Assembly: GCA_018064345.1 (NCBI GenBank)
Contig: JAGHVK010000085.1
Span: 1-62,515, forward strand
From: Candidatus Cacconaster merdequi
GTDB taxonomy: Bacteria > Bacteroidota > Bacteroidia > Bacteroidales > UBA932
Direction: 5' to 3'
DNA: 62,515 nucleotides
The position numbers and the translations under genes were made by a program. Under the pieces are notes generated by a model, which was not told where the DNA came from, made no database searches, and saw only the letters and a program-made list of their open reading frames with translations. Positions within the stretch are counted from its first letter, which is position 1, and each line of letters opens with the position of its first letter. Of this stretch, positions 1 through 62,515 are shown one piece after another.

Positions 1-257
1 ATCATATTGTCGTACATGAAGTCGGCGAGTGCGTTCTGGTTTGCTACGATTCCGCCTACTTTCGCTGCTGCCAGGAATACGTATTCTGGTTTTTCTTCGG
101 CGAAGAATTTTTCGACCTGATCCTGGCGGCAGAGGTCGAGTTCTTTATGGGTGCGGGTTATGATATTCTCGTAGCCTTGGCGCTGCAGTTCGCGGACTAT
201 GGCGGAGCCTACCATTCCGCGGTGTCCTGCGACATATATTTTCGAATCCTTGTTCAT
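1..257 (-). CDS. fcl: GDP-L-fucose synthase, N-terminal part (runs off the window)
   Basis: This NAD(P)-dependent SDR epimerase/reductase would convert GDP-4-keto-6-deoxymannose to GDP-L-fucose in the cytoplasm. About 85 N-terminal residues are visible. They carry the Rossmann glycine motif GHRGMVGS near residues 11-18 and, further on, the family-typical stretch [10 protein letters not shown]. The ATG at 257 is the natural start because it directly precedes the Rossmann strand ([11 protein letters not shown]). The gene lies downstream of hpt, adk and the gmd remnant on the same strand, after a 256-base spacer. The usual partner gmd is broken here, so GDP-4-keto-6-deoxymannose must come from another gmd copy or the pathway is decaying. 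The C-terminus is outside the window. Confidence 0.9.
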
Positions 258-324
258 CTTATTTATTTCTGTTATTTTTTTCTTTTTACCTGATTCGCTC
301 TTTCCTGACTCCGGTCAGCTGCTG

Positions 325-390
325 CGCAAAACTGCGCTTCGCTTATCCCTCCCACTGCGCTTCGCTTGTGGGCCCCTCCCGCTCACAGCG
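325..390 (-). promoter_or_regulatory. Leader-like GC-rich hairpin region upstream of fcl
   Basis: On the minus strand this stretch has two tandem copies of AAGCGAAGCGCAGT (331-344 and 354-367 on the plus strand). One sits in a hairpin with arms CCCAC/GTGGG. TGTGAGCGGG lies just upstream on the minus strand. It resembles, more loosely, the TGTGACAGGCG plus GAA-loop hairpin leaders at 26242 and 58152. A regulatory role is inference. Confidence 0.35.
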
Positions 391-496
391 CCGCGGGCGG
401 CGATGGTTTTGCTACAGCACTGACACTTCGTCAAATGCGAGCGAATCAAATAATGCTCATACATCAGCAGCTGACCGAAGCAATGCCAGGCAAAAT

Positions 497-510
497 CATT
501 TCAAGACAGG
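497..510 (+). repeat. Dispersed palindrome copy 1 (partial)
   Basis: CATTTCAAGACAGG matches the centre and start of the right arm of the family (arms AGAACC/GGTTCT around ATTTCAAAACA). It lies four bases past the stop of the gmd remnant. Confidence 0.55.
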
Positions 511-513
511 CCG

Positions 514-804
514 TTACTTGACTATCCCTTTTTCGAGATACTCGGCGAGGTTGGTGAGGACTTTGTTGGCGGCGCTTTCGGAGGCGACTTTTTCGATATC
601 GCTCTTGACCATCAGCTTGACCAGCTCTTCGAAACTGGTCTTGCTCGGATTCCATCCGAGTTTGGCCTTTGCTTTTGTCGTGTCTCCCCAGCGGTTCACA
701 ACGTCGGCCGGACGTTAGATGTCAGGGCTGACTTTTACAAGTACTTACCCGCTCTTCGAGGAGCCGTCCTGGCCGGTGATGCCGGTGATCAGGGCCGTTT
801 TCAT
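514..804 (-). pseudogene. gmd: GDP-mannose 4,6-dehydratase remnant with internal deletion
   Basis: The first 15 codons encode MKTALITGITGQDGS, the diagnostic Gmd N-terminus with its Rossmann glycines. The reading frame then jumps to the Gmd C-terminus: VLVKVSPDI, a stop, then RPADVVNRWGDTTKAKAK followed by LGWNPSKTSFEELVKLMV. Roughly 290 central codons, including the catalytic Tyr-Lys region, are gone. Two TAA codons interrupt what remains, one just after the junction and one where Tyr or Phe is expected before RP. The original frame is otherwise kept, which suggests deletion followed by point decay. Its ATG overlaps the adk stop (ATGA), so the ancestral gene was probably translationally coupled to adk. 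No product is expected. Confidence 0.88.
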
Positions 805-1364
805 ATTATTCCACAAATCTTGTCGAAGATTTCTTCGATGGTGCCTACTCCGTTTATTTCCTGGTATTTGCCGGCAGCCTTGTAGAATTCGATCACTGGC
901 TCGGTCTTGGCGTGGTAGGTGCTGATGCGGTTGGCGATGATTTCGTCGTTTGCATCATCTGCGCGGCCTTCAATCAGGGCACGGCTGCGGATGCGCTCCA
1001 TAACCATTTCGTCAGGAATCATTATCGAAATGACGGAAGTGACCTCTTCCCCACGGGCCTTCAGCATAGCGTCGAGGTGCTCGGCCTGGGCAGTGGTGCG
1101 AGGGAACCCGTCAAGCAGGAATCCGCCTACGGAGGTGTTCTTCTCGAACTGAGAGGCAATCATACCTTCAACAACCTCGTCAGGTACAAGACTTCCCTTG
1201 TCAATCAAGGCCTTTGCCTTCTTTCCGAGCTCGGTGCCGTTCTTTATCTCTTCGCGGAGGAGGTCACCTGTGGAAAGATGTTTGAATTTGAATTTTTCAA
1301 CAAGCTTGGCGGCCTGTGTCCCTTTACCGGCACCCGGAGGGCCGAACAGAATGAAATACTTCAT
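801..1364 (-). CDS. adk: Adenylate kinase
   Basis: Cytoplasmic enzyme interconverting AMP + ATP and 2 ADP. The 187-residue protein has the P-loop GPPGAGKGT (residues 8-16), the AMP-binding stretch STGDLLREEI and the LDGFPRT motif. The LID is short: there is no four-Cys zinc insertion between ERIRSRAL and DDANDEIIANRIS. The ATG at 1364 is chosen because it opens directly on MKYFILFG. Longer in-frame extensions run through the hpt 3' end and are not conserved-looking. It lies four bases after hpt, and its stop overlaps the ATG of the gmd remnant, so the three genes are one transcription unit from the promoter near 1950. Confidence 0.97.
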   Translation of the reverse strand: MKYFILFGPPGAGKGTQAAKLVEKFKFKHLSTGDLLREEIKNGTELGKKAKALIDKGSLVPDEVVEGMIASQFEKNTSVGGFLLDGFPRTTAQAEHLDAMLKARGEEVTSVISIMIPDEMVMERIRSRALIEGRADDANDEIIANRISTYHAKTEPVIEFYKAAGKYQEINGVGTIEEIFDKICGII

Positions 1365-1368
1365 AATC

Positions 1369-1917
1369 CTATATGTCCAATTTATAAATGTCCCTGTAGT
1401 TGCGGCCGAGCTGGTCGTAGTCGAGGCCGAAGCCCACAATGAATTTGTTCTCCACCTCCAATGCGACGTAGTCGAGTTTGACGTCCTGCTTGTAAACGTC
1501 AGGCTTGAGAAGCATAGTGCAGATGCGTACGTCCTTGGCACCAGCCTCTTTTACAATGCGGTAGAGGTCGGTGATGGTCTTTCCTGTATCGACTATGTCC
1601 TCCACGATTATCACGCTGCGGTTCTTGATGGCGGTCGTCAGGCCAAGAATCTGGCGGGTGACGCCGGTAGAGGTGGTCCCCACGTAGGAAGAGAGCCTTA
1701 CGCTGGAGAGCTCGCAGTTGAAATTGAAACGCTTCATCAGTTCTCCTGTGAACATTATAGAGCCGTTGAGCACGCAGATGACGATAGGAATCTCCTGTTT
1801 GCCTTCAAAGTCAGCGTTGATTTTATCAGCGACACGGTCGATGGCCTTCTCAATCTCTGCATACGGGATGTAAGGCACGAAGAACTTGTCTTTCAGTTGG
1901 ATGCGTTTCTTGTCCAT
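1369..1917 (-). CDS. hpt: Hypoxanthine phosphoribosyltransferase
   Basis: Purine salvage enzyme making IMP or GMP from hypoxanthine or guanine plus PRPP. The 182-residue protein has the PRPP-binding motif VIIVEDIVDTGKT (residues 102-114). It also has the VLNGSIMF loop near residues 49-56 and the C-terminal KFIVGFGLDY nucleobase-binding segment, all in normal order and length. It is the first gene of the hpt-adk-(gmd) unit. A TATCTTTG promoter box lies about 30 bases upstream of the ATG. Confidence 0.96.
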   Translation of the reverse strand: MDKKRIQLKDKFFVPYIPYAEIEKAIDRVADKINADFEGKQEIPIVICVLNGSIMFTGELMKRFNFNCELSSVRLSSYVGTTSTGVTRQILGLTTAIKNRSVIIVEDIVDTGKTITDLYRIVKEAGAKDVRICTMLLKPDVYKQDVKLDYVALEVENKFIVGFGLDYDQLGRNYRDIYKLDI

Positions 1918-1946
1918 AATTTTGTCCGTCTTTTCTTTACAAACTG

Positions 1947-1954
1947 CAAAGATA
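1947..1954 (-). promoter_or_regulatory. Bacteroidota -7 box for hpt-adk
   Basis: Minus-strand TATCTTTG fits TAnnTTTG. The predicted start site leaves a leader of about 26 bases before hpt. Confidence 0.7.
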
Positions 1955-1975
1955 TTACTAAATTCGCAGAAAATG

Positions 1976-2017
1976 AAGAATCTGTCTTGAAAAGGTGCTT
2001 TGAAAGGCAGGCTCTTG
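1976..2017. repeat. Dispersed palindrome copy 2 (inverted pair)
   Basis: AAGAATCTGTCTTGAAAAGG at 1976-1995, continuing TGCT, is a reverse-orientation copy with four differences. TTTGAAAGGCAGGCTCTTG starting at 2000 is a weaker forward copy. The pair lies in the hpt/HhH-protein divergent region. Confidence 0.5.
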
Positions 2018-2029
2018 AAATGAGGAACT

Positions 2030-3535
2030 ATGAGGCGAAAGATTGTGGGGAAGGTGTTCCTTTCCTTTGCCGCCTTCGCGGCATTTTTTGTATGCAGCGG
2101 CCCGTCTGCCGTGGCTGAAGATTATCAACGCTTGAATATCAATTCATTGTCGCGGGAAGAGCTGCTTGCGCTGGAGATGCTTACGCCGTTTCAGGTGGAG
2201 AGTATCCTTGAGTACCGTTCGAAGTATGGGGACATACTCTCCTCCTCTGAACTGATGGCAATAGACGGCTTCGTGGAAGAGAATGTCGAGGCGCTGGCAG
2301 CGGTTCTGCTCTTTGAGCCGTCACCTCCGTCGGAAGGCAGGCGGACAAGGCAGGTGATAACTGCCAGAGTTAAGAAACCATTTGCCAAAGATGGGTTTGC
2401 AACTACTGCGAAGTACTGCTTGACCTCCGGTAAGATTGGGGTGGGAGCCGTGATTGACAACGACCCTGGCGAGAAGTTCCCTGATTTCGTTTCGGCCTTC
2501 GCTTCGTTCAAGGGGTTTGTTGCCGGGGATTTCCGGGCTCGTTTCGGACAAGGGCTGGCAGTGTGGAAAGGAATGAGTTTCAATTCTTTAGGCGAACCGT
2601 CAGCCTTGGCTGGGAGAGAGTCCGGTATAACGCCGTACACTTCCTCCGATGAAGAGAATTATCTCAGGGGTGTCGGCTGGTCAGGGAAGGTGGGCGCAAC
2701 ATCCTTGAACGCCTTTGCCTCCGTAAAAGGGAAGAGCGGGGCGGTGAATGCATCAAGAGTGTTCGGAAGATGGAAGATAGGATCCACGGCTGTCTGCGGA
2801 GTGGATAAGTACGGACACCTTTGGGCTAACGGCGGGGTGGACTTCTACGGCTCGGCAGGGCATCTGCGCTGCTTCGGTGAGCTGGCCACCAACGAGAGAC
2901 TTGCTCCTGCCGTGAAGCTTGGGGCCCTATGGCGTCCGGTATATGAGTTGGAAGCGGGGTGGAAAGGATGGATATATGCACCGGCATACACAGCTCCTCA
3001 AGGAGCCTCTTCCCTGAAGGACCAGATAGGGACTGAAGCGGCAGTCCGCTATACCTTCAAACGGTGGAAGTTCAACGCCAACGTACAGTGCAGGTGGAAG
3101 CCATCCTCCGCTCAATGGAGTTTCAAATATCGGATTGCTGCTCAGTACGATTTTGCAGAAGGCTCTTCGTTGGCCTACCATTTCCGCAACGGGCAGCATC
3201 GCTTCAATTTCAAGTGGGCGGCCGGACCCTGGAGTTTCGGATGCAGAGCGGAAGGAAATCTTTCCGGATACGGATTCTTTGGCGAGGCTTCATACAGAGA
3301 GCCACGGCTCGAAGTTACGGCAAGAATCACATATTATGACACGGATGGGTGGAACTCACGGATATACTTGTATGAGAGGAATTTGCCGCAAAGTTTCTCC
3401 ACGATGGCCTACTATGGGAAAGGAACGGGGGCTTATCTCGTAGTGAAATATGCCCCCGTCAGATGGTGTGAACTGTGGTTCAAATTGCAGCAGAACTATT
3501 GCTCCTTCTTTACGCGGATAACCATTCCCGGATAG
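2030..3535 (+). CDS. Helix-hairpin-helix domain protein with beta-barrel-like C-terminal part
   Basis: The 501-residue product has an N-terminal signal sequence (VFLSFAAFAAFFVCSGPSA). A helix-hairpin-helix region follows at about residues 35-85 (LNINSLSREELLAL...TPFQVESILEYRSKYGDI), as in ComEA-like DNA-binding repeats. The remaining 400 residues are rich in alternating aromatic and small residues, as in outer-membrane beta-strands. Proteins with this layout are common in Bacteroidota and are usually left unnamed; a role in DNA handling at the cell surface is inference. The ATG at 2030 places the signal peptide at the start. Its last 40 bases overlap the 3' end of the convergent lytic transglycosylase gene. 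Confidence 0.75.
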   Translation: MRRKIVGKVFLSFAAFAAFFVCSGPSAVAEDYQRLNINSLSREELLALEMLTPFQVESILEYRSKYGDILSSSELMAIDGFVEENVEALAAVLLFEPSPPSEGRRTRQVITARVKKPFAKDGFATTAKYCLTSGKIGVGAVIDNDPGEKFPDFVSAFASFKGFVAGDFRARFGQGLAVWKGMSFNSLGEPSALAGRESGITPYTSSDEENYLRGVGWSGKVGATSLNAFASVKGKSGAVNASRVFGRWKIGSTAVCGVDKYGHLWANGGVDFYGSAGHLRCFGELATNERLAPAVKLGALWRPVYELEAGWKGWIYAPAYTAPQGASSLKDQIGTEAAVRYTFKRWKFNANVQCRWKPSSAQWSFKYRIAAQYDFAEGSSLAYHFRNGQHRFNFKWAAGPWSFGCRAEGNLSGYGFFGEASYREPRLEVTARITYYDTDGWNSRIYLYERNLPQSFSTMAYYGKGTGAYLVVKYAPVRWCELWFKLQQNYCSFFTRITIPG

Positions 3536-5097
3536 ATCTTGCTGTATTTGTTGAGGTTGTTGAGTTCGTACAAAGTGCTGACGGATACACCGTTGGCGCG
3601 TGCGATTTCGTAAAGGGTGTCGCCCTTGCGCACCTTGTATGTGGCGTAACCGTTCGCAGAACCGGTGGCGGTCTTTGCTGAAGATGAGGCGGATTGTGCC
3701 TTAGGTGCGGATCCCTTGCCATAAATCCTGAGCTTCTGACCGACGCGGATGGTATTGCTGCGCAGTCCGTTCCAGTTCTTGATCTGGGATACGGTCACGT
3801 GGTAGCGCTTGGCAATGCCTCCGAGGGTTTCGCCGGAGCGGACCTTGTGGACAATCTGCTGCCCGTCGTCAGAGGTTCCCTGTTCTATCTTCTTGATTGA
3901 TACAGGATTGAAAAAGACTGTGTCCTTGTAGGCATATATTTCCTCCTGCTTGTCCACGAACAGGCTGCTGTACTGGAAAGGCAGGTTGAGAACGTATTCG
4001 TGGCTCTTGCCCGGAATTATGTCGTGAAGATACTTCGGGTTGAGATCCCTGATCTGCTCCATCGGGATGCCGATGACCTCGGAAATCTGACTGAAATGCA
4101 GGTTCCGGTCGATGTGGAAGGTATCCACGTGGGCAGGAAGGCTGATCTGTGCCGGAACTATGTAGTGGTCAGGGTAGTACTGGAGAATGTAGAGGGCTGC
4201 GATGAACACAGGGATATATCCGCGAGTCTCCCTTGGGAGATAGTTGTATATGTCCCAGTAGTTTGTCTTGCCGCCGCTTCGACGAATCGCTTTTCGGACA
4301 TTGCCCTCGCCGCAGTTGTATGAGGCAATGGCAAGCGACCAGTCGCCGAATATGTCGTAGGCATCCTTGAGGTACTGGGCTGCGGCACGGCAGGCAGCCT
4401 CCGGGTCGTAGCGTTCGTCAACGTATGAGTCCATCTCCAGACCGTAGCGTTTGGCTGTGGTGTACATGAACTGCCACATTCCCTTGGCCCTTGCGCGGGA
4501 GACTGCCCTCGGGTTGAAGGCCGATTCGATTACGGCCATAGCCTTGAGTTCCTGTGGAAGATTGTACTCGTTAAGGATGCTCTCTATCATCGGGAAATAG
4601 AATTTCGACAGGGAGATTATCCTCGGGGTGGATGCAAGGTTGGTATATCGTATTATGCTGTTCTTCACGTACTTGTTGAACTCAATCGGTATGAAGGAGT
4701 TGAGCCTCTGGAGCCTTTCGATGTAAACTTCGTCGGGAACGTTGCTGGTAAGTGAGTCCCGCTCCATCGACTCGAAGTCGAACTCGTCAGTGTTCATCTG
4801 CTTCTGAATGTAGTAGATGTTGAGGAGGGAGTCAATGCACTCAGGGGAACTGTCCGATACGGCGATATCTTCATTCACAATGTCATCCCCGTCACCTGAG
4901 GTTACCGGTTCGAGAAGAGTCTGGTGTTCGGAGTAAAGCGAGTCGTATGCCTTCTGGAGTGAATCCACTCTTCCCTGCAACTCCTCTATGAGACGCCTCT
5001 GCTGTTTGTGGGTCTGGAAAAGAGGTGACTGTGAATAACCATACTGCGGTATTGCGAGCAGTGCTGCAAGGGAAAGGATGACTGTGAATTTTCTCAT
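3496..5097 (-). CDS. mltD: Membrane-bound lytic murein transglycosylase D-like protein with two LysM domains
   Basis: Exported peptidoglycan hydrolase of 533 residues. A signal peptide (FTVILSLAALLAIPQYGYSQ) is followed by a coiled, Gln/Leu-rich segment and an SLT domain near residues 180-290. The SLT domain has catalytic Glu in IESAFNPRAVSRARAKGMWQ and the later ASYNCGEGNV motif. Two C-terminal LysM repeats begin VHKVRSGETLGGIAKRY and YKVRKGDTLYEIARANG and target glycan. There is no lipobox Cys, so membrane anchoring as in E. coli MltD is not shown. It is last in the parA-parB-DUF5683-mltD unit. The start codon lies inside a copy of the dispersed palindrome. The 3' end overlaps the plus-strand HhH gene by 40 bases. 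Confidence 0.92.
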   Translation of the reverse strand: MRKFTVILSLAALLAIPQYGYSQSPLFQTHKQQRRLIEELQGRVDSLQKAYDSLYSEHQTLLEPVTSGDGDDIVNEDIAVSDSSPECIDSLLNIYYIQKQMNTDEFDFESMERDSLTSNVPDEVYIERLQRLNSFIPIEFNKYVKNSIIRYTNLASTPRIISLSKFYFPMIESILNEYNLPQELKAMAVIESAFNPRAVSRARAKGMWQFMYTTAKRYGLEMDSYVDERYDPEAACRAAAQYLKDAYDIFGDWSLAIASYNCGEGNVRKAIRRSGGKTNYWDIYNYLPRETRGYIPVFIAALYILQYYPDHYIVPAQISLPAHVDTFHIDRNLHFSQISEVIGIPMEQIRDLNPKYLHDIIPGKSHEYVLNLPFQYSSLFVDKQEEIYAYKDTVFFNPVSIKKIEQGTSDDGQQIVHKVRSGETLGGIAKRYHVTVSQIKNWNGLRSNTIRVGQKLRIYGKGSAPKAQSASSSAKTATGSANGYATYKVRKGDTLYEIARANGVSVSTLYELNNLNKYSKIYPGMVIRVKKEQ

Positions 5098-5115
5098 TTC
5101 AAAAAGAGGTTTCTA
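5095..5115 (+). repeat. Dispersed palindrome copy 3, between DUF5683 gene and mltD
   Basis: CATTTCAAAAAGAGGTTTCT continues to A at 5115. On the minus strand it contains both the TAG stop of the DUF5683 gene and the ATG start of mltD. Confidence 0.6.
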
Positions 5116-6072
5116 AAAGTTGAGTTGGAAATTGAAGCCCACTGATGCGACCTGTTGCGAGCCGGTTTGTTGGAGTTCAGGCAGTAAGGGCGGTATGACG
5201 GCAGGCCGGACGTCTATCGATGCTATGTTGTTGTCCACGTTGAAATCTGCCATATATGCGAAGACGTTGGCGTCAATTACCTGTAATGCATAGACCAGAA
5301 TGGCAGCCAGAATCGAGTAGTCGCGGTAGCGACGGTAGGTATCGCGGTACCATTCGGCCTGACTTGCCGTTATCGAGCCCGTATAGCCGGTCTCGGAGCT
5401 GTATGTGCTCATCTCATAGAGATAACGGAAGCGCTGGTACTGGATATTGTTGGTATGGTAGAAATAGGCGCAGGTCATCAGGCCTCCGTACCATATCGGA
5501 ATCTTCCAGTAATCACCATTGTTCGCTTGGCCGAGGCCCGGTAGAAGGAGTGAGTAGATGGTCGATTTTGCCGGGACCGGACGTGGAAGAGGTGTGGAAT
5601 AGTTTACGACTGCGTCCATCATCTGTCCCCAATAGACCGCTCCTGCGCCGATATAGCCCAGAAGGCTGAGAGTGCTGTATTTTTTCTCTCCCGTTTTGGC
5701 ATACTGCTTGTTGCCCCATATTCCGCAGAAAAGTCCGGATCCGATACCGGCATACGTGAAAGGAATCTTCCAGTACTGCCTGTTATAGAACTGGCCCGCT
5801 CCGGGTACAAGTGCTGTTCCCAAGAGCATATATCCCGGCTGGAGAGTGTCCTTGCGGGCATATCCGCGGACCATCTTCACGAAGGAGAAGCCTTGCGCGG
5901 AATCTATCGGCACTTCAGTCGAATCGTTGGGTGCAGCGTTCTCTGTCATTGCGCCCGGAGGCCCTGCAACGGTGCTCAATGAGTTGCCTACGCCGAGCCT
6001 GTCCTTAATGAACTGGGCATCAGCATCGTAGCACAAGGCGACGCAAATCAGTATCAGCAGAATACGCCTCAC
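5113..6072 (-). CDS. DUF5683 family membrane-associated protein
   Basis: A 319-residue protein with an N-terminal signal sequence (LLILICVALCYDADAQ). The central domain has the family hallmarks ALVPGAGQFYNRQYWKIP and, about 90 residues later, SLLLPGLGQANNGDYWKIP. These are two related PG-GQ-N-x-YWKIP repeats, each followed by hydrophobic segments that may span or dip into the membrane. The function is not known. Its position between parB and the lytic transglycosylase is a frequent arrangement in Bacteroidota and suggests a cell-envelope or division-linked role, which is inference. It is 12 bases downstream of parB and 15 bases upstream of mltD. Confidence 0.82.
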   Translation of the reverse strand: MRRILLILICVALCYDADAQFIKDRLGVGNSLSTVAGPPGAMTENAAPNDSTEVPIDSAQGFSFVKMVRGYARKDTLQPGYMLLGTALVPGAGQFYNRQYWKIPFTYAGIGSGLFCGIWGNKQYAKTGEKKYSTLSLLGYIGAGAVYWGQMMDAVVNYSTPLPRPVPAKSTIYSLLLPGLGQANNGDYWKIPIWYGGLMTCAYFYHTNNIQYQRFRYLYEMSTYSSETGYTGSITASQAEWYRDTYRRYRDYSILAAILVYALQVIDANVFAYMADFNVDNNIASIDVRPAVIPPLLPELQQTGSQQVASVGFNFQLNF

Positions 6073-6084
6073 AATGCACGAGTG

Positions 6085-6996
6085 CTATTCGGGTTGGTCT
6101 TTAAGGAGGTCCTTAAGGAAATCTTCCACCTGTGAGTCGTTGTCGAAATGGATGGTGATGGTGCCGGAGCCCTTTGCTGAGCGCTTCACTGACACTTTGT
6201 TACCGAAATGACGTCCGATGTTCTCAGCAACGGTGTAATACATCTGGGGCAGCTGCGGCTCTTCCTCTTTCCCGTCTTCCGGCTTGTCCTGCTTCACGGA
6301 GTTCGCCACCTTGACCTTCTGTTCAAGCTGCCTTACCGACCAGTCTTCCTTTATGAGAGATTCGCAAAGAGATATCTGTTTGGCTGTATCTTCCACACCA
6401 AGAAGCACTTTCGCGTGGCCTACAGATACCTTGCCTATCTTTATCGCTGCCTGTATCTCCTCCGGGAGTTTCAGAAGACGAAGGTAGTTCGTGATGGTGG
6501 CCCGCTTCTTTCCGACTCTGTCGGCCATACCTTCCTGTGTGAGATTGCACTCGTCTATCAGGCGCTGGAAACTCAAGGCAGTCTCGATGGCGTCAAGATT
6601 CTCACGCTGGATGTTCTCGACGATGGCCATCTCAAGCATTGCACCGTCGTCTGCTTTGCGGATATAGGCGGGAATGGTCTTCAGGCCGGCGGCCTGGGAT
6701 GCCCTGAAACGTCTTTCTCCGCTGATTATCTGGTATTTGTTCGCCTCCAGCTGGCGGAGTGTGATTGGCTGGATGATGCCGAGAGTCTTTATGGATTCGG
6801 CGAGTTCGGCAAGAGCCTCTTCGTCGAAAGTCGCACGCGGCTGGTACGGATTCGGCTCAATCTGGTCAAGAGGGATCTCACTTACTGCTGCGGGACCGCT
6901 CTTTATGACACTTGCCAGGTCATTTTTCTGATAGTTCTGGTTGGCTTCGGCTATGATGGCTCCGAGTCCTTTGCCGAGTGCTGGCTTCTTTACCAT
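6085..6996 (-). CDS. parB: Chromosome partitioning protein ParB
   Basis: CTPase clamp and parS-binding protein of the chromosomal ParABS segregation system, 303 residues. The N-terminus is typical (KKPALGKGLGAIIAE). The ParB/Srx box has NPYQPR near residue 48 and GERRFRASQAAG. The helix-turn-helix follows (LTQEGMADRVGKKRATITNYLRLL), then a charged linker and a C-terminal dimerisation domain. It lies 18 bases after parA. I saw no convincing parS palindrome in the window. Confidence 0.96.
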   Translation of the reverse strand: MVKKPALGKGLGAIIAEANQNYQKNDLASVIKSGPAAVSEIPLDQIEPNPYQPRATFDEEALAELAESIKTLGIIQPITLRQLEANKYQIISGERRFRASQAAGLKTIPAYIRKADDGAMLEMAIVENIQRENLDAIETALSFQRLIDECNLTQEGMADRVGKKRATITNYLRLLKLPEEIQAAIKIGKVSVGHAKVLLGVEDTAKQISLCESLIKEDWSVRQLEQKVKVANSVKQDKPEDGKEEEPQLPQMYYTVAENIGRHFGNKVSVKRSAKGSGTITIHFDNDSQVEDFLKDLLKDQPE

Positions 6997-7014
6997 TGTC
7001 GTTCGGGTTTCTTA

Positions 7015-7782
7015 TTATCTTGATCTGTCAATTATCTCTTTTGCAAGGCTGAGGTAGTTGTTCGCCCCGGCCGAGACTGCGTCATACAGAATTGCCGGCT
7101 TGCCGAAAGAAGGGGCTTCGCTCAGGCGTATGTTTCTTGTGATGACGGTTTGGAACGACATATCAGGGAAGTGTGTCTTCACCTCCTCCACTACCTGGTT
7201 GTGAAGCCTGAGCCTGTTGTCGAACATTGTGAAGAGGAATCCCTCAATCTTGAGCGCCGTGTTGAGCCTTGTCTGGACCAGTTTGATGGTGTTAAGCAGT
7301 TTGCCCAAGCCTTCAAGAGCGAAGAATTCCGGCTGTACAGGTATTATGACGCTGTCTGCGGCAGTGAGTGCGTTCACCGTTATCAGTCCGAGGGACGGGG
7401 CGCAATCCATTATTATATAGTCGTACTCTTCACGTACCTTTTCAAGCGCCTTCTTGAGAATGCTCTCGCGCTCTTCCAGCTCGAGCATCTCTATCTCTGC
7501 ACCTACGAGGTCGATGTGGGAGGTTATCACCTTCAGCATAGGGAGTTCCGAGTCGAAGACGGCGTTTTCCACCGGGCATTCGCCTATGAGCACCTCGTAC
7601 AGGGTGCGCTTTTCCTGGGAGTCAGGGTTGAAATTAAGGCCCGAGGTGGTGTTGGCCTGTGGGTCGGCATCAACTATAAGTGTCTTGTATTCAAGCACTG
7701 CGAGAGATGCTGCAAGATTGATGGCGGTGGTTGTCTTGCCGACTCCTCCTTTCTGGTTTGCAATGGCGATGATTTTTCCCAT
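7015..7782 (-). CDS. parA: Chromosome partitioning ATPase ParA (Soj-like)
   Basis: Deviant Walker ATPase of 255 residues that moves ParB-parS complexes on the nucleoid. The deviant Walker A is KGGVGKTTT (residues 11-19), DADPQANTT is the A' region near residues 38-46, and YIIMDCAPSLG is Walker B. The protein lacks an N-terminal helix-turn-helix, as in the chromosomal Soj class. First gene of the parA-parB-DUF5683-mltD operon; a minus-strand TACTTTTG box lies about 20 bases upstream. Confidence 0.97.
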   Translation of the reverse strand: MGKIIAIANQKGGVGKTTTAINLAASLAVLEYKTLIVDADPQANTTSGLNFNPDSQEKRTLYEVLIGECPVENAVFDSELPMLKVITSHIDLVGAEIEMLELEERESILKKALEKVREEYDYIIMDCAPSLGLITVNALTAADSVIIPVQPEFFALEGLGKLLNTIKLVQTRLNTALKIEGFLFTMFDNRLRLHNQVVEEVKTHFPDMSFQTVITRNIRLSEAPSFGKPAILYDAVSAGANNYLSLAKEIIDRSR

Positions 7783-7802
7783 ACTATAGAATGTATATTT
7801 CG

Positions 7803-7810
7803 CAAAAGTA
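7803..7810 (-). promoter_or_regulatory. Bacteroidota -7 box for parA operon
   Basis: Minus-strand TACTTTTG fits TAnnTTTG, 20 bases from the parA ATG. Confidence 0.7.
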
Positions 7811-7844
7811 ATAAAAAAAGTCAGAATCTTTTAAATGTCTTTTG

Positions 7845-7852
7845 TACCTTTG
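7845..7852 (+). promoter_or_regulatory. Bacteroidota -7 box for the diacylglycerol kinase gene
   Basis: TACCTTTG. The predicted start site (about 7856) leaves almost no leader before the ATG at 7863 and rules out starts upstream of it. Confidence 0.65.
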
Positions 7853-7862
7853 TCGGCCCAAA

Positions 7863-8813
7863 ATGGTAAAATATATGACGAAAGATACTTGGAGAGTAAT
7901 CGTAAGCCGGATGTCCTGCGCCGGTAAAGCATTGGAAGACTGGCCTTTGATTGCCAATTTGCTGAAAAATGCAAATGTCCCCTTTTCTGAAAGGATAACT
8001 GACCATAAGTACCACGCCATCGAGATTGCCGCCGAGTCTCTTGCGGAAGGGTATCGCAAGTTTATCGTGATTGGTGGCGACGGTGCAATCCACGAGGTGC
8101 TCAACGGTGTTTTCTCCCAGAAGGAGGTTTCTCCAAGTGAGGTGACTTTCGCGATTATACCCGTCGGGTCGGGCAATGACTGGGCACGGCTTCACAAGAT
8201 TCCGTCGGACTACTACGAAGCGGTGAACTTCATTGCAAGAGGTGAAAGCGTTGTGCGTTATCAGGATGTGGCTCGTGTGAAGACTATGATGGACGGAAGG
8301 CCTTATTGCAGATATATGATCAATATAGGTGGGCTGGGATTCGATTCTGAGGTCTGCCATCGCTTTGATATCGCAAAATCACGTGGTCACGCCGGTGACA
8401 AGCAGTACCTGAAAGCTCTTGTGACTGGTTTCATCTTCAGTAAATATCTTAAATTCAAGATAAAAGTCGATGGCAAGGCGGCATTTGAAGGGCCCGCGCT
8501 TTCTGTGGCCTTAGGCCTTGGTAAATATTGTGGCGGTGGAATGATGCAGACTCCTGCGGCTGAATTCGACGACGGACAGATTGACGTCACTGTCGTCGGG
8601 AAGATGCCGAAGATAAAGTTCTTAACCGAAGTGAGAAGGCTTTACGACGGCACCATTTTCGAGTCGAAGCACGTGACGCACTATCGTGGGAAACTTATAG
8701 AGATTTCCGCTTCCCCTTATTCATATATGGAGGTGGACGGTGAGCCGGTAGGCATCACACCGGTTTCCGTGGAGGTTATCCCGAACGCCGTGAAGGTTGT
8801 TTCAAATTATTGA
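7863..8813 (+). CDS. Diacylglycerol kinase family lipid kinase
   Basis: Member of the DAGK/YegS/sphingosine kinase family, 316 residues, expected to phosphorylate a lipid at the cytoplasmic face of the membrane. The nucleotide-binding motif is VIGGDGAIHEVLNGV, followed by the PVGSGNDWAR loop (family GTxNDFAR). A beta-sandwich C-terminal domain ends MEVDGEPVG, matching the family DGE signature. The substrate cannot be told from sequence. ATG 7863 fits the promoter at 7845-7852; ATG 7875 is also possible. Transcribed divergently from parA. Confidence 0.88.
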   Translation: MVKYMTKDTWRVIVSRMSCAGKALEDWPLIANLLKNANVPFSERITDHKYHAIEIAAESLAEGYRKFIVIGGDGAIHEVLNGVFSQKEVSPSEVTFAIIPVGSGNDWARLHKIPSDYYEAVNFIARGESVVRYQDVARVKTMMDGRPYCRYMINIGGLGFDSEVCHRFDIAKSRGHAGDKQYLKALVTGFIFSKYLKFKIKVDGKAAFEGPALSVALGLGKYCGGGMMQTPAAEFDDGQIDVTVVGKMPKIKFLTEVRRLYDGTIFESKHVTHYRGKLIEISASPYSYMEVDGEPVGITPVSVEVIPNAVKVVSNY

Positions 8814-8838
8814 GAATCAACAGAAATCTGAGTTTCAG

Positions 8839-8856
8839 ATTTTCAAAACAGGTTCT
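8839..8856 (+). repeat. Dispersed palindrome copy 4, at the FKBP gene stop
   Basis: ATTTTCAAAACAGGTTCT; the left arm is lost. Its last base is the first plus-strand base of the minus-strand TAA stop. Confidence 0.65.
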
Positions 8857-9842
8857 TAGTTCTCTTCTATGTAGAGATAGAAGAAGAGTGGGGAGTAGCC
8901 GGGAATATTGTTGCTGCCAGATTCTTTGTATCCAAGAGGCGACCAGAAGAATGTGATGGCGGATTCTCCCTCGCGCATCATCGAAAGAGCCTTCGCAAAG
9001 CCTTGGACGATGCTGTTCTCAGAGGCCATGTCTTCGAAATCGGAGTTGTATGAAAGCGACAGGGCATCGTATGAAGAGCTAGAATCGTAAATCTTGTAGA
9101 ATTTTGCTGAATCAGCGATGTTCGTGTCGAAGACTTTGCCGTTGAGCAGACGGCCCAGATATCTTACGTTGATTGATGCGCCGTTGGTAAGAGTGTCCTT
9201 GTCCGCTGACCTGTCCGTCAATTTCTTGAAATAGAATCCCTCATCGATGTTCTGCAGCGATTCGTACAGCCTGCGGCTGTAGTTCGCCAGGGAATCTTTC
9301 TGATACTGGAGAATATCCGGAATAACTTCCGTCAGGGATATATCGTAGATTACGTTGTCGCTCTCTTCTGTGGATGAGATGGAGTATATGCCGTAATCGG
9401 CTGTTGCGACTGAGAGTGGAATGGCAACTTTGGCGCGGCCTCCGCTTCTCATGGTCTTGATTACCTCTTCCAGGCCGGAACTGATGTATCCGTAACCCAT
9501 CTGCCAGATGTCACCTTCGTACAATGCATCTTTCGAATAAGTTCCGAGCTGCTCGCAGAGGCTTTTGACATTCGTTTCGGATATCTGTCCTGCAAGATTC
9601 CTCTTGACATAGAATGCGCGCACGAACGACGTATCGCCCACCGAGTTGCCTGTACCTTCTTCAAATTCAAGGATGTAAGTGCCGGATGCAGTCTTTTGTG
9701 AAATGCTTTCCGGGTAGTTCTTCTTCACCCACGCCTTGAGCACTTTGTCGTAGTAGCTGTTCTCGGAGGAGGATTCCTCAACGCCGCAGGACGCAAGGAG
9801 CAATATCGAAGCTGCTGCGAGGATGCCGTATATCTTCTTCAT
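8856..9842 (-). CDS. FKBP-type peptidyl-prolyl isomerase lipoprotein
   Basis: A 328-residue lipoprotein with lipobox LLLASC|G and a Ser/Glu-rich linker. Two FKBP-like halves follow. The first spans about residues 55-175 (GLEEVIKTMRSGGRAKVAIPLSV), the second about 215-325 (INVRYLGRLLNGKVFDTN then VQGFAKALSMMREGES). Both keep the beta-turn preceding V/I-P or a similar loop, but several active-site aromatics are not obvious, so one or both may serve as chaperone modules. Expected to fold exported proteins in the periplasm. The stop codon abuts a dispersed palindrome copy. Confidence 0.85.
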   Translation of the reverse strand: MKKIYGILAAASILLLASCGVEESSSENSYYDKVLKAWVKKNYPESISQKTASGTYILEFEEGTGNSVGDTSFVRAFYVKRNLAGQISETNVKSLCEQLGTYSKDALYEGDIWQMGYGYISSGLEEVIKTMRSGGRAKVAIPLSVATADYGIYSISSTEESDNVIYDISLTEVIPDILQYQKDSLANYSRRLYESLQNIDEGFYFKKLTDRSADKDTLTNGASINVRYLGRLLNGKVFDTNIADSAKFYKIYDSSSSYDALSLSYNSDFEDMASENSIVQGFAKALSMMREGESAITFFWSPLGYKESGSNNIPGYSPLFFYLYIEEN

Positions 9843-9866
9843 ATCTGATTCAAATCGTTCAACCTA

Positions 9867-9874
9867 CAAAGATA
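9867..9874 (-). promoter_or_regulatory. Bacteroidota -7 box for the FKBP gene
   Basis: Minus-strand TATCTTTG, 24 bases from the ATG. Confidence 0.65.
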
Positions 9875-9933
9875 GTGAATAAGTCCTTTATTTGCAAAGT
9901 CCGTGCCTGGCGGCTGTATCTTTTTTTGCTCAA

Positions 9934-10971
9934 TCACCGCCCGTCTCCCGACAGGTACTTCCTCAGGGATTCGGCGAAATACTGCGGGACATCTTCAATT
10001 GGGATGAAGAGCCTTCCTCCGGCGGCGTTCTTGTGTCCGCCACCGTTGAAAAACCGCTGCGCCAGTCTGTTCACGTCCATATTGCCTTTTGACCTGAGGG
10101 ATACTCTTACATATTGTCCGTCATTGTTTTCCGTAAAGAGCGCACTTATTCTGACACTCTTTATGGAAAGAGGCTGGTTCACGAATCCCTCGCTGTCGCC
10201 GGGCTTGAAGTGATACTTCCGCTTCTCGCTGTTGCTCAAAGTTATACAGGCGGCTTTCATATCAGAGAGGTAAATCATCTTCTCGCTGAGGAGATATCCC
10301 ATAAGCTTTGTGCGTGGGACAGAATAACAGTGCATCACCTTCTCCTGGAGCCTGTCCTTGTTCACGCCGCGCCGTATGAGCAGTGATGCCATGTTGAAGG
10401 TCGATGGGAGGCAGGAGTTGGAGAAGTTGTTGGTGTCGGTCATCATCCCGACGTACAGGGCATTGGCGCAGGCCATCGGCAGACGCTCCACTTTCCCGGC
10501 GATGTCGGGGAGGTCCATCAGTGTCCAGAACAGCAGTTCGCAGGCTGAGGAAGTGCGGATGGTGGAGATAACTATGTCGAATTCCTTCTCTTCAGGTGCA
10601 ATGTGATGGTCAATCAATATCTTGAAGGCTTTCGACTCCCCAAGAGCTCCCGCAAGTTGTTCTGTCCTTGAGAAACGGTTGAAATCCAGGCAGATGATGG
10701 TGTCCGCACTGCCGATTGCCCGCAAGGCCTGTTCCGGCTTCTGCTGATATGAGACTATCCCTTCTCCCTTCCTTCCGGTGTCAAGGAACGAGAGGCTTTT
10801 CGGGTAGTCCCCCGGCAGTACCATTGTTGAGAGGATTCCTCTTGAGGCAAGGTAGTGATATGCTCCGACCACACTCCCTACGGAGTCCCCGTCCGGGTTG
10901 AAATGGCCTACCAGAACGACTTTTTCTGCTTTCTGCAGCGCTTTCTCGAGAAGTGATGTGCTCTTTCTCAT
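9934..10971 (-). CDS. nrnA: DHH/DHHA1 phosphoesterase, NrnA-like (oligoribonuclease / pAp phosphatase)
   Basis: Cytoplasmic enzyme of 345 residues, expected to degrade nanoRNAs or pAp. DHH-domain metal motifs are HFNPDGDSVGS (residues 22-32), an Asp in ICLDFNRF, the IDHHIAPEE block and DTNNFSNS. The C-terminal DHHA1 RNA-binding domain ends with the GGGHKNAAGG signature. Length and motif order are normal. The ATG at 10971 is followed upstream by a full dispersed palindrome copy. Confidence 0.92.
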   Translation of the reverse strand: MRKSTSLLEKALQKAEKVVLVGHFNPDGDSVGSVVGAYHYLASRGILSTMVLPGDYPKSLSFLDTGRKGEGIVSYQQKPEQALRAIGSADTIICLDFNRFSRTEQLAGALGESKAFKILIDHHIAPEEKEFDIVISTIRTSSACELLFWTLMDLPDIAGKVERLPMACANALYVGMMTDTNNFSNSCLPSTFNMASLLIRRGVNKDRLQEKVMHCYSVPRTKLMGYLLSEKMIYLSDMKAACITLSNSEKRKYHFKPGDSEGFVNQPLSIKSVRISALFTENNDGQYVRVSLRSKGNMDVNRLAQRFFNGGGHKNAAGGRLFIPIEDVPQYFAESLRKYLSGDGR

Positions 10972-10982
10972 TCGGAATCTTT

Positions 10983-11005
10983 AGAACCATTTCAAAACAG
11001 GTTCT
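10983..11005 (+). repeat. Dispersed palindrome copy 5 (complete type copy)
   Basis: Perfect arms AGAACC and GGTTCT around ATTTCAAAACA. It lies in the divergent region between nrnA and the gene at 11122, so it is not tied to a stop codon here. Confidence 0.8.
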
Positions 11006-11060
11006 TGCTTAATTATGACGCAAACATAAAAAATATATTGCAAGGACTAAATATTTATTT

Positions 11061-11068
11061 TACTTTTG
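11061..11068 (+). promoter_or_regulatory. Bacteroidota -7 box for the 11122 gene
   Basis: TACTTTTG; the predicted leader is about 50 bases. Confidence 0.65.
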
Positions 11069-11121
11069 TAGGTCAAAAACCGCTATTAAGCATCAGAACA
11101 GACTACAAACATTACAACGAT

Positions 11122-11805
11122 ATGAAAAAACTCTTTACTATCTGCATCCTGCCAATAATCATTTTGGTTCTGGTATTTCTGGTTTATTCAAGCATCATGA
11201 AGCCTGTACGCTTCGACAAGGAGGCTGACGCACGCAAGGCTGTCGCAGTCGAGAGGCTGAAGGATATCCGTACAATCCAGGGCGTCTACAAGTCTGCAAA
11301 CGGTCACTACGCTCCTGTAATGGACTCACTTGTTGATTTCTACAACAACGGCAACATCAATATCGTGATGCAGATCGGTTCTCTTGACGACTCTGCGGCT
11401 GTAGCTCATACCGAGGCAGTCAAGAAGGCCAACAGAGGTATCACTCCTGACAAACTGTATCAGTTGTATCTTGCCGGTGACAAGAACCTCGTTATCCAGA
11501 TTCCTCTTCCAATGGCAGTGAAGGACACTCTTTTCAACGGTCGCCCGAACTTCAACATCAATGACCTCCGCTACATCCCGTTCTCAGACGGTGATACTGT
11601 CATTATGAGTACTGTAGTAAAGCAGGTTTCAGGTGTGGACGTTCCTCTCTTCGAGGCAAAGATGCCTTTCTGGTCACTTCTCAAGGGTATGGACCATCAG
11701 CTTATCGTGAACCTCGTGGCTGAGAAGGAAGATACTGACCGCTATGCAGGTTGGATGGTCGGAAGCGTAGACAATCCTAACAACAACGCCGGTAACTGGG
11801 AATAG
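11122..11805 (+). CDS. Conserved single-span membrane protein, function unknown
   Basis: A 227-residue protein with a strong N-terminal hydrophobic segment (residues 4-26, FTICILPIIILVLVFLVY) and a soluble remainder, presumably periplasmic. The segment after the membrane helix (residues 40-65) reads VERLKDIRTIQGVYKSANGH, which resembles the start of pseudopilin-type proteins, but there is no clear prepilin peptidase site. I do not recognise a catalytic motif. The ATG at 11122 is preferred over upstream starts because it begins the membrane helix and follows the promoter. The stop overlaps the GTG start of the DUF3822 gene (TAGTG), so translation is probably coupled. Confidence 0.75.
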   Translation: MKKLFTICILPIIILVLVFLVYSSIMKPVRFDKEADARKAVAVERLKDIRTIQGVYKSANGHYAPVMDSLVDFYNNGNINIVMQIGSLDDSAAVAHTEAVKKANRGITPDKLYQLYLAGDKNLVIQIPLPMAVKDTLFNGRPNFNINDLRYIPFSDGDTVIMSTVVKQVSGVDVPLFEAKMPFWSLLKGMDHQLIVNLVAEKEDTDRYAGWMVGSVDNPNNNAGNWE

Positions 11806-12281
11806 TGTTCAAATATACACTGGTACCGAAAGAGTTCTTCTCAGAAGGGTATGCAGCCGGTTTTTTGGCGTCGGTGACCTCTCTTGAAGAAGGATCTTCA
11901 GTTAAGAACAAGGAACTGCCTGCATACAAGGCAGTTCTTGTTTATACTGGAGAAGATTCCCGTGCGCTTGAAATCGAGCGCATCGTGGATGCTCTCTCCC
12001 GCATCGACAAATATAACAAGGTGGTCGTGAATATTGGTGGCGGTGTTGTGGACATAGCTCTGGCTGAAGGCAGAAAGCTGCTTCTGGTAAACACTTTCCC
12101 TGCGGCGGATGACGTGACTGCGCAGTATTTCATTTTTGCTGCGTTGCGCCAGTTCCAGATAAATCCCGAGGTTACGACTGTGTATCTTTATGGGGAATCA
12201 TCAGATTCCATAAAAGAGGATTTGTTCCGTTATTTTTATAGTGTGGAGAGTCTGCCCGTTTCAGGTCCTTTTGCTGTATGA
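11805..12281 (+). CDS. DUF3822-like protein (short form)
   Basis: A 158-residue protein starting at GTG. It opens with YTLVPKEFFSE, a DUF3822-like start. The middle has an actin-fold-like stretch NKVVVNIGGGVVDIALAEGRKLLLVN, then FPAADDVTAQYFIFAALRQF. As far as I recall, family members are usually nearer 250-280 residues, so this copy looks shortened. The function is unknown. It overlaps the upstream gene by one base and rsmD by four (ATGA). The fixed pairing with rsmD is seen in other Bacteroidota. Confidence 0.7.
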   Translation: MFKYTLVPKEFFSEGYAAGFLASVTSLEEGSSVKNKELPAYKAVLVYTGEDSRALEIERIVDALSRIDKYNKVVVNIGGGVVDIALAEGRKLLLVNTFPAADDVTAQYFIFAALRQFQINPEVTTVYLYGESSDSIKEDLFRYFYSVESLPVSGPFAV

Positions 12282-12847
12282 GAATAATAGGCGGCAGTCT
12301 GCGTGGCAGGACAATCCTTCCTCCGGCTGGATATAAGGCGCGTCCAACCACTGATTTTGCAAAAGAAGGGCTCTTCAACACCCTTCTCAACGAGTTCGAT
12401 TTCACTGAAATTTCTGTTCTGGACCTGTTTGGCGGGACGGGGAGCATCTCTTTCGAGTTCGCTTCACGCGGTTGCGGTGATATAGTGTGTGTGGAGATGG
12501 CTCCGGCAAATGCTTCGTTCATCTCGCGTACAGCCGCCTCCTTGGGTGTTCACGGTGTGAAGGTGGTCCACAACAATGTGTTCGATTTCATTGACATTTG
12601 TTCGCGTGAGTTCGACATTGTCTTCGCTGATCCGCCCTATGCCATTGAGGGGCTTGATACGATTCCTGACAAGGTTCTTGGTAAGGGTATCGTCAGAGAT
12701 GGGGGATATCTGATTCTGGAACATCCGGGAGACTATTGTTTCCAGTCACATCGCTGCTTCGTTAAAGAGAAGAAGTATGGGAATGTCCATTTTTCTTATT
12801 TCAAAACAAGTCCTAAGGCAGGGGAGTCCATTGATTCTGCCCGGTAG
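12278..12847 (+). CDS. rsmD: 16S rRNA (guanine966-N2)-methyltransferase
   Basis: SAM-dependent methyltransferase of the small ribosomal subunit, 189 residues. Features are the N-terminal RIIGGSLRGRTI, SAM-binding VLDLFGGTGSISFEFASRG (residues 46-64), ECVEMA-like acidic position (VCVEMA) and catalytic ADPPYA near residue 116. The start overlaps the DUF3822 gene stop, giving a three-gene coupled unit from 11122. Confidence 0.95.
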   Translation: MRIIGGSLRGRTILPPAGYKARPTTDFAKEGLFNTLLNEFDFTEISVLDLFGGTGSISFEFASRGCGDIVCVEMAPANASFISRTAASLGVHGVKVVHNNVFDFIDICSREFDIVFADPPYAIEGLDTIPDKVLGKGIVRDGGYLILEHPGDYCFQSHRCFVKEKKYGNVHFSYFKTSPKAGESIDSAR

Positions 12848-12880
12848 TGGCTGCGCCCTGTCTTTGTTGATCTTTTCGCT

Positions 12881-12904
12881 GGAACAATTTCACAACAGAT
12901 TCTT
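12881..12904 (+). repeat. Dispersed palindrome copy 6
   Basis: GGAACAATTTCACAACAG continuing ATTCTT; about four differences from the type copy. Lies 33 bases after rsmD. Confidence 0.55.
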
Positions 12905-12983
12905 ACCGTAATGGCTTTCCCTTTTTGTGCAGAATCCCGGCTCTTGTTGTGTGAGGTTGGTAGTGAAAATATTTCAAAAAAAT

Positions 12984-13014
12984 TTTGCTGAATCAAAAAA
13001 AGTGCATACATTTG
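12984..13014 (+). promoter_or_regulatory. Canonical promoter of tRNA-Asp
   Basis: TTTG at 12984-12987 and TACATTTG at 13007-13014, spaced by 19 bases: a near-consensus Bacteroidota sigma-A promoter. Confidence 0.8.
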
Positions 13015-13026
13015 CAATCCCAAAAC

Positions 13027-13101
13027 GGTGCGGTAGTTCAGCTTGGTTAGAATGCCGGCCTGTCACGCCGGAGGTCGCGAGTTCGAGCCTCGTCCGCACC
13101 G
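13027..13101 (+). tRNA. tRNA-Asp (anticodon GTC)
   Basis: A complete 75-base cloverleaf. The acceptor pairs GGTGCGG with CCGCACC and the discriminator is G. The anticodon arm CCGGC-CTGTCAC-GCCGG gives anticodon GTC. The T arm contains GTTCGAGCC. CCA is not encoded. Its 3' end and terminator are repeated 153 bases downstream. Confidence 0.96.
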
Positions 13102-13104
13102 CAG

Positions 13105-13130
13105 AGAGAGCAATCGAAAGATTGCTCTCT
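13105..13130 (+). terminator. tRNA-Asp terminator hairpin
   Basis: Perfect 11-bp stem AGAGAGCAATC/GATTGCTCTCT with a GAAA tetraloop, followed by TTCGTT. Confidence 0.8.
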
Positions 13131-13255
13131 TTCGTTATATAAGTAGCTCGAACGAGCGACCTTCAAACCCCTTTGGGGTGGCTGCGAAAGCAGCCGGGGG
13201 CATAAGAAGTCGCGTCACTCGCGCGAAGCGCGAGTTCGAGCCTCGTCCGCACCGC

Positions 13256-13281
13256 AGAGAGCAATCGAAAGATTGCTCTCT
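13256..13281 (+). terminator. Duplicated copy of the tRNA-Asp terminator
   Basis: The same 11-bp GAAA hairpin, in the second copy of the direct repeat. Confidence 0.75.
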
Positions 13282-13304
13282 TTCGTTATATAAGTAGCTC
13301 GAAC

Positions 13305-13541
13305 TCGCGACCTCCAAACCCGTGAAATGACCTGCCATGCGGAAATGCGTTTGGGTTGCTTCTACAAGGTGTGAGTTTGGAAGGTCTCCGGTTACGGGAG
13401 GAGACCTTCCAAGTACATCCTCTCTACAGGTGCTTCCAGCGGGACTGGCATTGGAAGGTCCTTTTCACGGCTCACTATGTTCTACGTTGTCGCATTTTGA
13501 GCCACCCACTCTATACGAAACCAATGGAAGGCAAACGTAAA
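13305..13541. other. Non-coding stretch with a strong inverted repeat
   Basis: I see no gene here. It contains a 13-bp hairpin at 13377-13412 (GGAAGGTCTCC / GGAGACCTTCC, loop GGTTACGGGA, with flanking TT/AA). GGAAGGTC recurs at about 13453. This may be degraded sequence connected with the tRNA-end duplication. Confidence 0.5.
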
Positions 13542-13575
13542 AACCCCGAAAGTCATACAGATAACTTTCGGGGTT
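13542..13575 (-). terminator. Terminator of the CoA-transferase gene
   Basis: Stem AACCCCGAAAGT/ACTTTCGGGGTT with a 10-base loop. On the minus strand it is followed by a short T run. Confidence 0.75.
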
Positions 13576-13622
13576 CAGGATATTGCGGCTAATCTCTTGA
13601 CCTATTGTGTAAGGTATAAAGA

Positions 13623-14927
13623 TCAGATGTTCACCTGATGGTAGTGAGGTCCGAAGCGCTCGAAAGCTGCACGGTCGAGACTTTCCTGAGCGTCAGGATG
13701 AGCGACGCTGATGATGAGTTTCGCACGCTCCTGGAGGCTCTTTCCGTAAAGGTCAACAGCACCATACTCAGTAACCAGCCAGTGGATGTGGTTGCGGGTA
13801 GTGACGACACCGGCACCTTCGGTCAGAACCGGGGCAATCTTGCTGACACCCTTGTTTGTGGCAGAAGGCATAGCGATGATGGCTTTTCCTCCTTCAGAGA
13901 GGGATGCACCGTATGTGAAGTCAATCTGTCCGCCGACACCGCTGTAGAATTTGGTTCCGAGTGAGTCAGCGCAAACCTGGCCTGTGAGGTCCACCTGGAG
14001 TGCGGAGTTGATAGCGCAAACCTTAGGATTCCTGGCTATTACGTATGGGTCGTTGGTGTATCCCACGTCCATCATAGCTACCATAGGGTTGTCGTCGATG
14101 AAGTCATATACGTCCTGTGAGCCCATCAGGAATGTAGATACCATCTTGCCTTTGTCAATCTTCTTGTTGGCACCGTTGATGACACCAGCCTTTACGAGCG
14201 GAAGCACACCGTCAGCGAACATTTCAGTGTGGATTCCGAGGTTCTTGTGACCCCCGAGCTGTGCGAGTACGGCGTTAGGAATGGCACCGATACCCATCTG
14301 GAGGCAGGCGCCGTCCTCGATGAGGTTTGCACAGTTGATACCGATCTTGGTCTCGATTTCTGACGGGTCAGAGAAATGAGCCGGTTCGAGAGGTGTGTCG
14401 TCTTCAACGAACATATCAATCATGCTTGCAGGTATGATTGCGTCTCCCCAAGAACGTGGAACGTGCTTGTTCACGACTGCAATGACCGTCTTGGCGCATT
14501 CGATGGCGGCAAGAGTGGCATCAACAGAAGTTCCGAGAGAAACGTATCCGTGCTTGTCCACAGGCGATACCTGAATCATAGCCACGTCGCAAGGAACGGC
14601 GCCGCTGCGGTACAGTTTCTGGGTCTCACTCAGGAAGATAGGAATATAGTCAGCCCATCCGGCCTGAACGTTCTTGCGGACATTGCCGCCTACGAAGAAA
14701 GCCTGATGGAAGAAGGTTCCCTGGAAACGCTCTTCAGTATATGGGGCAGGTCCTTCTGTGTGAAGGTGATGGATGCGGACATCCTTCAGTTCGCCGTTTT
14801 CGCCACGCTGGCAAAGAGCCTTGATGAGTATCTGTGGAGCGCTGGCCACGCTGCTCAGATGAATGTGGTCGCCACTTTTGACAACCTTTACAGCCTCTTC
14901 AGCAGAGATGAATTTGATGTTGTTCAT
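13623..14927 (-). CDS. Acetyl-CoA hydrolase/transferase family protein (acyl-CoA:acetate CoA-transferase)
   Basis: A 434-residue two-domain CoA-transferase of the Cat1/4-hydroxybutyrate CoA-transferase type. It moves CoA between acyl groups, for example butyryl- or succinyl-CoA and acetate, in the cytoplasm. Family blocks are IHHLHTEGPAPY, MGIGAIPNAVLAQLGGHKNLGIHTEMFADG (the glutamate in HTEM is the expected catalytic residue) and GGQIDFTYGASLSEGGKAI. The exact acyl substrate is not determined by these motifs. The ATG at 14927 follows a minus-strand TAACTTTG box. It stands alone, divergent from mazG. Confidence 0.88.
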   Translation of the reverse strand: MNNIKFISAEEAVKVVKSGDHIHLSSVASAPQILIKALCQRGENGELKDVRIHHLHTEGPAPYTEERFQGTFFHQAFFVGGNVRKNVQAGWADYIPIFLSETQKLYRSGAVPCDVAMIQVSPVDKHGYVSLGTSVDATLAAIECAKTVIAVVNKHVPRSWGDAIIPASMIDMFVEDDTPLEPAHFSDPSEIETKIGINCANLIEDGACLQMGIGAIPNAVLAQLGGHKNLGIHTEMFADGVLPLVKAGVINGANKKIDKGKMVSTFLMGSQDVYDFIDDNPMVAMMDVGYTNDPYVIARNPKVCAINSALQVDLTGQVCADSLGTKFYSGVGGQIDFTYGASLSEGGKAIIAMPSATNKGVSKIAPVLTEGAGVVTTRNHIHWLVTEYGAVDLYGKSLQERAKLIISVAHPDAQESLDRAAFERFGPHYHQVNI

Positions 14928-14966
14928 TGTGTTTGATATGTGTATTGATATGATTTCCGTAATTCG

Positions 14967-14974
14967 CAAAGTTA
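14967..14974 (-). promoter_or_regulatory. Bacteroidota -7 box for the CoA-transferase gene
   Basis: Minus-strand TAACTTTG, about 40 bases from the ATG. Confidence 0.65.
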
Positions 14975-14985
14975 CTAAAAATTCG

Positions 14986-14993
14986 TAAATTTG
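14986..14993 (+). promoter_or_regulatory. Bacteroidota -7 box for mazG
   Basis: TAAATTTG, back to back with the CoA-transferase promoter. Transcription would begin near 15000. Confidence 0.65.
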
Positions 14994-15052
14994 CACAACA
15001 GATGAGACTGGCAGGGCCATTTCGGTGGCAGGTTTCATCACTGAATGACATT

Positions 15053-15910
15053 ATGATGAATGACAGGAAAGAACAGCTGAAGGCTTTTGAAAGGCTTCTT
15101 GATGTTATGGATGCCTTGAGGGTGGGATGCCCGTGGGACCGCAAACAGACGATGGACTCATTGCGGCCGAATACGATAGAAGAAGTGTATGAACTTTCAG
15201 ATGCAGTGCTTGCAGGTGATCTGCACAATGTATCAAAGGAATTGGGAGACGTGCTGCTGCACATAGTGTTCTACTCGAAGATCGGCTCCGAGAAAGGGGC
15301 TTTCGATATAGCGGATGTGTGCAACTTGCTGTGTGAAAAATTGATATATCGTCATCCTCACGTTTTCGGTACAACTGAAGTTGAGTCGGCGGGTGATGTT
15401 GTGAAGAACTGGGAACAGCTTAAGAGGACTGAAAAAGATGGCAACAAGACGGTCCTCAGCGGTGTCCCGTCTTCTCTTCCTCCTCTAATAAAGGCATACA
15501 GGATGCAGGAGAAGGCACGTGCCGTAGGATTTGACTGGGAAAAACGCGAGGATGTATGGGACAAGGTTGTGGAAGAGATCGGCGAGTTCAAGGAGGAACT
15601 TGTCGGATTGTCTGAATCCAAGTTGATAGAAAAGATGGAAGGTGACAGCAGGACGAAGGCCGAGGCACAGAGGGCAGCTGCACAAGGGGAACTGGGTGAC
15701 CTCATCTTTTCTATAGTGAATGCCGCACGCCTTTACGACCTGAATCCTGATACGGCACTTGAAACAACTTGCCGCAAGTTCAAGGAGCGTTTCACTTATG
15801 TGGAACTTAAGGCGAAAGAGATGGGAAAAGATCTCAGGGAGATGAACCTTGCTGAAATGGACAGCCTCTGGAATGAGGCGAAGAGCCGGAATCAAGAACC
15901 TGTTCTGTAA
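15053..15910 (+). CDS. mazG: Nucleoside triphosphate pyrophosphohydrolase MazG
   Basis: House-cleaning NTP pyrophosphatase (NTP to NMP + PPi), 285 residues in two MazG repeats. The first has GCPWDRKQTMDSLRPNTIEEVYEL with metal-binding EExxE-like spacing and KELGDVLLHIVFYSKI. The second has VVEEIGEFKEEL and GELGDLIFSIVNAARL. ATG 15053 (or 15056) is preferred to 15002 because the promoter places the start site at about 15000 and the extra residues are unlike the family. The last codons (QEPVL) are written by a dispersed palindrome copy. tcdA starts 3 bases downstream. Confidence 0.94.
   Translation: MMNDRKEQLKAFERLLDVMDALRVGCPWDRKQTMDSLRPNTIEEVYELSDAVLAGDLHNVSKELGDVLLHIVFYSKIGSEKGAFDIADVCNLLCEKLIYRHPHVFGTTEVESAGDVVKNWEQLKRTEKDGNKTVLSGVPSSLPPLIKAYRMQEKARAVGFDWEKREDVWDKVVEEIGEFKEELVGLSESKLIEKMEGDSRTKAEAQRAAAQGELGDLIFSIVNAARLYDLNPDTALETTCRKFKERFTYVELKAKEMGKDLREMNLAEMDSLWNEAKSRNQEPVL
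15894..15910 (+). repeat. Dispersed palindrome copy 7, over the mazG stop
   Basis: AAGAACCTGTTCTGTAA, reverse orientation, encodes the last residues and stop of MazG. Confidence 0.6.
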
Positions 15911-15913
15911 CTT

Positions 15914-16663
15914 ATGTGGACTGACCGCACGGAAATATTGATTGGCAAAGATGGCCTGGAAAGGCTGGCAAGTTCGACTGTAGTGGTAGTCGGGCTCGGT
16001 GGAGTCGGTGCTGTGGCCGCCGAAATGGTGGCCCGGGCAGGTGTTGGCAGGATGACGATAATCGATTGTGATACAGTGTCAGAAACGAATCTCAACCGTC
16101 AGATTATCGCGCTTGGATCCACTGTAGGTCGGAACAAGACTGATGCCGTTGCGGAAAGGCTGCTCGATATAAACGCCCGGTTGTCGTTGGACGTGAGGAA
16201 GATATATCTTACTGAAGACAATATTCCAGAGGTATTTGCAGGGATAACATCCGGTGCCAGTGGCAAGCTGTTTGTGATAGATGCTATTGATACATTGTCG
16301 CCGAAACTCTCGCTGATCAAGTATTGTGTGGACAATGCTGTCCCTCTGGTCAGTTCGATGGGCTCCGGTGCAAAATATGATGTTACAAAGATCCGCATTG
16401 CCGATGTTTCCAAATCGTTCAACTGTCCTTTGGCATACATTGTGCGGAAGAAACTGAGGCATCTCGGCATTTCGAAAGGATTCAAGGTGGTATTCAGTGA
16501 AGAATTGCCTGATCAGAATGCGATTGTGGAGATGACACCTGAGGAGATGGCTGTGGCGAGCAACAAGAAATCGCAGGTCGGCACGATATCATATCTGCCT
16601 GCGGCCTTTGGTTGTGCGTGTGCCCAGGAGGCGCTCAGAGTGCTGTTGGGACATCCCTCATAG
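15914..16663 (+). CDS. tcdA: tRNA threonylcarbamoyladenosine dehydratase (ThiF/E1-like)
   Basis: ATP-dependent E1-like enzyme that cyclises t6A37 to ct6A37 in ANN-decoding tRNAs, 249 residues. It has the adenylation Rossmann motif VVVVGLGGVGAVAAEMVARAGVG (residues 24-46, GxGGxG core), DCDTVSETNLNRQI with the conserved Asp-Asn-Arg-Gln, and VIDAIDTLSPKLSLI. This matches the TcdA/CsdL branch rather than ThiF or MoeB. It follows mazG by 3 bases. Confidence 0.92.
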   Translation: MWTDRTEILIGKDGLERLASSTVVVVGLGGVGAVAAEMVARAGVGRMTIIDCDTVSETNLNRQIIALGSTVGRNKTDAVAERLLDINARLSLDVRKIYLTEDNIPEVFAGITSGASGKLFVIDAIDTLSPKLSLIKYCVDNAVPLVSSMGSGAKYDVTKIRIADVSKSFNCPLAYIVRKKLRHLGISKGFKVVFSEELPDQNAIVEMTPEEMAVASNKKSQVGTISYLPAAFGCACAQEALRVLLGHPS

Positions 16664-16688
16664 TAGTAGAAAACAGAAATACATCGAT

Positions 16689-17810
16689 ATGGGTTATTAT
16701 TCAGTAAAAGAGGTTCAGACTGCTCAGGAGTTCGAAGAGTTCTATCGTTTTCAGAACAAGCTGTTCTCTGACAACGCTGCTTATGTGCCTTCCCTTGATT
16801 CGGATCAGAAGAAGTCTCTTTCGCAAAGTCCCTGCCTGGAATATTGCAAACAGAAACTCCTGCTGGCCTATGATCCGTATGGAAATGTTGTGGGCCGTTG
16901 CTGCGCTATCATCAATATGAGGTACAACATTATTCACAACTGCCATCGTATGAGGTTCGGCTGGACTGATTTCATCGATGATTATGAAGTGTTCAAACTC
17001 CTGATGGACACCGCCATCGAGTGGGGACGCAGTGAGGGGATGACAGAAATACACGGGCCTCTCGGATACAACACGATGTACAAGCAGGGAATGGTTGTCG
17101 AGGGATTCGGCAATATGCCGCAGTCGAACAATCTTTTCAATGCCCCATATTATCCGGAATATGTGGAGAAGTACGGTTTCGTAAAGGAGGCCGACTGGCT
17201 TCAATACATATTTGACGGACAGACTGGAGTACCTGAAAGACTTGAAAGGTTGAGCCGGGCCGTATTGCAGAGGTATGGCCTCAAGATAGTCAAAGCCAGA
17301 CGTTTCTGCCGCCGGAAAGGAGCGGTTGAGAAGTTCTTCAAACAATATAATACGGGTTTCCTGTCGGTCATGAACTTCATTCCGTTCACTGACAAGGAGA
17401 TTGAAATGGAAGGGAAGGAGTATGTGAGGCAGTTGAGGAACTCACTCTCCTGCATTGTGGTGGACTCCGAAGGAGAAGTGGCCGCTTTCGCCATATCTCT
17501 TCCCAATATTTCCAACGGATTGAAGAAGGCGGCCGGTTCACTTTTTCCTTGGGGCTGGTATCATATAATGATAGACAGATTCAGATGCCGGGACGTGGAT
17601 CTGATGCTTGTCGGCAGCAATCCGAAATATGATGGAAAGGGAGTATCAGCGATTCTTCACTGCTATCTTGCCAGAAAATTCAAGAAAAATCATGTCCGCT
17701 TCTGCATCACGAATCCGCAGTACGAGGACAACCCTGCCATCAAGGTGTGGGACGAGTATCCCGACAAGAAACTATATATCAGACGGCGCTGCTATATAAA
17801 GGAGATATGA
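16689..17810 (+). CDS. GNAT-like N-acetyltransferase family protein
   Basis: A 373-residue protein of a type common in Bacteroidota and usually annotated as an N-acetyltransferase. The N-terminal third resembles a GNAT fold (VGRCCAIINMRYN as a beta strand, EIHGPLGYNTMYKQGMVVEGF in the middle). The C-terminal part has a second GNAT-like core with LMLVGSNPKYDGKGVSAILHCYL, where the KGVSAIL region would bind acetyl-CoA. The substrate is unknown. The ATG at 16689 (MGYYSVKEVQ) is preferred; a longer start would overlap tcdA. It is last in mazG-tcdA-GNAT. Confidence 0.7.
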   Translation: MGYYSVKEVQTAQEFEEFYRFQNKLFSDNAAYVPSLDSDQKKSLSQSPCLEYCKQKLLLAYDPYGNVVGRCCAIINMRYNIIHNCHRMRFGWTDFIDDYEVFKLLMDTAIEWGRSEGMTEIHGPLGYNTMYKQGMVVEGFGNMPQSNNLFNAPYYPEYVEKYGFVKEADWLQYIFDGQTGVPERLERLSRAVLQRYGLKIVKARRFCRRKGAVEKFFKQYNTGFLSVMNFIPFTDKEIEMEGKEYVRQLRNSLSCIVVDSEGEVAAFAISLPNISNGLKKAAGSLFPWGWYHIMIDRFRCRDVDLMLVGSNPKYDGKGVSAILHCYLARKFKKNHVRFCITNPQYEDNPAIKVWDEYPDKKLYIRRRCYIKEI

Positions 17811-17837
17811 TGCCCGTGAATGAAGAAGAGAGGATTC

Positions 17838-18923
17838 TTATTCCCCTGCTGCCTTCAGGCGCTCAGCGTTCTCTGCAATTTGCAGTTGGTCAATGACTTC
17901 CTGAATGTCACCATCCATAAATACAGGAAGATTGTACATAGTGTATCCGATACGGTGGTCGGTCATCCTTGACTGAGGATAGTTGTAGGTGCGTATCTTT
18001 GCGCTTCTGTCACCGGTGGACACCATTGTCTTGCGCTGAGCTGTTATTTCGTTCAGATATTTCTCATATTCAAGATTGTAGAGCCTTGTGCGAAGCTCCT
18101 GCATCGCTTTGTCAAGGTTCTTGAGCTGGGAACGCTCGTCCTGACACTGCACCACGATTCCTGACGGAATATGAGTCAGGCGGATTGCGGAGTATGTGGT
18201 GTTCACGCCCTGGCCTCCCGGACCTGAAGAGCAGAAGGTGTCCTTGCGCACGTCCTTCATATCTATAACCACATCGAATTCATCGGCTTCGGGAAGCACT
18301 GCAACTGATGCCGCAGAAGTGTGCACGCGTCCTTGAGTCTCGGTTTGAGGAACGCGCTGCACGCGGTGCACACCGCTTTCGTATTTGAGGGTACCGTAAA
18401 CTTTTTCACCGGAAACTTTGCAGACTATTTCCTTGTAACCTCCTGACGCACCTTCTGATACATTGGTTACTTCGCATTTCCAGCCCTTGCGCTCGAAATA
18501 TTTGCTGTACATACGGAAGAGGTCTCCGGCAAAGATGGCTGCCTCGTCGCCGCCGGCTCCCCCTCGAATCTCCATTATGGCGTCCTTGGAATCCTGAGGG
18601 TCGGCAGGTATCAGGAGGATCTTTATCTCTTCCTCCATCTTTGGCAGGCTCTCTTCAATTGCTGTCACCTCCTCCTTTGCCATCTCCCTGAGGTCATCAT
18701 CCTTCTCGTTGAGGAGAATCTGCTTGGCTTCGGCAAGGTCGCTGCACATCTTGGAGTAACGGTTTCCCGCATCCACGATGCTTTGAAGGTCCTTGTATTC
18801 CTTGTTGAGCTGGACGTACCGCTTCATGTCACCCATCACTTCGGGGCTTGCGAGCTGCTCTCCAATGGAGTTGTATTTCTCTTTTATTCCTGCAAGTTTT
18901 TCCAGCAAACTGTTTTCAGCCAT
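17838..18923 (-). CDS. prfA: Peptide chain release factor 1
   Basis: Releases peptides at UAA and UAG, 361 residues. It has the catalytic GGQ in [19 protein letters not shown] (residues 224-242), the RF1-type codon-recognition tripeptide PQT in [19 protein letters not shown], and an N-terminal coiled-coil domain. There is no sign of a programmed frameshift as in RF2. It is a single gene with its own minus-strand promoter, convergent with the 16689 gene. Confidence 0.97.
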
Positions 18924-18945
18924 TTTTGTATTTTCTTATTTGCCG

Positions 18946-18953
18946 CAAAGATA
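18946..18953 (-). promoter_or_regulatory. Bacteroidota -7 box for prfA
   Basis: Minus-strand TATCTTTG, 23 bases from the ATG. Confidence 0.7.
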
Positions 18954-18993
18954 TAAAAAAAATCAAATCAGGCCTTCGTTAGAGTTTTATGAT

Positions 18994-19001
18994 TATCTTT
19001 G
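18994..19001 (+). promoter_or_regulatory. Bacteroidota -7 box for the polysaccharide block
   Basis: TATCTTTG, 29 bases before the ATG at 19030. The first visible promoter of the 19-26 kb gene string. Confidence 0.7.
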
Positions 19002-19029
19002 CAGTCAGTATAATTGTGGAATTGGAACG

Positions 19030-20943
19030 ATGAGAAAAGAACTTTCGAATGCCTTGACGCACTTCTTCAGGAACTACGTCAGCACTTGGGTCGTATTCGC
19101 CTTTGATACGGCTATTTCGGTGATGTCGTCTATGGTGATTGTTCTTGTGATGGATCATCTTTCCCACACCACTAATTACGGAGGGCGGTTCGTACTCGTT
19201 TGGGTACTCTCATCTTTCTTTGCATCGCTGGTGATGTTCCTGTTGACGAAGAGCCACCGACAGGCAATCAGGCATACTACGCTGAAGGATGTTTTCAGGC
19301 TTTGTCTGGCAATAGTAGGGAAGATCCTGATAATGGCTGGGATACTGCAAGTCTCCGGGGTGTGGTATCGCAATTGGATTGCCGTTTTCCTCTTGTTTGA
19401 CCTTGCCGTCAGTGTCTGTGCCCTTATAGCGGTGCGCACGGTGCTGGTTATGGCTTACAGGGCTTTGCAACACAATTTGAGAACGGGTCTCAACCGTGTC
19501 AGAGTGTTGATATTCGGTACTTCCCAGAAGTCGGTCGCCCTAGGTTCACGGCTTGTGGAATCGAAGCATTACGAACTGGTCGGATTCATAACTCCTCACG
19601 TTGGCCGTTTGAAAGAGTCTCTTTCTTTGGCAGGGCATCCTGTGATGACCTTTGAGGACAAGAGTGACGTTGAATACCTGATAAACAGCTATTCTGTAGG
19701 AGCCGTGCTTTTCGCGACTGATACTGAAGTGAAGCAGCAGCAGGATTTCCTGGTAAAGATTGCTGTCAAGAGCGGTATCAAGGTTCTGATATCTCCGGTT
19801 ATCGATGAGGTGGTCGGAGGCCATTTCATGAAGAGCCAAATCCGGGAAATAAGTATAAATGACCTCCTCGGAAGGGAGGAGATTCAGGTTTCTATGGACA
19901 GAATAGTCGACAAGTTCAATAATTCTGTCGTTATGGTTACGGGTGCTGCGGGATCAATCGGTTCAGAACTATGCCGCCAGATAGCAGGTTTCGGTCCGAA
20001 GAAACTCATCCTTTTTGACAATGCTGAGACCCCGATGCACAACCTGAGGCTTGAGCTGGATGAAACATACCCGTCCCTCGATTATGAACCGGTCATCGGG
20101 GATGTGAGGCAGACGGCAAGGCTGGACTATGCCTTCCGCAGGTGGCATCCGCAGGTGGTGTTCCATGCAGCAGCGTATAAACACGTGCCTCTTATGGAGG
20201 AGAACCCATGCGAGGCCGTAATGGTGAACGTATGCGGATCGAGGAATGTCGCTGACAAATGCATCGAATACGGTGTGGAGAGAATGGTGATGATTTCCAC
20301 TGACAAGGCTGTGAATCCTACGAACATTATGGGATGTTCGAAGCGTTTGGCTGAAATTTATGTCCAGAGCCTGGGTCTGGCTGTCAGCCACGGCATCCTT
20401 AAGGGTAGTACCCGCTTCGTGACTACCCGCTTCGGCAATGTGCTGGGTTCCAACGGCTCGGTAATACCCCGGTTCAAGGAACAGATTGAGAAGGGAGGTC
20501 CTGTGACTGTTACACATCCTGAAATAAACCGTTTCTTTATGACCATTCCTGAGGCTTGCAGGCTTGTAATGGAGGCGGCCACAACGTCGGATGGCAACCA
20601 GATAGTTGTTTTCGATATGGGTAACCCGGTCAAGATTGTGGACCTTGCCCGAAGGATGATTGAACTTTCCGGACTCACGCCTGACAAGGATATAATGATT
20701 GAATTCACCGGACTCCGTCCTGGCGAGAAATTGTACGAGGAGGTGCTTGCCACCGAAGAGAACTCGGATGCCACTTCTCACGACCGTATCCGTGTGGCTC
20801 ACGTGCGCGAGTACGATTTTGAAGAAGCTAAGAATGCTGTTGCCGAATTGGAACGGCTTGCATCGAACGTGGATATCCCGGCTCTTGTTGACAAGATGAA
20901 GGAACTGGTTCCGGAATACGATTGTAAATGGGGGGGCAACTGA
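19030..20943 (+). CDS. Membrane nucleotide-sugar 4,6-dehydratase (WbpM/PglF/CapD type)
   Basis: A 637-residue inner-membrane enzyme expected to convert UDP-GlcNAc to UDP-4-keto-6-deoxy-GlcNAc, the entry to QuiNAc- and bacillosamine-type sugars. Four N-terminal membrane helices (about residues 15-135) are followed by a small Rossmann module (VRVLIFGTSQKSVALGSRL). The catalytic SDR domain has VMVTGAAGSIGSELCRQ near residues 300-316 and STDKAVNPTNIMGCSKRLAE. The ATG at 19030 is 29 bases after the promoter box; a longer frame upstream runs antisense through prfA and is not used. It is directly followed by upxY. Confidence 0.93.
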   Translation: MRKELSNALTHFFRNYVSTWVVFAFDTAISVMSSMVIVLVMDHLSHTTNYGGRFVLVWVLSSFFASLVMFLLTKSHRQAIRHTTLKDVFRLCLAIVGKILIMAGILQVSGVWYRNWIAVFLLFDLAVSVCALIAVRTVLVMAYRALQHNLRTGLNRVRVLIFGTSQKSVALGSRLVESKHYELVGFITPHVGRLKESLSLAGHPVMTFEDKSDVEYLINSYSVGAVLFATDTEVKQQQDFLVKIAVKSGIKVLISPVIDEVVGGHFMKSQIREISINDLLGREEIQVSMDRIVDKFNNSVVMVTGAAGSIGSELCRQIAGFGPKKLILFDNAETPMHNLRLELDETYPSLDYEPVIGDVRQTARLDYAFRRWHPQVVFHAAAYKHVPLMEENPCEAVMVNVCGSRNVADKCIEYGVERMVMISTDKAVNPTNIMGCSKRLAEIYVQSLGLAVSHGILKGSTRFVTTRFGNVLGSNGSVIPRFKEQIEKGGPVTVTHPEINRFFMTIPEACRLVMEAATTSDGNQIVVFDMGNPVKIVDLARRMIELSGLTPDKDIMIEFTGLRPGEKLYEEVLATEENSDATSHDRIRVAHVREYDFEEAKNAVAELERLASNVDIPALVDKMKELVPEYDCKWGGN

Positions 20944-20947
20944 TTTG

Positions 20948-21481
20948 ATGAAAGATTCGGGTCCCCTCTGGTACGTGGCATACGTGAAATCCTGCCAGGA
21001 AAAGAAAACCGCGTCCGCTCTTGAAAAATTGGGAGTGGAGTGTTTCCTTCCTGTTCAGAAGGTCAGACGGAGGTGGAGCGATCGGTGGAAGATAGTGGAC
21101 GTGCTGCTGATTCCGCGGCATATCTTCCTGAAAGTGGCAGATGACGGTCTCAGACGCGAATTGCTTTCGGATGTGTACGGCCTCAGCGGATATATGATGG
21201 ATCCTGCAGTGCACAGGCCTCTGACCGTCCCGGACAGGCAGCTTGAGGATTTCAGGCTGATGGTTGAGAAGATGAATGGTCAGACCTCAAGCATCAGTGT
21301 CACAGGAGAACGGATATTGCCGGGCGATATGGTGAAGGTGGTCGCAGGACCGCTGAACGGGATGACGGCGGAATGTGTGCAGTTTGCCGGCCACAAGGCA
21401 GTGGTGATAAGGCTTGGACTGCTTGGCTCGGCTACTGTTGAGGTGAAGATGGATGAAGTGGAGAAACTTGAAAAACAATAA
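20948..21481 (+). CDS. upxY: UpxY-family transcription antiterminator (NusG paralogue)
   Basis: A 177-residue NusG-like protein. The N-terminal NGN domain has WYVAYVKSCQEKKTASALEKLGVECFLPVQKVRRRWSD split over residues 8-45. The C-terminal KOW domain has LPGDMVKVVAGPLNGMTAE near residue 125. In Bacteroides, UpxY proteins let RNA polymerase read through terminators in the leaders of their own capsule operons. Here it is the second gene, after the WbpM-type dehydratase; no UpxZ partner is visible. The ATG at 20948 is four bases after the upstream stop. Its likely targets are long leaders such as those at 26.2 and 58.1 kb (inference). Confidence 0.9.
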   Translation: MKDSGPLWYVAYVKSCQEKKTASALEKLGVECFLPVQKVRRRWSDRWKIVDVLLIPRHIFLKVADDGLRRELLSDVYGLSGYMMDPAVHRPLTVPDRQLEDFRLMVEKMNGQTSSISVTGERILPGDMVKVVAGPLNGMTAECVQFAGHKAVVIRLGLLGSATVEVKMDEVEKLEKQ

Positions 21482-21499
21482 TTTGAAAAATAAACAGTA

Positions 21500-22381
21500 A
21501 TGAAAGGAATCGTATTGGCAGGTGGCAGCGGGACAAGGTTGTACCCGATTACCAAGGGAGTGAGCAAGCAGCTGCTCCCTATTTATGACAAGCCTATGGT
21601 GTATTATCCTGTCAGTGTGCTGATGCTCGCTGGAATCAGGGAGATTCTCCTGATAAGTACGCCTCAGGATCTTCCAGGCTTCAAACGTCTGCTTGGTGAC
21701 GGTTCTGACTATGGCGTGGATGTCTCTTATGCCGAGCAGCCATCACCTGACGGACTGGCCCAGGCTTTCATCATAGGTGAGAAATTCATCGGTGACGACT
21801 GTGCCTGCCTTGTCCTTGGTGACAATATCTTCTATGGAATGAGCTTCAGCGCCAAACTGAAAGAGGCTGTGAGAGCGGCAGAAGAGGAATCAAAGGCTAC
21901 TGTATTCGGCTATTGGGTGAATGATCCGGAGCGATACGGAGTAGCTGAATTTGACAAAAACGGTAATTGCTTGAGCATTGAGGAGAAACCTTCGGCTCCG
22001 AAGAGCAACTATGCTGTTGTGGGACTCTATTTCTATCCGAACAAAGTTGTGGACGTGGCAAAGAAGATCAAGCCTTCCGCCAGAGGAGAACTGGAGATAA
22101 CTACCGTAAATCAGTGCTTCCTTGCCGACGGCGAACTGAAGGTCCAGACTTTGGGACGTGGATTTGCCTGGCTGGATACCGGTACTCACGACTCCTTGAG
22201 TGAAGCATCGACTTTCGTGGAGGTGATTGAGAAGAGGCAGGGCCTTAAGGTGGCCTGTCTTGAAGAGATTGCGTACCAGAATGGGTGGATAGATGCTGCC
22301 CGCCTGCGGGAGGTGGCAGCACCTATGGCGAAGAACCAATACGGACAGTACCTGCTCAAATTGGCTGATTCCTCTAAATAA
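21500..22381 (+). CDS. rfbA: Glucose-1-phosphate thymidylyltransferase
   Basis: RmlA, first step of dTDP-L-rhamnose synthesis (Glc-1-P + dTTP to dTDP-Glc), 293 residues. It has the nucleotidyltransferase signature [13 protein letters not shown] (residues 6-18), [16 protein letters not shown], the Asp-containing VLGDNIFYG and [19 protein letters not shown] near the C-terminus. The length is normal. It lies 18 bases after upxY. Confidence 0.96.
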
Positions 22382-22393
22382 TACCTACCGGAT

Positions 22394-23425
22394 ATGACAA
22401 TTCTTGTTACAGGAGGCGCAGGATACATAGGCTCCCATACTTTGGTGGAACTTTCGGCGGCAGGACATAAGGCTGTCGTAGTGGACAATCTGTGCAATTC
22501 GAGCTGCGAATCGCTGCGCAGGGTTGAAAAGATTACCGGAAAGGCAATCCCTTTCCATAAGGTTGATATCAGGGACCGCAATGCACTGAATGATATCTTC
22601 GTCAATGAGGGACCATTTGATGCCGTGATTCATTTCGCGGGGCTGAAGGCTGTGGGAGAATCAGTTGCGAAGCCGTACGAATACTACGAGAACAACATAG
22701 GCGGAACTCTTTCTCTTCTGGATGTGATGAGAGCCAATGGCTGCAAGAATATCATCTTCTCGTCGTCAGCTACCGTCTATGGCAACCCGTCACAGATCCC
22801 GATTACCGAAGAGTGCCCGAAAGGACGGTGTACGAATCCTTACGGACAGACAAAGAGTATGCTGGAAGAGATTCTGTCCGATATCCAGAAGGCTGATACT
22901 CAGTGGAACGTCGTCCTTCTGCGGTATTTCAATCCGATAGGAGCCCACGAGAGTGGAACGATAGGAGAGGATCCCGGTGGAATTCCGAACAACCTTATGC
23001 CATATATCACTCAAGTGGCTGTGGGAAAGCGTAAGGAACTTGGTGTGTTCGGGAATGACTATGATACTCCCGATGGTACCGGGGTTCGTGATTACATTCA
23101 TGTTGTGGACCTTGCCCGTGGGCATGTTGCGGCGCTCAAGGCGATTGAACGTGGTTGCGGTCTTGCTGTCTATAATTTGGGGACAGGATGCGGGTACTCG
23201 GTTCTGGATGTGGTGCGTGCTTTTGAGAAGGCAAGCGGTGTGCGGATTCCATATTCAATCAAGCCGCGTCGTCCGGGCGATATCGCCACTTGCTACTCCA
23301 ATCCTTCCAAGGCTCTTGCAGAACTTGGCTGGAAGGCTGAATTTAATCTTGAACAGATGTGCCGTGATTCCTGGCACTGGCAGAAGGACAACCCCGACGG
23401 GTATGGTACCAAGAACTTGTTTTGA
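22394..23425 (+). CDS. galE: UDP-glucose 4-epimerase
   Basis: Interconverts UDP-Glc/Gal (or UDP-GlcNAc/GalNAc), 343 residues. It has [20 protein letters not shown] (residues 6-25), [12 protein letters not shown], the catalytic Tyr-Lys in [14 protein letters not shown] and the [13 protein letters not shown] block. It lies between rfbA and a NahK-like kinase. The last residues, TKNLF, come from a dispersed palindrome copy over the stop codon. This suggests the natural end has been replaced. Confidence 0.95.
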
Positions 23426-23428
23426 CTT
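23411..23428 (+). repeat. Dispersed palindrome copy 8, over the galE stop
   Basis: AAGAACTTGTTTTGACTT, reverse orientation; encodes KNLF and TGA of galE. Confidence 0.6.
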
Positions 23429-24508
23429 ATGAAGACATACGACATTAATGCCATAGCATCCAGGTTCAATCTTGGAATTGAAGTCAGTGAAATCTCCCCG
23501 CTTGGGGAGGGTTTCATAAATGATACTTTCATCATCAAGGACTCAAGCGGGCCGAGGTACATACTTCAGCGCAAGAATCACATCGTTTTTCCGGACGTTC
23601 CCGGAATGATGGACAATATCGCAAAGGTTACCGGACATATCCGTTCAAAGGGTGGTGTGACCCTGAAGGTGGCAGAGTCCGGGAATGGAAAACTGTTCTG
23701 GCAGGATGAGGAGGGGAATTACTGGGCTGTATGCGAGTACATAGGAAATTCCGTATGCTACGACAAGGCTGATTCCGTTTCACTTGCGCGTAAAGGAGGT
23801 GAAGGCCTGGGAATCTTCCACCGCATGGTGAGTGATTTTGACCAGCCTCTGGTGGAGGTGATAAAGGGTTTTCACAATATCCGCCATCGTTTCAACCAAT
23901 GGGACGAATCAGTGCGGCGCGATGCTGCGGGCAGGGTCGCTTCTCTTTCAGAAGAGATATCCTGGATAGAATCCCGCCGCAGCAGGATGCTCTCTTTCTG
24001 GAGTGAATACGAATCCGGCCTGATTCCTACGAGAGTGATTCACGGGGATACCAAGCTGAGCAATTTCCTGTTTGACGCAAAGACCGGCGATTGCCTTTGT
24101 GCCATAGATCTTGACACTATGATGTCATCCACTGTTTTGTGCGATACAGGCGATGCATTGCGGGCGTACACCAATACGGGTGCAGAAGATGACAAGGACA
24201 CCGGCAAGGTCTCGATGAGTATGGACTATTTCAAGGCATACATCGGAGGCTATCTTTCCGAGATGAAGGACTATCTTTCTCCTTCTGAAATCAAATATCT
24301 GGCTTTCAGTGGGGTATATATCACATTCGAGCAAGTGCTGCGCTTCCTTATGGATTACATAGACGGGGATACCTATTACAAGATTGCTTATCCTCAGCAC
24401 AATCTCGTACGTACGAGAGCTCAGTATGCTCTGCTCTGCTCGATGGAGAATCAGCTGCCTCAGATGAATGAGTTTGTTTCCAGGGAATGCGGGATGTCTG
24501 CCGAATAG
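23429..24508 (+). CDS. NahK-like sugar 1-kinase (APH-fold phosphotransferase)
   Basis: A 359-residue kinase of the aminoglycoside-phosphotransferase fold that closely recalls bifidobacterial N-acetylhexosamine 1-kinase. Shared features are PLGEGFINDTFI plus PRYILQRKNHIVFPD near the N-terminus, the catalytic loop RVIHGDTKLSNFLFD, the metal motif AIDLDTMM, and YPQHNLVRTRAQYALL near the end. NahK phosphorylates GlcNAc/GalNAc at C1. Beside galE it could feed salvaged GlcNAc-1-P or GalNAc-1-P into nucleotide sugars. The assignment rests on recalled similarity; another hexose is possible. Confidence 0.72.
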   Translation: MKTYDINAIASRFNLGIEVSEISPLGEGFINDTFIIKDSSGPRYILQRKNHIVFPDVPGMMDNIAKVTGHIRSKGGVTLKVAESGNGKLFWQDEEGNYWAVCEYIGNSVCYDKADSVSLARKGGEGLGIFHRMVSDFDQPLVEVIKGFHNIRHRFNQWDESVRRDAAGRVASLSEEISWIESRRSRMLSFWSEYESGLIPTRVIHGDTKLSNFLFDAKTGDCLCAIDLDTMMSSTVLCDTGDALRAYTNTGAEDDKDTGKVSMSMDYFKAYIGGYLSEMKDYLSPSEIKYLAFSGVYITFEQVLRFLMDYIDGDTYYKIAYPQHNLVRTRAQYALLCSMENQLPQMNEFVSRECGMSAE

Positions 24509-24525
24509 AAATGAATTGAAAAACT

Positions 24526-25092
24526 ATGGAAGTAATCAGTACAGAAATAGACGGGCTTTTCATTATCGAGCCGCGTGTCTTCAAAGACCAGCGCGGTTAT
24601 TTCTTCGAGAGTTTCAATGAAAAGGAGTTTTCACAAAAGACAGGACTCGATATAAAGTTCGTTCAGGACAATGAGTCGATGTCGAGTTACGGAGTTATGC
24701 GGGGCCTTCATTATCAGAAGCTTCCATATACACAGAGCAAACTGGTGCGATGCGTGGTAGGAAAGGTTCTGGATGTGGCGGTGGACATCCGCCACGGCTC
24801 TCCCACTTTCGGTAAATACGTGTCAGTTGAGCTCTCTGAAGAGAATCACCGGCAGTTCTTTATTCCTAAAGGGTTTGCCCACGGGTTCTCCGTGTTGAGT
24901 GAAACGGCTGTATTCCAGTACAAGTGTGACAATTTCTATCATCCTGAAGCTGATTCCGGGATATATCTGCTGGATGAAAGCCTTGGAATAGACTGGAGGA
25001 TACCCGCAGAGAAAGCTGTTCTCAGCGAAAAGGATTTGAATCGGCCTCTTCTCGCGGCTGCTTCTAAAGATTTTATTTTCAGTGTATTATGA
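24526..25092 (+). CDS. rfbC: dTDP-4-dehydrorhamnose 3,5-epimerase
   Basis: RmlC, third step of dTDP-L-rhamnose synthesis, 188-residue cupin. It has FIIEPRVFKDQRGYFFESFNEKEF split around residues 11-34, FVQDNESMSSYGVMRGLHYQ with the catalytic His, LDVAVDIRHGSPTFGK, and IPKGFAHGFSVLSE. Length and motifs are normal. Its stop overlaps the rfbD start by four bases. rfbB (dTDP-glucose 4,6-dehydratase) is not present in the cluster. Confidence 0.96.
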   Translation: MEVISTEIDGLFIIEPRVFKDQRGYFFESFNEKEFSQKTGLDIKFVQDNESMSSYGVMRGLHYQKLPYTQSKLVRCVVGKVLDVAVDIRHGSPTFGKYVSVELSEENHRQFFIPKGFAHGFSVLSETAVFQYKCDNFYHPEADSGIYLLDESLGIDWRIPAEKAVLSEKDLNRPLLAAASKDFIFSVL

Positions 25093-26048
25093 ATGTTCTT
25101 GTTACGGGAGCCAACGGTCAGTTGGGTAGTGAGATGCGTATTGTCGCACCAGATACGGGCAACAGATTTCTGTTTACTGACGTAGCTGAAATGCCTCGTG
25201 AACAGGCGGAACTGGTTTCAAGACTTTCCGCAGGACGTGCTGACGTATCCACTACAAAACTTGATATCACCGATTCAGAGGCAGTCAGGCAGATGGTGAA
25301 CACGCAGCGCATCGATGTGATAATAAACTGTGCGGCATACACGAATGTTGAAGGTGCAGAAGATAATTATGAGTTGGCAGAGTTGCTCAATGCTTCGGCG
25401 CCGGCCATTCTTGCCGATGCGATGAAGGATGCCGGGGGATTGCTTGTGCATATCAGTACTGATTACGTCTTCGGGAAAGAGCCATACAACGTGCCTTGCA
25501 AAGAGGACCAGAAAGGTACTCCTACCGGTGTTTACGGATTGACGAAGCTTCACGGGGAAGAGAAGATAAAGGCTTCCGGCTGCAAGTCTCTGATTGTACG
25601 CACTGCCTGGCTGTACAGTGAGTTCGGGAAGAACTTCTGCAAGACTATGCTCTCTCTCACTGCCTCGAAACCGCAGATTCAGGTAGTTATGGACCAGGCC
25701 GGAACCCCGACTTATGCTCTTGACCTGGCACGTGCCATCATAGCTCTCTTGTCCGCAGTGGAGAAGGATTCTTCGCTTTTCGGAGTATATCATTTCTCAA
25801 ACGAGGGAGTGTGCAGCTGGTTCGACTTCTCAAATATGGTTCAGATACTCTCCAACGATTCGGCGATGGCTTCAGGTGGCCAGTTGCGGAAGTGCTGTAT
25901 TCTTCCTTGCCGCAGCACCGATTTTCCGAGCAAGGTGGTCAGGCCGGCCTATTCTGTTCTCGACAAGTCGAAAATTAAGAGCATCCCGGGCGTGGAAGTC
26001 CCTTATTGGGTCTACAGCCTGAAAAAGTGTATCTCAAATCTGGCGTAG
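25089..26048 (+). CDS. rfbD: dTDP-4-dehydrorhamnose reductase
   Basis: RmlD, final step to dTDP-L-rhamnose, 319 residues. It has VTGANGQLGSEMR (residues 4-16), INCAAYTNVEGAEDN, LVHISTDYVFG, the catalytic Tyr-Lys in GVYGLTKLHGEEKI and IVRTAWLYSEFGKNF. It overlaps rfbC by ATGA. The TAG stop is the first part of a reverse-orientation dispersed palindrome. This closes the 19030-26048 gene string; a large hairpin follows. Confidence 0.96.
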   Translation: MNVLVTGANGQLGSEMRIVAPDTGNRFLFTDVAEMPREQAELVSRLSAGRADVSTTKLDITDSEAVRQMVNTQRIDVIINCAAYTNVEGAEDNYELAELLNASAPAILADAMKDAGGLLVHISTDYVFGKEPYNVPCKEDQKGTPTGVYGLTKLHGEEKIKASGCKSLIVRTAWLYSEFGKNFCKTMLSLTASKPQIQVVMDQAGTPTYALDLARAIIALLSAVEKDSSLFGVYHFSNEGVCSWFDFSNMVQILSNDSAMASGGQLRKCCILPCRSTDFPSKVVRPAYSVLDKSKIKSIPGVEVPYWVYSLKKCISNLA

Positions 26049-26066
26049 AACCTGTTTTGAAATGAG
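26047..26066 (+). repeat. Dispersed palindrome copy 9, over the rfbD stop
   Basis: AGAACCTGTTTTGAAATGAG, reverse orientation. The TAG stop (26046-26048) shares its last two bases. Confidence 0.75.
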
Positions 26067-26073
26067 TGTGTGT

Positions 26074-26107
26074 GAACGATTCAGTCAGCTTTCTGACTGA
26101 ATCGTTC
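26074..26107 (+). terminator. Long perfect hairpin after rfbD
   Basis: 15-bp perfect stem GAACGATTCAGTCAG/CTGACTGAATCGTTC with loop CTTT. No clear T run follows, so the terminator function is likely but not certain. It sits between two inverted dispersed palindrome copies. Confidence 0.65.
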
Positions 26108-26133
26108 TGCACTATGATACACAATTCCGGGTC

Positions 26134-26160
26134 TTAGGATATTTCAATGCAGGTTCTAAG
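26134..26160 (+). repeat. Dispersed palindrome copy 10
   Basis: Forward orientation: CTTAGGATATTTCAATGCAG continuing GTTCTAAG. Confidence 0.6.
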
Positions 26161-26199
26161 ACAGTCTCTTTATTTTTTGTCTTTTCGGTTGATTATTAG

Positions 26200-26207
26200 T
26201 ACATTTG
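26200..26207 (+). promoter_or_regulatory. Bacteroidota -7 box for ugd and downstream genes
   Basis: TACATTTG. The predicted leader of about 80 bases contains the conserved hairpin at 26242-26266. Confidence 0.75.
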
Positions 26208-26241
26208 CAAGATATAATGCGCGTTGTGCCGTCTGATGGTT

Positions 26242-26266
26242 TGTGACAGGCGCACACGAAGTGTGC
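26242..26266 (+). promoter_or_regulatory. Polysaccharide leader RNA element A
   Basis: TGTGACAGGCG followed by the hairpin GCACAC-GAA-GTGTGC, in the leader before ugd. The same 11-base block and a covarying GAA-loop hairpin occur at 58152. A site for UpxY-type antitermination is a reasonable inference. Confidence 0.55.
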
Positions 26267-26293
26267 ATAGGCGCATATAAAATATTGAGAATT

Positions 26294-27529
26294 ATGAGAA
26301 TAGCAGTAGCCGGTACCGGATATGTGGGCTTGAGTATGGCAACTTTGCTTTCACAGGCGAACCATGTGGTTGCCGTCGATGTGGTAAAGGAGAAAGTTGA
26401 TTTGATCAATAACCGGAAGTCCCCGATTCAGGATGAGTATATAGAACGTTATCTTTCTCAAGCAGAATTGGACCTTACCGCCACCACTGACGGCGCTTCC
26501 GCTTACGCAGATGCTGATTACGTGATAGTGGCCGCGCCTACGAACTATGACCCTCATAAGAATTTCTTCGACACATCTCACGTGGAAGAGGTGATCGATC
26601 TGGTGCTCAGTGTGAACAGGAACGCAGTCATTGTAATTAAATCGACTGTTCCTGTCGGATATACCTGCAGCCTGTGCGAAAAATATTCGAAAGACGGGTA
26701 TGTGCCGAAGATTCTCTTCAGCCCTGAATTTCTCAGGGAGGGGAAAGCTCTTTACGACAATCTCTATCCGAGCAGAATAATCGTAGGACATCCTTCGGAG
26801 TTGAAGAGTGAGGCTGAAGTCTTTGCCGGTCTGCTTGCAGCAGAGTCTTTGAACAAGGATGTTCCTGTCCTCTATATGCGGCCTACGGAGGCAGAGGCCG
26901 TAAAATTGTTCGCCAATACTTATCTGGCACTGCGTGTCAGCTATTTCAACGAGCTGGACACTTATGCCGAGGTCAAGGGCCTTGATACAAGGTCCATCAT
27001 AGAGGGAATCGGTTTCGATCCGAGGATAGGCCGGCATTACAACAATCCAAGTTTCGGATATGGCGGGTATTGCCTGCCTAAAGATACGAAGCAGTTGCTG
27101 GCGAACTATCAGGATGTGCCTGAGAATCTGATTCAGGCAATCGTGGAAAGCAATCGTACACGGAAGGATTTCATTTCGGATCAGGTTCTTGCAAAGGCGG
27201 GCTATTACACTGGAAGCAGTCAGTGGGATGAACGTCGTGAACACAATGTGGTAATCGGAGTGTATCGTCTGACTATGAAATCCAACTCCGATAATTTCCG
27301 CCAGAGTTCTATTCAGGGAATCATGAAGAGGATAAAGGCGAAAGGAGCTGAGGTGATAATATATGAACCGACTCTCAAAAGCGGTGTAAGTTTTTTCGGA
27401 AGTGAAGTTGTCGGGGACCTGGAGTCTTTCAAATCCCGCTCGGATGCGATTCTTGCCAACAGATATGACTCCTGTCTTGATGATGTCAGGGAAAAGGTTT
27501 ATACCAGGGATATTTATATGAGGGATTAG
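26294..27529 (+). CDS. ugd: UDP-glucose 6-dehydrogenase
   Basis: Oxidises UDP-Glc to UDP-GlcA with 2 NAD+, 411 residues. It has the N-terminal [36 protein letters not shown] and FSPEFLREG. The catalytic Cys is in [14 protein letters not shown] near residue 260. The short bacterial form (E. coli Ugd-like) rather than the UDP-GlcNAc/ManNAc branch is indicated by [17 protein letters not shown]. The ATG at 26294 opens on the Rossmann strand. It is the first gene after a promoter and a structured leader. Confidence 0.93.
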
Positions 27530-27540
27530 GAACTTCTTGG

Positions 27541-27562
27541 AGATTCACTCCAATATGGTTCT
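27541..27562 (+). repeat. Dispersed palindrome copy 11 (degenerate)
   Basis: AGATTCACTCCAATATGG continuing TTCT; 11 bases after the ugd stop. Confidence 0.4.
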
Positions 27563-27578
27563 AGAGAAATAGTAAATT

Positions 27579-28922
27579 ATGCGAATTATGTCTGGAAATG
27601 ACAGTGAAATGTTTCAGGAATCCGGGAAAGACGGGATGAAGCGTGACAGGATATATCTCTGTCTGGCACATATGTCTGAAAAATCGCTGGAACAGATGTA
27701 TGTAAAGGAGGCGTTCGACACAAATTGGGTAGTTCCTCTGGGTCCTAATGTGAATGCTTTCGAGAAGAGTCTTGAGGAGTTCGTCGGTAGTGGGAAGGAG
27801 GTTGTGGCTCTCGCATCCGGAACGTCTGCTGTCCATCTTGCCTTGTTGGCTTGTGGCGTAGGCCCGGAGGATGAAGTATGTGTCCAAAGTTTCACTTTCT
27901 GTGCAAGTGCGAATCCGGTGCGGTACATCGGAGCCAGGCCAGTCTTTGTGGACAGTGAGGAAGCGACTTGGAACATGGACCCGGAATTGCTGGAAAAGGC
28001 TATTATTGACCGTATTGAAAAGACGGGCCGCAAACCGAAGGCAATCATCGTGGTTGCGCTGTACGGAATGCCATACGACATTGAAAGGATTATGGCCGTT
28101 TCTGAAAAGTACGGCATACCGTTGATTGAGGATGCGGCCGAAGGATTCGGAAGTACCTTCAAGGGCAGGGTACTTGGAACTTTCGGACAGTTCGGCGTAT
28201 TGAGCTTCAATGGGAACAAGATGATTACCACTTCCGGAGGTGGTGCACTGATATGCCCTGACAAACAGACCAAGGATTATGTGATGTGGCTCGCCACACA
28301 GGCAAGAGAGGCCTTTCCGTATTATCAACACGAGGCGATAGGCTACAATTACCGTATGTCCAACATCTGCGCCGGAATCGGCCGGGGACAGATGACTGTC
28401 GTCAAGGAACACATAAGCCATCATCGTCATACAGCCGAAATGTACGGAGCCATCTTTGACGGTAGTTTCGGCATCACTCTCCATAAGGGCGAAGGTGCTT
28501 TTTCAGGAAGCAACTACTGGCTCAATACAATCCTGATAGACCCGTCCGTGAAGGTGAAAGGACAGGAGAGTGCATATTCGCAGAGAGTGACGGCTGCAGT
28601 CGGAGGCGCTCCGGGTGTCATGCATCAATCCGGTTATTCGCGTTCGGCTTATGAACCGAATGCTAATGTGGAAGCTTTGCGTGTGGCCCTTGACAAGGCT
28701 GGCGTAGAGGCCAGACCGCTTTGGAAACCGATGCACCTGCAGCCTGTATATGAGGGATTTCCTGCATATCTCAACCCTGTCAGGATGTTCGGCAATGATG
28801 AACCATCCGTCTCGGGCGCAATATTCAAGGTGGGACTTTGTCTGCCGAGCGGCCCTCTTGTTTCAGATGACGACATCAAGTATATAGCTGATACAATCAA
28901 ATCTTCCATAGAAAAACAATAA
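27579..28922 (+). CDS. DegT/DnrJ/EryC1-family PLP aminotransferase (nucleotide-sugar, PglC/PglE type)
   Basis: A 447-residue PLP aminotransferase. It begins with the pattern IYLCLAHMSEKSLEQMYVKE and NWVVPLGPNVNAFEKSLEEF. These recall aminotransferases that aminate UDP-4-keto-6-deoxy-GlcNAc (Campylobacter PglE, Neisseria PglC). The PLP lysine is in SFNGNKMITTSGGGAL; the conserved Asp is in LIEDAAEGFGS. With the WbpM-type dehydratase at 19030 it would give a UDP-4-amino-4,6-dideoxy sugar (inference). The start at 27579 gives a slightly long N-terminus; ATG 27588 or 27609 are alternatives. Confidence 0.85.
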   Translation: MRIMSGNDSEMFQESGKDGMKRDRIYLCLAHMSEKSLEQMYVKEAFDTNWVVPLGPNVNAFEKSLEEFVGSGKEVVALASGTSAVHLALLACGVGPEDEVCVQSFTFCASANPVRYIGARPVFVDSEEATWNMDPELLEKAIIDRIEKTGRKPKAIIVVALYGMPYDIERIMAVSEKYGIPLIEDAAEGFGSTFKGRVLGTFGQFGVLSFNGNKMITTSGGGALICPDKQTKDYVMWLATQAREAFPYYQHEAIGYNYRMSNICAGIGRGQMTVVKEHISHHRHTAEMYGAIFDGSFGITLHKGEGAFSGSNYWLNTILIDPSVKVKGQESAYSQRVTAAVGGAPGVMHQSGYSRSAYEPNANVEALRVALDKAGVEARPLWKPMHLQPVYEGFPAYLNPVRMFGNDEPSVSGAIFKVGLCLPSGPLVSDDDIKYIADTIKSSIEKQ

Positions 28923-28934
28923 AGCCAAAACAAT

Positions 28935-29714
28935 ATGAAACGCATCATTGAACTGACGATGCTGTCAGCATTTGCCTTCCTGCTTGTCACAGGTTGCGCT
29001 ACACAGAAGGAAATACTCTATTTCCAGGATATTGATGACATTGTCCTTGCTGGTCAGAGCACGGCATACGAGGCTGTGATAAAGAAGGACGACTGCCTTT
29101 CCATTGTCGTGAGCGGACCCGACAAGAGCGTGACTCTTCCGTACAACCTTACTTTGTCCGACAACTCGTCCAGCGCAAACCCGGAGTCCGCCACTCTTTC
29201 TTATCTTGTGGATCCGGAGGGCAACATCAACTTCCCGACTTTGGGTACAATCCACGTGGAGGGTATGACCAGGAACCAGTTGGTCGAGTATCTTACCAAT
29301 GAGATTGGAAAGGATGTCAAGGACCCGATAGTATATGTCTCATTCAAAAACTACAAGATTACGATTCTCGGTGAAGTCAAGGCACCGGGCACTTATACCA
29401 TGGATTCCGAGAAGGTCACTCTCCTCCAGGCTCTCGGAAGAGCCGGTGACCTCACCCTCAATGCCAAGAGGGAAGGCATCGTCCTGGCAAGGGAGGTCGG
29501 TGGCAAGATTGAGCATTATACGATAGACCTCAAGAGCGCAAAGTTGTTCGACTCCCCTTACTATTATCTGCAGCAGAATGACGTGGTATATGTTCCTGCA
29601 AGTGCAACGAGAGTCGCCTCGGCTACCGCAGCGACCGGTCTGTGGAGTACGATGCTTTCTTCAATCACAACTATCCTCACTATTGTCACATTCATCCTTA
29701 CACTTACCAGATAA
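28935..29714 (+). CDS. Polysaccharide export lipoprotein (Wza/BexD-like)
   Basis: A 259-residue outer-membrane export lipoprotein with lipobox LLVTGC|A. It continues TQKEILYFQDID, typical of Bacteroidota Wza-like proteins. The polysaccharide-export domain (YEAVIKKDDCLSIVVSG to LVDPEGNINFPTLGTIHVEGMT) is followed by one SLBB domain (ITILGEVKAPGTYTMDSEKVTLLQALGRAG). A hydrophobic C-terminal segment (residues 235-257) may anchor it. It is coupled to the Wzc-like kinase six bases downstream. Confidence 0.94.
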   Translation: MKRIIELTMLSAFAFLLVTGCATQKEILYFQDIDDIVLAGQSTAYEAVIKKDDCLSIVVSGPDKSVTLPYNLTLSDNSSSANPESATLSYLVDPEGNINFPTLGTIHVEGMTRNQLVEYLTNEIGKDVKDPIVYVSFKNYKITILGEVKAPGTYTMDSEKVTLLQALGRAGDLTLNAKREGIVLAREVGGKIEHYTIDLKSAKLFDSPYYYLQQNDVVYVPASATRVASATAATGLWSTMLSSITTILTIVTFILTLTR

Positions 29715-29720
29715 CGAATA

Positions 29721-32342
29721 ATGGAAAACGATACTAAAAAGGCTCTCGAAAAGAGAGGAAGCAAATATCAGTTCACTCTCCACGACATAGCGGATTTCCT
29801 GTGGCGTCTGAGATTGTGGATAGTCATTTCCGCGGCAGTGGCTATGGTGCTGGCCTTTGTCGTTGTCAGGATGCGGACTCCGCTTTACCAGAGGTCTTCG
29901 TGGATAGTACTCAATACAAACGACGGCTCCAATTCACAGATGGAGGTTCTTAGGGAATTTTCCGGAAGGACAGTCTCGAAGAAAATTGGTAACGAGCTGT
30001 ATATCATCAAGTCTCCTTCGATGATGCGCAAGGTCGTAGAGGAGTTGAACTTGAATACGAGATACTTTGAATATTCGTCTCCTGTCCTCAACTCTTCAAG
30101 GCTGTTCCGGTCCCTGTTCGATACGAAAAGAATAGAGTATTACAACAACAATCCTTTCTCGATGTCGTTCAAATCGGATGATTTGTTGCCGAATGAAATG
30201 AAAATCAGGTCGATTGCGGTTGAATTCACCTCAAAGTCAGATTCGACATACCACATCCGTAAATTCCTTGTGAACGGACGTTCACTTGATGTCGACAAGA
30301 AAGATGTAAGGTACGGTGACAGAATCCGTTTTCGTGGCGGTAGTGTAGCCGTTAATCTGGAAATCGCGTCGGCTATGGTCAAGGGAACTAGATATCTGTG
30401 CGTTTACCAGCAGCCTATGGCTGTCGCCAAGATGTTCCAGAGCAATCTGTCCGCAACTGTCCCTGACGACAACACTTATCAGGGTAATGATGTGATAGTC
30501 TTGACATTCAATGATATCAGCATCTCAAGGGCTGAAGATATCCTCAATACCCTGGTTCGTAAGGTAAACGATGAGGCACGTGATTATCAGAACATAGCCA
30601 GTCTGAAAACCGTCGAATTCATAGACCAGAGACTGGAGTCTCTTTCCGGGGATCTGGGTGAGGTGGAACATTCCTATCGGTCATACCAGTCAAGCAATGA
30701 GGTACTGGATCTTGGCTCGCAGTCGCAGATGACTCTTGCCTCTGACAGGCAGAATCAGGACCAGTTGAATGAGGTTACGTTGCAGCTTCAAGTATTGGGC
30801 ATGATCAGTGATTATCTGAGCAATAACACTGATGGCAAGTACAGTGTGATACCAGCCAACATAGGTATCAGTGATGTGGGCTTGAACTCTACTATCAGCG
30901 CATACAATACTATGGTGGCGGAACGTAACAGGATGGTTGCGAACTCCAGTGAAAACAACCCGAGGGTTTTGGGTATGAACGCACAGCTTGATGACCAGAA
31001 AACCAGTATAGAGGTGACTATCGCCAATCTTGTCCAGGTTTACAACATAAAGGAGCGGGAATTGCAGAAGAATTTGAAAGCCGGAAAGAGAGAGATGGCA
31101 ATCATTCCTCAGAGGCAGTTCGTCCTGCAGCAGCTCGACAGGAAACTGGAAGTCATAGAGCCTCTCTACCAGATGCTTCAGCAGAAGAGAGAGGAGGCAC
31201 AGATCAAGATGTGCGCCCAGGTGGATAATTTCCGCATTGTGGAACAGGCATTCGGTACGAACGCGCCTGTCAGCCCGAATAAAACCAGAATATATCTGTT
31301 TGCACTGCTGATAGGTCTGTGCCTGCCTCCTGCCCTTGTATGGCTCAGGATGCAGTTAAGGACAAAGGTGGAAACCAAACAGGATATCATAGACAAGGTT
31401 GATGCTCCGATTATGGCCGTGTTGCCGAAGGCATCCGAGGAAAAAGGCTTGAGAGTACGTGAAACAGGCAGGGATTCCCTTTCTGAATCATTCAGGATGC
31501 TGCGCTCTAACCTCCAGTTCCTCCCGGAAACAAAGGTTCTGCAGATTACATCTTCAATACCTGGTGAGGGAAAGACTTTCGTATCCGCGAACCTTGCATT
31601 GTCGCTGTCTCATCTTGGGCAGAAGGTGTTGCTGATAGGCCTTGACTTGAGAAAGCCGGCTCTGGAAAAGATATTCGGAAGCCGTAGCGGCAAATCAGCA
31701 AGTGTAGTCGGCTATCTTATCGGAAAATGCAGGAACCTTGACTCTCTTGTGATAAAAAGTACACTCAGCGGCAATCTTGATCTGATATATCCCGGCCCGA
31801 TTCCTCCTAATCCGTCAGAACTCATTGCGAACGGAAAAATCGGTGAAATCATAGAGTATTTCAGAGACAAGTATGACTACATAGTAGTCGATACCGCTCC
31901 GTTCATGCCTGTATCTGATTCGATGCTGGTGAACAAATACGTCGACTCAACGCTGTACGTTGTCCGTGCGAACTTTACCAATCTTCAGATGATGGATTCC
32001 ATAAATGAGATAGTACGGAGTGAATCCGGTAATCTGAAGAACGTACACATCGTTCTCAACGGAATGGACGTTACTTCAGGAGGCTATAGATACGGTTATG
32101 GTTACGGTTACGGCTACGGCTACGGTTATGGCTACGGTCGCAGCTACGGATACGGCTATGGCAACGGTGCCAATGGGTATGGCTATGGTTATGGCTACGG
32201 TTATGGTTATGGCTATGGTGAAGAGTCTGACAAGAAAGATGAGAACAAGTCATTCTGGAAAAGATATTCCGATGAGTTTGTCTATGGAATGAAGAAATTG
32301 AAGGAATCTTTCGCAAAAGTATTTGACAAGTTCAAAAAATAA
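29721..32342 (+). CDS. Polysaccharide chain-length regulator with tyrosine autokinase domain (Wzc-like)
   Basis: An 873-residue inner-membrane protein. A Wzz domain has membrane helices near residues 30-52 and 525-545, with a long periplasmic coiled-coil region between. A cytoplasmic BY-kinase domain follows, with Walker A SIPGEGKTFVSA near residue 612, the A' region LLIGLDLRKPAL and Walker B YIVVDTAPF near 720. The usual first Asp of A' (DxDxR) is Gly here. The C-terminus carries a striking Gly-Tyr tail with 19 tyrosines at about residues 789-832, then a basic amphipathic end. Tyrosine-rich tails are the autophosphorylation sites of this family. It works with the adjacent Wza-like lipoprotein in capsule or exopolysaccharide export. 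Confidence 0.94.
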   Translation: MENDTKKALEKRGSKYQFTLHDIADFLWRLRLWIVISAAVAMVLAFVVVRMRTPLYQRSSWIVLNTNDGSNSQMEVLREFSGRTVSKKIGNELYIIKSPSMMRKVVEELNLNTRYFEYSSPVLNSSRLFRSLFDTKRIEYYNNNPFSMSFKSDDLLPNEMKIRSIAVEFTSKSDSTYHIRKFLVNGRSLDVDKKDVRYGDRIRFRGGSVAVNLEIASAMVKGTRYLCVYQQPMAVAKMFQSNLSATVPDDNTYQGNDVIVLTFNDISISRAEDILNTLVRKVNDEARDYQNIASLKTVEFIDQRLESLSGDLGEVEHSYRSYQSSNEVLDLGSQSQMTLASDRQNQDQLNEVTLQLQVLGMISDYLSNNTDGKYSVIPANIGISDVGLNSTISAYNTMVAERNRMVANSSENNPRVLGMNAQLDDQKTSIEVTIANLVQVYNIKERELQKNLKAGKREMAIIPQRQFVLQQLDRKLEVIEPLYQMLQQKREEAQIKMCAQVDNFRIVEQAFGTNAPVSPNKTRIYLFALLIGLCLPPALVWLRMQLRTKVETKQDIIDKVDAPIMAVLPKASEEKGLRVRETGRDSLSESFRMLRSNLQFLPETKVLQITSSIPGEGKTFVSANLALSLSHLGQKVLLIGLDLRKPALEKIFGSRSGKSASVVGYLIGKCRNLDSLVIKSTLSGNLDLIYPGPIPPNPSELIANGKIGEIIEYFRDKYDYIVVDTAPFMPVSDSMLVNKYVDSTLYVVRANFTNLQMMDSINEIVRSESGNLKNVHIVLNGMDVTSGGYRYGYGYGYGYGYGYGYGRSYGYGYGNGANGYGYGYGYGYGYGYGEESDKKDENKSFWKRYSDEFVYGMKKLKESFAKVFDKFKK
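32085..32219 (+). repeat. Hexamer-based low-complexity tract encoding the Gly-Tyr tail
   Basis: Alternating GGN and TAY codons encode YG repeats with 19 tyrosines, interrupted by RS and NGAN. The mixed synonymous codons argue for protein-level selection rather than a recent slippage product. Confidence 0.9.
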
Positions 32343-32349
32343 GACTTGA

Positions 32350-33123
32350 ATGAATCGATTTGTCCTGGTCATTGTTTCTTTGTTTGTGGTTGCAACGGCA
32401 TCGGCCCAATTCACCGATGGTATGTCCGGATATCTCCAGTCCCCCTCCGCCGAGATGTATGCTGACGGGACTTTCATGATAACTAACAACTACCTGAACA
32501 AGGATTCCCTGTCTCCTTGGGGATGGGGCTATGATACTTTTGGATACAGTTTCGGCGTCTCGTTCTGGAAGAGGCTTGAGATAGTGTATGCCTGCACGAT
32601 CTTCGATGGAAAACGAAGGCCCAACCCGTCAGCCCGTGATCTGATTATGTTCAATCAGGACAGGCATTTCGCCGTCAAGGCATTGCTGCTCGATGAGGGT
32701 GAGATATGGAAGTGGACGCCGGCGATAGCTGTCGGTATTTCCGACCCTGTTACAAGTTTTTCAGGTGATTATAAGCCGCAGGTCAAGCATGGAAACGGTT
32801 ATTTCAACAGGATGTTTGCCGTTGCTACAAAGCATTTCAAGACTGGTATAGGAGTTTTCGGGGTGTCTGCGGGTTATCAGTACAGTCTCAGGACAGAGTA
32901 TGTAATCAACAATCCGTGTGGTGGATTGACCTGGAATCCTGTATGGCTGAACAATCCGGAGTTCATAATAAGCGGTTTCAGGTTGATAGGGGAGTACGAC
33001 TCCAGAACGTTCAACGTCGGTGCAGTGGCTTCCGTCTGGCGCGACCATTTCGACCTGATGTTCGAGTGGCAGAATTTCAACAGATGCAACTTCGGAGCCC
33101 GTTTCAGGTGTATACTGAAATAA
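32350..33123 (+). CDS. YjbH-like outer-membrane protein, N-terminal-half type
   Basis: A 257-residue protein with a signal peptide (VLVIVSLFVVATASAQ). It reads like the N-terminal half of YjbH-family exopolysaccharide-associated beta-barrels: MSGYLQSPSAEMYADGTFMI, then FWKRLEIVYACTIFDGK and DRHFAVKALLLDEGEIWKWTPAIAVGISDP. Family members in Proteobacteria are about 700 residues, so this is a single-module form. A protein resembling the other half is at 43012. It sits between the Wzc-like kinase and the UDP-GlcNAc dehydrogenase gene, so a role in polysaccharide secretion across the outer membrane is likely (inference). Confidence 0.65.
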   Translation: MNRFVLVIVSLFVVATASAQFTDGMSGYLQSPSAEMYADGTFMITNNYLNKDSLSPWGWGYDTFGYSFGVSFWKRLEIVYACTIFDGKRRPNPSARDLIMFNQDRHFAVKALLLDEGEIWKWTPAIAVGISDPVTSFSGDYKPQVKHGNGYFNRMFAVATKHFKTGIGVFGVSAGYQYSLRTEYVINNPCGGLTWNPVWLNNPEFIISGFRLIGEYDSRTFNVGAVASVWRDHFDLMFEWQNFNRCNFGARFRCILK

Positions 33124-33159
33124 GCAGTTTCTTTTTTCGGACAATAAACATTGTAAACA

Positions 33160-34434
33160 ATGAAAGATATAAAAATTTGTGTAGTGGGTCTCGGATATGT
33201 CGGACTCCCGTTGGCAAGACTTTTTTCAACAAAATTCGAGACGATAGGTTTCGATATGAATTCTAACCGTGTGGCCGCCCTTATGGCAGGGCACGACTCT
33301 ACTCTTGAAGTTTCTGACGAACTGCTTCAGGATGCAATCAACAACCACGGTTTTGTATGCACTGACGATATCGAGAAGATAAGGCAGTGCAATTTCTATG
33401 TAGTGGCTGTGCCGACTCCTGTGGACAGGAACAACACTCCTGACCTCTCTCCACTTATCGGAGCATCCACCACTGTAGGCAAGGTTATCGGCAAAGGTGA
33501 CATAGTTGTATATGAATCGACCGTATATCCCGGTGTGACAGAGGATGAGTGCATACCTGTAGTGGAGAAGGTGTCCGGGTTGAAATTCAATGTGGACTTC
33601 TTCGCAGGCTATTCCCCTGAAAGAATTAATCCTGGTGACAAGGTACATACCGTGGAGAAGATTCAGAAAATCACCTCAGGATCGACTCCGGAAGTTGCAG
33701 ACTTGATTGACAGCGTTTACAATGCTGTGCTTCTGAACGGCACCATCAAGGCTGCTTCAATCAAAGTGGCCGAAGCAGCGAAGGTTATCGAAAATTCTCA
33801 ACGCGACATCAATATCGCGTTCGTTAACGAACTCTCGAAGATATTCACCCTGATGGGCATCGATACCTACGACGTGCTTGAAGCCGCCGGTACGAAATGG
33901 AATTTCATAAAGATGAATCCGGGACTCGTCGGAGGGCACTGCATATCAGTGGACCCTTATTATCTTGCCCAGTGCGCACAAAGGCTCGGTTACAACCCTG
34001 AGATAATCCTCGCAGGACGCCGTATGAATGATGGTATGGGAGCATACGTGGCTGACCAGACTATCAAGCTGATGCTTAAGAAAGGCATACAGGTGCTTGG
34101 ATCCAAGATTATCATAATGGGATTCACTTTCAAGGAGAACTGCCCGGACGTACGCAATACGAGAGTCATCGACATATATCGCGCTCTTCAGGAGTACAGT
34201 GCCAACATCACTGTCTTCGACCCTTGGGCCAATCCTGCTGTAGTTAAGAAAGAATACGGTATAGATATCGTCAATGAACTGCCTGCTGACAAGTTCGATG
34301 CCGCTATCGTTGCTGTGGCTCACCGTCAGTTCCGTGAGATGGAGATTGACTTTGACGCCCTTTTGCAGAAGAATCACGTTTTATTCGACGTCAAGGCGAT
34401 AATGCCACGTGAACTTGTTGACGGAAGACTGTAG
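33160..34434 (+). CDS. UDP-N-acetylhexosamine 6-dehydrogenase (WbpA/WbpO/TviB type)
   Basis: A 424-residue nucleotide-sugar dehydrogenase that oxidises C6 of UDP-GlcNAc or an epimer to the uronic acid. It has VVGLGYVGLPLARLFSTKFE (residues 8-27), AVPTPVDRNNTPDLS, ESTVYPGVTEDE and GYSPERINPGD. The catalytic Cys is in PGLVGGHCISVDPYYLA near residue 262. These signatures separate it from the Ugd at 26294. With the WlbA, WbpE and WbpD types that follow, it supplies UDP-GlcNAcA as the first step to UDP-GlcNAc(3NAc)A. Confidence 0.92.
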   Translation: MKDIKICVVGLGYVGLPLARLFSTKFETIGFDMNSNRVAALMAGHDSTLEVSDELLQDAINNHGFVCTDDIEKIRQCNFYVVAVPTPVDRNNTPDLSPLIGASTTVGKVIGKGDIVVYESTVYPGVTEDECIPVVEKVSGLKFNVDFFAGYSPERINPGDKVHTVEKIQKITSGSTPEVADLIDSVYNAVLLNGTIKAASIKVAEAAKVIENSQRDINIAFVNELSKIFTLMGIDTYDVLEAAGTKWNFIKMNPGLVGGHCISVDPYYLAQCAQRLGYNPEIILAGRRMNDGMGAYVADQTIKLMLKKGIQVLGSKIIIMGFTFKENCPDVRNTRVIDIYRALQEYSANITVFDPWANPAVVKKEYGIDIVNELPADKFDAAIVAVAHRQFREMEIDFDALLQKNHVLFDVKAIMPRELVDGRL

Positions 34435-34449
34435 AAACCATTTCAATAT
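34433..34449 (+). repeat. Dispersed palindrome copy 12 (partial), at the stop of the UDP-HexNAc dehydrogenase gene
   Basis: Forward orientation AGAAACCATTTCAATAT; shares the TAG stop. Confidence 0.45.
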
Positions 34450-34467
34450 AAAACACTGATAACAGAT

Positions 34468-35448
34468 ATGGCTAATTTTGCATTGATAGGTGCTGCAGGG
34501 TATATTGCACCGAGACATCTGAAGGCGATTGCCGATACCGGGAACAATCTTGTGGCAGCTTACGACCGCTTTGACAGTGTAGGCCGTCTTGACAGCTTTT
34601 TCCCTGACTGCTCTTTCTTTACGGAACAGGAACAGTTCGAGCGTTTTGTCGACAGGGTCAAAGGAACAAAGGATCAGATAGACTGGCTTTCGATATGTAC
34701 TCCGAACTATACTCACGATCCTTTTATCCGTTACGGACTGAAGAACGGTATGAACGTGATATGCGAGAAACCTGTTGTACTTCACCCGGAACATATCGAT
34801 GAGATAGTGGAACTGGAGAAGCAGACAGGACATCAGGTATACAACATTCTTCAACTTCGTTTGCACGACAGCATAGCGGCTCTGAAGAAGAAAGTTGACA
34901 ATGGCCCGAAAGACAAAGTCTATGACGTGGATTTGACATACATCACATCCCGCGGAAGATGGTATTATTCTTCCTGGAAGGGAAACAATCACAAGAGCGG
35001 TGGCGTGGCCACGAACATCGGTGTACATTTCTACGATATGCTTCAATGGATATTCGGCCCTGTCAAGGAGAATATAGTAAACATAATGAGTTTCGACCGT
35101 GTGGCCGGATGTCTTGAACTTGAAAGGGCGCACGTACGTTATTTTCTGAGCATCAATGCTGACTGCCTGCCTGAAAATGCTGTTCAGGGCGAGAAGAAGA
35201 CCTACCGTACTTTGAATATCGACGGCGATGAGTTCGAGTTCAGTGCAGGCTTCACGGAGCTTCATACCAAGAGCTATCAGAATATCCTTTCCGGAAGCGG
35301 TTTCCGCATCAGCGAGGCTCGCAACTGCATACAGATTGTGGAGGATATACGCAAGGCCTCACCGACAGGTCTGGTCGGCAAATATCATCCGCTGGCAGAA
35401 ATGCCTCTGGCCAAGCATCCTTTCGGATGGTCTGATGTCGATTATTAG
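34468..35448 (+). CDS. UDP-GlcNAcA 3-dehydrogenase (WlbA/WbpB type, Gfo/Idh/MocA family)
   Basis: A 326-residue NAD-dependent oxidoreductase, closely recalling Bordetella WlbA from end to end: FALIGAAGYIAPRHLKAI, WLSICTPNYTHDPFI, VICEKPVVL (catalytic Lys), DLTYITSRGRWYYSSWKG and GVATNIGVHFYDMLQ (catalytic His). It makes the 3-keto form of UDP-GlcNAcA for the next aminotransferase. WlbA/WbpB enzymes hold their NAD(H) tightly and use 2-oxoglutarate to reoxidise it, giving 2-hydroxyglutarate (established for the family). That by-product may explain the FAD/Fe-S dehydrogenase two genes on. Confidence 0.93.
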   Translation: MANFALIGAAGYIAPRHLKAIADTGNNLVAAYDRFDSVGRLDSFFPDCSFFTEQEQFERFVDRVKGTKDQIDWLSICTPNYTHDPFIRYGLKNGMNVICEKPVVLHPEHIDEIVELEKQTGHQVYNILQLRLHDSIAALKKKVDNGPKDKVYDVDLTYITSRGRWYYSSWKGNNHKSGGVATNIGVHFYDMLQWIFGPVKENIVNIMSFDRVAGCLELERAHVRYFLSINADCLPENAVQGEKKTYRTLNIDGDEFEFSAGFTELHTKSYQNILSGSGFRISEARNCIQIVEDIRKASPTGLVGKYHPLAEMPLAKHPFGWSDVDY

Positions 35449-35462
35449 AAAATCCATAGGTG

Positions 35463-36611
35463 ATGTCTGAAAAGATACAAATGGTTGACCTCAAAGGTCA
35501 GTACCTGAAGATAAAGGATGAGGTTGATGACGCCATCCGTTCAGTCATCGATTCCACTTCATTCATCAACGGACCTTCGGTAAAGCAATTCGCTGACAAT
35601 CTTTCCGAATATATGGGAGGATGCCACGTCATTACCTGCGCGAACGGAACGGATGCCTTGCAGATTGCCTTGATGTCCCTTGACCTCAAACCCGGAGATG
35701 AAGTTATTGTCCCGGCATTCACATATGTGGCTTCTGCAGAAGTAATCGGATTGCTGGGCCTTACACCCGTAATGGTCGATGTCGATTTCGGTACTTTCAA
35801 CGTGACTGTGGATAATCTCCGTAAGGCACTCTCACCTAAAAGCAGGGCCGTCATCCCGGTCCATCTGTTCGGCCAGAGTTGCGATATGGAGCCGATTCTC
35901 TCTTTTGCAGAGGAGAATCATCTCTTCGTGATAGAGGACAATGCACAGGCTATAGGTGCTGAATACACTTTCAGTGACGGGCACAAGGCGAAGACCGGAA
36001 CTATGGGAACGATAGGCTGTACCTCCTTCTTCCCGTCCAAGAACCTCGGGTGTTACGGGGACGGCGGTGCCATCTTTACCAATGATGACATTCTTGCCGG
36101 GAAACTGCGTATGATAGCCAATCACGGCCAGCGAATCAAGTACCATCACTCTGTAATCGGCTGCAACAGCCGGCTTGACTCCATCCAGGCCGCAGTGCTG
36201 GACATTAAGTTGAAACATCTTGATGAATACTGCCGTGCAAGGTATGAGGCTGCTTCGTACTATTCAGCGAAACTCAGAGAGTTCGACCCTTGCTGCAAGT
36301 TCTTCGAAACTCCTGTGGAGCTTGAGGCCAGCACTCACGTGTACCATCAATATACTTTGAAGATCAAGGATGGCCGTCGCGATGCACTGAAAGCATTCCT
36401 TGCGGATGAAGGCGTCCCGAGTATGATATATTATCCTCTCCCTCTTCAGGAGCAGGAGGCTTTCAAGTCGATAACCCGCAGTGCAGAGTCTCTTGAAATC
36501 TCTCATAAGGTGGCTTATTCAGTACTGTCGCTTCCGATTCATACCGAGATGACACAGGAGATTCAGGACAAGGTTCTTGACGCAATCCGCAAATTCTTTG
36601 CAAATTGCTGA
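35463..36611 (+). CDS. UDP-3-keto-GlcNAcA aminotransferase (WbpE/WlbC type)
   Basis: A 382-residue DegT-family PLP aminotransferase. N-terminal IQMVDLKGQYLKIKDEVDDA and ACANGTDALQIAL-like stretch (TCANGTDALQIALMSL) match the WbpE/WlbC branch. The PLP lysine is in TSFFPSKNLGCYGDGGA and the conserved Asp in FVIEDNAQAIGA. It uses glutamate as amino donor to make the 3-amino sugar, and the 2-oxoglutarate formed can be consumed by the WlbA-type partner. ATG 35463 is preferred over the preceding GTG. Its 3' end overlaps the next gene by 7 bases. Confidence 0.93.
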   Translation: MSEKIQMVDLKGQYLKIKDEVDDAIRSVIDSTSFINGPSVKQFADNLSEYMGGCHVITCANGTDALQIALMSLDLKPGDEVIVPAFTYVASAEVIGLLGLTPVMVDVDFGTFNVTVDNLRKALSPKSRAVIPVHLFGQSCDMEPILSFAEENHLFVIEDNAQAIGAEYTFSDGHKAKTGTMGTIGCTSFFPSKNLGCYGDGGAIFTNDDILAGKLRMIANHGQRIKYHHSVIGCNSRLDSIQAAVLDIKLKHLDEYCRARYEAASYYSAKLREFDPCCKFFETPVELEASTHVYHQYTLKIKDGRRDALKAFLADEGVPSMIYYPLPLQEQEAFKSITRSAESLEISHKVAYSVLSLPIHTEMTQEIQDKVLDAIRKFFANC

Positions 36612-39487
36612 TACACACAGACAGTCTTCATAGGATAGCCTATTCCACGGATGCGAGTGCATACCGTGAACTGCCGTTTGGTGTTGCATATCCTGAAAGT
36701 GAGTCTGATTTGCGGGATCTGATACGGGAGGCCCGCAGCAGGGGCGTGTGTCTTATTCCGCGTGCAGGAGGTACTTCCATTGCCGGACAGGTCGTCGGTA
36801 ACGGGATTGTTGTTGACTTCAGCCGCCATTTCAACCATGTCCTTGAAATAAATAAAGAGCAGGCTTGGGTGCGCGTCCAGCCGGGAGTCATAAGGGATGA
36901 ACTCAACATGGCTCTCAAGCCCTACGGGCTTTTTTTCAGCCCTGAGACTTCCACAAGCAACAGATGCTGCATCGGTGGAATGGTAGGGAACAATTCCTGC
37001 GGAACCCACTCACTGGTGTATGGCAGCACACGACATCACGTGCTGCGCATAAAAGGCTTGCTCTCAGACGGCTCATCGTTTGATACGGCCAGTCGTGGAG
37101 AAGGTGACCTTGAAAGGGCGATATACTCTCAACTGGATATCTGGCGGTCGGACGAGAAGACGAGGAATCTGATTTCCGACAACTATCCTGACAAGGCATT
37201 GCGCCGCAGGAGTTGCGGATTTGCGATAGATGAGGCCATTGAGGGGCCGCAGCCGGATTTGTGCAAGCTGATATGTGGCAGCGAAGGTACTTTGTGTCTG
37301 GTAACGGAGATAACCCTCTCCCTCGACCCTCTCCCGCCGCACAGGAACATGGTGCTGTGCGCTCATTGCGATTCACTTGAGAAGAGTTTTGAGGCCAATC
37401 TTGTCGCTTTAAGGCATTCTCCTGTTGCCGTCGAACTTATGGATGGCAAGATTCTGGAACTCGGCAAGGATAATCTTCAGGCAAGGAAGAACCGTTTCTT
37501 CGTAAGTGGCAATCCCGCAGCCTTGATTATTGCGGAGTTCAACGGCGATGATATGGAGAGCTGTGCGGATGCCCTTGAGTCCGATTTGAAGAAGGAGGGG
37601 CTGGCATATTGTTGCACGCGTGTGTTTGACGCAGACGTGTCGCGTGTATGGGCTTTGAGGAAGGCCGGCCTTGGCGTATTGAGCGGAATGAAGGGTGATG
37701 CCAAACCGGTAGGTGTTATAGAAGATACTGCGGTTGAGCCTCGGAGACTGCCTGCTTACATGGCTGATTTCCGGGCGATGATGAAGCGTATCGGTCTTGA
37801 TTGTGTCTATTATGGCCATATCGGAACCGGTGAACTGCACCTTCGACCGATAATCAATCTGAAGACAGAAGAAGGCAGGCACAAATTCCGGCAGGTGGCA
37901 GAAGAGACTGCTCTGCTTGTACGGAAGCATAAGGGCAGCCTGAGCGGAGAACACGGTGACGGCCGTCTGAGGGGAGAATTCATCCCTCTCCTTTATGGTA
38001 ATGAATGTTACCGGATGATGCGGGACTTGAAGCATTGCTGGGATCCTGACGGTATCTTCAATGTTGGAAAGATCATTGATACACCTGCAATGGATGAACA
38101 GCTCCGTTTCAGTGCCGATGTCCAGTACGCGGTGGAAGACAAGATAGGTAAGGACAACACCTATTTCAACTGGAGAGCTGATTTCGATGAGTGCCGGGTT
38201 GAGGGCGCGAGCGGTGTCAGGTCGCAGACACACGCTCTGATGTGCTCGATTGAACAGTGCAACGGTGCGGGAGACTGCCGCAAGTCGAATCTTTCCGGAG
38301 GTACGCTATGCCCTGCATACAAAGTGTCTGCAAGGGATGAAATCCTTTCTACAAGAGCGAGAGCCAATGTACTGCGCGAGATACTTACTCACGGACTTGA
38401 TGGTAAAGTACTTGATTCTCCGGAGATTGAAGAGGTTCTTAAGTCTTGTCTCGCTTGCAAGGGCTGCAAAGGAGAATGCCCTTCCAACGTAGATATGACC
38501 CGTATCCGTGCTGAGATTCTGCAGCATATCTACGATGAAAAAGGAACTCCCCTGCGTTCGTGGATGGTCGCAAGGATGGCGGATGTCGAAAGTATCGGAT
38601 CCTTCTTTCCCCATATCTATAATTTCGCAGCTGGATGGAGGCCAACATCCTTACTCATAAAGAGAATGGTCGGTTTCGCACCTGAAAGGTCCATTCCGAA
38701 ACTGGTGACGGAAAAGGTGGTTCAATCTTCCCGTAAAGGCAGGAAAGTGTGGCTTTTCCTTGATGAGTTCACGAAACATCAGGAACCTCAGCTGGCTCAG
38801 ACTCTGATTGAACTGCTTGAAGGTCTTGGATATGCTGTTGCTGTTCCGCGTCACGTGGAGAGCGGGCGCGCGGCAATATCAAAAGGTTGTCTTAAGAGGG
38901 CGAAGAAGATTGCTTCCAGAAACGTGTCGATGCTGAAAGATATAGTGACGGATGATGCTCCCCTTATTGGAATCGAACCTTCCTGCATCCTTTCTTTCAG
39001 AGATGAATACCCGGACCTCGTGCCGCCTGAAATGAGAGATGACGCTCGTGCATTGGGCTCAAGGGCAATGCTATATGATGAGTTCTTCGTCCGTGAACTG
39101 GAGGCGGGAAGGATTTCCGCAGCTTCGTTCAGGGAAGATGGGTGTGAGATATGGCTTCACGGGCATTGTCACCAGAAAGCTCTCGTCGGCATAGAGAAGA
39201 CTGCAACAATGCTCCGGACGCTCAGGGGGGCAAAGGTGAATGTTATTCCGAGCGGATGCTGCGGTATGGCCGGTTCGTTCGGATATGAGAAAGAACATTA
39301 CAAGACATCTCTTGCAATAGGCGAGATGGTGCTTTTCCCGGCTGTGCGCAAGGCTGTGGCCGAGGCTTCGGATTCAGTACCCGTGTTTGTGGCTGCCCCG
39401 GGCACTTCGTGCCGCCAGCAGATACTTGATGGAACCGGGGTGAAAGCGGTCCATCCTCTTGTAATTATGAATAAATGGTTGAAATAG
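36605..39487 (+). CDS. FAD- and Fe-S-containing dehydrogenase (YdiJ-like; candidate 2-hydroxyglutarate dehydrogenase)
   Basis: A 960-residue fusion. The FAD_binding_4 domain is at about residues 20-230 (PRAGGTSIAGQVVGNGIVVDF, STSNRCCIGGMVGNNSCGT). The FAD-oxidase C-terminal domain reaches about 495 (YGHIGTGELHLRP, SGEHGDGRLRGEF). A cysteine-rich ferredoxin region is at 545-635 (CNGAGDCRK, CLACKGCKGECPSN). The C-terminal CCG-type domain has LHGHCHQKAL and PSGCCGMAGSFGYE. The layout matches E. coli YdiJ, reported as a D-2-hydroxyglutarate dehydrogenase; D-lactate or glycolate are alternatives. The frame has no ATG near its start. TTG at 36605, inside wbpE's last codons, is the only plausible start upstream of the FAD domain. 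It sits between WbpE- and WbpD-type genes. Confidence 0.85.
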   Translation: MLIHTDSLHRIAYSTDASAYRELPFGVAYPESESDLRDLIREARSRGVCLIPRAGGTSIAGQVVGNGIVVDFSRHFNHVLEINKEQAWVRVQPGVIRDELNMALKPYGLFFSPETSTSNRCCIGGMVGNNSCGTHSLVYGSTRHHVLRIKGLLSDGSSFDTASRGEGDLERAIYSQLDIWRSDEKTRNLISDNYPDKALRRRSCGFAIDEAIEGPQPDLCKLICGSEGTLCLVTEITLSLDPLPPHRNMVLCAHCDSLEKSFEANLVALRHSPVAVELMDGKILELGKDNLQARKNRFFVSGNPAALIIAEFNGDDMESCADALESDLKKEGLAYCCTRVFDADVSRVWALRKAGLGVLSGMKGDAKPVGVIEDTAVEPRRLPAYMADFRAMMKRIGLDCVYYGHIGTGELHLRPIINLKTEEGRHKFRQVAEETALLVRKHKGSLSGEHGDGRLRGEFIPLLYGNECYRMMRDLKHCWDPDGIFNVGKIIDTPAMDEQLRFSADVQYAVEDKIGKDNTYFNWRADFDECRVEGASGVRSQTHALMCSIEQCNGAGDCRKSNLSGGTLCPAYKVSARDEILSTRARANVLREILTHGLDGKVLDSPEIEEVLKSCLACKGCKGECPSNVDMTRIRAEILQHIYDEKGTPLRSWMVARMADVESIGSFFPHIYNFAAGWRPTSLLIKRMVGFAPERSIPKLVTEKVVQSSRKGRKVWLFLDEFTKHQEPQLAQTLIELLEGLGYAVAVPRHVESGRAAISKGCLKRAKKIASRNVSMLKDIVTDDAPLIGIEPSCILSFRDEYPDLVPPEMRDDARALGSRAMLYDEFFVRELEAGRISAASFREDGCEIWLHGHCHQKALVGIEKTATMLRTLRGAKVNVIPSGCCGMAGSFGYEKEHYKTSLAIGEMVLFPAVRKAVAEASDSVPVFVAAPGTSCRQQILDGTGVKAVHPLVIMNKWLK

Positions 39488-39493
39488 AGCAAG

Positions 39494-40060
39494 ATGAATA
39501 TGGAAAAGAATTATTTCGTACACGAGTCCAGCTATGTGGACGATGACGTAAAGATAGGTGAGGGGACAAAGATATGGCACTTCTGCCATATACAGAAAGG
39601 TGCTGTAATAGGCCGTAACTGTTCGCTTGGACAGAATGTGAACATTGGGAACAATGTGAAAGTCGGCAACGGAGTCCGTATCCAGAACAACGTTTCTCTT
39701 TATGAGGGTGTCGAGGTTGAGGACAACGTATTCTGCGGTCCTTCCTGCGTGTTCACGAACGTTACGACTCCGAGGGCGCATTTCCCGGTCCACGGGGTCT
39801 ATGCAAGAACCTTCATACGCGAAGGGGCTTCACTTGGAGCAAACTGTACTGTAGTCTGCGGTCATACGGTGGGAAGGAGTGCTTTGATTGCTGCAGGTGC
39901 GGTGGTTACCAAAAATGTGAGGGATTATGCCCTTATGGCTGGTGTTCCGGCCCGGCAGATAGGATGGGTCTGCGAGTGCGGTAACCGTCTTGATTCTACT
40001 CTCAAATGCGGATGTGGCAGGGAGTATAAGGAGAATGATGGGGAATTGATAAAGCTATGA
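39494..40060 (+). CDS. UDP-GlcNAc3NA 3-N-acetyltransferase (WbpD/WlbB type)
   Basis: A 188-residue left-handed beta-helix acetyltransferase. Hexapeptide repeats run from about residue 15 to 150 ([40 protein letters not shown]). The WbpD hallmark is [19 protein letters not shown], and the acetyl-CoA site is near [15 protein letters not shown] short Cys-rich tail (CECGNRL...CGCGREY) looks zinc-ribbon-like. It would acetylate the 3-amino group, completing UDP-GlcNAc(3NAc)A. No 2-epimerase (WbpI type) is seen, so the gluco form is the likely product of the visible genes. Last gene before the terminator. Confidence 0.92.
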
Positions 40061-40253
40061 TTTTTTGGTATTCGTTTTTCTAATAGTTCATATTATAAAA
40101 TAGTATGAAAAACTAATATCTGTGGCCTGAAAAATGCAGAGAGTTGCTTCGTAAATCGTTTTACGGAGCAATTCTTTTTTATACCTGTACCGGCCGGAAG
40201 CGTATGGAAAGATTACTCGAAGAAACAGACAATAATGGTTAATAGGTTTTATT
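40061..40253 (+). other. Intergenic region after the polysaccharide block
   Basis: Holds the terminator at 40141-40180 and the undetermined promoter region of the superoxide reductase gene. I see no coding potential. Confidence 0.5.
40141..40180 (+). terminator. Terminator closing the polysaccharide block
   Basis: A stem of about 15 bp (GAGTTGCTTCGTAAA with TTTACGGAGCAATTC, two G-T pairs) followed by TTTTTT. Confidence 0.85.
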
Positions 40254-40667
40254 ATGGAAGCTAAATTTTATTTCTGCCGTCATTGCGGCAATGTGATAAT
40301 CAAATTCGTGGACGGCGGTCCGGTTCCTTCCTGCTGCGGAGAGGAGATGGTGGAACTCAAGGCAAACACCACAGATGCTACAAAGGAAAAGCATGTTCCT
40401 TGTGTAACGAAGGTGAATGACTGCACAATCAAAGTGGCAATCGGCAGCGAGCCTCATCCGATGACTCCCGAGCACCACATACAGTTCATCTACCTGGAGA
40501 CTGAAAATGGCGGGCAGTTGCAGAGGATGCATCCCGGTACCCCGGCGGAGGTCACTTTCTGCTGCACCGACAAGATCAGGCGAGTCTTCGAATACTGCAA
40601 TATCCACGGACTTTGGAAGACTGAACTGTGCAGCAACTGCACTGCAGGTGAAAAACTCGCCTTTTGA
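40254..40667 (+). CDS. Desulfoferrodoxin (superoxide reductase, two-iron type)
   Basis: Reduces superoxide to peroxide in the cytoplasm without making O2, typical of anaerobes; 137 residues. The desulforedoxin-like centre I has all four Cys (8, 11, 27, 28 in FCRHCG and SCCGEE). Centre II has EKHVP with the conserved Glu-Lys-His, EPHPMTPEHHIQFIYL with further His ligands, and a Cys-His pair in YCNIHGLWK. It heads a run of stress and iron genes (lipocalin, ferritin, LysR regulator). Confidence 0.94.
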   Translation: MEAKFYFCRHCGNVIIKFVDGGPVPSCCGEEMVELKANTTDATKEKHVPCVTKVNDCTIKVAIGSEPHPMTPEHHIQFIYLETENGGQLQRMHPGTPAEVTFCCTDKIRRVFEYCNIHGLWKTELCSNCTAGEKLAF

Positions 40668-40708
40668 GTGATGTCCTGAAATGTTCCAACAATCATTCAT
40701 CAACTTCG

Positions 40709-40732
40709 GAAGCCTGCCACCAGGCAGGCTTC
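40709..40732 (+). terminator. Hairpin between superoxide reductase and lipocalin genes
   Basis: 10-bp perfect stem GAAGCCTGCC/GGCAGGCTTC with loop ACCA. No T run on the plus strand, so it may be an attenuator or processing hairpin. Confidence 0.55.
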
Positions 40733-40749
40733 TCAAAACAAAAACAATT

Positions 40750-41313
40750 ATGAAACCAATAATATTCTCTTCAGTTCTGGTAGGCGCACTCATACTTTTC
40801 TGCACCAGTTGCATGGCAGCGTCGAAATCGAAATCAATCAACAATGAGCCTGTGGCAAAACTCGATCTGAACAGATATCTTGGCAGCTGGTATGAAATTG
40901 CCAGATATGACCACAGTTTCGAACGTGGTATGACAAACACAACGGCAATGTATTCAATCAGGCCGGACGGAAAAATCAAAGTTCTCAACAGTGGTTGGCA
41001 GAACGGTGAATACAAGGAATCTGTAGGAAAGGCATTCCGTCCTGATGAGAATGTTCCCGCGCTGCTGCGAGTATCGTTCTTCGGACCGTTCTATTCTGAT
41101 TACAGGGTACTTATGCTTTCTTCCGATTATCAAGTAGCTCTGGTGGGCTCAAAGAACGCAAAGTATCTTTGGATACTTTCACGTACTCCGCAGCTGTCGG
41201 ATTCCGTATGCATGCAGGTGATTGACGAAGCCCGCAGACGCGGATACGACACCGAAAAACTTATCTGGGTGGACCAGAAAGTGAACATCGCAGGTTTTGA
41301 GGCCGATGAATAA
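40750..41313 (+). CDS. Outer-membrane lipocalin (Blc-like)
   Basis: A 187-residue lipoprotein with lipobox LFCTSC|M. It has the lipocalin signature LDLNRYLGSWYEIARYDHSF (residues 40-59), a central YRVLMLSSDYQVALVGS strand set and the C-terminal LWILSRTP. Blc-type lipocalins bind fatty acids or lysophospholipids at the outer membrane and are often stress-induced. The ATG at 40750 starts the signal peptide. The TAA stop is inside a reverse-orientation dispersed palindrome. Confidence 0.92.
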   Translation: MKPIIFSSVLVGALILFCTSCMAASKSKSINNEPVAKLDLNRYLGSWYEIARYDHSFERGMTNTTAMYSIRPDGKIKVLNSGWQNGEYKESVGKAFRPDENVPALLRVSFFGPFYSDYRVLMLSSDYQVALVGSKNAKYLWILSRTPQLSDSVCMQVIDEARRRGYDTEKLIWVDQKVNIAGFEADE

Positions 41314-41331
41314 GAACCTGTTTTGAAATCA
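41312..41331 (+). repeat. Dispersed palindrome copy 13, over the lipocalin stop
   Basis: AAGAACCTGTTTTGAAATCA, reverse orientation; the first two bases belong to the TAA stop. Confidence 0.75.
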
Positions 41332-41360
41332 CTGATTATTGACTTTAAAATCAAAGAATT

Positions 41361-41876
41361 ATGATAACGAAGAAAATACAGGACGCAATCAACTCCCAGA
41401 TCAATGCCGAGTTGTGGTCAGCATATCTCTATCTTTCCATGAGCAGCTACGCTGAATCGATAGGGTTGAAGGGTGTAGCCAACTGGTTCTATGTCCAGTG
41501 GCTGGAAGAACAGGACCATGCAAGAATACTTGAGGAATATCTTTACAGCCAGGACGCCAGAATGCTGCTGAAGCCAATCGAGGCGGTTCCGGTAGAGTGG
41601 AAAGGCGCTGTCGAAATGTTCAAGGACGCACTTGACCACGAGAAGAAAGTGACGGCAATGATTCATAATCTGGCTCTCCTTTCAAGGCAGGAAGGCGACT
41701 TCGCAACTTTCAATAGGATTCAATGGTTTGTGGATGAACAGGTTGAGGAGGAAGAGAATGTGCGTGACATCCTCGCCGACCTTGAATTGACAGGTGATTC
41801 CGACTATGGAATGTATGCTTTTGACAAGGAGCTTTGCAAAAGGGAATACAGCGTTGCATCACCTTTGAAAGGATAG
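41361..41876 (+). CDS. ftnA: Bacterial non-haem ferritin
   Basis: A 24-subunit iron-storage cage protein, 171 residues. Ferroxidase ligands are Glu17 (NAELW), Glu50 and His53 (LEEQDHA), with later Glu in ALDHEKKVT and Gln in VDEQVEEE. Length and helix pattern match FtnA rather than Dps or bacterioferritin. It stores Fe(II) released or scavenged under oxidative stress, fitting its neighbours. Confidence 0.95.
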   Translation: MITKKIQDAINSQINAELWSAYLYLSMSSYAESIGLKGVANWFYVQWLEEQDHARILEEYLYSQDARMLLKPIEAVPVEWKGAVEMFKDALDHEKKVTAMIHNLALLSRQEGDFATFNRIQWFVDEQVEEEENVRDILADLELTGDSDYGMYAFDKELCKREYSVASPLKG

Positions 41877-41895
41877 AAGATGCTTTCCATAGGAG

Positions 41896-41920
41896 GTAAC
41901 CATTTCAAGACAGGTTCTTG
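41896..41920 (+). repeat. Dispersed palindrome copy 14
   Basis: GTAACCATTTCAAGACAGG continuing TTCTTG, forward orientation, between ftnA and the LysR gene. Confidence 0.7.
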
Positions 41921-41937
41921 AAAACCGGTTTAATGAG

Positions 41938-41945
41938 TATCTTTG
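41938..41945 (+). promoter_or_regulatory. Bacteroidota -7 box for the LysR gene
   Basis: TATCTTTG, only five bases before the ATG at 41950; predicts a leaderless mRNA. Confidence 0.65.
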
Positions 41946-41949
41946 CACA

Positions 41950-42846
41950 ATGGAATTCAGACAATTGAAATATTTTGAGGCCGTCGCCCAGACCCGCAGT
42001 TTCACTGAGGCTGCGCGGCGGCTCTTTGTCTCACAGGGAGCCTTGTCCCAGCAGATGAAGTTGTTGGAAGATGAACTCGGGTCCCCTCTTTTTGAACGTG
42101 GGGCAAGGGGTGTCCGGCTGACTGAGGCGGGAGAACAGTTTCTGCCGCTCGCCCGCAGGACATTGACGGATATGGAAGCTTCCCGTCAGCGGGTGCGTGA
42201 CTTGAGCAAGTCGCTTGGCGGTGAGTTGAACATAGGAGTGACCTTTTCTTTCCGGGATCCTTCCACTGAGGCTATTGCCGATTTCTTGAAGAGGTATCCT
42301 GACGTGCATCTCAATATCTTTTACAAGACTTCTTCCGAACTGGCTGACATGCTGCGTTGTGGAAATCTTGATTTCTTTCTGGCATTCAAGTCTCAAAGAG
42401 TCCATTCCGACCTCGATTTCGAACCTCTTTTCGAATATGATTTGAGTGCCGTGATGAGGAAAGACCATCCGCTCGCAAACCACAACAGCCTTAGTATGAA
42501 GGATCTTGACGGTTTTCCCGTGGCACTGCCGGGAAGCGGGATGCAAGCGAGGAAGGCTTTCGACAGATATGTAAGCCTTGACACGGAGGAACTTGACGTG
42601 AAGGTCGAAATCAATGACCCGAACGTGATATTGGACATCGTCGCAAACACAGGCATGCTGACCATTCTTTCCGGCCAGGTGGTGAACTACCGGGACGGAA
42701 TTGTGGCCGTTCCTCTCGAAAATATGCCGAAAATGAAGGGTGGAGTATATTTTCTTGGAGATTCATACCGGAAGAAAAGTGCTGGAATGTTCTTGCAGAT
42801 GCTCAAGGATTCTGACAGCATCCGTAACCTTATGACGCTTGATTGA
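41950..42846 (+). CDS. LysR-family transcriptional regulator
   Basis: A 298-residue regulator. The winged helix-turn-helix is at residues 1-60 (MEFRQLKYFEAVAQTRSFTEAARRL then FVSQGALSQQMKLLEDELG). The effector domain is of the CynR/OxyR-like group (LNIGVTFSFRDPSTEAIADF). There is no obvious OxyR Cys pair: the only Cys near the effector site is in MLRCGNL. Downstream of superoxide reductase, lipocalin and ferritin, it may control them or the following surface genes (inference). Its promoter box is so close that the transcript may lack a leader. Confidence 0.9.
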   Translation: MEFRQLKYFEAVAQTRSFTEAARRLFVSQGALSQQMKLLEDELGSPLFERGARGVRLTEAGEQFLPLARRTLTDMEASRQRVRDLSKSLGGELNIGVTFSFRDPSTEAIADFLKRYPDVHLNIFYKTSSELADMLRCGNLDFFLAFKSQRVHSDLDFEPLFEYDLSAVMRKDHPLANHNSLSMKDLDGFPVALPGSGMQARKAFDRYVSLDTEELDVKVEINDPNVILDIVANTGMLTILSGQVVNYRDGIVAVPLENMPKMKGGVYFLGDSYRKKSAGMFLQMLKDSDSIRNLMTLD

Positions 42847-42868
42847 GAGCCATTCCATAACAGGTTCG
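42846..42868 (+). repeat. Dispersed palindrome copy 15, at the LysR stop
   Basis: AGAGCCATTCCATAACAGG continuing TTCG; shares the last base of the TGA stop. Confidence 0.65.
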
Positions 42869-42895
42869 ATACGCAGCCTTTTTTGTCAGTATGTT

Positions 42896-42926
42896 TTGGA
42901 ATAATTTCCTCTTTTTCGTAACTTTG
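42896..42926 (+). promoter_or_regulatory. Bacteroidota promoter of the 43012 gene
   Basis: TTTG at 42896-42899 and TAACTTTG at 42919-42926, spaced by 19 bases. Confidence 0.7.
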
Positions 42927-42977
42927 CGAGATGTTTGCGCAGGATATTTGCTGGAATGTGTGACAATAGATTGCTTT

Positions 42978-42997
42978 CAAATATTTTGAAATATTTG
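42978..42997. promoter_or_regulatory. Perfect palindrome in the leader of the 43012 gene
   Basis: CAAATATTT-TG-AAATATTTG, 9-bp arms, between the promoter and the ATG; operator-like. Confidence 0.5.
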
Positions 42998-43011
42998 CTT
43001 ATTGTGAAAAT

Positions 43012-44232
43012 ATGTTGTATGTTTGTCGCTTGAATAGTAGGTTGTTTTCTGTAGCACTTTTATTGATGCTCACTACCGGGCTGATGGCTCAGGAGAGGTC
43101 GGTTGGAGTGGCTGAGGCTTTGGTGAAGAGTGGATTCACCAATGTCAGGGCAGTGGAAAATGATTCGCTCTTTGTCGTGACAGTGGAGAATGATGCATAC
43201 AAGTTGCAGGCTTCCGGACTGGCTGCGGCAATCCGTGTTCTTGAAGAACAGGGAGTGATGGATGGGAAGAGCGTCAAGATAGTCGCTACATACTACAACG
43301 TACCGCAAGTTACTTTGACATATAATCCTGCTGTTGGAAGGTGGAAAACCTCATACAGGTTGGATGATGGTTGGAAGCTGGTCAAGCGCGAGGCCAAGTC
43401 GAACAGTTCCATAGGGAATGTGGATATTGTCGTGTATCCGCAACTTTCTCTGATGAACTTGATTATCGATCAGGTCTATCAGTCGTTGTGGCAGTTGAGC
43501 CCTGCAGTCGAGTTTTCTCCGTGGCCCGGTGCCAAGGTGTCGGCTCAGGTGAAGATACCTCTGTTCAACGACGGCTATGGAGAACTTGAAGACAAGGTTC
43601 ATCCCGGATTGATAACTCTTTCCCAAAGGTTCCGGATTCCGGGCAATATCTTCGGGAGGGTTTCTGCCGGTCTGTTCTCGAATAACCGGCACGGAGTTGC
43701 ACTTGATCTCTATCATCCTTTTTCGTTCAACGAACGGTTCTCCATCGAAGGCTCCTTTTCGATGCTCGGGCTCAGCTACTGGCGTGGATTCGAGTTCCAT
43801 TACAATGTCTCGAGTCCTGTGCTCAAGCCTTATTGGAGTGCAAAAGTGAATTATTACTCCCCTTTGCTCGGGTCTCAGTTCTCGGCTAAAGTGCAGAAGT
43901 TCCTTTTGGACGATTACGGGGTCAAAGGAGAGATGGTAAGGCATTTCCGCTATTGTTCGATAGGCTTCTACCTTGAAAAAGGGCTCAACAGTTACGCCAG
44001 GCTGAACGGTGGATTCAGTTTTGCAATCACTCTGCCGCCTTACAGGTACAGGAGGTATGGTCACGCTCCGCGCGTTACAACATCGTTCATCGGGATGACC
44101 TACAACGCCAACAACGAGCAGAGGTGGTTCAAGGAGAACAAATATGAGGCGGGTGACAACATAATGGAAAAGAACGGATTCAATCCGTATTATATTGATA
44201 AGGAAATAAGTAGATATAACATTAACTATTAA
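43012..44232 (+). CDS. YjbH-like outer-membrane protein, C-terminal-half type
   Basis: A 406-residue protein with a signal peptide (FSVALLLMLTTGLMAQ). A small domain (residues 30-110, VGVAEALVKSGFTNVRAVEND) resembles a BON/secretin-like alpha-beta module. The following strands (VDIVVYPQLSLMN, VKIPLFNDGYGELEDKVHPG, LITLSQRFRIPGNIFGRVSAGLF, NYYSPLLGSQFSAKVQKFLLDDYG) recall the C-terminal part of YjbH-type beta-barrels. The N-terminal-half type is encoded at 32350, so the two may form one secretion component (inference). It has its own promoter and a palindrome in the leader. Confidence 0.6.
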   Translation: MLYVCRLNSRLFSVALLLMLTTGLMAQERSVGVAEALVKSGFTNVRAVENDSLFVVTVENDAYKLQASGLAAAIRVLEEQGVMDGKSVKIVATYYNVPQVTLTYNPAVGRWKTSYRLDDGWKLVKREAKSNSSIGNVDIVVYPQLSLMNLIIDQVYQSLWQLSPAVEFSPWPGAKVSAQVKIPLFNDGYGELEDKVHPGLITLSQRFRIPGNIFGRVSAGLFSNNRHGVALDLYHPFSFNERFSIEGSFSMLGLSYWRGFEFHYNVSSPVLKPYWSAKVNYYSPLLGSQFSAKVQKFLLDDYGVKGEMVRHFRYCSIGFYLEKGLNSYARLNGGFSFAITLPPYRYRRYGHAPRVTTSFIGMTYNANNEQRWFKENKYEAGDNIMEKNGFNPYYIDKEISRYNINY

Positions 44233-44252
44233 TTAAACTAAACAATCAAAAG

Positions 44253-45197
44253 ATGAAAAAGATTTTTTCAAGTCTGGTTCTTGCTTTCGCTGTATTGGCA
44301 GGTCTTTTTTCCTCTTGCAACCCTGAGGAAATCGAGACCACTTTCGAAGCAAATCCTGCTACTGCAACGATTACAGTGACTGTTCTTGAGGGTGAGACTC
44401 TTGTTGACATCACTTCATCAAGTACTATCAATGCAGCCTCAAATCTTCTCGGGGCTGACCTGAAGGTAAACGGCAACAAGATTATCCTTACAGGAAACAA
44501 GGCTATCGTAGCCCAGAAGATTACTGTCAATGCTTCCGCTACTGTAGAGGGCGCTGTGAAGTCAGCTCCTGCTGCTGAAGTGTCCATCACTCCGGTTCTT
44601 GCCGGTGGTATTTCAACCTACGCAGTCACTATGATCATCCTCCCTGCAGACCACGACTACTCATACAAGTTCATCAAGAGCGAGGTAGTTGATGAAGAAC
44701 TCGGTCAGTTCACTCCAAAGGGTACAGGACATGATCACGAAGGTCAGATTTGGGCATACAATGAGTCTGAATTCGTCCTTGATGCAGTTGTGAAGTATGA
44801 TGACATCCACGGCATCGAGGGAAGCACATACAGCTTCGTCGGTATTCCTACACTAGAGGCTCAGGATGCTGTGAAGGCATTTGCTGCAGGTCTTGGAAAG
44901 GAAAATCTCTACAATGTACCTTCATACATCGAATTCAAGGTTTCCGCTTTCTCAATGTACACTGTTTACGGTCTTCATATCTGGGAGGATGACTACTATG
45001 ATGTAATCAGGAAGAATGCTGAAACTTCAGTTGAGACCAAGGTCGGTGAAATCATTGTAACCAGAGTTAGCACCAATGCATGGAAGGCTGAAAAGGCTCT
45101 CCCTGGACACGAAGGTCATTATCACCCTGGACACGGACATCAGGATGTCCACGGCTACAGTTCAAATGCCGGTGGTGGAATCTTCTTCGCTAATTAA
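44253..45197 (+). CDS. Surface lipoprotein with DUF3869-like N-terminus and His-rich C-terminus
   Basis: A 314-residue lipoprotein with lipobox LFSSC|N. Residues 25-110 have a beta-sandwich-like repeat (ATATITVTVLEGETLVDITSSST) resembling DUF3869 proteins of Bacteroidota. The rest is unrecognised. The C-terminus is rich in His and Gly (GHEGHYHPGHGHQDVHGYS), with a second small cluster GTGHDHEGQ near residue 155, suggesting metal binding. It lies 40 bases upstream of an OmpA-family gene. Confidence 0.6.
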   Translation: MKKIFSSLVLAFAVLAGLFSSCNPEEIETTFEANPATATITVTVLEGETLVDITSSSTINAASNLLGADLKVNGNKIILTGNKAIVAQKITVNASATVEGAVKSAPAAEVSITPVLAGGISTYAVTMIILPADHDYSYKFIKSEVVDEELGQFTPKGTGHDHEGQIWAYNESEFVLDAVVKYDDIHGIEGSTYSFVGIPTLEAQDAVKAFAAGLGKENLYNVPSYIEFKVSAFSMYTVYGLHIWEDDYYDVIRKNAETSVETKVGEIIVTRVSTNAWKAEKALPGHEGHYHPGHGHQDVHGYSSNAGGGIFFAN

Positions 45198-45236
45198 TCC
45201 TTCTTAATTTGATAACGGAAAAAAAGTAACAATAAT

Positions 45237-46355
45237 ATGAAACTTAAGATTTTTGCAATTTCATTTGCTCTGATGGCCTGCTTCGTCTCAGCAAATGCAC
45301 AGGAGGAAAAACTTGGGAATGACTGGTTCATCGGAATTGGTGGCGGAGTGAACTCTGTATATACTGATCATTTCAACAGCCCTTCATTCTACGGCCAGAT
45401 TCAGGTCGGTAAGTACTTTACTCCAGTATGGGGCGGACGCATTGACATCGCTGGTCCTTTCCAGTCATTCGATAACGCCAACGACCTTTCTTGGAAGACT
45501 GTCAAGGCTACTCCTTACGAGTTCAAGAACAAGCTTTTCGGTGAAATCAACCTTGATGGAATCCTGAATCTTTCACAGCTTATCAGCAAGGCTTCTCTCC
45601 CATTGGTTGACGTAACTATCTTCGCTGGTCCTACTATGAACCTCTCTACTGCAGGATCAAAATTCGCCAACGAAATCACTGCCGACCAGGTACAGGTTGT
45701 AGAGGAATGTGATGATTTGAAAGCACGTTTCGGTGCTACCGCCGGTCTCGGTATTGCTTTCAATCTCAGCAAGTATTTTGCTCTCGGAATTGAAGGCCGC
45801 ACTGGTGTGACTCCTTCAATCTTCGGTGACGCTTCTCCTTGCCGCAAGGCTGAAATGACCAACCGTCTCACTTTGAACCTTGTTTGGACTATCGGTGGCA
45901 AACTTGGCAAGGACGGCTTTGCAAAGAAGTATGGCCGTGTCGAGACTGTTGTCAACAGAGTCGAGGTTCCTGTAGACAAGATTGTCGAGGTTCCTGTTGA
46001 GAAAATCGTCGAGAAAGTTGTCGAGGTTGCCAACCCTGCATCAACTTCAGTATTCTTCCCAATCAACAAGTACAGTCTTACAAAACAGGACAAGGTTCGT
46101 CTTTCTCAATATGCTGAGGCAATCAAAGCAGGAAGCAAGGACATCAAGTACACTGTTGCAGGTTATGCTGACAAGGCTACTGGTTCTGCAAAGACTAACC
46201 AGATACTTTCTGAGAAACGTGCAAAGGCTGTTTATGATGAACTCGTTGCGAATGGTGTAAATCCTGATCAGCTTGTTATCGAGGCTAACGGTGGCGTTCC
46301 GGCAATGTTCTTCGGAAGCAACGTTCTTTCACGTGTGACTATCGTAAGCAAATAA
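45237..46355 (+). CDS. OmpA-family outer-membrane protein
   Basis: A 372-residue protein. A signal peptide (FALMACFVSANAQ) precedes an eight-stranded-barrel-like N-terminal region. A linker of charged VPVDKIVEVPVEKIVEKVV repeats sits near residues 242-262. The C-terminal OmpA/Pal peptidoglycan-binding domain has VFFPINKYSLTKQDKVRLS, AGYADKATGSAKTNQILSEKRA. The typical NxxLSxxRA motif is kept as NQILSEKRA. It links the outer membrane to peptidoglycan and is usually abundant. A strong terminator follows. Confidence 0.93.
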   Translation: MKLKIFAISFALMACFVSANAQEEKLGNDWFIGIGGGVNSVYTDHFNSPSFYGQIQVGKYFTPVWGGRIDIAGPFQSFDNANDLSWKTVKATPYEFKNKLFGEINLDGILNLSQLISKASLPLVDVTIFAGPTMNLSTAGSKFANEITADQVQVVEECDDLKARFGATAGLGIAFNLSKYFALGIEGRTGVTPSIFGDASPCRKAEMTNRLTLNLVWTIGGKLGKDGFAKKYGRVETVVNRVEVPVDKIVEVPVEKIVEKVVEVANPASTSVFFPINKYSLTKQDKVRLSQYAEAIKAGSKDIKYTVAGYADKATGSAKTNQILSEKRAKAVYDELVANGVNPDQLVIEANGGVPAMFFGSNVLSRVTIVSK

Positions 46356-46376
46356 TCATCGTAAACAATATCACTG

Positions 46377-46406
46377 AAAAACTCCCGATTCTTCGGGAGT
46401 TTTTTT
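46377..46406 (+). terminator. Terminator after the OmpA-family gene
   Basis: 12-bp stem AAAAACTCCCGA/TCGGGAGTTTTT with a four-base loop and a run of seven T. Confidence 0.92.
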
Positions 46407-46453
46407 GTATGTCAAATAGCTCCTTAATAGTTTGTTTTTAATGTAATTATGAT

Positions 46454-46461
46454 TACATTTG
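46454..46461 (+). promoter_or_regulatory. Bacteroidota -7 box for rpsA
   Basis: TACATTTG; predicted leader of about 65 bases before the ATG at 46530. Confidence 0.75.
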
Positions 46462-46529
46462 CAAGCTTTTGCGGTTAGGCCGCAAATTGATAAATAATGT
46501 CCAACAACTTGTTATCTATTAATTAATTT

Positions 46530-48398
46530 ATGGAAAACACACAATTAGAGAACACGCAGGTTGAAAACTATGTAGAAGAGCCGATTGTTGCTCCGGCAAA
46601 GCCTGCAAAGAGCAACGCATCTGTCGATAATGACAAGTTCGACTGGGATGCATTCGAAAATGACGGTTTCAGCGCAGAGGATCTCGCTAAGACCGAAGAA
46701 AGTTATTCACAGACTCTCAGCCGTGTAAGCGAAAATGAAGTTGTTGAGGGTACTGTAGTTGCGCTCAACAAGCGCGAGGTGATTGTGAACATCGGATACA
46801 AGAGTGAAGGTGTCATCTCAATCAATGAGTTCCGTTACAATCCTGAACTTGCTGTCGGTGACAAAGTTGAGGTTTACGTAGAAAACGCTGAAGACAAGAA
46901 AGGCCAGCTGATTCTCTCCCACAAGCGCGCACGCGCTCTCAAGTCTTGGGACAGAGTAAACGAAGCTTGCGACAATGGTGAAATCGTTAAGGGTTACATC
47001 AAGTGCAGGACCAAGGGCGGTATGATTGTCGATGTATTCGGAATCGAAGCTTTCCTCCCTGGCTCACAGATAGATGTCAAGCCAATCAGAGATTACGACG
47101 TATTCGTTAACAAGACTATGGAGTTCAAGATTGTCAAGATCAATCAGGAATTCCGCAATGTTGTCGTATCGCACAAGGCTCTTATCGAGGCTGAAATCGA
47201 AGCCCAGAAAGCCGGTATCATGGAGAAACTTGAGAAGGGACAGATTCTTGAAGGTACTGTCAAGAACATCACTTCTTATGGAGTATTCGTTGACCTCGGC
47301 GGCGTAGACGGCCTTATCCATATAACAGATTTGAGCTGGGGCCGTATCAACCATCCGGAAGAGGTTGTATCGCTCGACCAGAAGATTAACGTAGTCATCC
47401 TTGACTTCGATGATACCAAGAAGCGTATCGCTCTCGGTCTCAAGCAGCTTACTCAGCACCCTTGGGATGCTCTTGACGAGAATCTCAAAGTCGGTGACAA
47501 GGTTAAGGGTAAAGTTGTCGTCATAGCTGACTACGGTGCATTCATCGAAGTGCAGCCGGGTGTAGAGGGCCTTATCCACGTATCTGAAATGAGCTGGAGC
47601 CTCCATCTCCGCAGCGCCCAGGACTTCTTGAAAGTCGGCGAGGAGGTAGAAGCCGTTATTCTCACCTTGGACCGCGAAGAACGCAAGATGAGCCTCGGTA
47701 TCAAGCAGCTTAAACCGGATCCATGGGCTACCATCGCTGAAAAATATCCTATCAATTCCAAGCATACTGCAACAGTCCGCAATTTCACCAACTTCGGCGT
47801 ATTCGTTGAACTTGAGGAAGGCGTAGACGGTCTCGTACATATCAGTGACCTCAGCTGGACAAAGAAGATCAAACATCCTTCAGAATTCACTGCAATCGGT
47901 GACAAACTTGAGGTTGTGGTTCTTGAGGTGGACCAGGAAAACCGTCGTCTGAGCCTCGGCCACAAACAGCTTGAGGACAATCCTTGGGACAACTACGAAG
48001 CAGTGTACACAGTGGGCTCAATCCACGATGGTACTGTTGCTGCTATCGGTGAGAAGGGTGCAACAATCACTCTTGCTGAAGGAGTAGAGGGCTTCTGCTC
48101 TATAAAGAATCTTGCAAAAGAGGATGGTACAACTGCTAAGGAAGGCGAGACCATTGAGTTCAAGATCATTGATTTCAACAAGAACAGCAAGAAGATAGTT
48201 CTCTCTCATTCAAGACTCTTCGAAGACGTAAAGCGTGAAGAGGCTAAGAAAGAGGCAAAAGAGAAGGATGCTGAGGCAAATTCAACTCACAAGGCTGTGA
48301 AGAAACTGAAGGACAATCTTGAAAAGACCACTCTCGGTGACATTTCAGAACTCGCAGCTCTCAAGGACGAACTTGAAAAGGCTCAGAAAGAGAACTAG
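46530..48398 (+). CDS. rpsA: 30S ribosomal protein S1
   Basis: A 622-residue RNA-binding protein with six S1 domains. They begin near VVEGTVVALNKREVIVNI, IVKGYIKCRTKGGMIVDV, ILEGTVKNITSYGVFVDL, KVKGKVVVIADYGAFIEV, KHTATVRNFTNFGVFVEL and IHDGTVAAIGEKGATITL. An acidic N-terminal extension of about 60 residues and a Lys/Glu-rich C-terminal tail are typical of the phylum. It delivers mRNA to the 30S subunit, and in Bacteroidota is thought to matter for start selection because Shine-Dalgarno sequences are weak. The stop overlaps the GTG start of rnz (TAGTG). Confidence 0.97.
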   Translation: MENTQLENTQVENYVEEPIVAPAKPAKSNASVDNDKFDWDAFENDGFSAEDLAKTEESYSQTLSRVSENEVVEGTVVALNKREVIVNIGYKSEGVISINEFRYNPELAVGDKVEVYVENAEDKKGQLILSHKRARALKSWDRVNEACDNGEIVKGYIKCRTKGGMIVDVFGIEAFLPGSQIDVKPIRDYDVFVNKTMEFKIVKINQEFRNVVVSHKALIEAEIEAQKAGIMEKLEKGQILEGTVKNITSYGVFVDLGGVDGLIHITDLSWGRINHPEEVVSLDQKINVVILDFDDTKKRIALGLKQLTQHPWDALDENLKVGDKVKGKVVVIADYGAFIEVQPGVEGLIHVSEMSWSLHLRSAQDFLKVGEEVEAVILTLDREERKMSLGIKQLKPDPWATIAEKYPINSKHTATVRNFTNFGVFVELEEGVDGLVHISDLSWTKKIKHPSEFTAIGDKLEVVVLEVDQENRRLSLGHKQLEDNPWDNYEAVYTVGSIHDGTVAAIGEKGATITLAEGVEGFCSIKNLAKEDGTTAKEGETIEFKIIDFNKNSKKIVLSHSRLFEDVKREEAKKEAKEKDAEANSTHKAVKKLKDNLEKTTLGDISELAALKDELEKAQKEN

Positions 48399-49210
48399 TG
48401 AACTTCAGTTTGACAACATTGGGTACAGCATCTGCTCGCCCGATGGTCGATAGATTCCAAAGCGCCCACGTGGTAAACCTACATGGGCGCTTGTTTTTAA
48501 TCGATTGCGGAGAGGGGGCGCAGGTATTGCTCAAGCGTTACCGGATTTCCAAGGGACGCTTGGACAATATACTCATATCCCACCTTCACGGTGACCACGT
48601 CTTCGGCATATTCGGGATTCTTTCCACTATGGCCCTGGACGGGCGTACCGCCCCGCTCTTCATTTATGCTCCACGGGATTTCGGCTCTCTCCTGCGTTTC
48701 TTCCTGTCACATTTCGGCGAAGGAGTAAAGTATGAGATTACCCATATACCATTGAATATGAAGGAGCCGGAGGAGATTGCCTCTTTCAGGCATTGTCGGG
48801 TCTATGCCTTCCCGCTCAATCACAGGATAGATTGTTTCGGCTTCCGCATTGTTTATGAAAAGATGCCACGTATGACTGCTTCTGATTCCAGTGAAGCAGT
48901 GCCTTACATCAAGTCTTTTGCATATTGTTCGGATACGGCTGTCTTCCCCGAAGAGGCAGAGTGGCTTAAGGGTACGGATCTCATATATCACGAAGCTACC
49001 TTCGCTGACGAACATATTGATCTGGCACACAGAATGTATCATTCAACTGCCCGTGAAGCTGCCCTTGTGGCACTGAAAGCTGGTGCATCAAAGCTTGTAC
49101 TCGGCCATTTCTCTTCCCGCTACAGTGATCTCTCCATCCTGGAAAACCAGGCACGTGAGGTATTCCCTGAATCATATCTTGCCATTGAAGGCGCTTCTTT
49201 TGAAGTTTAG
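48398..49210 (+). CDS. rnz: Ribonuclease Z
   Basis: Metallo-beta-lactamase-fold endonuclease that trims tRNA 3' ends, 270 residues. The metal motif SHLHGDHVFG has His62, His64, Asp66 and His67. Others are IDCGEGAQVLLKRY, AYCSDTAVFPE, LIYHEATF and the late His in LVLGHFSSRY. It is shorter than the usual 300 or so residues; the missing part lies before the SDT motif. The start is GTG, overlapping the rpsA stop by one base. A terminator-like hairpin lies within codons 21-31, so read-through from rpsA may be limited. Confidence 0.92.
   Translation: MNFSLTTLGTASARPMVDRFQSAHVVNLHGRLFLIDCGEGAQVLLKRYRISKGRLDNILISHLHGDHVFGIFGILSTMALDGRTAPLFIYAPRDFGSLLRFFLSHFGEGVKYEITHIPLNMKEPEEIASFRHCRVYAFPLNHRIDCFGFRIVYEKMPRMTASDSSEAVPYIKSFAYCSDTAVFPEEAEWLKGTDLIYHEATFADEHIDLAHRMYHSTAREAALVALKAGASKLVLGHFSSRYSDLSILENQAREVFPESYLAIEGASFEV
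48460..48498 (+). terminator. Terminator-like hairpin inside the rnz coding region
   Basis: Stem AAGCGCCCA/TGGGCGCTT (9 bp, plus two inner pairs) followed by GTTTTTAA, 62 bases after the rpsA stop. Confidence 0.7.
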
Positions 49211-49232
49211 GATTTGTTTCAAGGTGATTTTG

Positions 49233-49240
49233 TATATTTG
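49233..49240 (+). promoter_or_regulatory. Bacteroidota -7 box for the glucosaminidase gene
   Basis: TATATTTG, five bases before ATG 49245; predicts a leaderless or very short leader transcript. Confidence 0.6.
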
Positions 49241-49244
49241 TAGA

Positions 49245-50213
49245 ATGGAACCGAGTATGAAATCCCTTGTATTGACATTCGTAGCGCTGCTATGCAGTTA
49301 TTTCTGCTTCGGTGACAATACCACGCGTACCAGATACATCGAAAAGTACAAGGATGTGGCTGTAAGACAAATGATTGAAACAGGTATTCCTGCAAGTATC
49401 ACTATGGCACAGGCGTGCCTTGAAAGTGGCGACGGGAACAGCACTCTGGCGCGTGAGGCAAACAATCATTTCGGAATAAAGTGCCACAACACCTGGGAGG
49501 GAAAGAGCTTTCTGAAGGATGCTGAAACCAAGAATGAATGCTTCAGAATGTATGATTCCGCGGAGGAATCTTTCGCTGACCATTCCGATTTCCTGCGATA
49601 TAGTGCACGATATGCATTTCTTTTCTCCCTTGACCGGAAAGATTATAAAGGTTGGGCTTACGGATTGAAGAATGCGGGATATGCAACAGATCCGCAGTAT
49701 CCGGACAAGTTAATCAGGATTATCGAGGAAAATGGTCTGGCAGTGCTTGACCTTTTGAAAGATACGGTTGAAATGATGTTGCCGCCGACTCCTGAAAAGG
49801 CAAATGAAAGCACTATGCTCAAGCCTGAGGAAGGATCGAAGCTTTACAAGATATCAATTTACCGTGAAGTGTTCCAACAGAACGGTGTGGCCTACATTAT
49901 TGCAAACGGCAGGGATACTTACCGGTTCATTGCGCAGGAGTATAACCTGTTTTATCGTGAGTTGCTCTCTTTCAACGACCTTGCCCGCGATGAAGGGCTT
50001 TCTGCAGGAACACGGGTATATTTGGAAAGGAAGAAACGGTCGAGTGCCAGATATATACCAAAGCACGTAGTCGAAGAGGGCGATACGATGTATTCCATAT
50101 CGCAGAAATATGCAATTCAGCTGAAATGTCTTTATCAGTACAATTGCCTGTCAAAAGGAGAGGAGCCCCCGGTCGGTTCCGTCCTGTTACTACAGAAACC
50201 TGACAAGAAATGA
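49245..50213 (+). CDS. Exported N-acetylglucosaminidase with C-terminal LysM
   Basis: A 322-residue peptidoglycan hydrolase with signal peptide VLTFVALLCSYFCFG. The glucosaminidase (FlgJ/LytD-type) domain spans residues 25-160: ETGIPASITMAQACLESGDG with catalytic Glu, NNHFGIKCHNTWEG, FRMYDSAEESFADHSDFL and YATDPQYPDKLIRII. The C-terminal region holds LysM-like modules, the clearest being HVVEEGDTMYSISQKYAIQ. ATG 49257 (MKSLV) is an alternative start. It overlaps mltG by four bases, giving a two-gene cell-wall unit. Confidence 0.93.
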   Translation: MEPSMKSLVLTFVALLCSYFCFGDNTTRTRYIEKYKDVAVRQMIETGIPASITMAQACLESGDGNSTLAREANNHFGIKCHNTWEGKSFLKDAETKNECFRMYDSAEESFADHSDFLRYSARYAFLFSLDRKDYKGWAYGLKNAGYATDPQYPDKLIRIIEENGLAVLDLLKDTVEMMLPPTPEKANESTMLKPEEGSKLYKISIYREVFQQNGVAYIIANGRDTYRFIAQEYNLFYRELLSFNDLARDEGLSAGTRVYLERKKRSSARYIPKHVVEEGDTMYSISQKYAIQLKCLYQYNCLSKGEEPPVGSVLLLQKPDKK

Positions 50214-51277
50214 GAAAGAAAACCAGAAATTCAATAATTGTTGCGGCAATTGCTGTTATCATCATAGCATTGGTCTGTGGTTGCGACTATTACCGCACGT
50301 TTTACCGGGATAATGTCTCTCCGCAGGACGAAGGGGCCGTTGTCGTGAAAGTTTATCACAACTTCTCTTATGACGATTTGTGCAGAGTTATGGAGGAATC
50401 AGGAGCCCTTCAGAGCATCAGAACGTTCAGGAGGGCTGCACGCTTCATGGACTTGACTGACGGGTTCAAGGCTGGAGCATACTCTATTAGAAGAGGAATG
50501 AACAACAAGGCTCTTGTGAGAATGTTTGCAAACGGATGGCAAACACCTGTGAAGGTCTCTTTCAGCGGCTATATCCGTTCACTTGAAAGATTCTCGGCAA
50601 TCCTTGGCGAAAAGTTCGAAGCGGATTCCGCTTCTTTTGCGACGGTACTGACAGATACGGCTGTGATGTCGAAGTATGGTTTTGAAAAAGAGAGTTTCAT
50701 CGGGATGTTCATTCCGAATACTTATGAGTTCTATTGGACTGTATCCCCTGAGGCTTTTGTGGAAAGGATGAACAAGGAGTATCTGGCTTTCTGGAATGAA
50801 TCCAGGCAGAAGAAGGCAGATGATATCGGGCTCGACAGGAAGCAGGTCAGCACTCTTGCCTCAATAGTGATAAGCGAGACAAAGTACGAACCTGAGATGG
50901 CAAGGGTGGCCGGAGTCTATATGAACAGGCTTCACAAAGGCATTTTGCTTCAAGCAGACCCTACCGTAATCTTTGCTTGTAATCAATTCGGTATACAGAG
51001 GGTACTGAACAGCCATTTGAAAATTGACTCCCCGTACAATACTTACATACATAAGGGGCTTCCTCCCGGACCGATTACAATGTCCCCCATCGTAGCGATT
51101 GATGCAGTACTCAATTATGAGCGGCATAACTATATTTTCTTCTGTGCGCGCGAAACTTTCGATGGTCAGCATAATTTTGCAAGCACGCTGTCCGGACATA
51201 TGGCCAACGCCCGCGCATATCACAAGGCATTGACTGCTCTTCAAAAGAAAAAGAAAAGTGAGGCAGGGGAAAAATAA
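50210..51277 (+). CDS. mltG: Endolytic transglycosylase MltG
   Basis: Inner-membrane YceG-family enzyme that cuts nascent glycan strands, 355 residues. An N-terminal membrane helix (IIVAAIAVIIIALVCGC) is followed by a LysM-like region and the catalytic domain. Motifs are MFIPNTYEFYW, ASIVISETKYEPEMARVAGVYMNRL (catalytic Glu), LLQADPTVIFA and the end block HKGLPPGPITMSPIVAIDAVL. Converges on the SRP RNA gene. Confidence 0.95.
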   Translation: MRKKTRNSIIVAAIAVIIIALVCGCDYYRTFYRDNVSPQDEGAVVVKVYHNFSYDDLCRVMEESGALQSIRTFRRAARFMDLTDGFKAGAYSIRRGMNNKALVRMFANGWQTPVKVSFSGYIRSLERFSAILGEKFEADSASFATVLTDTAVMSKYGFEKESFIGMFIPNTYEFYWTVSPEAFVERMNKEYLAFWNESRQKKADDIGLDRKQVSTLASIVISETKYEPEMARVAGVYMNRLHKGILLQADPTVIFACNQFGIQRVLNSHLKIDSPYNTYIHKGLPPGPITMSPIVAIDAVLNYERHNYIFFCARETFDGQHNFASTLSGHMANARAYHKALTALQKKKKSEAGEK

Positions 51278-51281
51278 AAAA

Positions 51282-51380
51282 GGGTAAGCTTGATATATCG
51301 CACCGCTACAACCACCTACCCTTGCTGCGGTCAAGCCCTGGGGGAGTTCAGTGGGAGCTGGTCGTATATGACTTACCCGA
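51282..51380 (-). ncRNA. ffs: Small signal recognition particle RNA (4.5S type)
   Basis: On the minus strand the ends pair (GGGTAAG with CTTACCC), closing a rod about 97 bases long. The 3' side runs straight into TTTTTT. The conserved domain IV reads CCCCCAGGGC-TTGACC-GCAGCAAGGG, matching the bacterial SRP pattern with the AGCA internal-loop strand. The apical loop is UGAC rather than GGAA, which fits the URRC loop class. A minus-strand TATCTTTG box lies just upstream. It scaffolds Ffh for membrane-protein targeting. Confidence 0.9.
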
Positions 51381-51383
51381 GGA

Positions 51384-51391
51384 CAAAGATA
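51384..51391 (-). promoter_or_regulatory. Bacteroidota -7 box for the SRP RNA
   Basis: Minus-strand TATCTTTG, placed to start transcription at about 51380. Confidence 0.75.
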
Positions 51392-51406
51392 GATATTTTT
51401 TGGAAA

Positions 51407-51414
51407 TAACTTTG
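51407..51414 (+). promoter_or_regulatory. Bacteroidota -7 box for mnmA
   Basis: TAACTTTG, 28 bases before the ATG; divergent from the SRP RNA promoter, whose box is 16 bases away. Confidence 0.65.
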
Positions 51415-51441
51415 TTTTTTGATTGATTTTTTAGCTATACG

Positions 51442-52614
51442 ATGAAAGTTTGCATTGGCCTTTCCGGTGGAGTGGATTCAAGTGTAGCGGCATATCTTCT
51501 TAAACAGCAGGGATATGACGTGTTTGCTCTCTTTATGCAGAACTGGCACGATACAGAGGGGACCTTACATGGTGACTGTGAATGGGAAGAGGACCGTTCT
51601 GTTGCTGAAATGGTTGCCCGCAAGATAGGAATACCGTTCCATTTTGTGGATTTGAGCGATGAATACCGGAAAAGAGTCGTTGATTATATGTTCAGTGAGT
51701 ATGCGAAGGGGCGTACACCTAATCCCGATGTCCTTTGCAACCGGGAAATCAAGTTCGACGCGTTTTTGAAGGCAGCGGAGGCTCTTGGAGCCGATATGGT
51801 GGCAACCGGGCATTATTGCCGCAAAGATGAGTTCACAGGACCTGACGGTAATATCATATACAGGATTCTCTCTGGAAGCGATCCGAATAAGGACCAGAGC
51901 TATTTTCTCTGCCAGCTTTCGCAGCAGCAGCTTTCGAAGGCTATGTTCCCGATAGGCGACATATGCAAGCCGCAGGTGCGGCAGATTGCACGTGATGCCG
52001 GGCTGCAAAGTGCTGAAAAGAAGGATTCGCAAGGCATCTGCTTTGTCGGCAAAGTAGATCTTCCTGTGTTTCTCCAGCAGAAATTGAAGGCAAAGGAGGG
52101 GGATGTAATTGAAATCTTCCGCAGTCATTATGAGGGCCTGAATGTGCCTGAAACTCTTGAGGGACTTGCAAAACCATTGAAGTACAGCAGGGATGATGGA
52201 AAAGTGATCGGACGGCACATCGGTGTGCAGTATTACACTATAGGGCAGCGCAAGGGGTTGAACATAGGCGGTCACGCGGAACCTGTCTTCATCATCGCCA
52301 ATGATGTCGAGAACAACATAATCTATGTGGGAGAAGGACAAAGCCATCCTGGATTGTATCGCAAGGCCTTGAAGATAAGGCCGGAAGAGATTCAATGGAT
52401 AAGGCCGGACCTTTGTATGGCAGAAGGGGAGGAGAGAAGATATCTTGTAAGAATCCGTTATCGCCAGCCGCTTCAAAAGGCAAAGTTGATCAGCAGGGCT
52501 GATGGTATGTACATTCTTTTCGATGAGGCCCAGAGAGGCATTACTCCCGGACAGTTCGCGGCTTGGTATGCCGGGGACGGGGAGATGATTGGCAGCGGAG
52601 TCATCAGCGAGTAG
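51442..52614 (+). CDS. mnmA: tRNA-specific 2-thiouridylase MnmA
   Basis: Thiolates U34 of tRNA-Lys, -Glu and -Gln, 390 residues. It has the PP-loop GLSGGVDSSVAAYLL (residues 6-20), the first catalytic Cys in NPDVLCNREIKFD, MVATGHY, KDQSYFLCQL, and the second catalytic Cys in SQGICFVGK. C-terminal barrels contain YTIGQRKGLNIGG. The length is normal. It is followed by a flavoprotein gene after six bases. Confidence 0.96.
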   Translation: MKVCIGLSGGVDSSVAAYLLKQQGYDVFALFMQNWHDTEGTLHGDCEWEEDRSVAEMVARKIGIPFHFVDLSDEYRKRVVDYMFSEYAKGRTPNPDVLCNREIKFDAFLKAAEALGADMVATGHYCRKDEFTGPDGNIIYRILSGSDPNKDQSYFLCQLSQQQLSKAMFPIGDICKPQVRQIARDAGLQSAEKKDSQGICFVGKVDLPVFLQQKLKAKEGDVIEIFRSHYEGLNVPETLEGLAKPLKYSRDDGKVIGRHIGVQYYTIGQRKGLNIGGHAEPVFIIANDVENNIIYVGEGQSHPGLYRKALKIRPEEIQWIRPDLCMAEGEERRYLVRIRYRQPLQKAKLISRADGMYILFDEAQRGITPGQFAAWYAGDGEMIGSGVISE

Positions 52615-52620
52615 AAGTAT

Positions 52621-53847
52621 ATGGCGGAGCGTAAGATATACATAATAGGCGGAGGCCCTGCCGGAATGATGGCGGCGATAAAGGCCGCCGAGGTTCTGCG
52701 TGAATCAGGTGATGAAAGGGCGGGAGACCGCATTGTCCTGTACGACAAAAACGATGTTCTGGGACGCAAGATATATCTTACCGGAAGAGGACGCTGCAAC
52801 ATAACCAATATGAGACCTTGGAGTGAGTTTTCAACGCATATCCATCCGAATCAGAATTTTTTGAAGCACGCGTTCCACGCATTCTCCAATTCCGATGTAA
52901 TTGCCTTTTTTGAATCGCTTGGCGTTCCTACGGTAGTGTTGCAGGGCCAGCGCGTCTTCCCTGCATCATTAAAGGCGGCTGATGTGGCAAGGTCTCTTGA
53001 GAACAGGGTTCACGAACTTGGAATACAGGTACGCAGGGAAAGTGTCGATATCAAAGGCTTTGACAGGATGTTCGGAGATGGCATTGTCATACTTGCCACC
53101 GGGGGAAAATCATACCCTGTCACCGGCTCTACGGGAGATGGATATGAAATGGCCTCATCTGTAGGGCATACCGTCACAAGCCTCTTCCCCTGTGAGACGG
53201 CTCTGCTTCCGTATGGATATGACCGCAATCTTGAGGGAATCGAACTCAAGAATGTGAGCCTGAGCCTTTTCGTGGACAAAGACAAGGTTCAGGTCGAAGA
53301 AGGGGATTTCTCTTTTACGAATGATGGTATCGAGAGCGGTATTGCATACAAGATTTCACGTCGTGCTGTCTGGGCATTGATGAACGGCCAGAGGGTTGAG
53401 GTTGTCCTTGATTTGAAACCAGCCTTGAGCAAAGAGAAGCTTGCTGCAAGGATTGCCCGGGATGTTGTTCAGATGAAAGGCCGCCCGAAAGCCAGTTCGC
53501 TTCTTCGTGGCTTGATGCCGGAGGCTTTGATTGCCCCTTTCCTGATGGCTGATAAACGGGCAATAGAGATTGAAAGCCTTCCGGATGCACTGAAATCGTG
53601 GCGTATGAAGATTGAAAGTTTCAAAGGCTATGAAAGGGCCGTCGTCACTGCCGGGGGCGTGAGCCTCAAGGAGGTATCTCAGAAGACGATGGCTTCAAAA
53701 ATGAAACCAGGACTCTTCCTTGCCGGAGAAGTCCTGGATCTGGATGGCGATACCGGAGGGTACAATTTGCAGATAGCATTTTCTACAGGAGCCCTGGCCG
53801 GATCTTCGGCAGCCAAAGAATTGCTTACATCCTCTCAGGCAATCTGA
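52621..53847 (+). CDS. NAD(P)/FAD-dependent oxidoreductase, HI0933/YhiN family
   Basis: A 408-residue flavoprotein. It has N-terminal GGGPAGMMAAIKAAE (FAD Rossmann), DVLGRKIYLTGRGRCNITN (family signature), IVILATGGKSYPVTGSTGDGYEMA and C-terminal PGLFLAGEVLDLDGDTGGYNLQIAFSTG split over two motifs. BaiN-type members reduce steroid or bile-acid double bonds, but most are uncharacterised, so the substrate is open. Its last 23 bases overlap the 3' end of the convergent argS. Confidence 0.9.
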   Translation: MAERKIYIIGGGPAGMMAAIKAAEVLRESGDERAGDRIVLYDKNDVLGRKIYLTGRGRCNITNMRPWSEFSTHIHPNQNFLKHAFHAFSNSDVIAFFESLGVPTVVLQGQRVFPASLKAADVARSLENRVHELGIQVRRESVDIKGFDRMFGDGIVILATGGKSYPVTGSTGDGYEMASSVGHTVTSLFPCETALLPYGYDRNLEGIELKNVSLSLFVDKDKVQVEEGDFSFTNDGIESGIAYKISRRAVWALMNGQRVEVVLDLKPALSKEKLAARIARDVVQMKGRPKASSLLRGLMPEALIAPFLMADKRAIEIESLPDALKSWRMKIESFKGYERAVVTAGGVSLKEVSQKTMASKMKPGLFLAGEVLDLDGDTGGYNLQIAFSTGALAGSSAAKELLTSSQAI

Positions 53848-55594
53848 TGCCGAGGATACCCATGGCGTGGGTAAGGACGCGGGCGATGGTCTCAATCATA
53901 AGGAGCCTCTGAGCGCGTATGCTTCTGTCAGGCTCTTTGAGTATCCGGGTGTCGTGGTAGTACTGGTTGAATTCTTTGGCAAGCTCGTATGCGAAATTCG
54001 CCACCACCGCCGGAGAGTGGGCGCTTCCAGCTTCCCTGATTTTGTCAGGATATGATGCAAGAATTTGGACAAGAGCCTCTTCCTTAGCTATCAGCTCCGC
54101 TCCAGTGGCCTCAGGTTTGTCTTCCGCGCGGCGGAGAATAGAATGTATCCTTGCGTGAGTATACTGGATGAACGGGCCGGTATTGCCGTTGAAGTCAATT
54201 GACTCCTTAGGGTCGAAGAGCATGGTCTTCTTAGGATCAACCTTGATTATGAAGTACTTGAGGGCACCGAGGCCTAGCATCATATAAAGATCTTCCTTTT
54301 CGCTCTCTTTCATTCCTTCAAGTTTGCCAAGTTCCTGAGAGGTCTCCTTCGCGGTTGTGTACATCTTCTCGATGAGGTCATCAGCATCTACAACCGTACC
54401 TTCGCGTGATTTCATCTTGCCTTCAGGAAGTTCCACCATTCCGTACGACAGGTGATAAATGGCGTCTGACCATTCGAAACCGAGTTTCCCGAGAATCAGC
54501 TTGAGGACCTGGAAGTGATAGTTCTGTTCGTTCCCGACCACATAGATATGTTCGTCGAATTTGTATTCCTTGAATCTTTCAGCGGCAGTCCCGAGGTCCT
54601 GGGTCATATATACTGACGTACCGTCGCTTCGCAGAAGGAGCTTCTGGTCAAGTCCGTCGGCAGTAAGGTCACACCATACCGAACCGTCCTCGTGACGTTC
54701 GAATATGCCCTTTGAGAGGCCTGCCTCGACTAACGATTTGCCAAGCAGGTAAGTATTTGATTCATAATATGTCTTGTCGAAAGAAATTCCGAGGGAAGAG
54801 TATGTCTGGTCGAAGCCGGCATACACCCAGTCGTTCATCTTCTTCCACAGACCCCTGACCTCGGGGTCACCCTGTTCCCATTTGACAAGCATAGCCTGAG
54901 CCTCTTTAAGGATCGGTGCGTTCTTCTCAGCCTCTTCCTGAGACATTCCTTCGGCTACAAGTTTCTCCACGTCAGCCTTGTAGAGGTCGTTGAACTTCAC
55001 GTAGAAGTCACCTATCAGATGGTCACCCTTCTTGCCTGCCTGCTCAGGAGTGATTCCGTTACCGCAGCGGAGCCACGCTATCATGGATTTGCAGATGTGG
55101 ATACCACGGTCGTTCACGAGGTTCACACGTATGACATTATGGCCGTTCGCGGCAAGAAGCTGTGAGACGCTCCAGCCCAGAAGGTTGTTGCGCACGTGTC
55201 CCAAGTGAAGGGGCTTGTTGGTGTTGGGCGATGAGAACTCCACCATAACGGTTTTTCCTGTAGGAGGAAGCTGCCCGTAGTCAGGAGTCAGTGCAATCGT
55301 CTTGAGCGTTTCAGCCCAGAATGATTTAGAAAGTTTCAGGTTAAGGAATCCCTTCACTACATTGAAGCCGGCTATCTGCGGGCAGTTTGCCTTAATCCAT
55401 TCACCAATCTCGGAAGCAGTGGCTTCGGGAGCTTTGTGGCTTGTCTTCAAAAGAGGGAACACAACGAGAGTGACATCTCCCTCAAAATCTTTTCTTGTCG
55501 GTTGGAGCTGTATGAGATTGTCAGCGGCATCGATTCCGTATAGTGCCTTTACTGCACTGCGGGCCGCCTTTTCAGTATATTCAAATGGTCCCAT
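53825..55594 (-). CDS. argS: Arginyl-tRNA synthetase
   Basis: Class I aminoacyl-tRNA synthetase, 589 residues. The N-terminal Add-1 domain is followed by VEFSSPNTNKPLHLGHVRNN carrying the HIGH motif as HLGH, and the KMSKS-loop variant GKMKSREGTVVDADDLI. The anticodon-binding alpha-helical end includes QYTHARIHSILRRAE and terminates LGIRLPERM. Convergent overlap of 23 bases with the flavoprotein gene. The alanine symporter lies three bases upstream on the same strand. Confidence 0.97.
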   Translation of the reverse strand: MGPFEYTEKAARSAVKALYGIDAADNLIQLQPTRKDFEGDVTLVVFPLLKTSHKAPEATASEIGEWIKANCPQIAGFNVVKGFLNLKLSKSFWAETLKTIALTPDYGQLPPTGKTVMVEFSSPNTNKPLHLGHVRNNLLGWSVSQLLAANGHNVIRVNLVNDRGIHICKSMIAWLRCGNGITPEQAGKKGDHLIGDFYVKFNDLYKADVEKLVAEGMSQEEAEKNAPILKEAQAMLVKWEQGDPEVRGLWKKMNDWVYAGFDQTYSSLGISFDKTYYESNTYLLGKSLVEAGLSKGIFERHEDGSVWCDLTADGLDQKLLLRSDGTSVYMTQDLGTAAERFKEYKFDEHIYVVGNEQNYHFQVLKLILGKLGFEWSDAIYHLSYGMVELPEGKMKSREGTVVDADDLIEKMYTTAKETSQELGKLEGMKESEKEDLYMMLGLGALKYFIIKVDPKKTMLFDPKESIDFNGNTGPFIQYTHARIHSILRRAEDKPEATGAELIAKEEALVQILASYPDKIREAGSAHSPAVVANFAYELAKEFNQYYHDTRILKEPDRSIRAQRLLMIETIARVLTHAMGILGIRLPERM

Positions 55595-55597
55595 CTA

Positions 55598-56995
55598 TCA
55601 ATCTTTATCGTTTTCTTTCTTGAAATATATATCCATCTGCCTGCGGGCCTTTGGCGCAAGGCAGAAGAGTGTGAACATAGTCGGGAATGCCATCAGAGCA
55701 TAGGCCGTGTCAATCAGACTGACGGCAGTCTTCAGAGGGATCACGGCCGCAACGATGAGCATTGCCAGGAAAAAGTAGTTGTAGTATTTGGAGTACTTCG
55801 CTCCGAAGAGGAATCCTGTGCATTTCTGCCCGTAGTACGAGTAAGAGAACATCGTGCTGAAGGCGAAGAGTATGACCATAGCAAAAAGCAGATAGTGTCC
55901 GACGCCCGGGATTGCCGCCTCAAATGCGTTCAAGGCAAGACGCAACCCTTCCATGGACCCCATGCCGCTGCCTGAAGGCATCAGTGAAGGATTGATGGCA
56001 GTCCCGACCAGAATCGCTATGGCCGTAAGTGTACAGACCAGACCTGAATCGATGGAAGGACCAAGCATTGCAACGAGACCTTCGCGTACAGGTTCATTGT
56101 TCTTGGATGCTCCGTGCATCATCGACGCGGTGCCTACACCAGCCTCGTTAACGAGAGCCGCACGACGTACTCCTGTAAGAGCAATCATTATTATGGACCC
56201 GATACCTCCGCCGAGCGCTCCGCGTGGGGTGAAAGCCCCTACAATTATGCTCTTCAATACTCCCGGAACAAGCGGTGCGTGCCTTATGATTATGAAGAGA
56301 ACAAGAATGAAGTAAAGCGCAACCATTGTGGGTACCATCTTGGTGGCAATCTTCGAGATTCTTCTGATTCCACCGATTATCACGAAAGCAACGCATATCG
56401 TGATGCACACTCCTATGATGAACCGCAGAGTGACGGTATTGTCTTCAGGAGCGAAGAAGATGGTGGTGATTGACTCGGTCAGCTGGTTCGCCTGCATGAT
56501 GCATAGAGTACCGATCAGACCGAATATTGCGAAGAATACGGCCAATGGCTTCCATTTTTTACCCAGTCCGTTGATAATCATATACATTGGGCCACCCTGA
56601 GTTTCTCCGGCGTCGTCTTTGCCCTTGTACATCACTGCCAGAGTCCCTTCGAAGAACTTTGTCGCCATACCCACTATCGCACTGACCCACATCCAGAAGA
56701 TGGCGCCTGCGCCACCGATTGAAAGGGCTACCGCCACGCCGGCTATGTTCCCCATTCCCACCGTCGCAGCAATTGCGCTTGCCAAAGCTTCGAAAGAAGA
56801 AATCTGCCCTTCCGCCTTGTCATCCTTTATACGGAGTACGTTGATGGCCCGGCCGTAGTATCTTATCGGAGCAAACTTTGAATAGAACAGAAAAAAGAGT
56901 CCTCCGCCGATAAGCAGGAAGAAGAGAGGGTATCCACAGATGAAATCGCTGAAAGAGGCAATCCCGTTGCCGATTGAATTCCAAAGCCCGTCCAT
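55598..56995 (-). CDS. Alanine or glycine:cation symporter (AGCS family)
   Basis: A 465-residue inner-membrane transporter with about 11 hydrophobic helices, coupling Na+ (or H+) to alanine/glycine uptake. The family signature is SALASAIAATVGMGNIAGVAVAL-like (seen as ASAIAATVGMGNIAGVAVA near residue 67). Other blocks are GGPMYMIINGLGKKW, RRAALVNEAGVGTASMMHGAS and FSTMFSYSYYGQKC. It is upstream of argS, and transcription may come from the rpoD direction. Confidence 0.94.
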   Translation of the reverse strand: MDGLWNSIGNGIASFSDFICGYPLFFLLIGGGLFFLFYSKFAPIRYYGRAINVLRIKDDKAEGQISSFEALASAIAATVGMGNIAGVAVALSIGGAGAIFWMWVSAIVGMATKFFEGTLAVMYKGKDDAGETQGGPMYMIINGLGKKWKPLAVFFAIFGLIGTLCIMQANQLTESITTIFFAPEDNTVTLRFIIGVCITICVAFVIIGGIRRISKIATKMVPTMVALYFILVLFIIIRHAPLVPGVLKSIIVGAFTPRGALGGGIGSIIMIALTGVRRAALVNEAGVGTASMMHGASKNNEPVREGLVAMLGPSIDSGLVCTLTAIAILVGTAINPSLMPSGSGMGSMEGLRLALNAFEAAIPGVGHYLLFAMVILFAFSTMFSYSYYGQKCTGFLFGAKYSKYYNYFFLAMLIVAAVIPLKTAVSLIDTAYALMAFPTMFTLFCLAPKARRQMDIYFKKENDKD

Positions 56996-57027
56996 AAAGT
57001 GAGTTGCTTGTGATGTGGTGATGATAC

Positions 57028-57888
57028 TTATCCGAGATAGCCTTTGAGAAGCTTGCTTCTTGCACTGTGGCGCAGGCGGCGGATGGCCTTTTCCTTGATC
57101 TGGCGGACACGTTCGCGTGTGAGGCCGAACTTTTCGCCGATCTCTTCAAGAGTCATCTCCTGGCACCCGATGCCGAAGAAGTATCTTACTATATCCCTTT
57201 CACGCTCTGTCAGAGTTGAAAGTGCCCGTTCAATCTCCTTGTTGAGGGATTCGTTCACCAATCCCCTGTCAGCGTTAGGCGAATCGTTGTTCACCAACAC
57301 GTCAAGAAGGCTGTTGTCTTCACCATCGACGAACGGAGCATCCACAGAGACGTGGCGGCCAGAAACCCTGAGGGTATCCGCAATCTTTTCTCGTGGAATC
57401 TCAAGCATCTCGGCCAGTTCGTCAGGCGACGGCATACGTTCGTTCTCCTGCTCGAACTTGGACAGAGCTTTGTTTATCTTGTTGAGGGAACCCACCTGGT
57501 TGAGGGGCAGTCTCACGATGCGGCTCTGTTCTGCGAGAGCCTGCAATATGCTCTGGCGGATCCACCATACAGCGTATGAAATGAACTTGAATCCGCGGGT
57601 TTCATCGAATTTCTCGGCAGCCTTTATCAGACCGAGATTGCCTTCGTTGATGAGGTCCGGAAGGCTGATTCCCTGATTCTGATACTGCTTTGCCACTGAT
57701 ACTACGAAGCGGAGGTTAGCCCTTGTCAGTTTTTCGAGAGCCTCCTGGTCGCCTTTCCTGATACGCTGGGCCAGTTCCACTTCTTCTTCTACGGTAATTA
57801 GTTCCTCACGACCGATTTCCTGAAGGTACTTGTCGAGCGAAGCGCTCTCACGGTTCGTGATGGATTTCGTGATTTTAAGTTGACGCAT
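57028..57888 (-). CDS. rpoD: Primary sigma factor RpoD (sigma-A, short Bacteroidota form)
   Basis: A 286-residue housekeeping sigma factor lacking the large non-conserved region and region 1.1 of E. coli RpoD. It begins [21 protein letters not shown] split at region 1.2. Region 2 has [20 protein letters not shown] and [18 protein letters not shown]. Region 3 has [18 protein letters not shown]. Region 4 has [14 protein letters not shown] then [20 protein letters not shown]. This sigma class reads the TAnnTTTG promoters found throughout the window. The ATG at 57888 is preferred to an upstream start. Confidence 0.96.
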
Positions 57889-58051
57889 AAATAATTGAAA
57901 ATAACGCCGCTCCAAACAAACGGCATTAGTTTATACGAAGAAAAAGATAAATTGTTTCAAACTAGTGGCAATAGATGTTGTTTTCGTTCGGATTCCAGAG
58001 AAAAACAAATGGGAAAGTGGCTCATATGTTGTTTTGAGACGGATTTATGAT

Positions 58052-58059
58052 TACCTTTG
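58052..58059 (+). promoter_or_regulatory. Bacteroidota -7 box for the second polysaccharide locus
   Basis: TACCTTTG; gives a leader of about 170 bases. Confidence 0.7.
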
Positions 58060-58151
58060 CCAGTTGATTGTGAGGAAGCTCCGCTTGCTGGTATAGCCTG
58101 CGGACGGGGTGTTGTACAATCAAATGAACCTCCTCGCCGCGCCCGTCCATC

Positions 58152-58176
58152 TGTGACAGGCGTCCGCGAAGCGCGC
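58152..58176 (+). promoter_or_regulatory. Polysaccharide leader RNA element B
   Basis: TGTGACAGGCG followed by TCCGC-GAA-GCGCGC. The 11 bases are identical to element A at 26242. In the hairpin, one A-U pair is replaced by G-C and one C-G by U-G, with one mismatch. Confidence 0.55.
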
Positions 58177-58237
58177 CAAAGAAGGGCCGTCAGAATTAAT
58201 CAGGCAGCACTGCCTCAAGATGCACCCATAACCATAA

Positions 58238-59788
58238 ATGTCCACTGATACACAGGCAGCAAACAAACGCATAGCGAAGAATACGGTGTTCCTGTACATC
58301 CGTACAGCGTTTGTCATGCTGGTATCTCTTTATACCAGCAGGGTCGTGCTGAAAGCCTTGGGAGTGGAGGATTTCGGAGTGTACAGTGCGGTCGGGGGTT
58401 TTGTGGCAATGTTTTCGGTTGTATCCAGTGCTCTGTCAAGTGCCATCAGCAGGTTCATTACGTATGAAATAGGAACCGGCGATACTCAAAAGCTTCGAAA
58501 TGTGTTCTGCACAAGCGTGAACATCGAAATCGTAATATCGGTTATTGTTGTACTTCTCGTTGAGACCATAGGAGTTTGGTTTCTGAATAACAAGATGTCC
58601 ATTCCGGATGGCCGTATGCAGGCTGCCAACTGGATAATGCAACTTTCCACAATCTCATTCGTGGTAGGGCTGTTGAGCGTTCCATATAACGCTTGCATAA
58701 TCGCTCACGAACATTTGAACATTTATGCCTATATGGGCATCTTTGATGCATTGTGCAGGCTGGCGGGTGCATTCCTGATATCGGTTTCACCATTTGACAG
58801 ACTGATTTTCTACGGAATCCTACTGACGGCTGTTTCGCTGATATTCCGTATAGTATATGGTGTTTACTGCCGTATCCATTTTGCTGAGAGCAAGTATGCC
58901 TTTATGTTTGACAAATCTTTGTTCCGTGAAATGTTCGGTTTTGCGGGATGGAGTTTTCTCACTAACACTGCATGGATTTTCAATACACAAGGTGTATCAA
59001 TGCTGGTAAACGTCTATTTCGGCGTAGTAGTGAATGCTGCAAGGAGTGTTGCGGCCCAGGTAGAAGGTGCAGTAATGCAGTTTGTGAACAATTTCACAGT
59101 TGCTTTCAATCCTCAGATTACCAAATCTTATGCCTCCGATGATAAGGAACGTATGTTCTATCTGATTAACAAAGGTTCCAGATTTTCTTTTTTCCTCTTT
59201 CTGTTCTTTGCCATACCTGTTTATTTTGAGGCAGATTTTATTCTGTCGCTGTGGTTGAAAGTTGTGCCTGAAAATGCTGTATCTTTTGTTCGGCTTTCTT
59301 TGATTGCGTTGATTCCCAATCTAATAGGTAATACCGGATATGTGGCATGCATGGCAACAGGAAATATTCGAAAATATACTGTCTTGTTGACAACTATCGC
59401 TTGTACATCTTTTTTCATCACTTGGATTGCTTTTTATTCTGGCCTTGCACCGCAAAGCACTTATGTGATTTTTGCCGTTGTTTATGCTTTTGTGGAGGTG
59501 GCTCGTCTGATAATGATGAAGCAACTTCTGAATTTTCAGATAATGACATTCGTGAAAGATGTGATTGCCAAGTGTACAATCGTTCTGGCTCTTGCTTGTA
59601 TCGTTCCTTTTTTCGTGACACATTGCTTGGAACAATCGTGGTATAGATTGATAATTACGGTAATCTCTGGTTTTTTGTCATCTGCAGCGATAATGTATTT
59701 CATCGGCATGTCCTATGGCGAAAGAAATACATTGAAAACGGCTTTGGTCAGTCGTATCCGTTCGCATAAATTTCAGAACCATTTTTGA
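58238..59788 (+). CDS. Polysaccharide flippase (Wzx-like, MATE/MVF-type)
   Basis: A 516-residue membrane protein with about 12-14 hydrophobic helices. It starts KRIAKNTVFLYIRTAFVMLV and SLYTSRVVLKALGVEDFGVY, the usual opening of O-antigen and capsule repeat-unit flippases. It would move lipid-linked repeat units across the inner membrane. First gene of a locus behind a long structured leader. The last residues QNHF and the TGA lie in a dispersed palindrome copy. From about 59160 on, codon use becomes A/T-richer than in the preceding genes, as often seen in capsule loci. Confidence 0.9.
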   Translation: MSTDTQAANKRIAKNTVFLYIRTAFVMLVSLYTSRVVLKALGVEDFGVYSAVGGFVAMFSVVSSALSSAISRFITYEIGTGDTQKLRNVFCTSVNIEIVISVIVVLLVETIGVWFLNNKMSIPDGRMQAANWIMQLSTISFVVGLLSVPYNACIIAHEHLNIYAYMGIFDALCRLAGAFLISVSPFDRLIFYGILLTAVSLIFRIVYGVYCRIHFAESKYAFMFDKSLFREMFGFAGWSFLTNTAWIFNTQGVSMLVNVYFGVVVNAARSVAAQVEGAVMQFVNNFTVAFNPQITKSYASDDKERMFYLINKGSRFSFFLFLFFAIPVYFEADFILSLWLKVVPENAVSFVRLSLIALIPNLIGNTGYVACMATGNIRKYTVLLTTIACTSFFITWIAFYSGLAPQSTYVIFAVVYAFVEVARLIMMKQLLNFQIMTFVKDVIAKCTIVLALACIVPFFVTHCLEQSWYRLIITVISGFLSSAAIMYFIGMSYGERNTLKTALVSRIRSHKFQNHF

Positions 59789-59797
59789 AAAGGTTCT
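59775..59797 (+). repeat. Dispersed palindrome copy 16, over the flippase stop
   Basis: Arms AGAACC and GGTTCT intact around ATTTTTGAAAA; encodes the last residues and stop of the flippase. Confidence 0.75.
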
Positions 59798-59803
59798 CTT
59801 GTT

Positions 59804-60622
59804 ATGAGTTTAATCAATATAATCAGGAAGATTCGGAAGAACAGGAAAGAAGTATCAGCAGATATATACTACACTTTACCTGATAATCTTCTGGCTTCTA
59901 AAAAAATCATCATCACCGGTGGTGGCCGGGGACTAGGCTTGGCAATGGCTCAAAAGTTCGTTTCAGAGGGAGCCGAGGTTCTTATCAGTGGACGAAATGA
60001 AGCGACGTTGAAGGATGCTGCCGATGCAATCGGTTGTAAATATTTGAAACTTGATGTGACAAAGCCTGATACCTTCTGCGACTTTATTAATGAGGCTGAC
60101 AGTATGCTGCGGGGAGTGAACGTGTTGGTGAACAATGCCGGAATATCACTCCACGAGCCATCTTTCTTTGATGTTACGGAAGAATCTTTCGATGCACAGA
60201 TGGCCACCAATTTCAAAGGTCCTTTTTTTCTTGCTCAAAGATTCCTTGAACTGTTGAAGAAGGAAGAAAGGAAAGGCTCTGTTCTTTTCATCTCTTCAGA
60301 AACAGGAGAGACAGCGGATTTCCGACCTTACGGTTTCACGAAGGCGGCAATCAACAGTATGGTTCAAGGTTTGGCGTATTTGTTCTCAAGGGATGGAATA
60401 CGAGTTAATGCCGTAGCTCCCGGAGTAACGGCTTCTGATATGACAGGATTTTCAGCGAATGGTAATCTGGCTTACAGTTCAAACAGGTTAGGCCGGGTTT
60501 ACCTGCCTGAAGAGGTGGCTGAAACCGCTTGCTTTCTGATTTCTGATGTTTCAGGTTGCATATCAGGACAAATAATCACTTGCAACAATGCCGGTACAGT
60601 AAACGCCCGTTGGAAACATTGA
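59804..60622 (+). CDS. Short-chain dehydrogenase/reductase
   Basis: A 272-residue classical SDR. The cofactor motif is IITGGGRGLGLAMAQKF (near residue 36), then NVLVNNAGISLHEP and ISSETGETADFRPYGFTKAAI with the catalytic Ser-Tyr-Lys (YGFTK). The C-terminal stretch is INAVAPG-like (VNAVAPGVTASDMTG). The substrate is not defined. Between a flippase and a MenD-like ThDP enzyme, it probably reduces a keto-sugar or an acyl intermediate in capsule precursor synthesis (inference). Confidence 0.88.
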   Translation: MSLINIIRKIRKNRKEVSADIYYTLPDNLLASKKIIITGGGRGLGLAMAQKFVSEGAEVLISGRNEATLKDAADAIGCKYLKLDVTKPDTFCDFINEADSMLRGVNVLVNNAGISLHEPSFFDVTEESFDAQMATNFKGPFFLAQRFLELLKKEERKGSVLFISSETGETADFRPYGFTKAAINSMVQGLAYLFSRDGIRVNAVAPGVTASDMTGFSANGNLAYSSNRLGRVYLPEEVAETACFLISDVSGCISGQIITCNNAGTVNARWKH

Positions 60623-60630
60623 TATAAGGT

Positions 60631-62385
60631 ATGGATACAAAGCATTATACAAATGAACGTAATGTTCAGATAATCATCTCTCTGTTGAAAGCCTACGGTA
60701 TAAGGCGCGTAATCGCCTCTCCCGGTACTACAAATATGACATTTGTCGGGAGCATCCAGAATGACCCTTGGTTTGAGATTTTTTCGTCAGTGGATGAAAG
60801 AAGTGCTGCGTATATGGCTTGCGGTCTGGCTGCTGAAACAGGAGAACCTGTAGCCATCTCTTGTACAGGTGCAACTGCCTCCAGAAACTATATGCCGGGT
60901 CTGACTGAGGCTTACTATAGAAAATTACCTGTTCTGGCTATTACATCACATCGTGGTGATTTCGCAATAGGTCATTTGTACGATCAGCAGATTGACAGGC
61001 GTACAATCCCGAATGACATCGCTGTGTGCAGTGTAACTGTTCCGTTGGTGAAAGATGCATCGGACGCAAGATATTGCTTCAACGAGGCGACAAAGGCAAT
61101 ATTGTCACTGACACATCGTGGAGGAGGACCAGCACACATCAATTTGTATACTTCTTACAGTACGGATTTCTCAGTCAAAGAGCTTCCGAAAGTGACCAAA
61201 GTTGAGCGCTATACTGCTTTTGATGGATTGCCGGCATTACCTGAAGGCAAGAAAGTGGCTGTTTTCATCGGTTCGCACAAACCATTCACAGAAAGAGAAA
61301 CTGAGGCAATCGACGACTTTTGCGCTGCTCACGATGCCGTAGTTTTCTGCGATCATACGAGTGGATATAGAGGAAAGTTCGAGACGCATTTCTCGATTTT
61401 CTTCACTCAGGACAACTATCGTTCTTCCTTGCTTTCCGCTGACCTTCTCATTCATATCGGTGAAGTGTCCGGAGATTTGGCAAGAATGAAAATAGGCGAG
61501 GTGTGGCGTGTTGGTGAAGATGGTGAATTCCGAAATACTTTCGGTTGTCTGAAGAATATCTTTGAAATGCCGGAAGAGTATTTTTTCAAAGCGTATACCC
61601 CTGAGGATTTCACTCCTTGTTCTTCATTCCATGATGCTTGCCGCAATGAACTGAAGTCTGCTTTTGAACAACTGCCGGAATTGCCTTTCAGCAATGTCTG
61701 GATTGCACAACAGTTGCACCGTTCATTACCTATGAACAGCCGGTTCTTTATGGGGATATACAATTCATTGCGTAGTTACAATTTCTTTGAATTGCCCAAA
61801 TCGGTGACAAGTTCCTGCAATGTCGGGGGATTTGGAATTGATGGAGGCATTTCCTCTATGATAGGCGCTTCATTGGCAAATCCCGATATCTTACATATCG
61901 GTGTCTTTGGCGACCTTGGCTTTTTCTATGATTTGAATGTATGCGGAAACAGGCATGTGGGAAATAATGTCCGTATCCTATTGGTGAATAACGGCAAAGG
62001 AAATGAGTTCAGGAATTATGGACACTACTGTTCAGTTCTTGGGGAAGACGCTGACAAGTTCATTGCCGCTGCCGGCCATTATGGAAACAAGTCATCAGAA
62101 CTGGTCAAGCATTATGCAGAAGATTTGGGCTACAGATATATAAAAGCTTCCGGAAAAGAAGAGTTCCTGCAAGGAATGCAGGAGTTTGTCAATCCTGCCA
62201 TAGGGACTCAACCGATTATCTTTGAAGTGTTTACCACCACTGAAGATGAAAGTGATGCCATCAAGTCTATGCGTACGTTTATGTATAATGGGAACACTGC
62301 GCTGAAAATCAAGATAGAGAAAACGGTTCGTGGAGCCTTGGGGACAAAAGGTGTTTCATTGTTAAAGAAGATGCTTGGTAAGTAA
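60631..62385 (+). CDS. Thiamine-diphosphate-dependent enzyme, MenD-like
   Basis: A 584-residue ThDP enzyme with the three-domain layout of MenD/acetolactate synthase. The N-terminal PYR domain has VIASPGTTNMTF and SSVDERSAAYMACGLAAETG (Glu of DERSA activates ThDP), then TGATASRNYMPGLTEAYY. The C-terminal PP domain has the GD...N cofactor motif in GVFGDLGFFYDLNVCG and ILLVNNGKGNEF. Menaquinone genes are absent nearby. In a capsule locus beside an SDR it may instead add a two-carbon unit to a keto-sugar, as proposed for YerE-type enzymes (inference). Its stop overlaps the next ATG (TAATG). Confidence 0.82.
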   Translation: MDTKHYTNERNVQIIISLLKAYGIRRVIASPGTTNMTFVGSIQNDPWFEIFSSVDERSAAYMACGLAAETGEPVAISCTGATASRNYMPGLTEAYYRKLPVLAITSHRGDFAIGHLYDQQIDRRTIPNDIAVCSVTVPLVKDASDARYCFNEATKAILSLTHRGGGPAHINLYTSYSTDFSVKELPKVTKVERYTAFDGLPALPEGKKVAVFIGSHKPFTERETEAIDDFCAAHDAVVFCDHTSGYRGKFETHFSIFFTQDNYRSSLLSADLLIHIGEVSGDLARMKIGEVWRVGEDGEFRNTFGCLKNIFEMPEEYFFKAYTPEDFTPCSSFHDACRNELKSAFEQLPELPFSNVWIAQQLHRSLPMNSRFFMGIYNSLRSYNFFELPKSVTSSCNVGGFGIDGGISSMIGASLANPDILHIGVFGDLGFFYDLNVCGNRHVGNNVRILLVNNGKGNEFRNYGHYCSVLGEDADKFIAAAGHYGNKSSELVKHYAEDLGYRYIKASGKEEFLQGMQEFVNPAIGTQPIIFEVFTTTEDESDAIKSMRTFMYNGNTALKIKIEKTVRGALGTKGVSLLKKMLGK

Positions 62386-62515
62386 TGAAGATAGCAATCC
62401 TCACACAGCCAATTACTTGCAATTACGGCGGGATTCTTCAGAATTACGCTCTGCAGACTGTGCTTGAAAGGATGGGTCATACAGTTGCTACTCTTGATTA
62501 TCCTCAGAGAGTGTA
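62385..62515 (+). CDS. Polysaccharide pyruvyl transferase family protein, N-terminal part
   Basis: 43 residues are visible: KIAILTQPITCNYGGILQNY then ALQTVLERMGH. The NYGGxLQxYALQ pattern near the N-terminus is typical of polysaccharide pyruvyl transferases, which add ketal pyruvate to capsule sugars. It overlaps the ThDP gene stop by one base, so translation is likely coupled. The rest is outside the window. Confidence 0.82.
   Translation, partial: MKIAILTQPITCNYGGILQNYALQTVLERMGHTVATLDYPQRV

Follow-up and report, generated by a model that had tools for sequence, protein, structure and literature searches.

The FAD/Fe-S dehydrogenase gene lying between wbpE and wbpD homologues in the window (the whole stretch of DNA analysed here, 62,515 nucleotides) probably encodes a D-2-hydroxyglutarate (D-2-HG) dehydrogenase working for the sugar pathway of the surrounding genes. 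The genes and their classes, the active-site residues, the co-occurrence of the enzyme with WbpB and the repeated linkage of the two genes are directly established, and the activities proposed for the encoded proteins are predicted from their characterised relatives.

A wbp operon with a WbpB-class sugar dehydrogenase

Five ORFs occupy the same strand between 33160 and 40060 (Table 1), with 33 bases separating wbpA from wbpB, 11 separating wbpB from wbpE, and 6 between the dehydrogenase ORF and wbpD. The dehydrogenase ORF overlaps wbpE by 7 bases (36605–36611), which read directly from the letters as TTGCTGA and contain the wbpE stop TGA; its TTG start agrees with its homologues, as the alignments of most of them begin at residue 1–6. 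The ORFs confirm the gene order of the original prediction (WbpA type, 3-dehydrogenase, WbpE type, FAD/Fe-S dehydrogenase, WbpD type) together with the 7-base overlap.

Table 1. Features of the wbp locus and domains of the dehydrogenase (window positions)
Feature	Position	Strand	Details
Polysaccharide export block, immediately upstream of wbpA	28935–33123	+	three genes
Poly_export gene of export block	28935–29714	+	
Wzz/tyrosine-kinase type gene of export block	29721–32342	+	
YjbH gene of export block	32350–33123	+	
wbpA/tviB-type UDP-GlcNAc 6-dehydrogenase	33160–34434	+	424 aa; ORF call and family models
wbpB-type UDP-GlcNAcA 3-dehydrogenase (2-oxoglutarate-using class)	34468–35448	+	326 aa; Gfo/Idh/MocA family
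wbpE-type aminotransferase	35460–36611	+	383 aa; DegT/DnrJ/EryC1 family, 355 bits
YdiJ-like FAD/Fe-S D-2-hydroxyacid dehydrogenase, proposed D-2-HG dehydrogenase	36605–39487	+	960 aa; TTG start
FAD_binding_4 domain (PF01565)	36680–37078	+	aa 26–158
FAD-oxidase_C substrate domain (PF02913)	37340–38074	+	aa 246–490; holds R352, H405, H412, R414, E449, H450
4Fe-4S dicluster-like domain (Fer4_8, PF13183)	38249–38491	+	aa 549–629; start of GlpC-like C-terminal half
wbpD-type hexapeptide N-acetyltransferase	39494–40060	+	188 aa; hexapeptide transferase family

The wbpA product scores 554.9 bits against the TviB model, under its cut-off of 592, and 386.7 bits against the nucleotide-sugar dehydrogenase model, over its cut-off of 189.8. 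The wbpE and wbpD genes are assigned from general family (DegT, hexapeptide) and from place only, the pathway position of the aminotransferase being taken from PMC4031482. Together the wbpA, wbpB, wbpE and wbpD homologues make up the Wbp pathway to UDP-GlcNAc3NAcA; a WbpI-type 2-epimerase, which would mark the UDP-ManNAc3NAcA branch, gave no match to a single Epimerase_2 query (1e-10, run without a positive control) in the window's own genome, itself 84% complete. Within the operon 5 terminator-like sites (7.0 expected from shuffling) and 15 promoter-like sites (9.9 expected, sd 2.8) were counted, and no signal of internal terminators or promoters is drawn from either number.

The original prediction had described the sugar 3-dehydrogenase as WlbA type. 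This label does not hold, as the protein scores 353.7 bits against 3oa2 and 303.1 bits against 3o9z (WbpB), versus 46.2 and 37.1 bits against 3q2k and 3q2i; the match table itself gives molecule names only, and we take 3oa2 to be the P. aeruginosa-type WbpB and 3q2k/3q2i the B. pertussis-type WlbA. Its sequence places the protein with Pseudomonas WbpB and apart from Bordetella WlbA. According to PMC10622841, enzymes of the WbpB class reoxidise their bound NADH with 2-oxoglutarate by a ping-pong route, and WlbA of B. pertussis and C. violaceum follow a sequential mechanism rather than the 2-oxoglutarate ping-pong, so that the WlbA label would have weakened the idea of recycling. P. aeruginosa WbpB converts 2-oxoglutarate to D-2-HG and is inhibited by it, and P. 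aeruginosa lacking its D-2-HG dehydrogenase makes less O-antigen (PMC8651671). By analogy with these relatives the window protein is predicted to reduce 2-oxoglutarate to D-2-HG.

Co-occurrence and linkage of the dehydrogenase with WbpB

Among 295 genomes of the same order 150 carry both genes, 24 WbpB only, 35 the YdiJ-like enzyme only and 86 neither (OR 15, Fisher, a value that carries no ancestry correction), and counted by family (n = 120) the corresponding numbers are 78, 5, 10 and 27. This speaks in favour of the original prediction, which looked to the joint occurrence of a sugar 3-dehydrogenase and the FAD/Fe-S dehydrogenase elsewhere. The control, the paralogue from the window's own genome, tends if anything to be less frequent where WbpB is present (11/30, OR 0.36, p 0.01). 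Stratification by family gives no significant association (Mantel-Haenszel OR 3.7, chi-square 2.35, 9 of 120 families informative), and lifestyle or ancestry may therefore account for part of the co-occurrence. A close orthologue is absent from 24 of the 174 WbpB-positive genomes, and no FAD-oxidase_C protein was detected in 19 of those 24, so WbpB seems able to run alone.

The linkage of the dehydrogenase gene with wbpB exceeds chance. In 7 of 80 loci a homologue of WbpB is encoded no more than 4 kb from the gene, where ∼0.5 would be expected for 20 kb of seen flank; none of the 58 more distant loci shows linkage. Distances were compared in 111 of the 150 genomes with both genes, 39 being outside the comparison, and among the matches listed the starts lie within 2.2 kb in 7, far apart on the same contig in 5 and on different contigs in 99; linkage within 5 kb is expected in ∼0.42 of the 150 genomes under a plain Poisson model with one assumed genome size. 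The two genes stand close together in at least six gene orders, and the linked and unlinked states require no fewer than five label changes on the tree of the enzyme. Two genomes (G195 and G281) carry two copies each, one linked and one unlinked, and the tree, from which the unlinked G281 copy was left out, places both linked copies and the unlinked G195 copy in one supported clade. In G008, a genome of the window's family with a listed completeness of 100%, wbpA, wbpB, wbpE and wbpD keep the window's gene order but the dehydrogenase gene is absent. Such a dehydrogenase is neither required nor usually built into the operon, given the WbpB-positive genomes that lack a close orthologue, the G008 operon and linkage in 7 of the 111 genomes compared.

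The same data bear on whether the enzyme is instead a general scavenger of D-2-HG, made for example by SerA, that sits in the operon by chance and for which WbpB is one source of several. We consider this unlikely, although 35 genomes do carry the enzyme without WbpB, 104 of the 111 genomes compared have no linkage among the matches listed, the window's own genome has 4 SerA-like matches (31–33% identity) that are possible other sources of D-2-HG, and SerA-made D-2-HG is reportedly handled by YdiJ in E. coli and P. ananatis (PMC9504171). A chance position does not account well for repeated linkage in different gene orders, for a second, linked copy in two genomes, or for the overlap with wbpE in the window. 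The scavenger differs from a pathway enzyme in dedication only, and the two are compatible.

Several linked loci are polysaccharide clusters, and in L089–L091 the order is wbpD, wbpB, a FemAB/GNAT-type protein, the dehydrogenase gene and Polysacc_synt_2 (Pfam on L089 only).

Active site and predicted substrate of the dehydrogenase

The FAD oxidase half and the GlpC-like Fe-S half of the dehydrogenase are joined in one chain, as in YdiJ; GlpC models match aa 605–959, and almost the entire chain can be aligned to E. coli YdiJ (431 bits, 30% identity). The earlier description as a YdiJ-type dehydrogenase is borne out by this layout and by the active-site pattern, but the NCBIfam YdiJ equivalog (NF049975) is matched at 567.8 bits against a cut-off of 1350, and we therefore refer to the enzyme as YdiJ-like. 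Residues R352, H405, H412, E449 and H450 correspond to R386, H434, H441, E475 and H476 of human D2HGDH and are invariant in all 57 aligned rows (window included). At the position of human N443, which contacts the C5 carboxyl, the window protein has Arg414; this is Arg in 57/57 rows and in E. coli YdiJ, and Met in the paralogue from the same genome. The position of human Y432 is Tyr403 (Y in 40 and H in 17 of the 57 rows; F in E. coli YdiJ), and the C5-carboxyl residues T390 and K401 find no secure counterpart in the alignment. YdiJ from E. coli and P. ananatis oxidises D-2-HG and none of the other acids tried, the E. coli enzyme leaving lactate, malate and L-2-HG unused, and E. coli K-12 builds up D-2-HG when ydiJ is missing (PMC9504171). 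Activity on D-2-HG is accordingly what the relatives of the window enzyme would predict, and the stereochemistry is compatible, as the published WbpB product is the enantiomer used by the published YdiJ.

A different substrate among the 2-hydroxyacids (D-lactate, glycolate or D-malate), with an operon position that is incidental, is in our view very unlikely. Glycolate oxidase and D-lactate dehydrogenases rank best among its PDB matches, above human D2HGDH, and the missed equivalog cut-off points the same way. However, Arg414 is shared with the D-2-HG-specific E. coli YdiJ, and GlcD/D-LDH have a hydrophobic residue there according to PMC7801405, a comparison made without same-layout FAD/Fe-S enzymes known to use D-lactate; the co-occurrence with WbpB likewise argues for D-2-HG. 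Direct oxidation of a sugar-nucleotide intermediate in the fashion of DprE1-type FAD enzymes is hardly credible, since the common FAD-domain family, weak matches to DprE1 and lactone-oxidase models (36.4 and 25.5 bits) and the polysaccharide setting of several linked loci are set against the five core 2-hydroxyacid residues retained in every row and an oxidation step already provided by WbpB.

Proposed redox cycle and comparison with known systems

In the preferred reading, that of a D-2-HG dehydrogenase serving the wbp pathway, WbpA would supply UDP-GlcNAcA, which WbpB would oxidise at C3, the hydride passing from tightly bound NADH to 2-oxoglutarate with release of D-2-HG; WbpE would then aminate C3 and WbpD acetylate the amine, giving UDP-GlcNAc3NAcA destined for the adjoining capsule/exopolysaccharide export genes. 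The WbpE-type enzyme presumably takes its amino group from glutamate, which would yield 2-oxoglutarate. The YdiJ-like enzyme would return D-2-HG to 2-oxoglutarate on its FAD and pass the electrons through the Fe-S/GlpC-like half, probably to menaquinone, thereby restoring the co-substrate of WbpB and clearing its inhibitor, so that sugar oxidation would in effect become an input to the quinone pool. Menaquinone as acceptor and dedication to the wbp pathway are what we would suppose from this scheme. Recycling of 2-hydroxyglutarate, as originally proposed, is still the best explanation and is favoured by the co-occurrence, but with a WbpB rather than a WlbA partner, an enzyme that is not required, and a coupling already published in trans. 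More tentatively, and with more doubt than confidence on our part, WbpB and the YdiJ-like enzyme might work as a dedicated redox relay, perhaps in physical contact with each other, that was assembled independently several times in Bacteroidota capsule/glycan loci and in which a catalytic 2-oxoglutarate/D-2-HG shuttle, taking the electrons of sugar oxidation to the quinone pool, would let sugar synthesis feed anaerobic respiration with no 2-oxoglutarate spent per residue.

If the main reading is true, 2-hydroxyglutarate repair, known from serine synthesis and Pseudomonas O-antigen, would reach Bacteroidota surface-glycan operons, the gene would serve to flag 2-oxoglutarate-using WbpB enzymes in genomes, and a function would be suggested for an FAD/Fe-S family that is widespread in Bacteroidota and loosely annotated. 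WbpB-positive genomes without such an enzyme raise the question of the D-2-HG disposal route there.

Among known systems, Porphyromonas gingivalis and Tannerella forsythia, also Bacteroidales, share the WbpA-B-E-D chemistry in their Wbp/Vim pathway (PMC7468200, PMC4031482); the P. gingivalis wbp genes are dispersed (PMC4031482), whereas those of the window lie beside polysaccharide export genes. In P. gingivalis the pathway is the source of the linking sugar that anchors T9SS cargo (PMC7468200). SprA (TIGR04189) is present in 277/295 genomes but was not found in four searched genomes of the window's family, namely its own (84% complete) and G008, G126 and G224 (99–100% complete), and a T9SS role was therefore set aside for the window pathway; it may apply to linked loci of T9SS-bearing families, e.g. 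L089–L091. VimE-like deacetylases near linked loci were dropped, as Pfam gave no match for the five proteins suspected on that ground (L013, L024, L086, L023 and L088), and so were VimA-like acyltransferases, two further suspected proteins being FemAB/GNAT (L088) and without a Pfam match (L023).

E. coli and P. ananatis YdiJ share with the window enzyme the order FAD_binding_4, FAD-oxidase_C, Fe-S, GlpC-like (PMC9504171) and an active-site pattern that includes RK, GHxxxGxLHxR and GEHG. E. coli YdiJ differs in length (1018 versus 960 aa), in its 30% identity to a protein that is under the NCBIfam cut-off, and in setting, as ydiJ adjoins menI and ydiK.

The closest parallel is P. aeruginosa, in which WbpB converts 2-oxoglutarate to D-2-HG and a flavin D-2-HG dehydrogenase, PA0317, reverses this and supports O-antigen (PMC8651671); the P. 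stutzeri D-2-HG dehydrogenase is, from its length, of a shorter type without the GlpC-like half (PMC9504171). A coupling in trans has thus been published before; what is new is the operon form, and we came across no paper describing a wbpB-type and a D-2-HG dehydrogenase gene in one operon. We take PA0317 to be short like the P. stutzeri enzyme, also lacking a GlpC-like half, and its gene to lie distant from wbpB. PA0317 is described as acting for SerA as well as for WbpB (PMC8651671), whereas in the window the YdiJ-like enzyme is encoded inside the wbp operon.

The operon and its sugar 3-dehydrogenase

The whole finding turns on the class of the sugar 3-dehydrogenase. The original prediction has the neighbouring dehydrogenase return 2-hydroxyglutarate from this enzyme to 2-oxoglutarate. 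Against PDB 3oa2 (WbpB) and 3o9z (wbpB) the window's 3-dehydrogenase reaches 353.7 and 303.1 bits, versus 46.2 against 3q2k and 37.1 against 3q2i; we take these four entries to be, in that order, the enzymes of P. aeruginosa, T. thermophilus, B. pertussis and C. violaceum. Given these organisms, the enzyme is, judged by sequence, of the WbpB class and not of the WlbA type originally assigned (353.7 versus 46.2 bits), and membership of this class makes 2-hydroxyglutarate the expected by-product. For P. aeruginosa WbpB the available text of PMC10622841 describes a ping-pong route with 2-oxoglutarate as the NADH oxidant, and for the B. pertussis and C. violaceum counterparts a sequential mechanism. 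The window corresponds to contig C30 in a draft assembly of 1.9 Mb (84% complete, 6% contaminated), in which this WbpB is the sole match at E 0.001.

ORF calls and family scans place wbpA, wbpB, wbpE, a 960-aa FAD/Fe-S dehydrogenase gene and wbpD head to tail on one strand. This bears out the gene order first described, and the sequence read at the junction bears out the 7-base overlap: the dehydrogenase starts at a TTG within the 3′ end of wbpE, the overlap taking in the wbpE stop codon, and wbpD starts 6 bases past the dehydrogenase end. Upstream of the wbp genes the family scan finds export genes (Poly_export, Wzz/kinase-type and YjbH), and farther upstream CapD-, RmlA-, GalE-, RmlC-, RmlD- and UDP-glucose-dehydrogenase-like ORFs were recognised by eye; this is therefore probably a capsule or exopolysaccharide locus.

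By eye, the C-terminal region of the Wzz/kinase-type protein shows an extended Tyr-Gly repeat (GYGYGYG...) that may be a tail for tyrosine phosphorylation. Judged by family scan, the genes directly after the operon resemble an oxidative-stress set of an anaerobic bacterium. The draft genome also contains another ribosomal protein S1-like match, 90% identical to that of the window, which begins at a contig end and may stem from the 6% contamination.

Coordinates of the features
Feature	Location	Strand
Wzz/kinase-type protein	window 29721-32342	
Five-gene operon	window 33160-40060	+
wbpA	window 33160-34434	+
wbpB	window 34468-35448	+
wbpE	window 35460-36611	+
YdiJ-like dehydrogenase	window 36605-39487	+
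wbpD	window 39494-40060	+
Desulfoferrodoxin, lipocalin, ferritin, LysR-type regulator	window 40254-42846	
S1-like protein	window 46530-48398	
Second S1-like match	G000:C117:1-1494	
Dehydrogenase paralogue (L100)	G000:C39:5141-7972	

In P. gingivalis the same pathway supplies the linking sugar of T9SS cargo, according to the available text of PMC7468200 and PMC4031482. SprA, present in 277 of 295 same-order genomes, was not found in the four searched genomes of the window's family, and export genes adjoin the operon; a T9SS linking sugar is therefore the less likely purpose and a capsule or exopolysaccharide precursor the more likely one. A single 2-epimerase query, run with no positive control, gave no match in the incomplete own genome, which fits, and does not prove, UDP-GlcNAc3NAcA as the end product.

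Substrate of the dehydrogenase

The dehydrogenase shares the two-part layout of E. coli YdiJ and aligns with it over nearly its full length (30%, 431 bits); its score against the NCBIfam YdiJ model (567.8 bits) lies below the cut-off of 1350, so we name it only YdiJ-like. Ranked purely by sequence similarity, glycolate oxidase and D-lactate dehydrogenases lead the PDB matches, and human D2HGDH comes further down. The active-site residues of human D2HGDH, as described in the available text of PMC7801405, were mapped via a PDB alignment and a 59-row alignment, in which 57 rows are Bacteroidota-type, the window's among them, and the other two are E. coli YdiJ and a paralogue from the window's own genome. 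Five core residues are identical in 57/57 Bacteroidota-type rows. In human D2HGDH, Asn443 makes contact with the C5 carboxylate, and glycolate and D-lactate enzymes have a hydrophobic residue at this position (PMC7801405, same text); here it is Arg in all 57 rows and likewise in E. coli YdiJ, which favours a dicarboxylate substrate. Human Lys401 has no secure counterpart in the alignment, Lys367 being a candidate (54/57 rows, also Lys in E. coli YdiJ).

The paralogue, likewise a FAD/Fe-S dehydrogenase and about as long (951-aa open frame), is 28-29% identical across the FAD half, has Met in place of this Arg, occurs in 30 of 295 same-order genomes and probably acts on another 2-hydroxyacid.

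Co-occurrence and linkage with WbpB

With presence set at E ≤1e-50 for WbpB and ≤1e-150 for the dehydrogenase, the 295 same-order genomes contain WbpB in 174 and the dehydrogenase in 185 (both 150, WbpB alone 24, dehydrogenase alone 35, neither 86); by family (n = 120) the counts are 78, 5, 10 and 27. The control, the C39 paralogue, has no positive association (WbpB in 11/30, OR 0.36, p 0.01). The co-occurrence implied by recycling is thus seen across genomes, the within-family association being not significant (OR 3.7, chi-square 2.35, nine informative families), so ancestry and lifestyle are possible contributors.

One scan of species genomes matched at least 591 stretches, and the best 80 were kept, all from records with Bacteroidota titles except L051 ('uncultured bacterium'). 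WbpB lies within 4 kb of the gene in 7 of these best 80, all among the 22 nearest, and in none of the 58 more distant loci; across the 80, flank lengths differ and some contigs end early. Linkage was compared in the 111 of 150 both-gene genomes with rows for both among the matches listed, the other 39 being left out. Among these matches, the two starts lie within 2.2 kb in seven genomes from four genera, at least 49 kb apart on one contig in five, and on separate contigs, in mostly fragmented genomes, in 99. On a quick-method tree (58 rows, 14 linked, distant loci thinned) the linked state changes six times, at least five forced by supported branches, against 12.8 for shuffled labels.

Gene orders around the dehydrogenase (X)
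Locus	Order
Window	wbpA-wbpB-wbpE-X-wbpD
L006/L008/L010/L018	wbpB-DegT-2-epimerase-X
L009	wbpB-wbpE-(404-aa ORF)-GT-X-wbpD
L013/L024/L086	X-wbpB
L087/L088	2-epimerase-wbpB-X-DegT
L089-L091	wbpD-wbpB-(305-307 aa; FemAB/GNAT type in L089)-X-(646-647 aa; Polysacc_synt_2 in L089)

Genomes G195 and G281 each carry two dehydrogenase copies; their linked copies form a supported clade with the unlinked G195 copy, which adjoins a PTA_PTB gene, pointing to lineage-specific duplication. The G195 wbpB adjoining the dehydrogenase has a 321-aa open frame, and a second one (L097, G195:C1) is broken by stop codons inside a wbpE-wbpD-wbpB-wbpA cluster. In G224 a gap of 12 bases separates the dehydrogenase from a preceding wbpD-like gene; two wbpB homologues, roughly 63% and 59% identical to the WbpB of the window, form an adjacent pair (L094, G224:C1) beside Rml-like genes (by eye), almost 1 Mb away. 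At L022 a wbpD-like match (51%) lies less than 300 bases upstream of the dehydrogenase.

A FAD-oxidase_C protein was undetected in 19 of the 24 WbpB-only genomes, so there another outlet for D-2-hydroxyglutarate (D-2-HG), or none, suffices. Within the window's family, G008 (completeness given as 100%) keeps the wbpA-wbpB-wbpE-wbpD order but lacks the dehydrogenase gene, and G126 has wbpB with no enzyme of this kind detected. A dehydrogenase gene placed with wbpB, the arrangement behind the proposed built-in repair step, is seen in the window and other linked loci, but not in G008 or in the 104 of 111 genomes without linkage among the matches listed. These results fit best with a useful yet dispensable helper of WbpB, its gene more often located elsewhere and recruited into the operon several times. 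We leave room for a more general D-2-HG scavenger, in keeping with the four SerA-like proteins encoded in the own genome.

Comparison with known systems

The two published activities, of WbpB and of YdiJ, match in stereochemistry. According to the available text of PMC8651671, P. aeruginosa WbpB produces D-2-HG and is inhibited by it, and deletion of the D-2-HG dehydrogenase PA0317 lowers O-antigen; E. coli and P. ananatis YdiJ are active on D-2-HG and on no other acid tried, including L-2-HG, lactate and malate (PMC9504171, available text). The pairing of WbpB with a D-2-HG dehydrogenase is thus already published for P. aeruginosa, and no account of an operon joining wbpB with a ydiJ-like gene was found among the papers listed from the literature searched, which omits most subscription journals. 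What appears new is the gene of a probable D-2-HG dehydrogenase inside the wbp operon, not the WbpB coupling as such.
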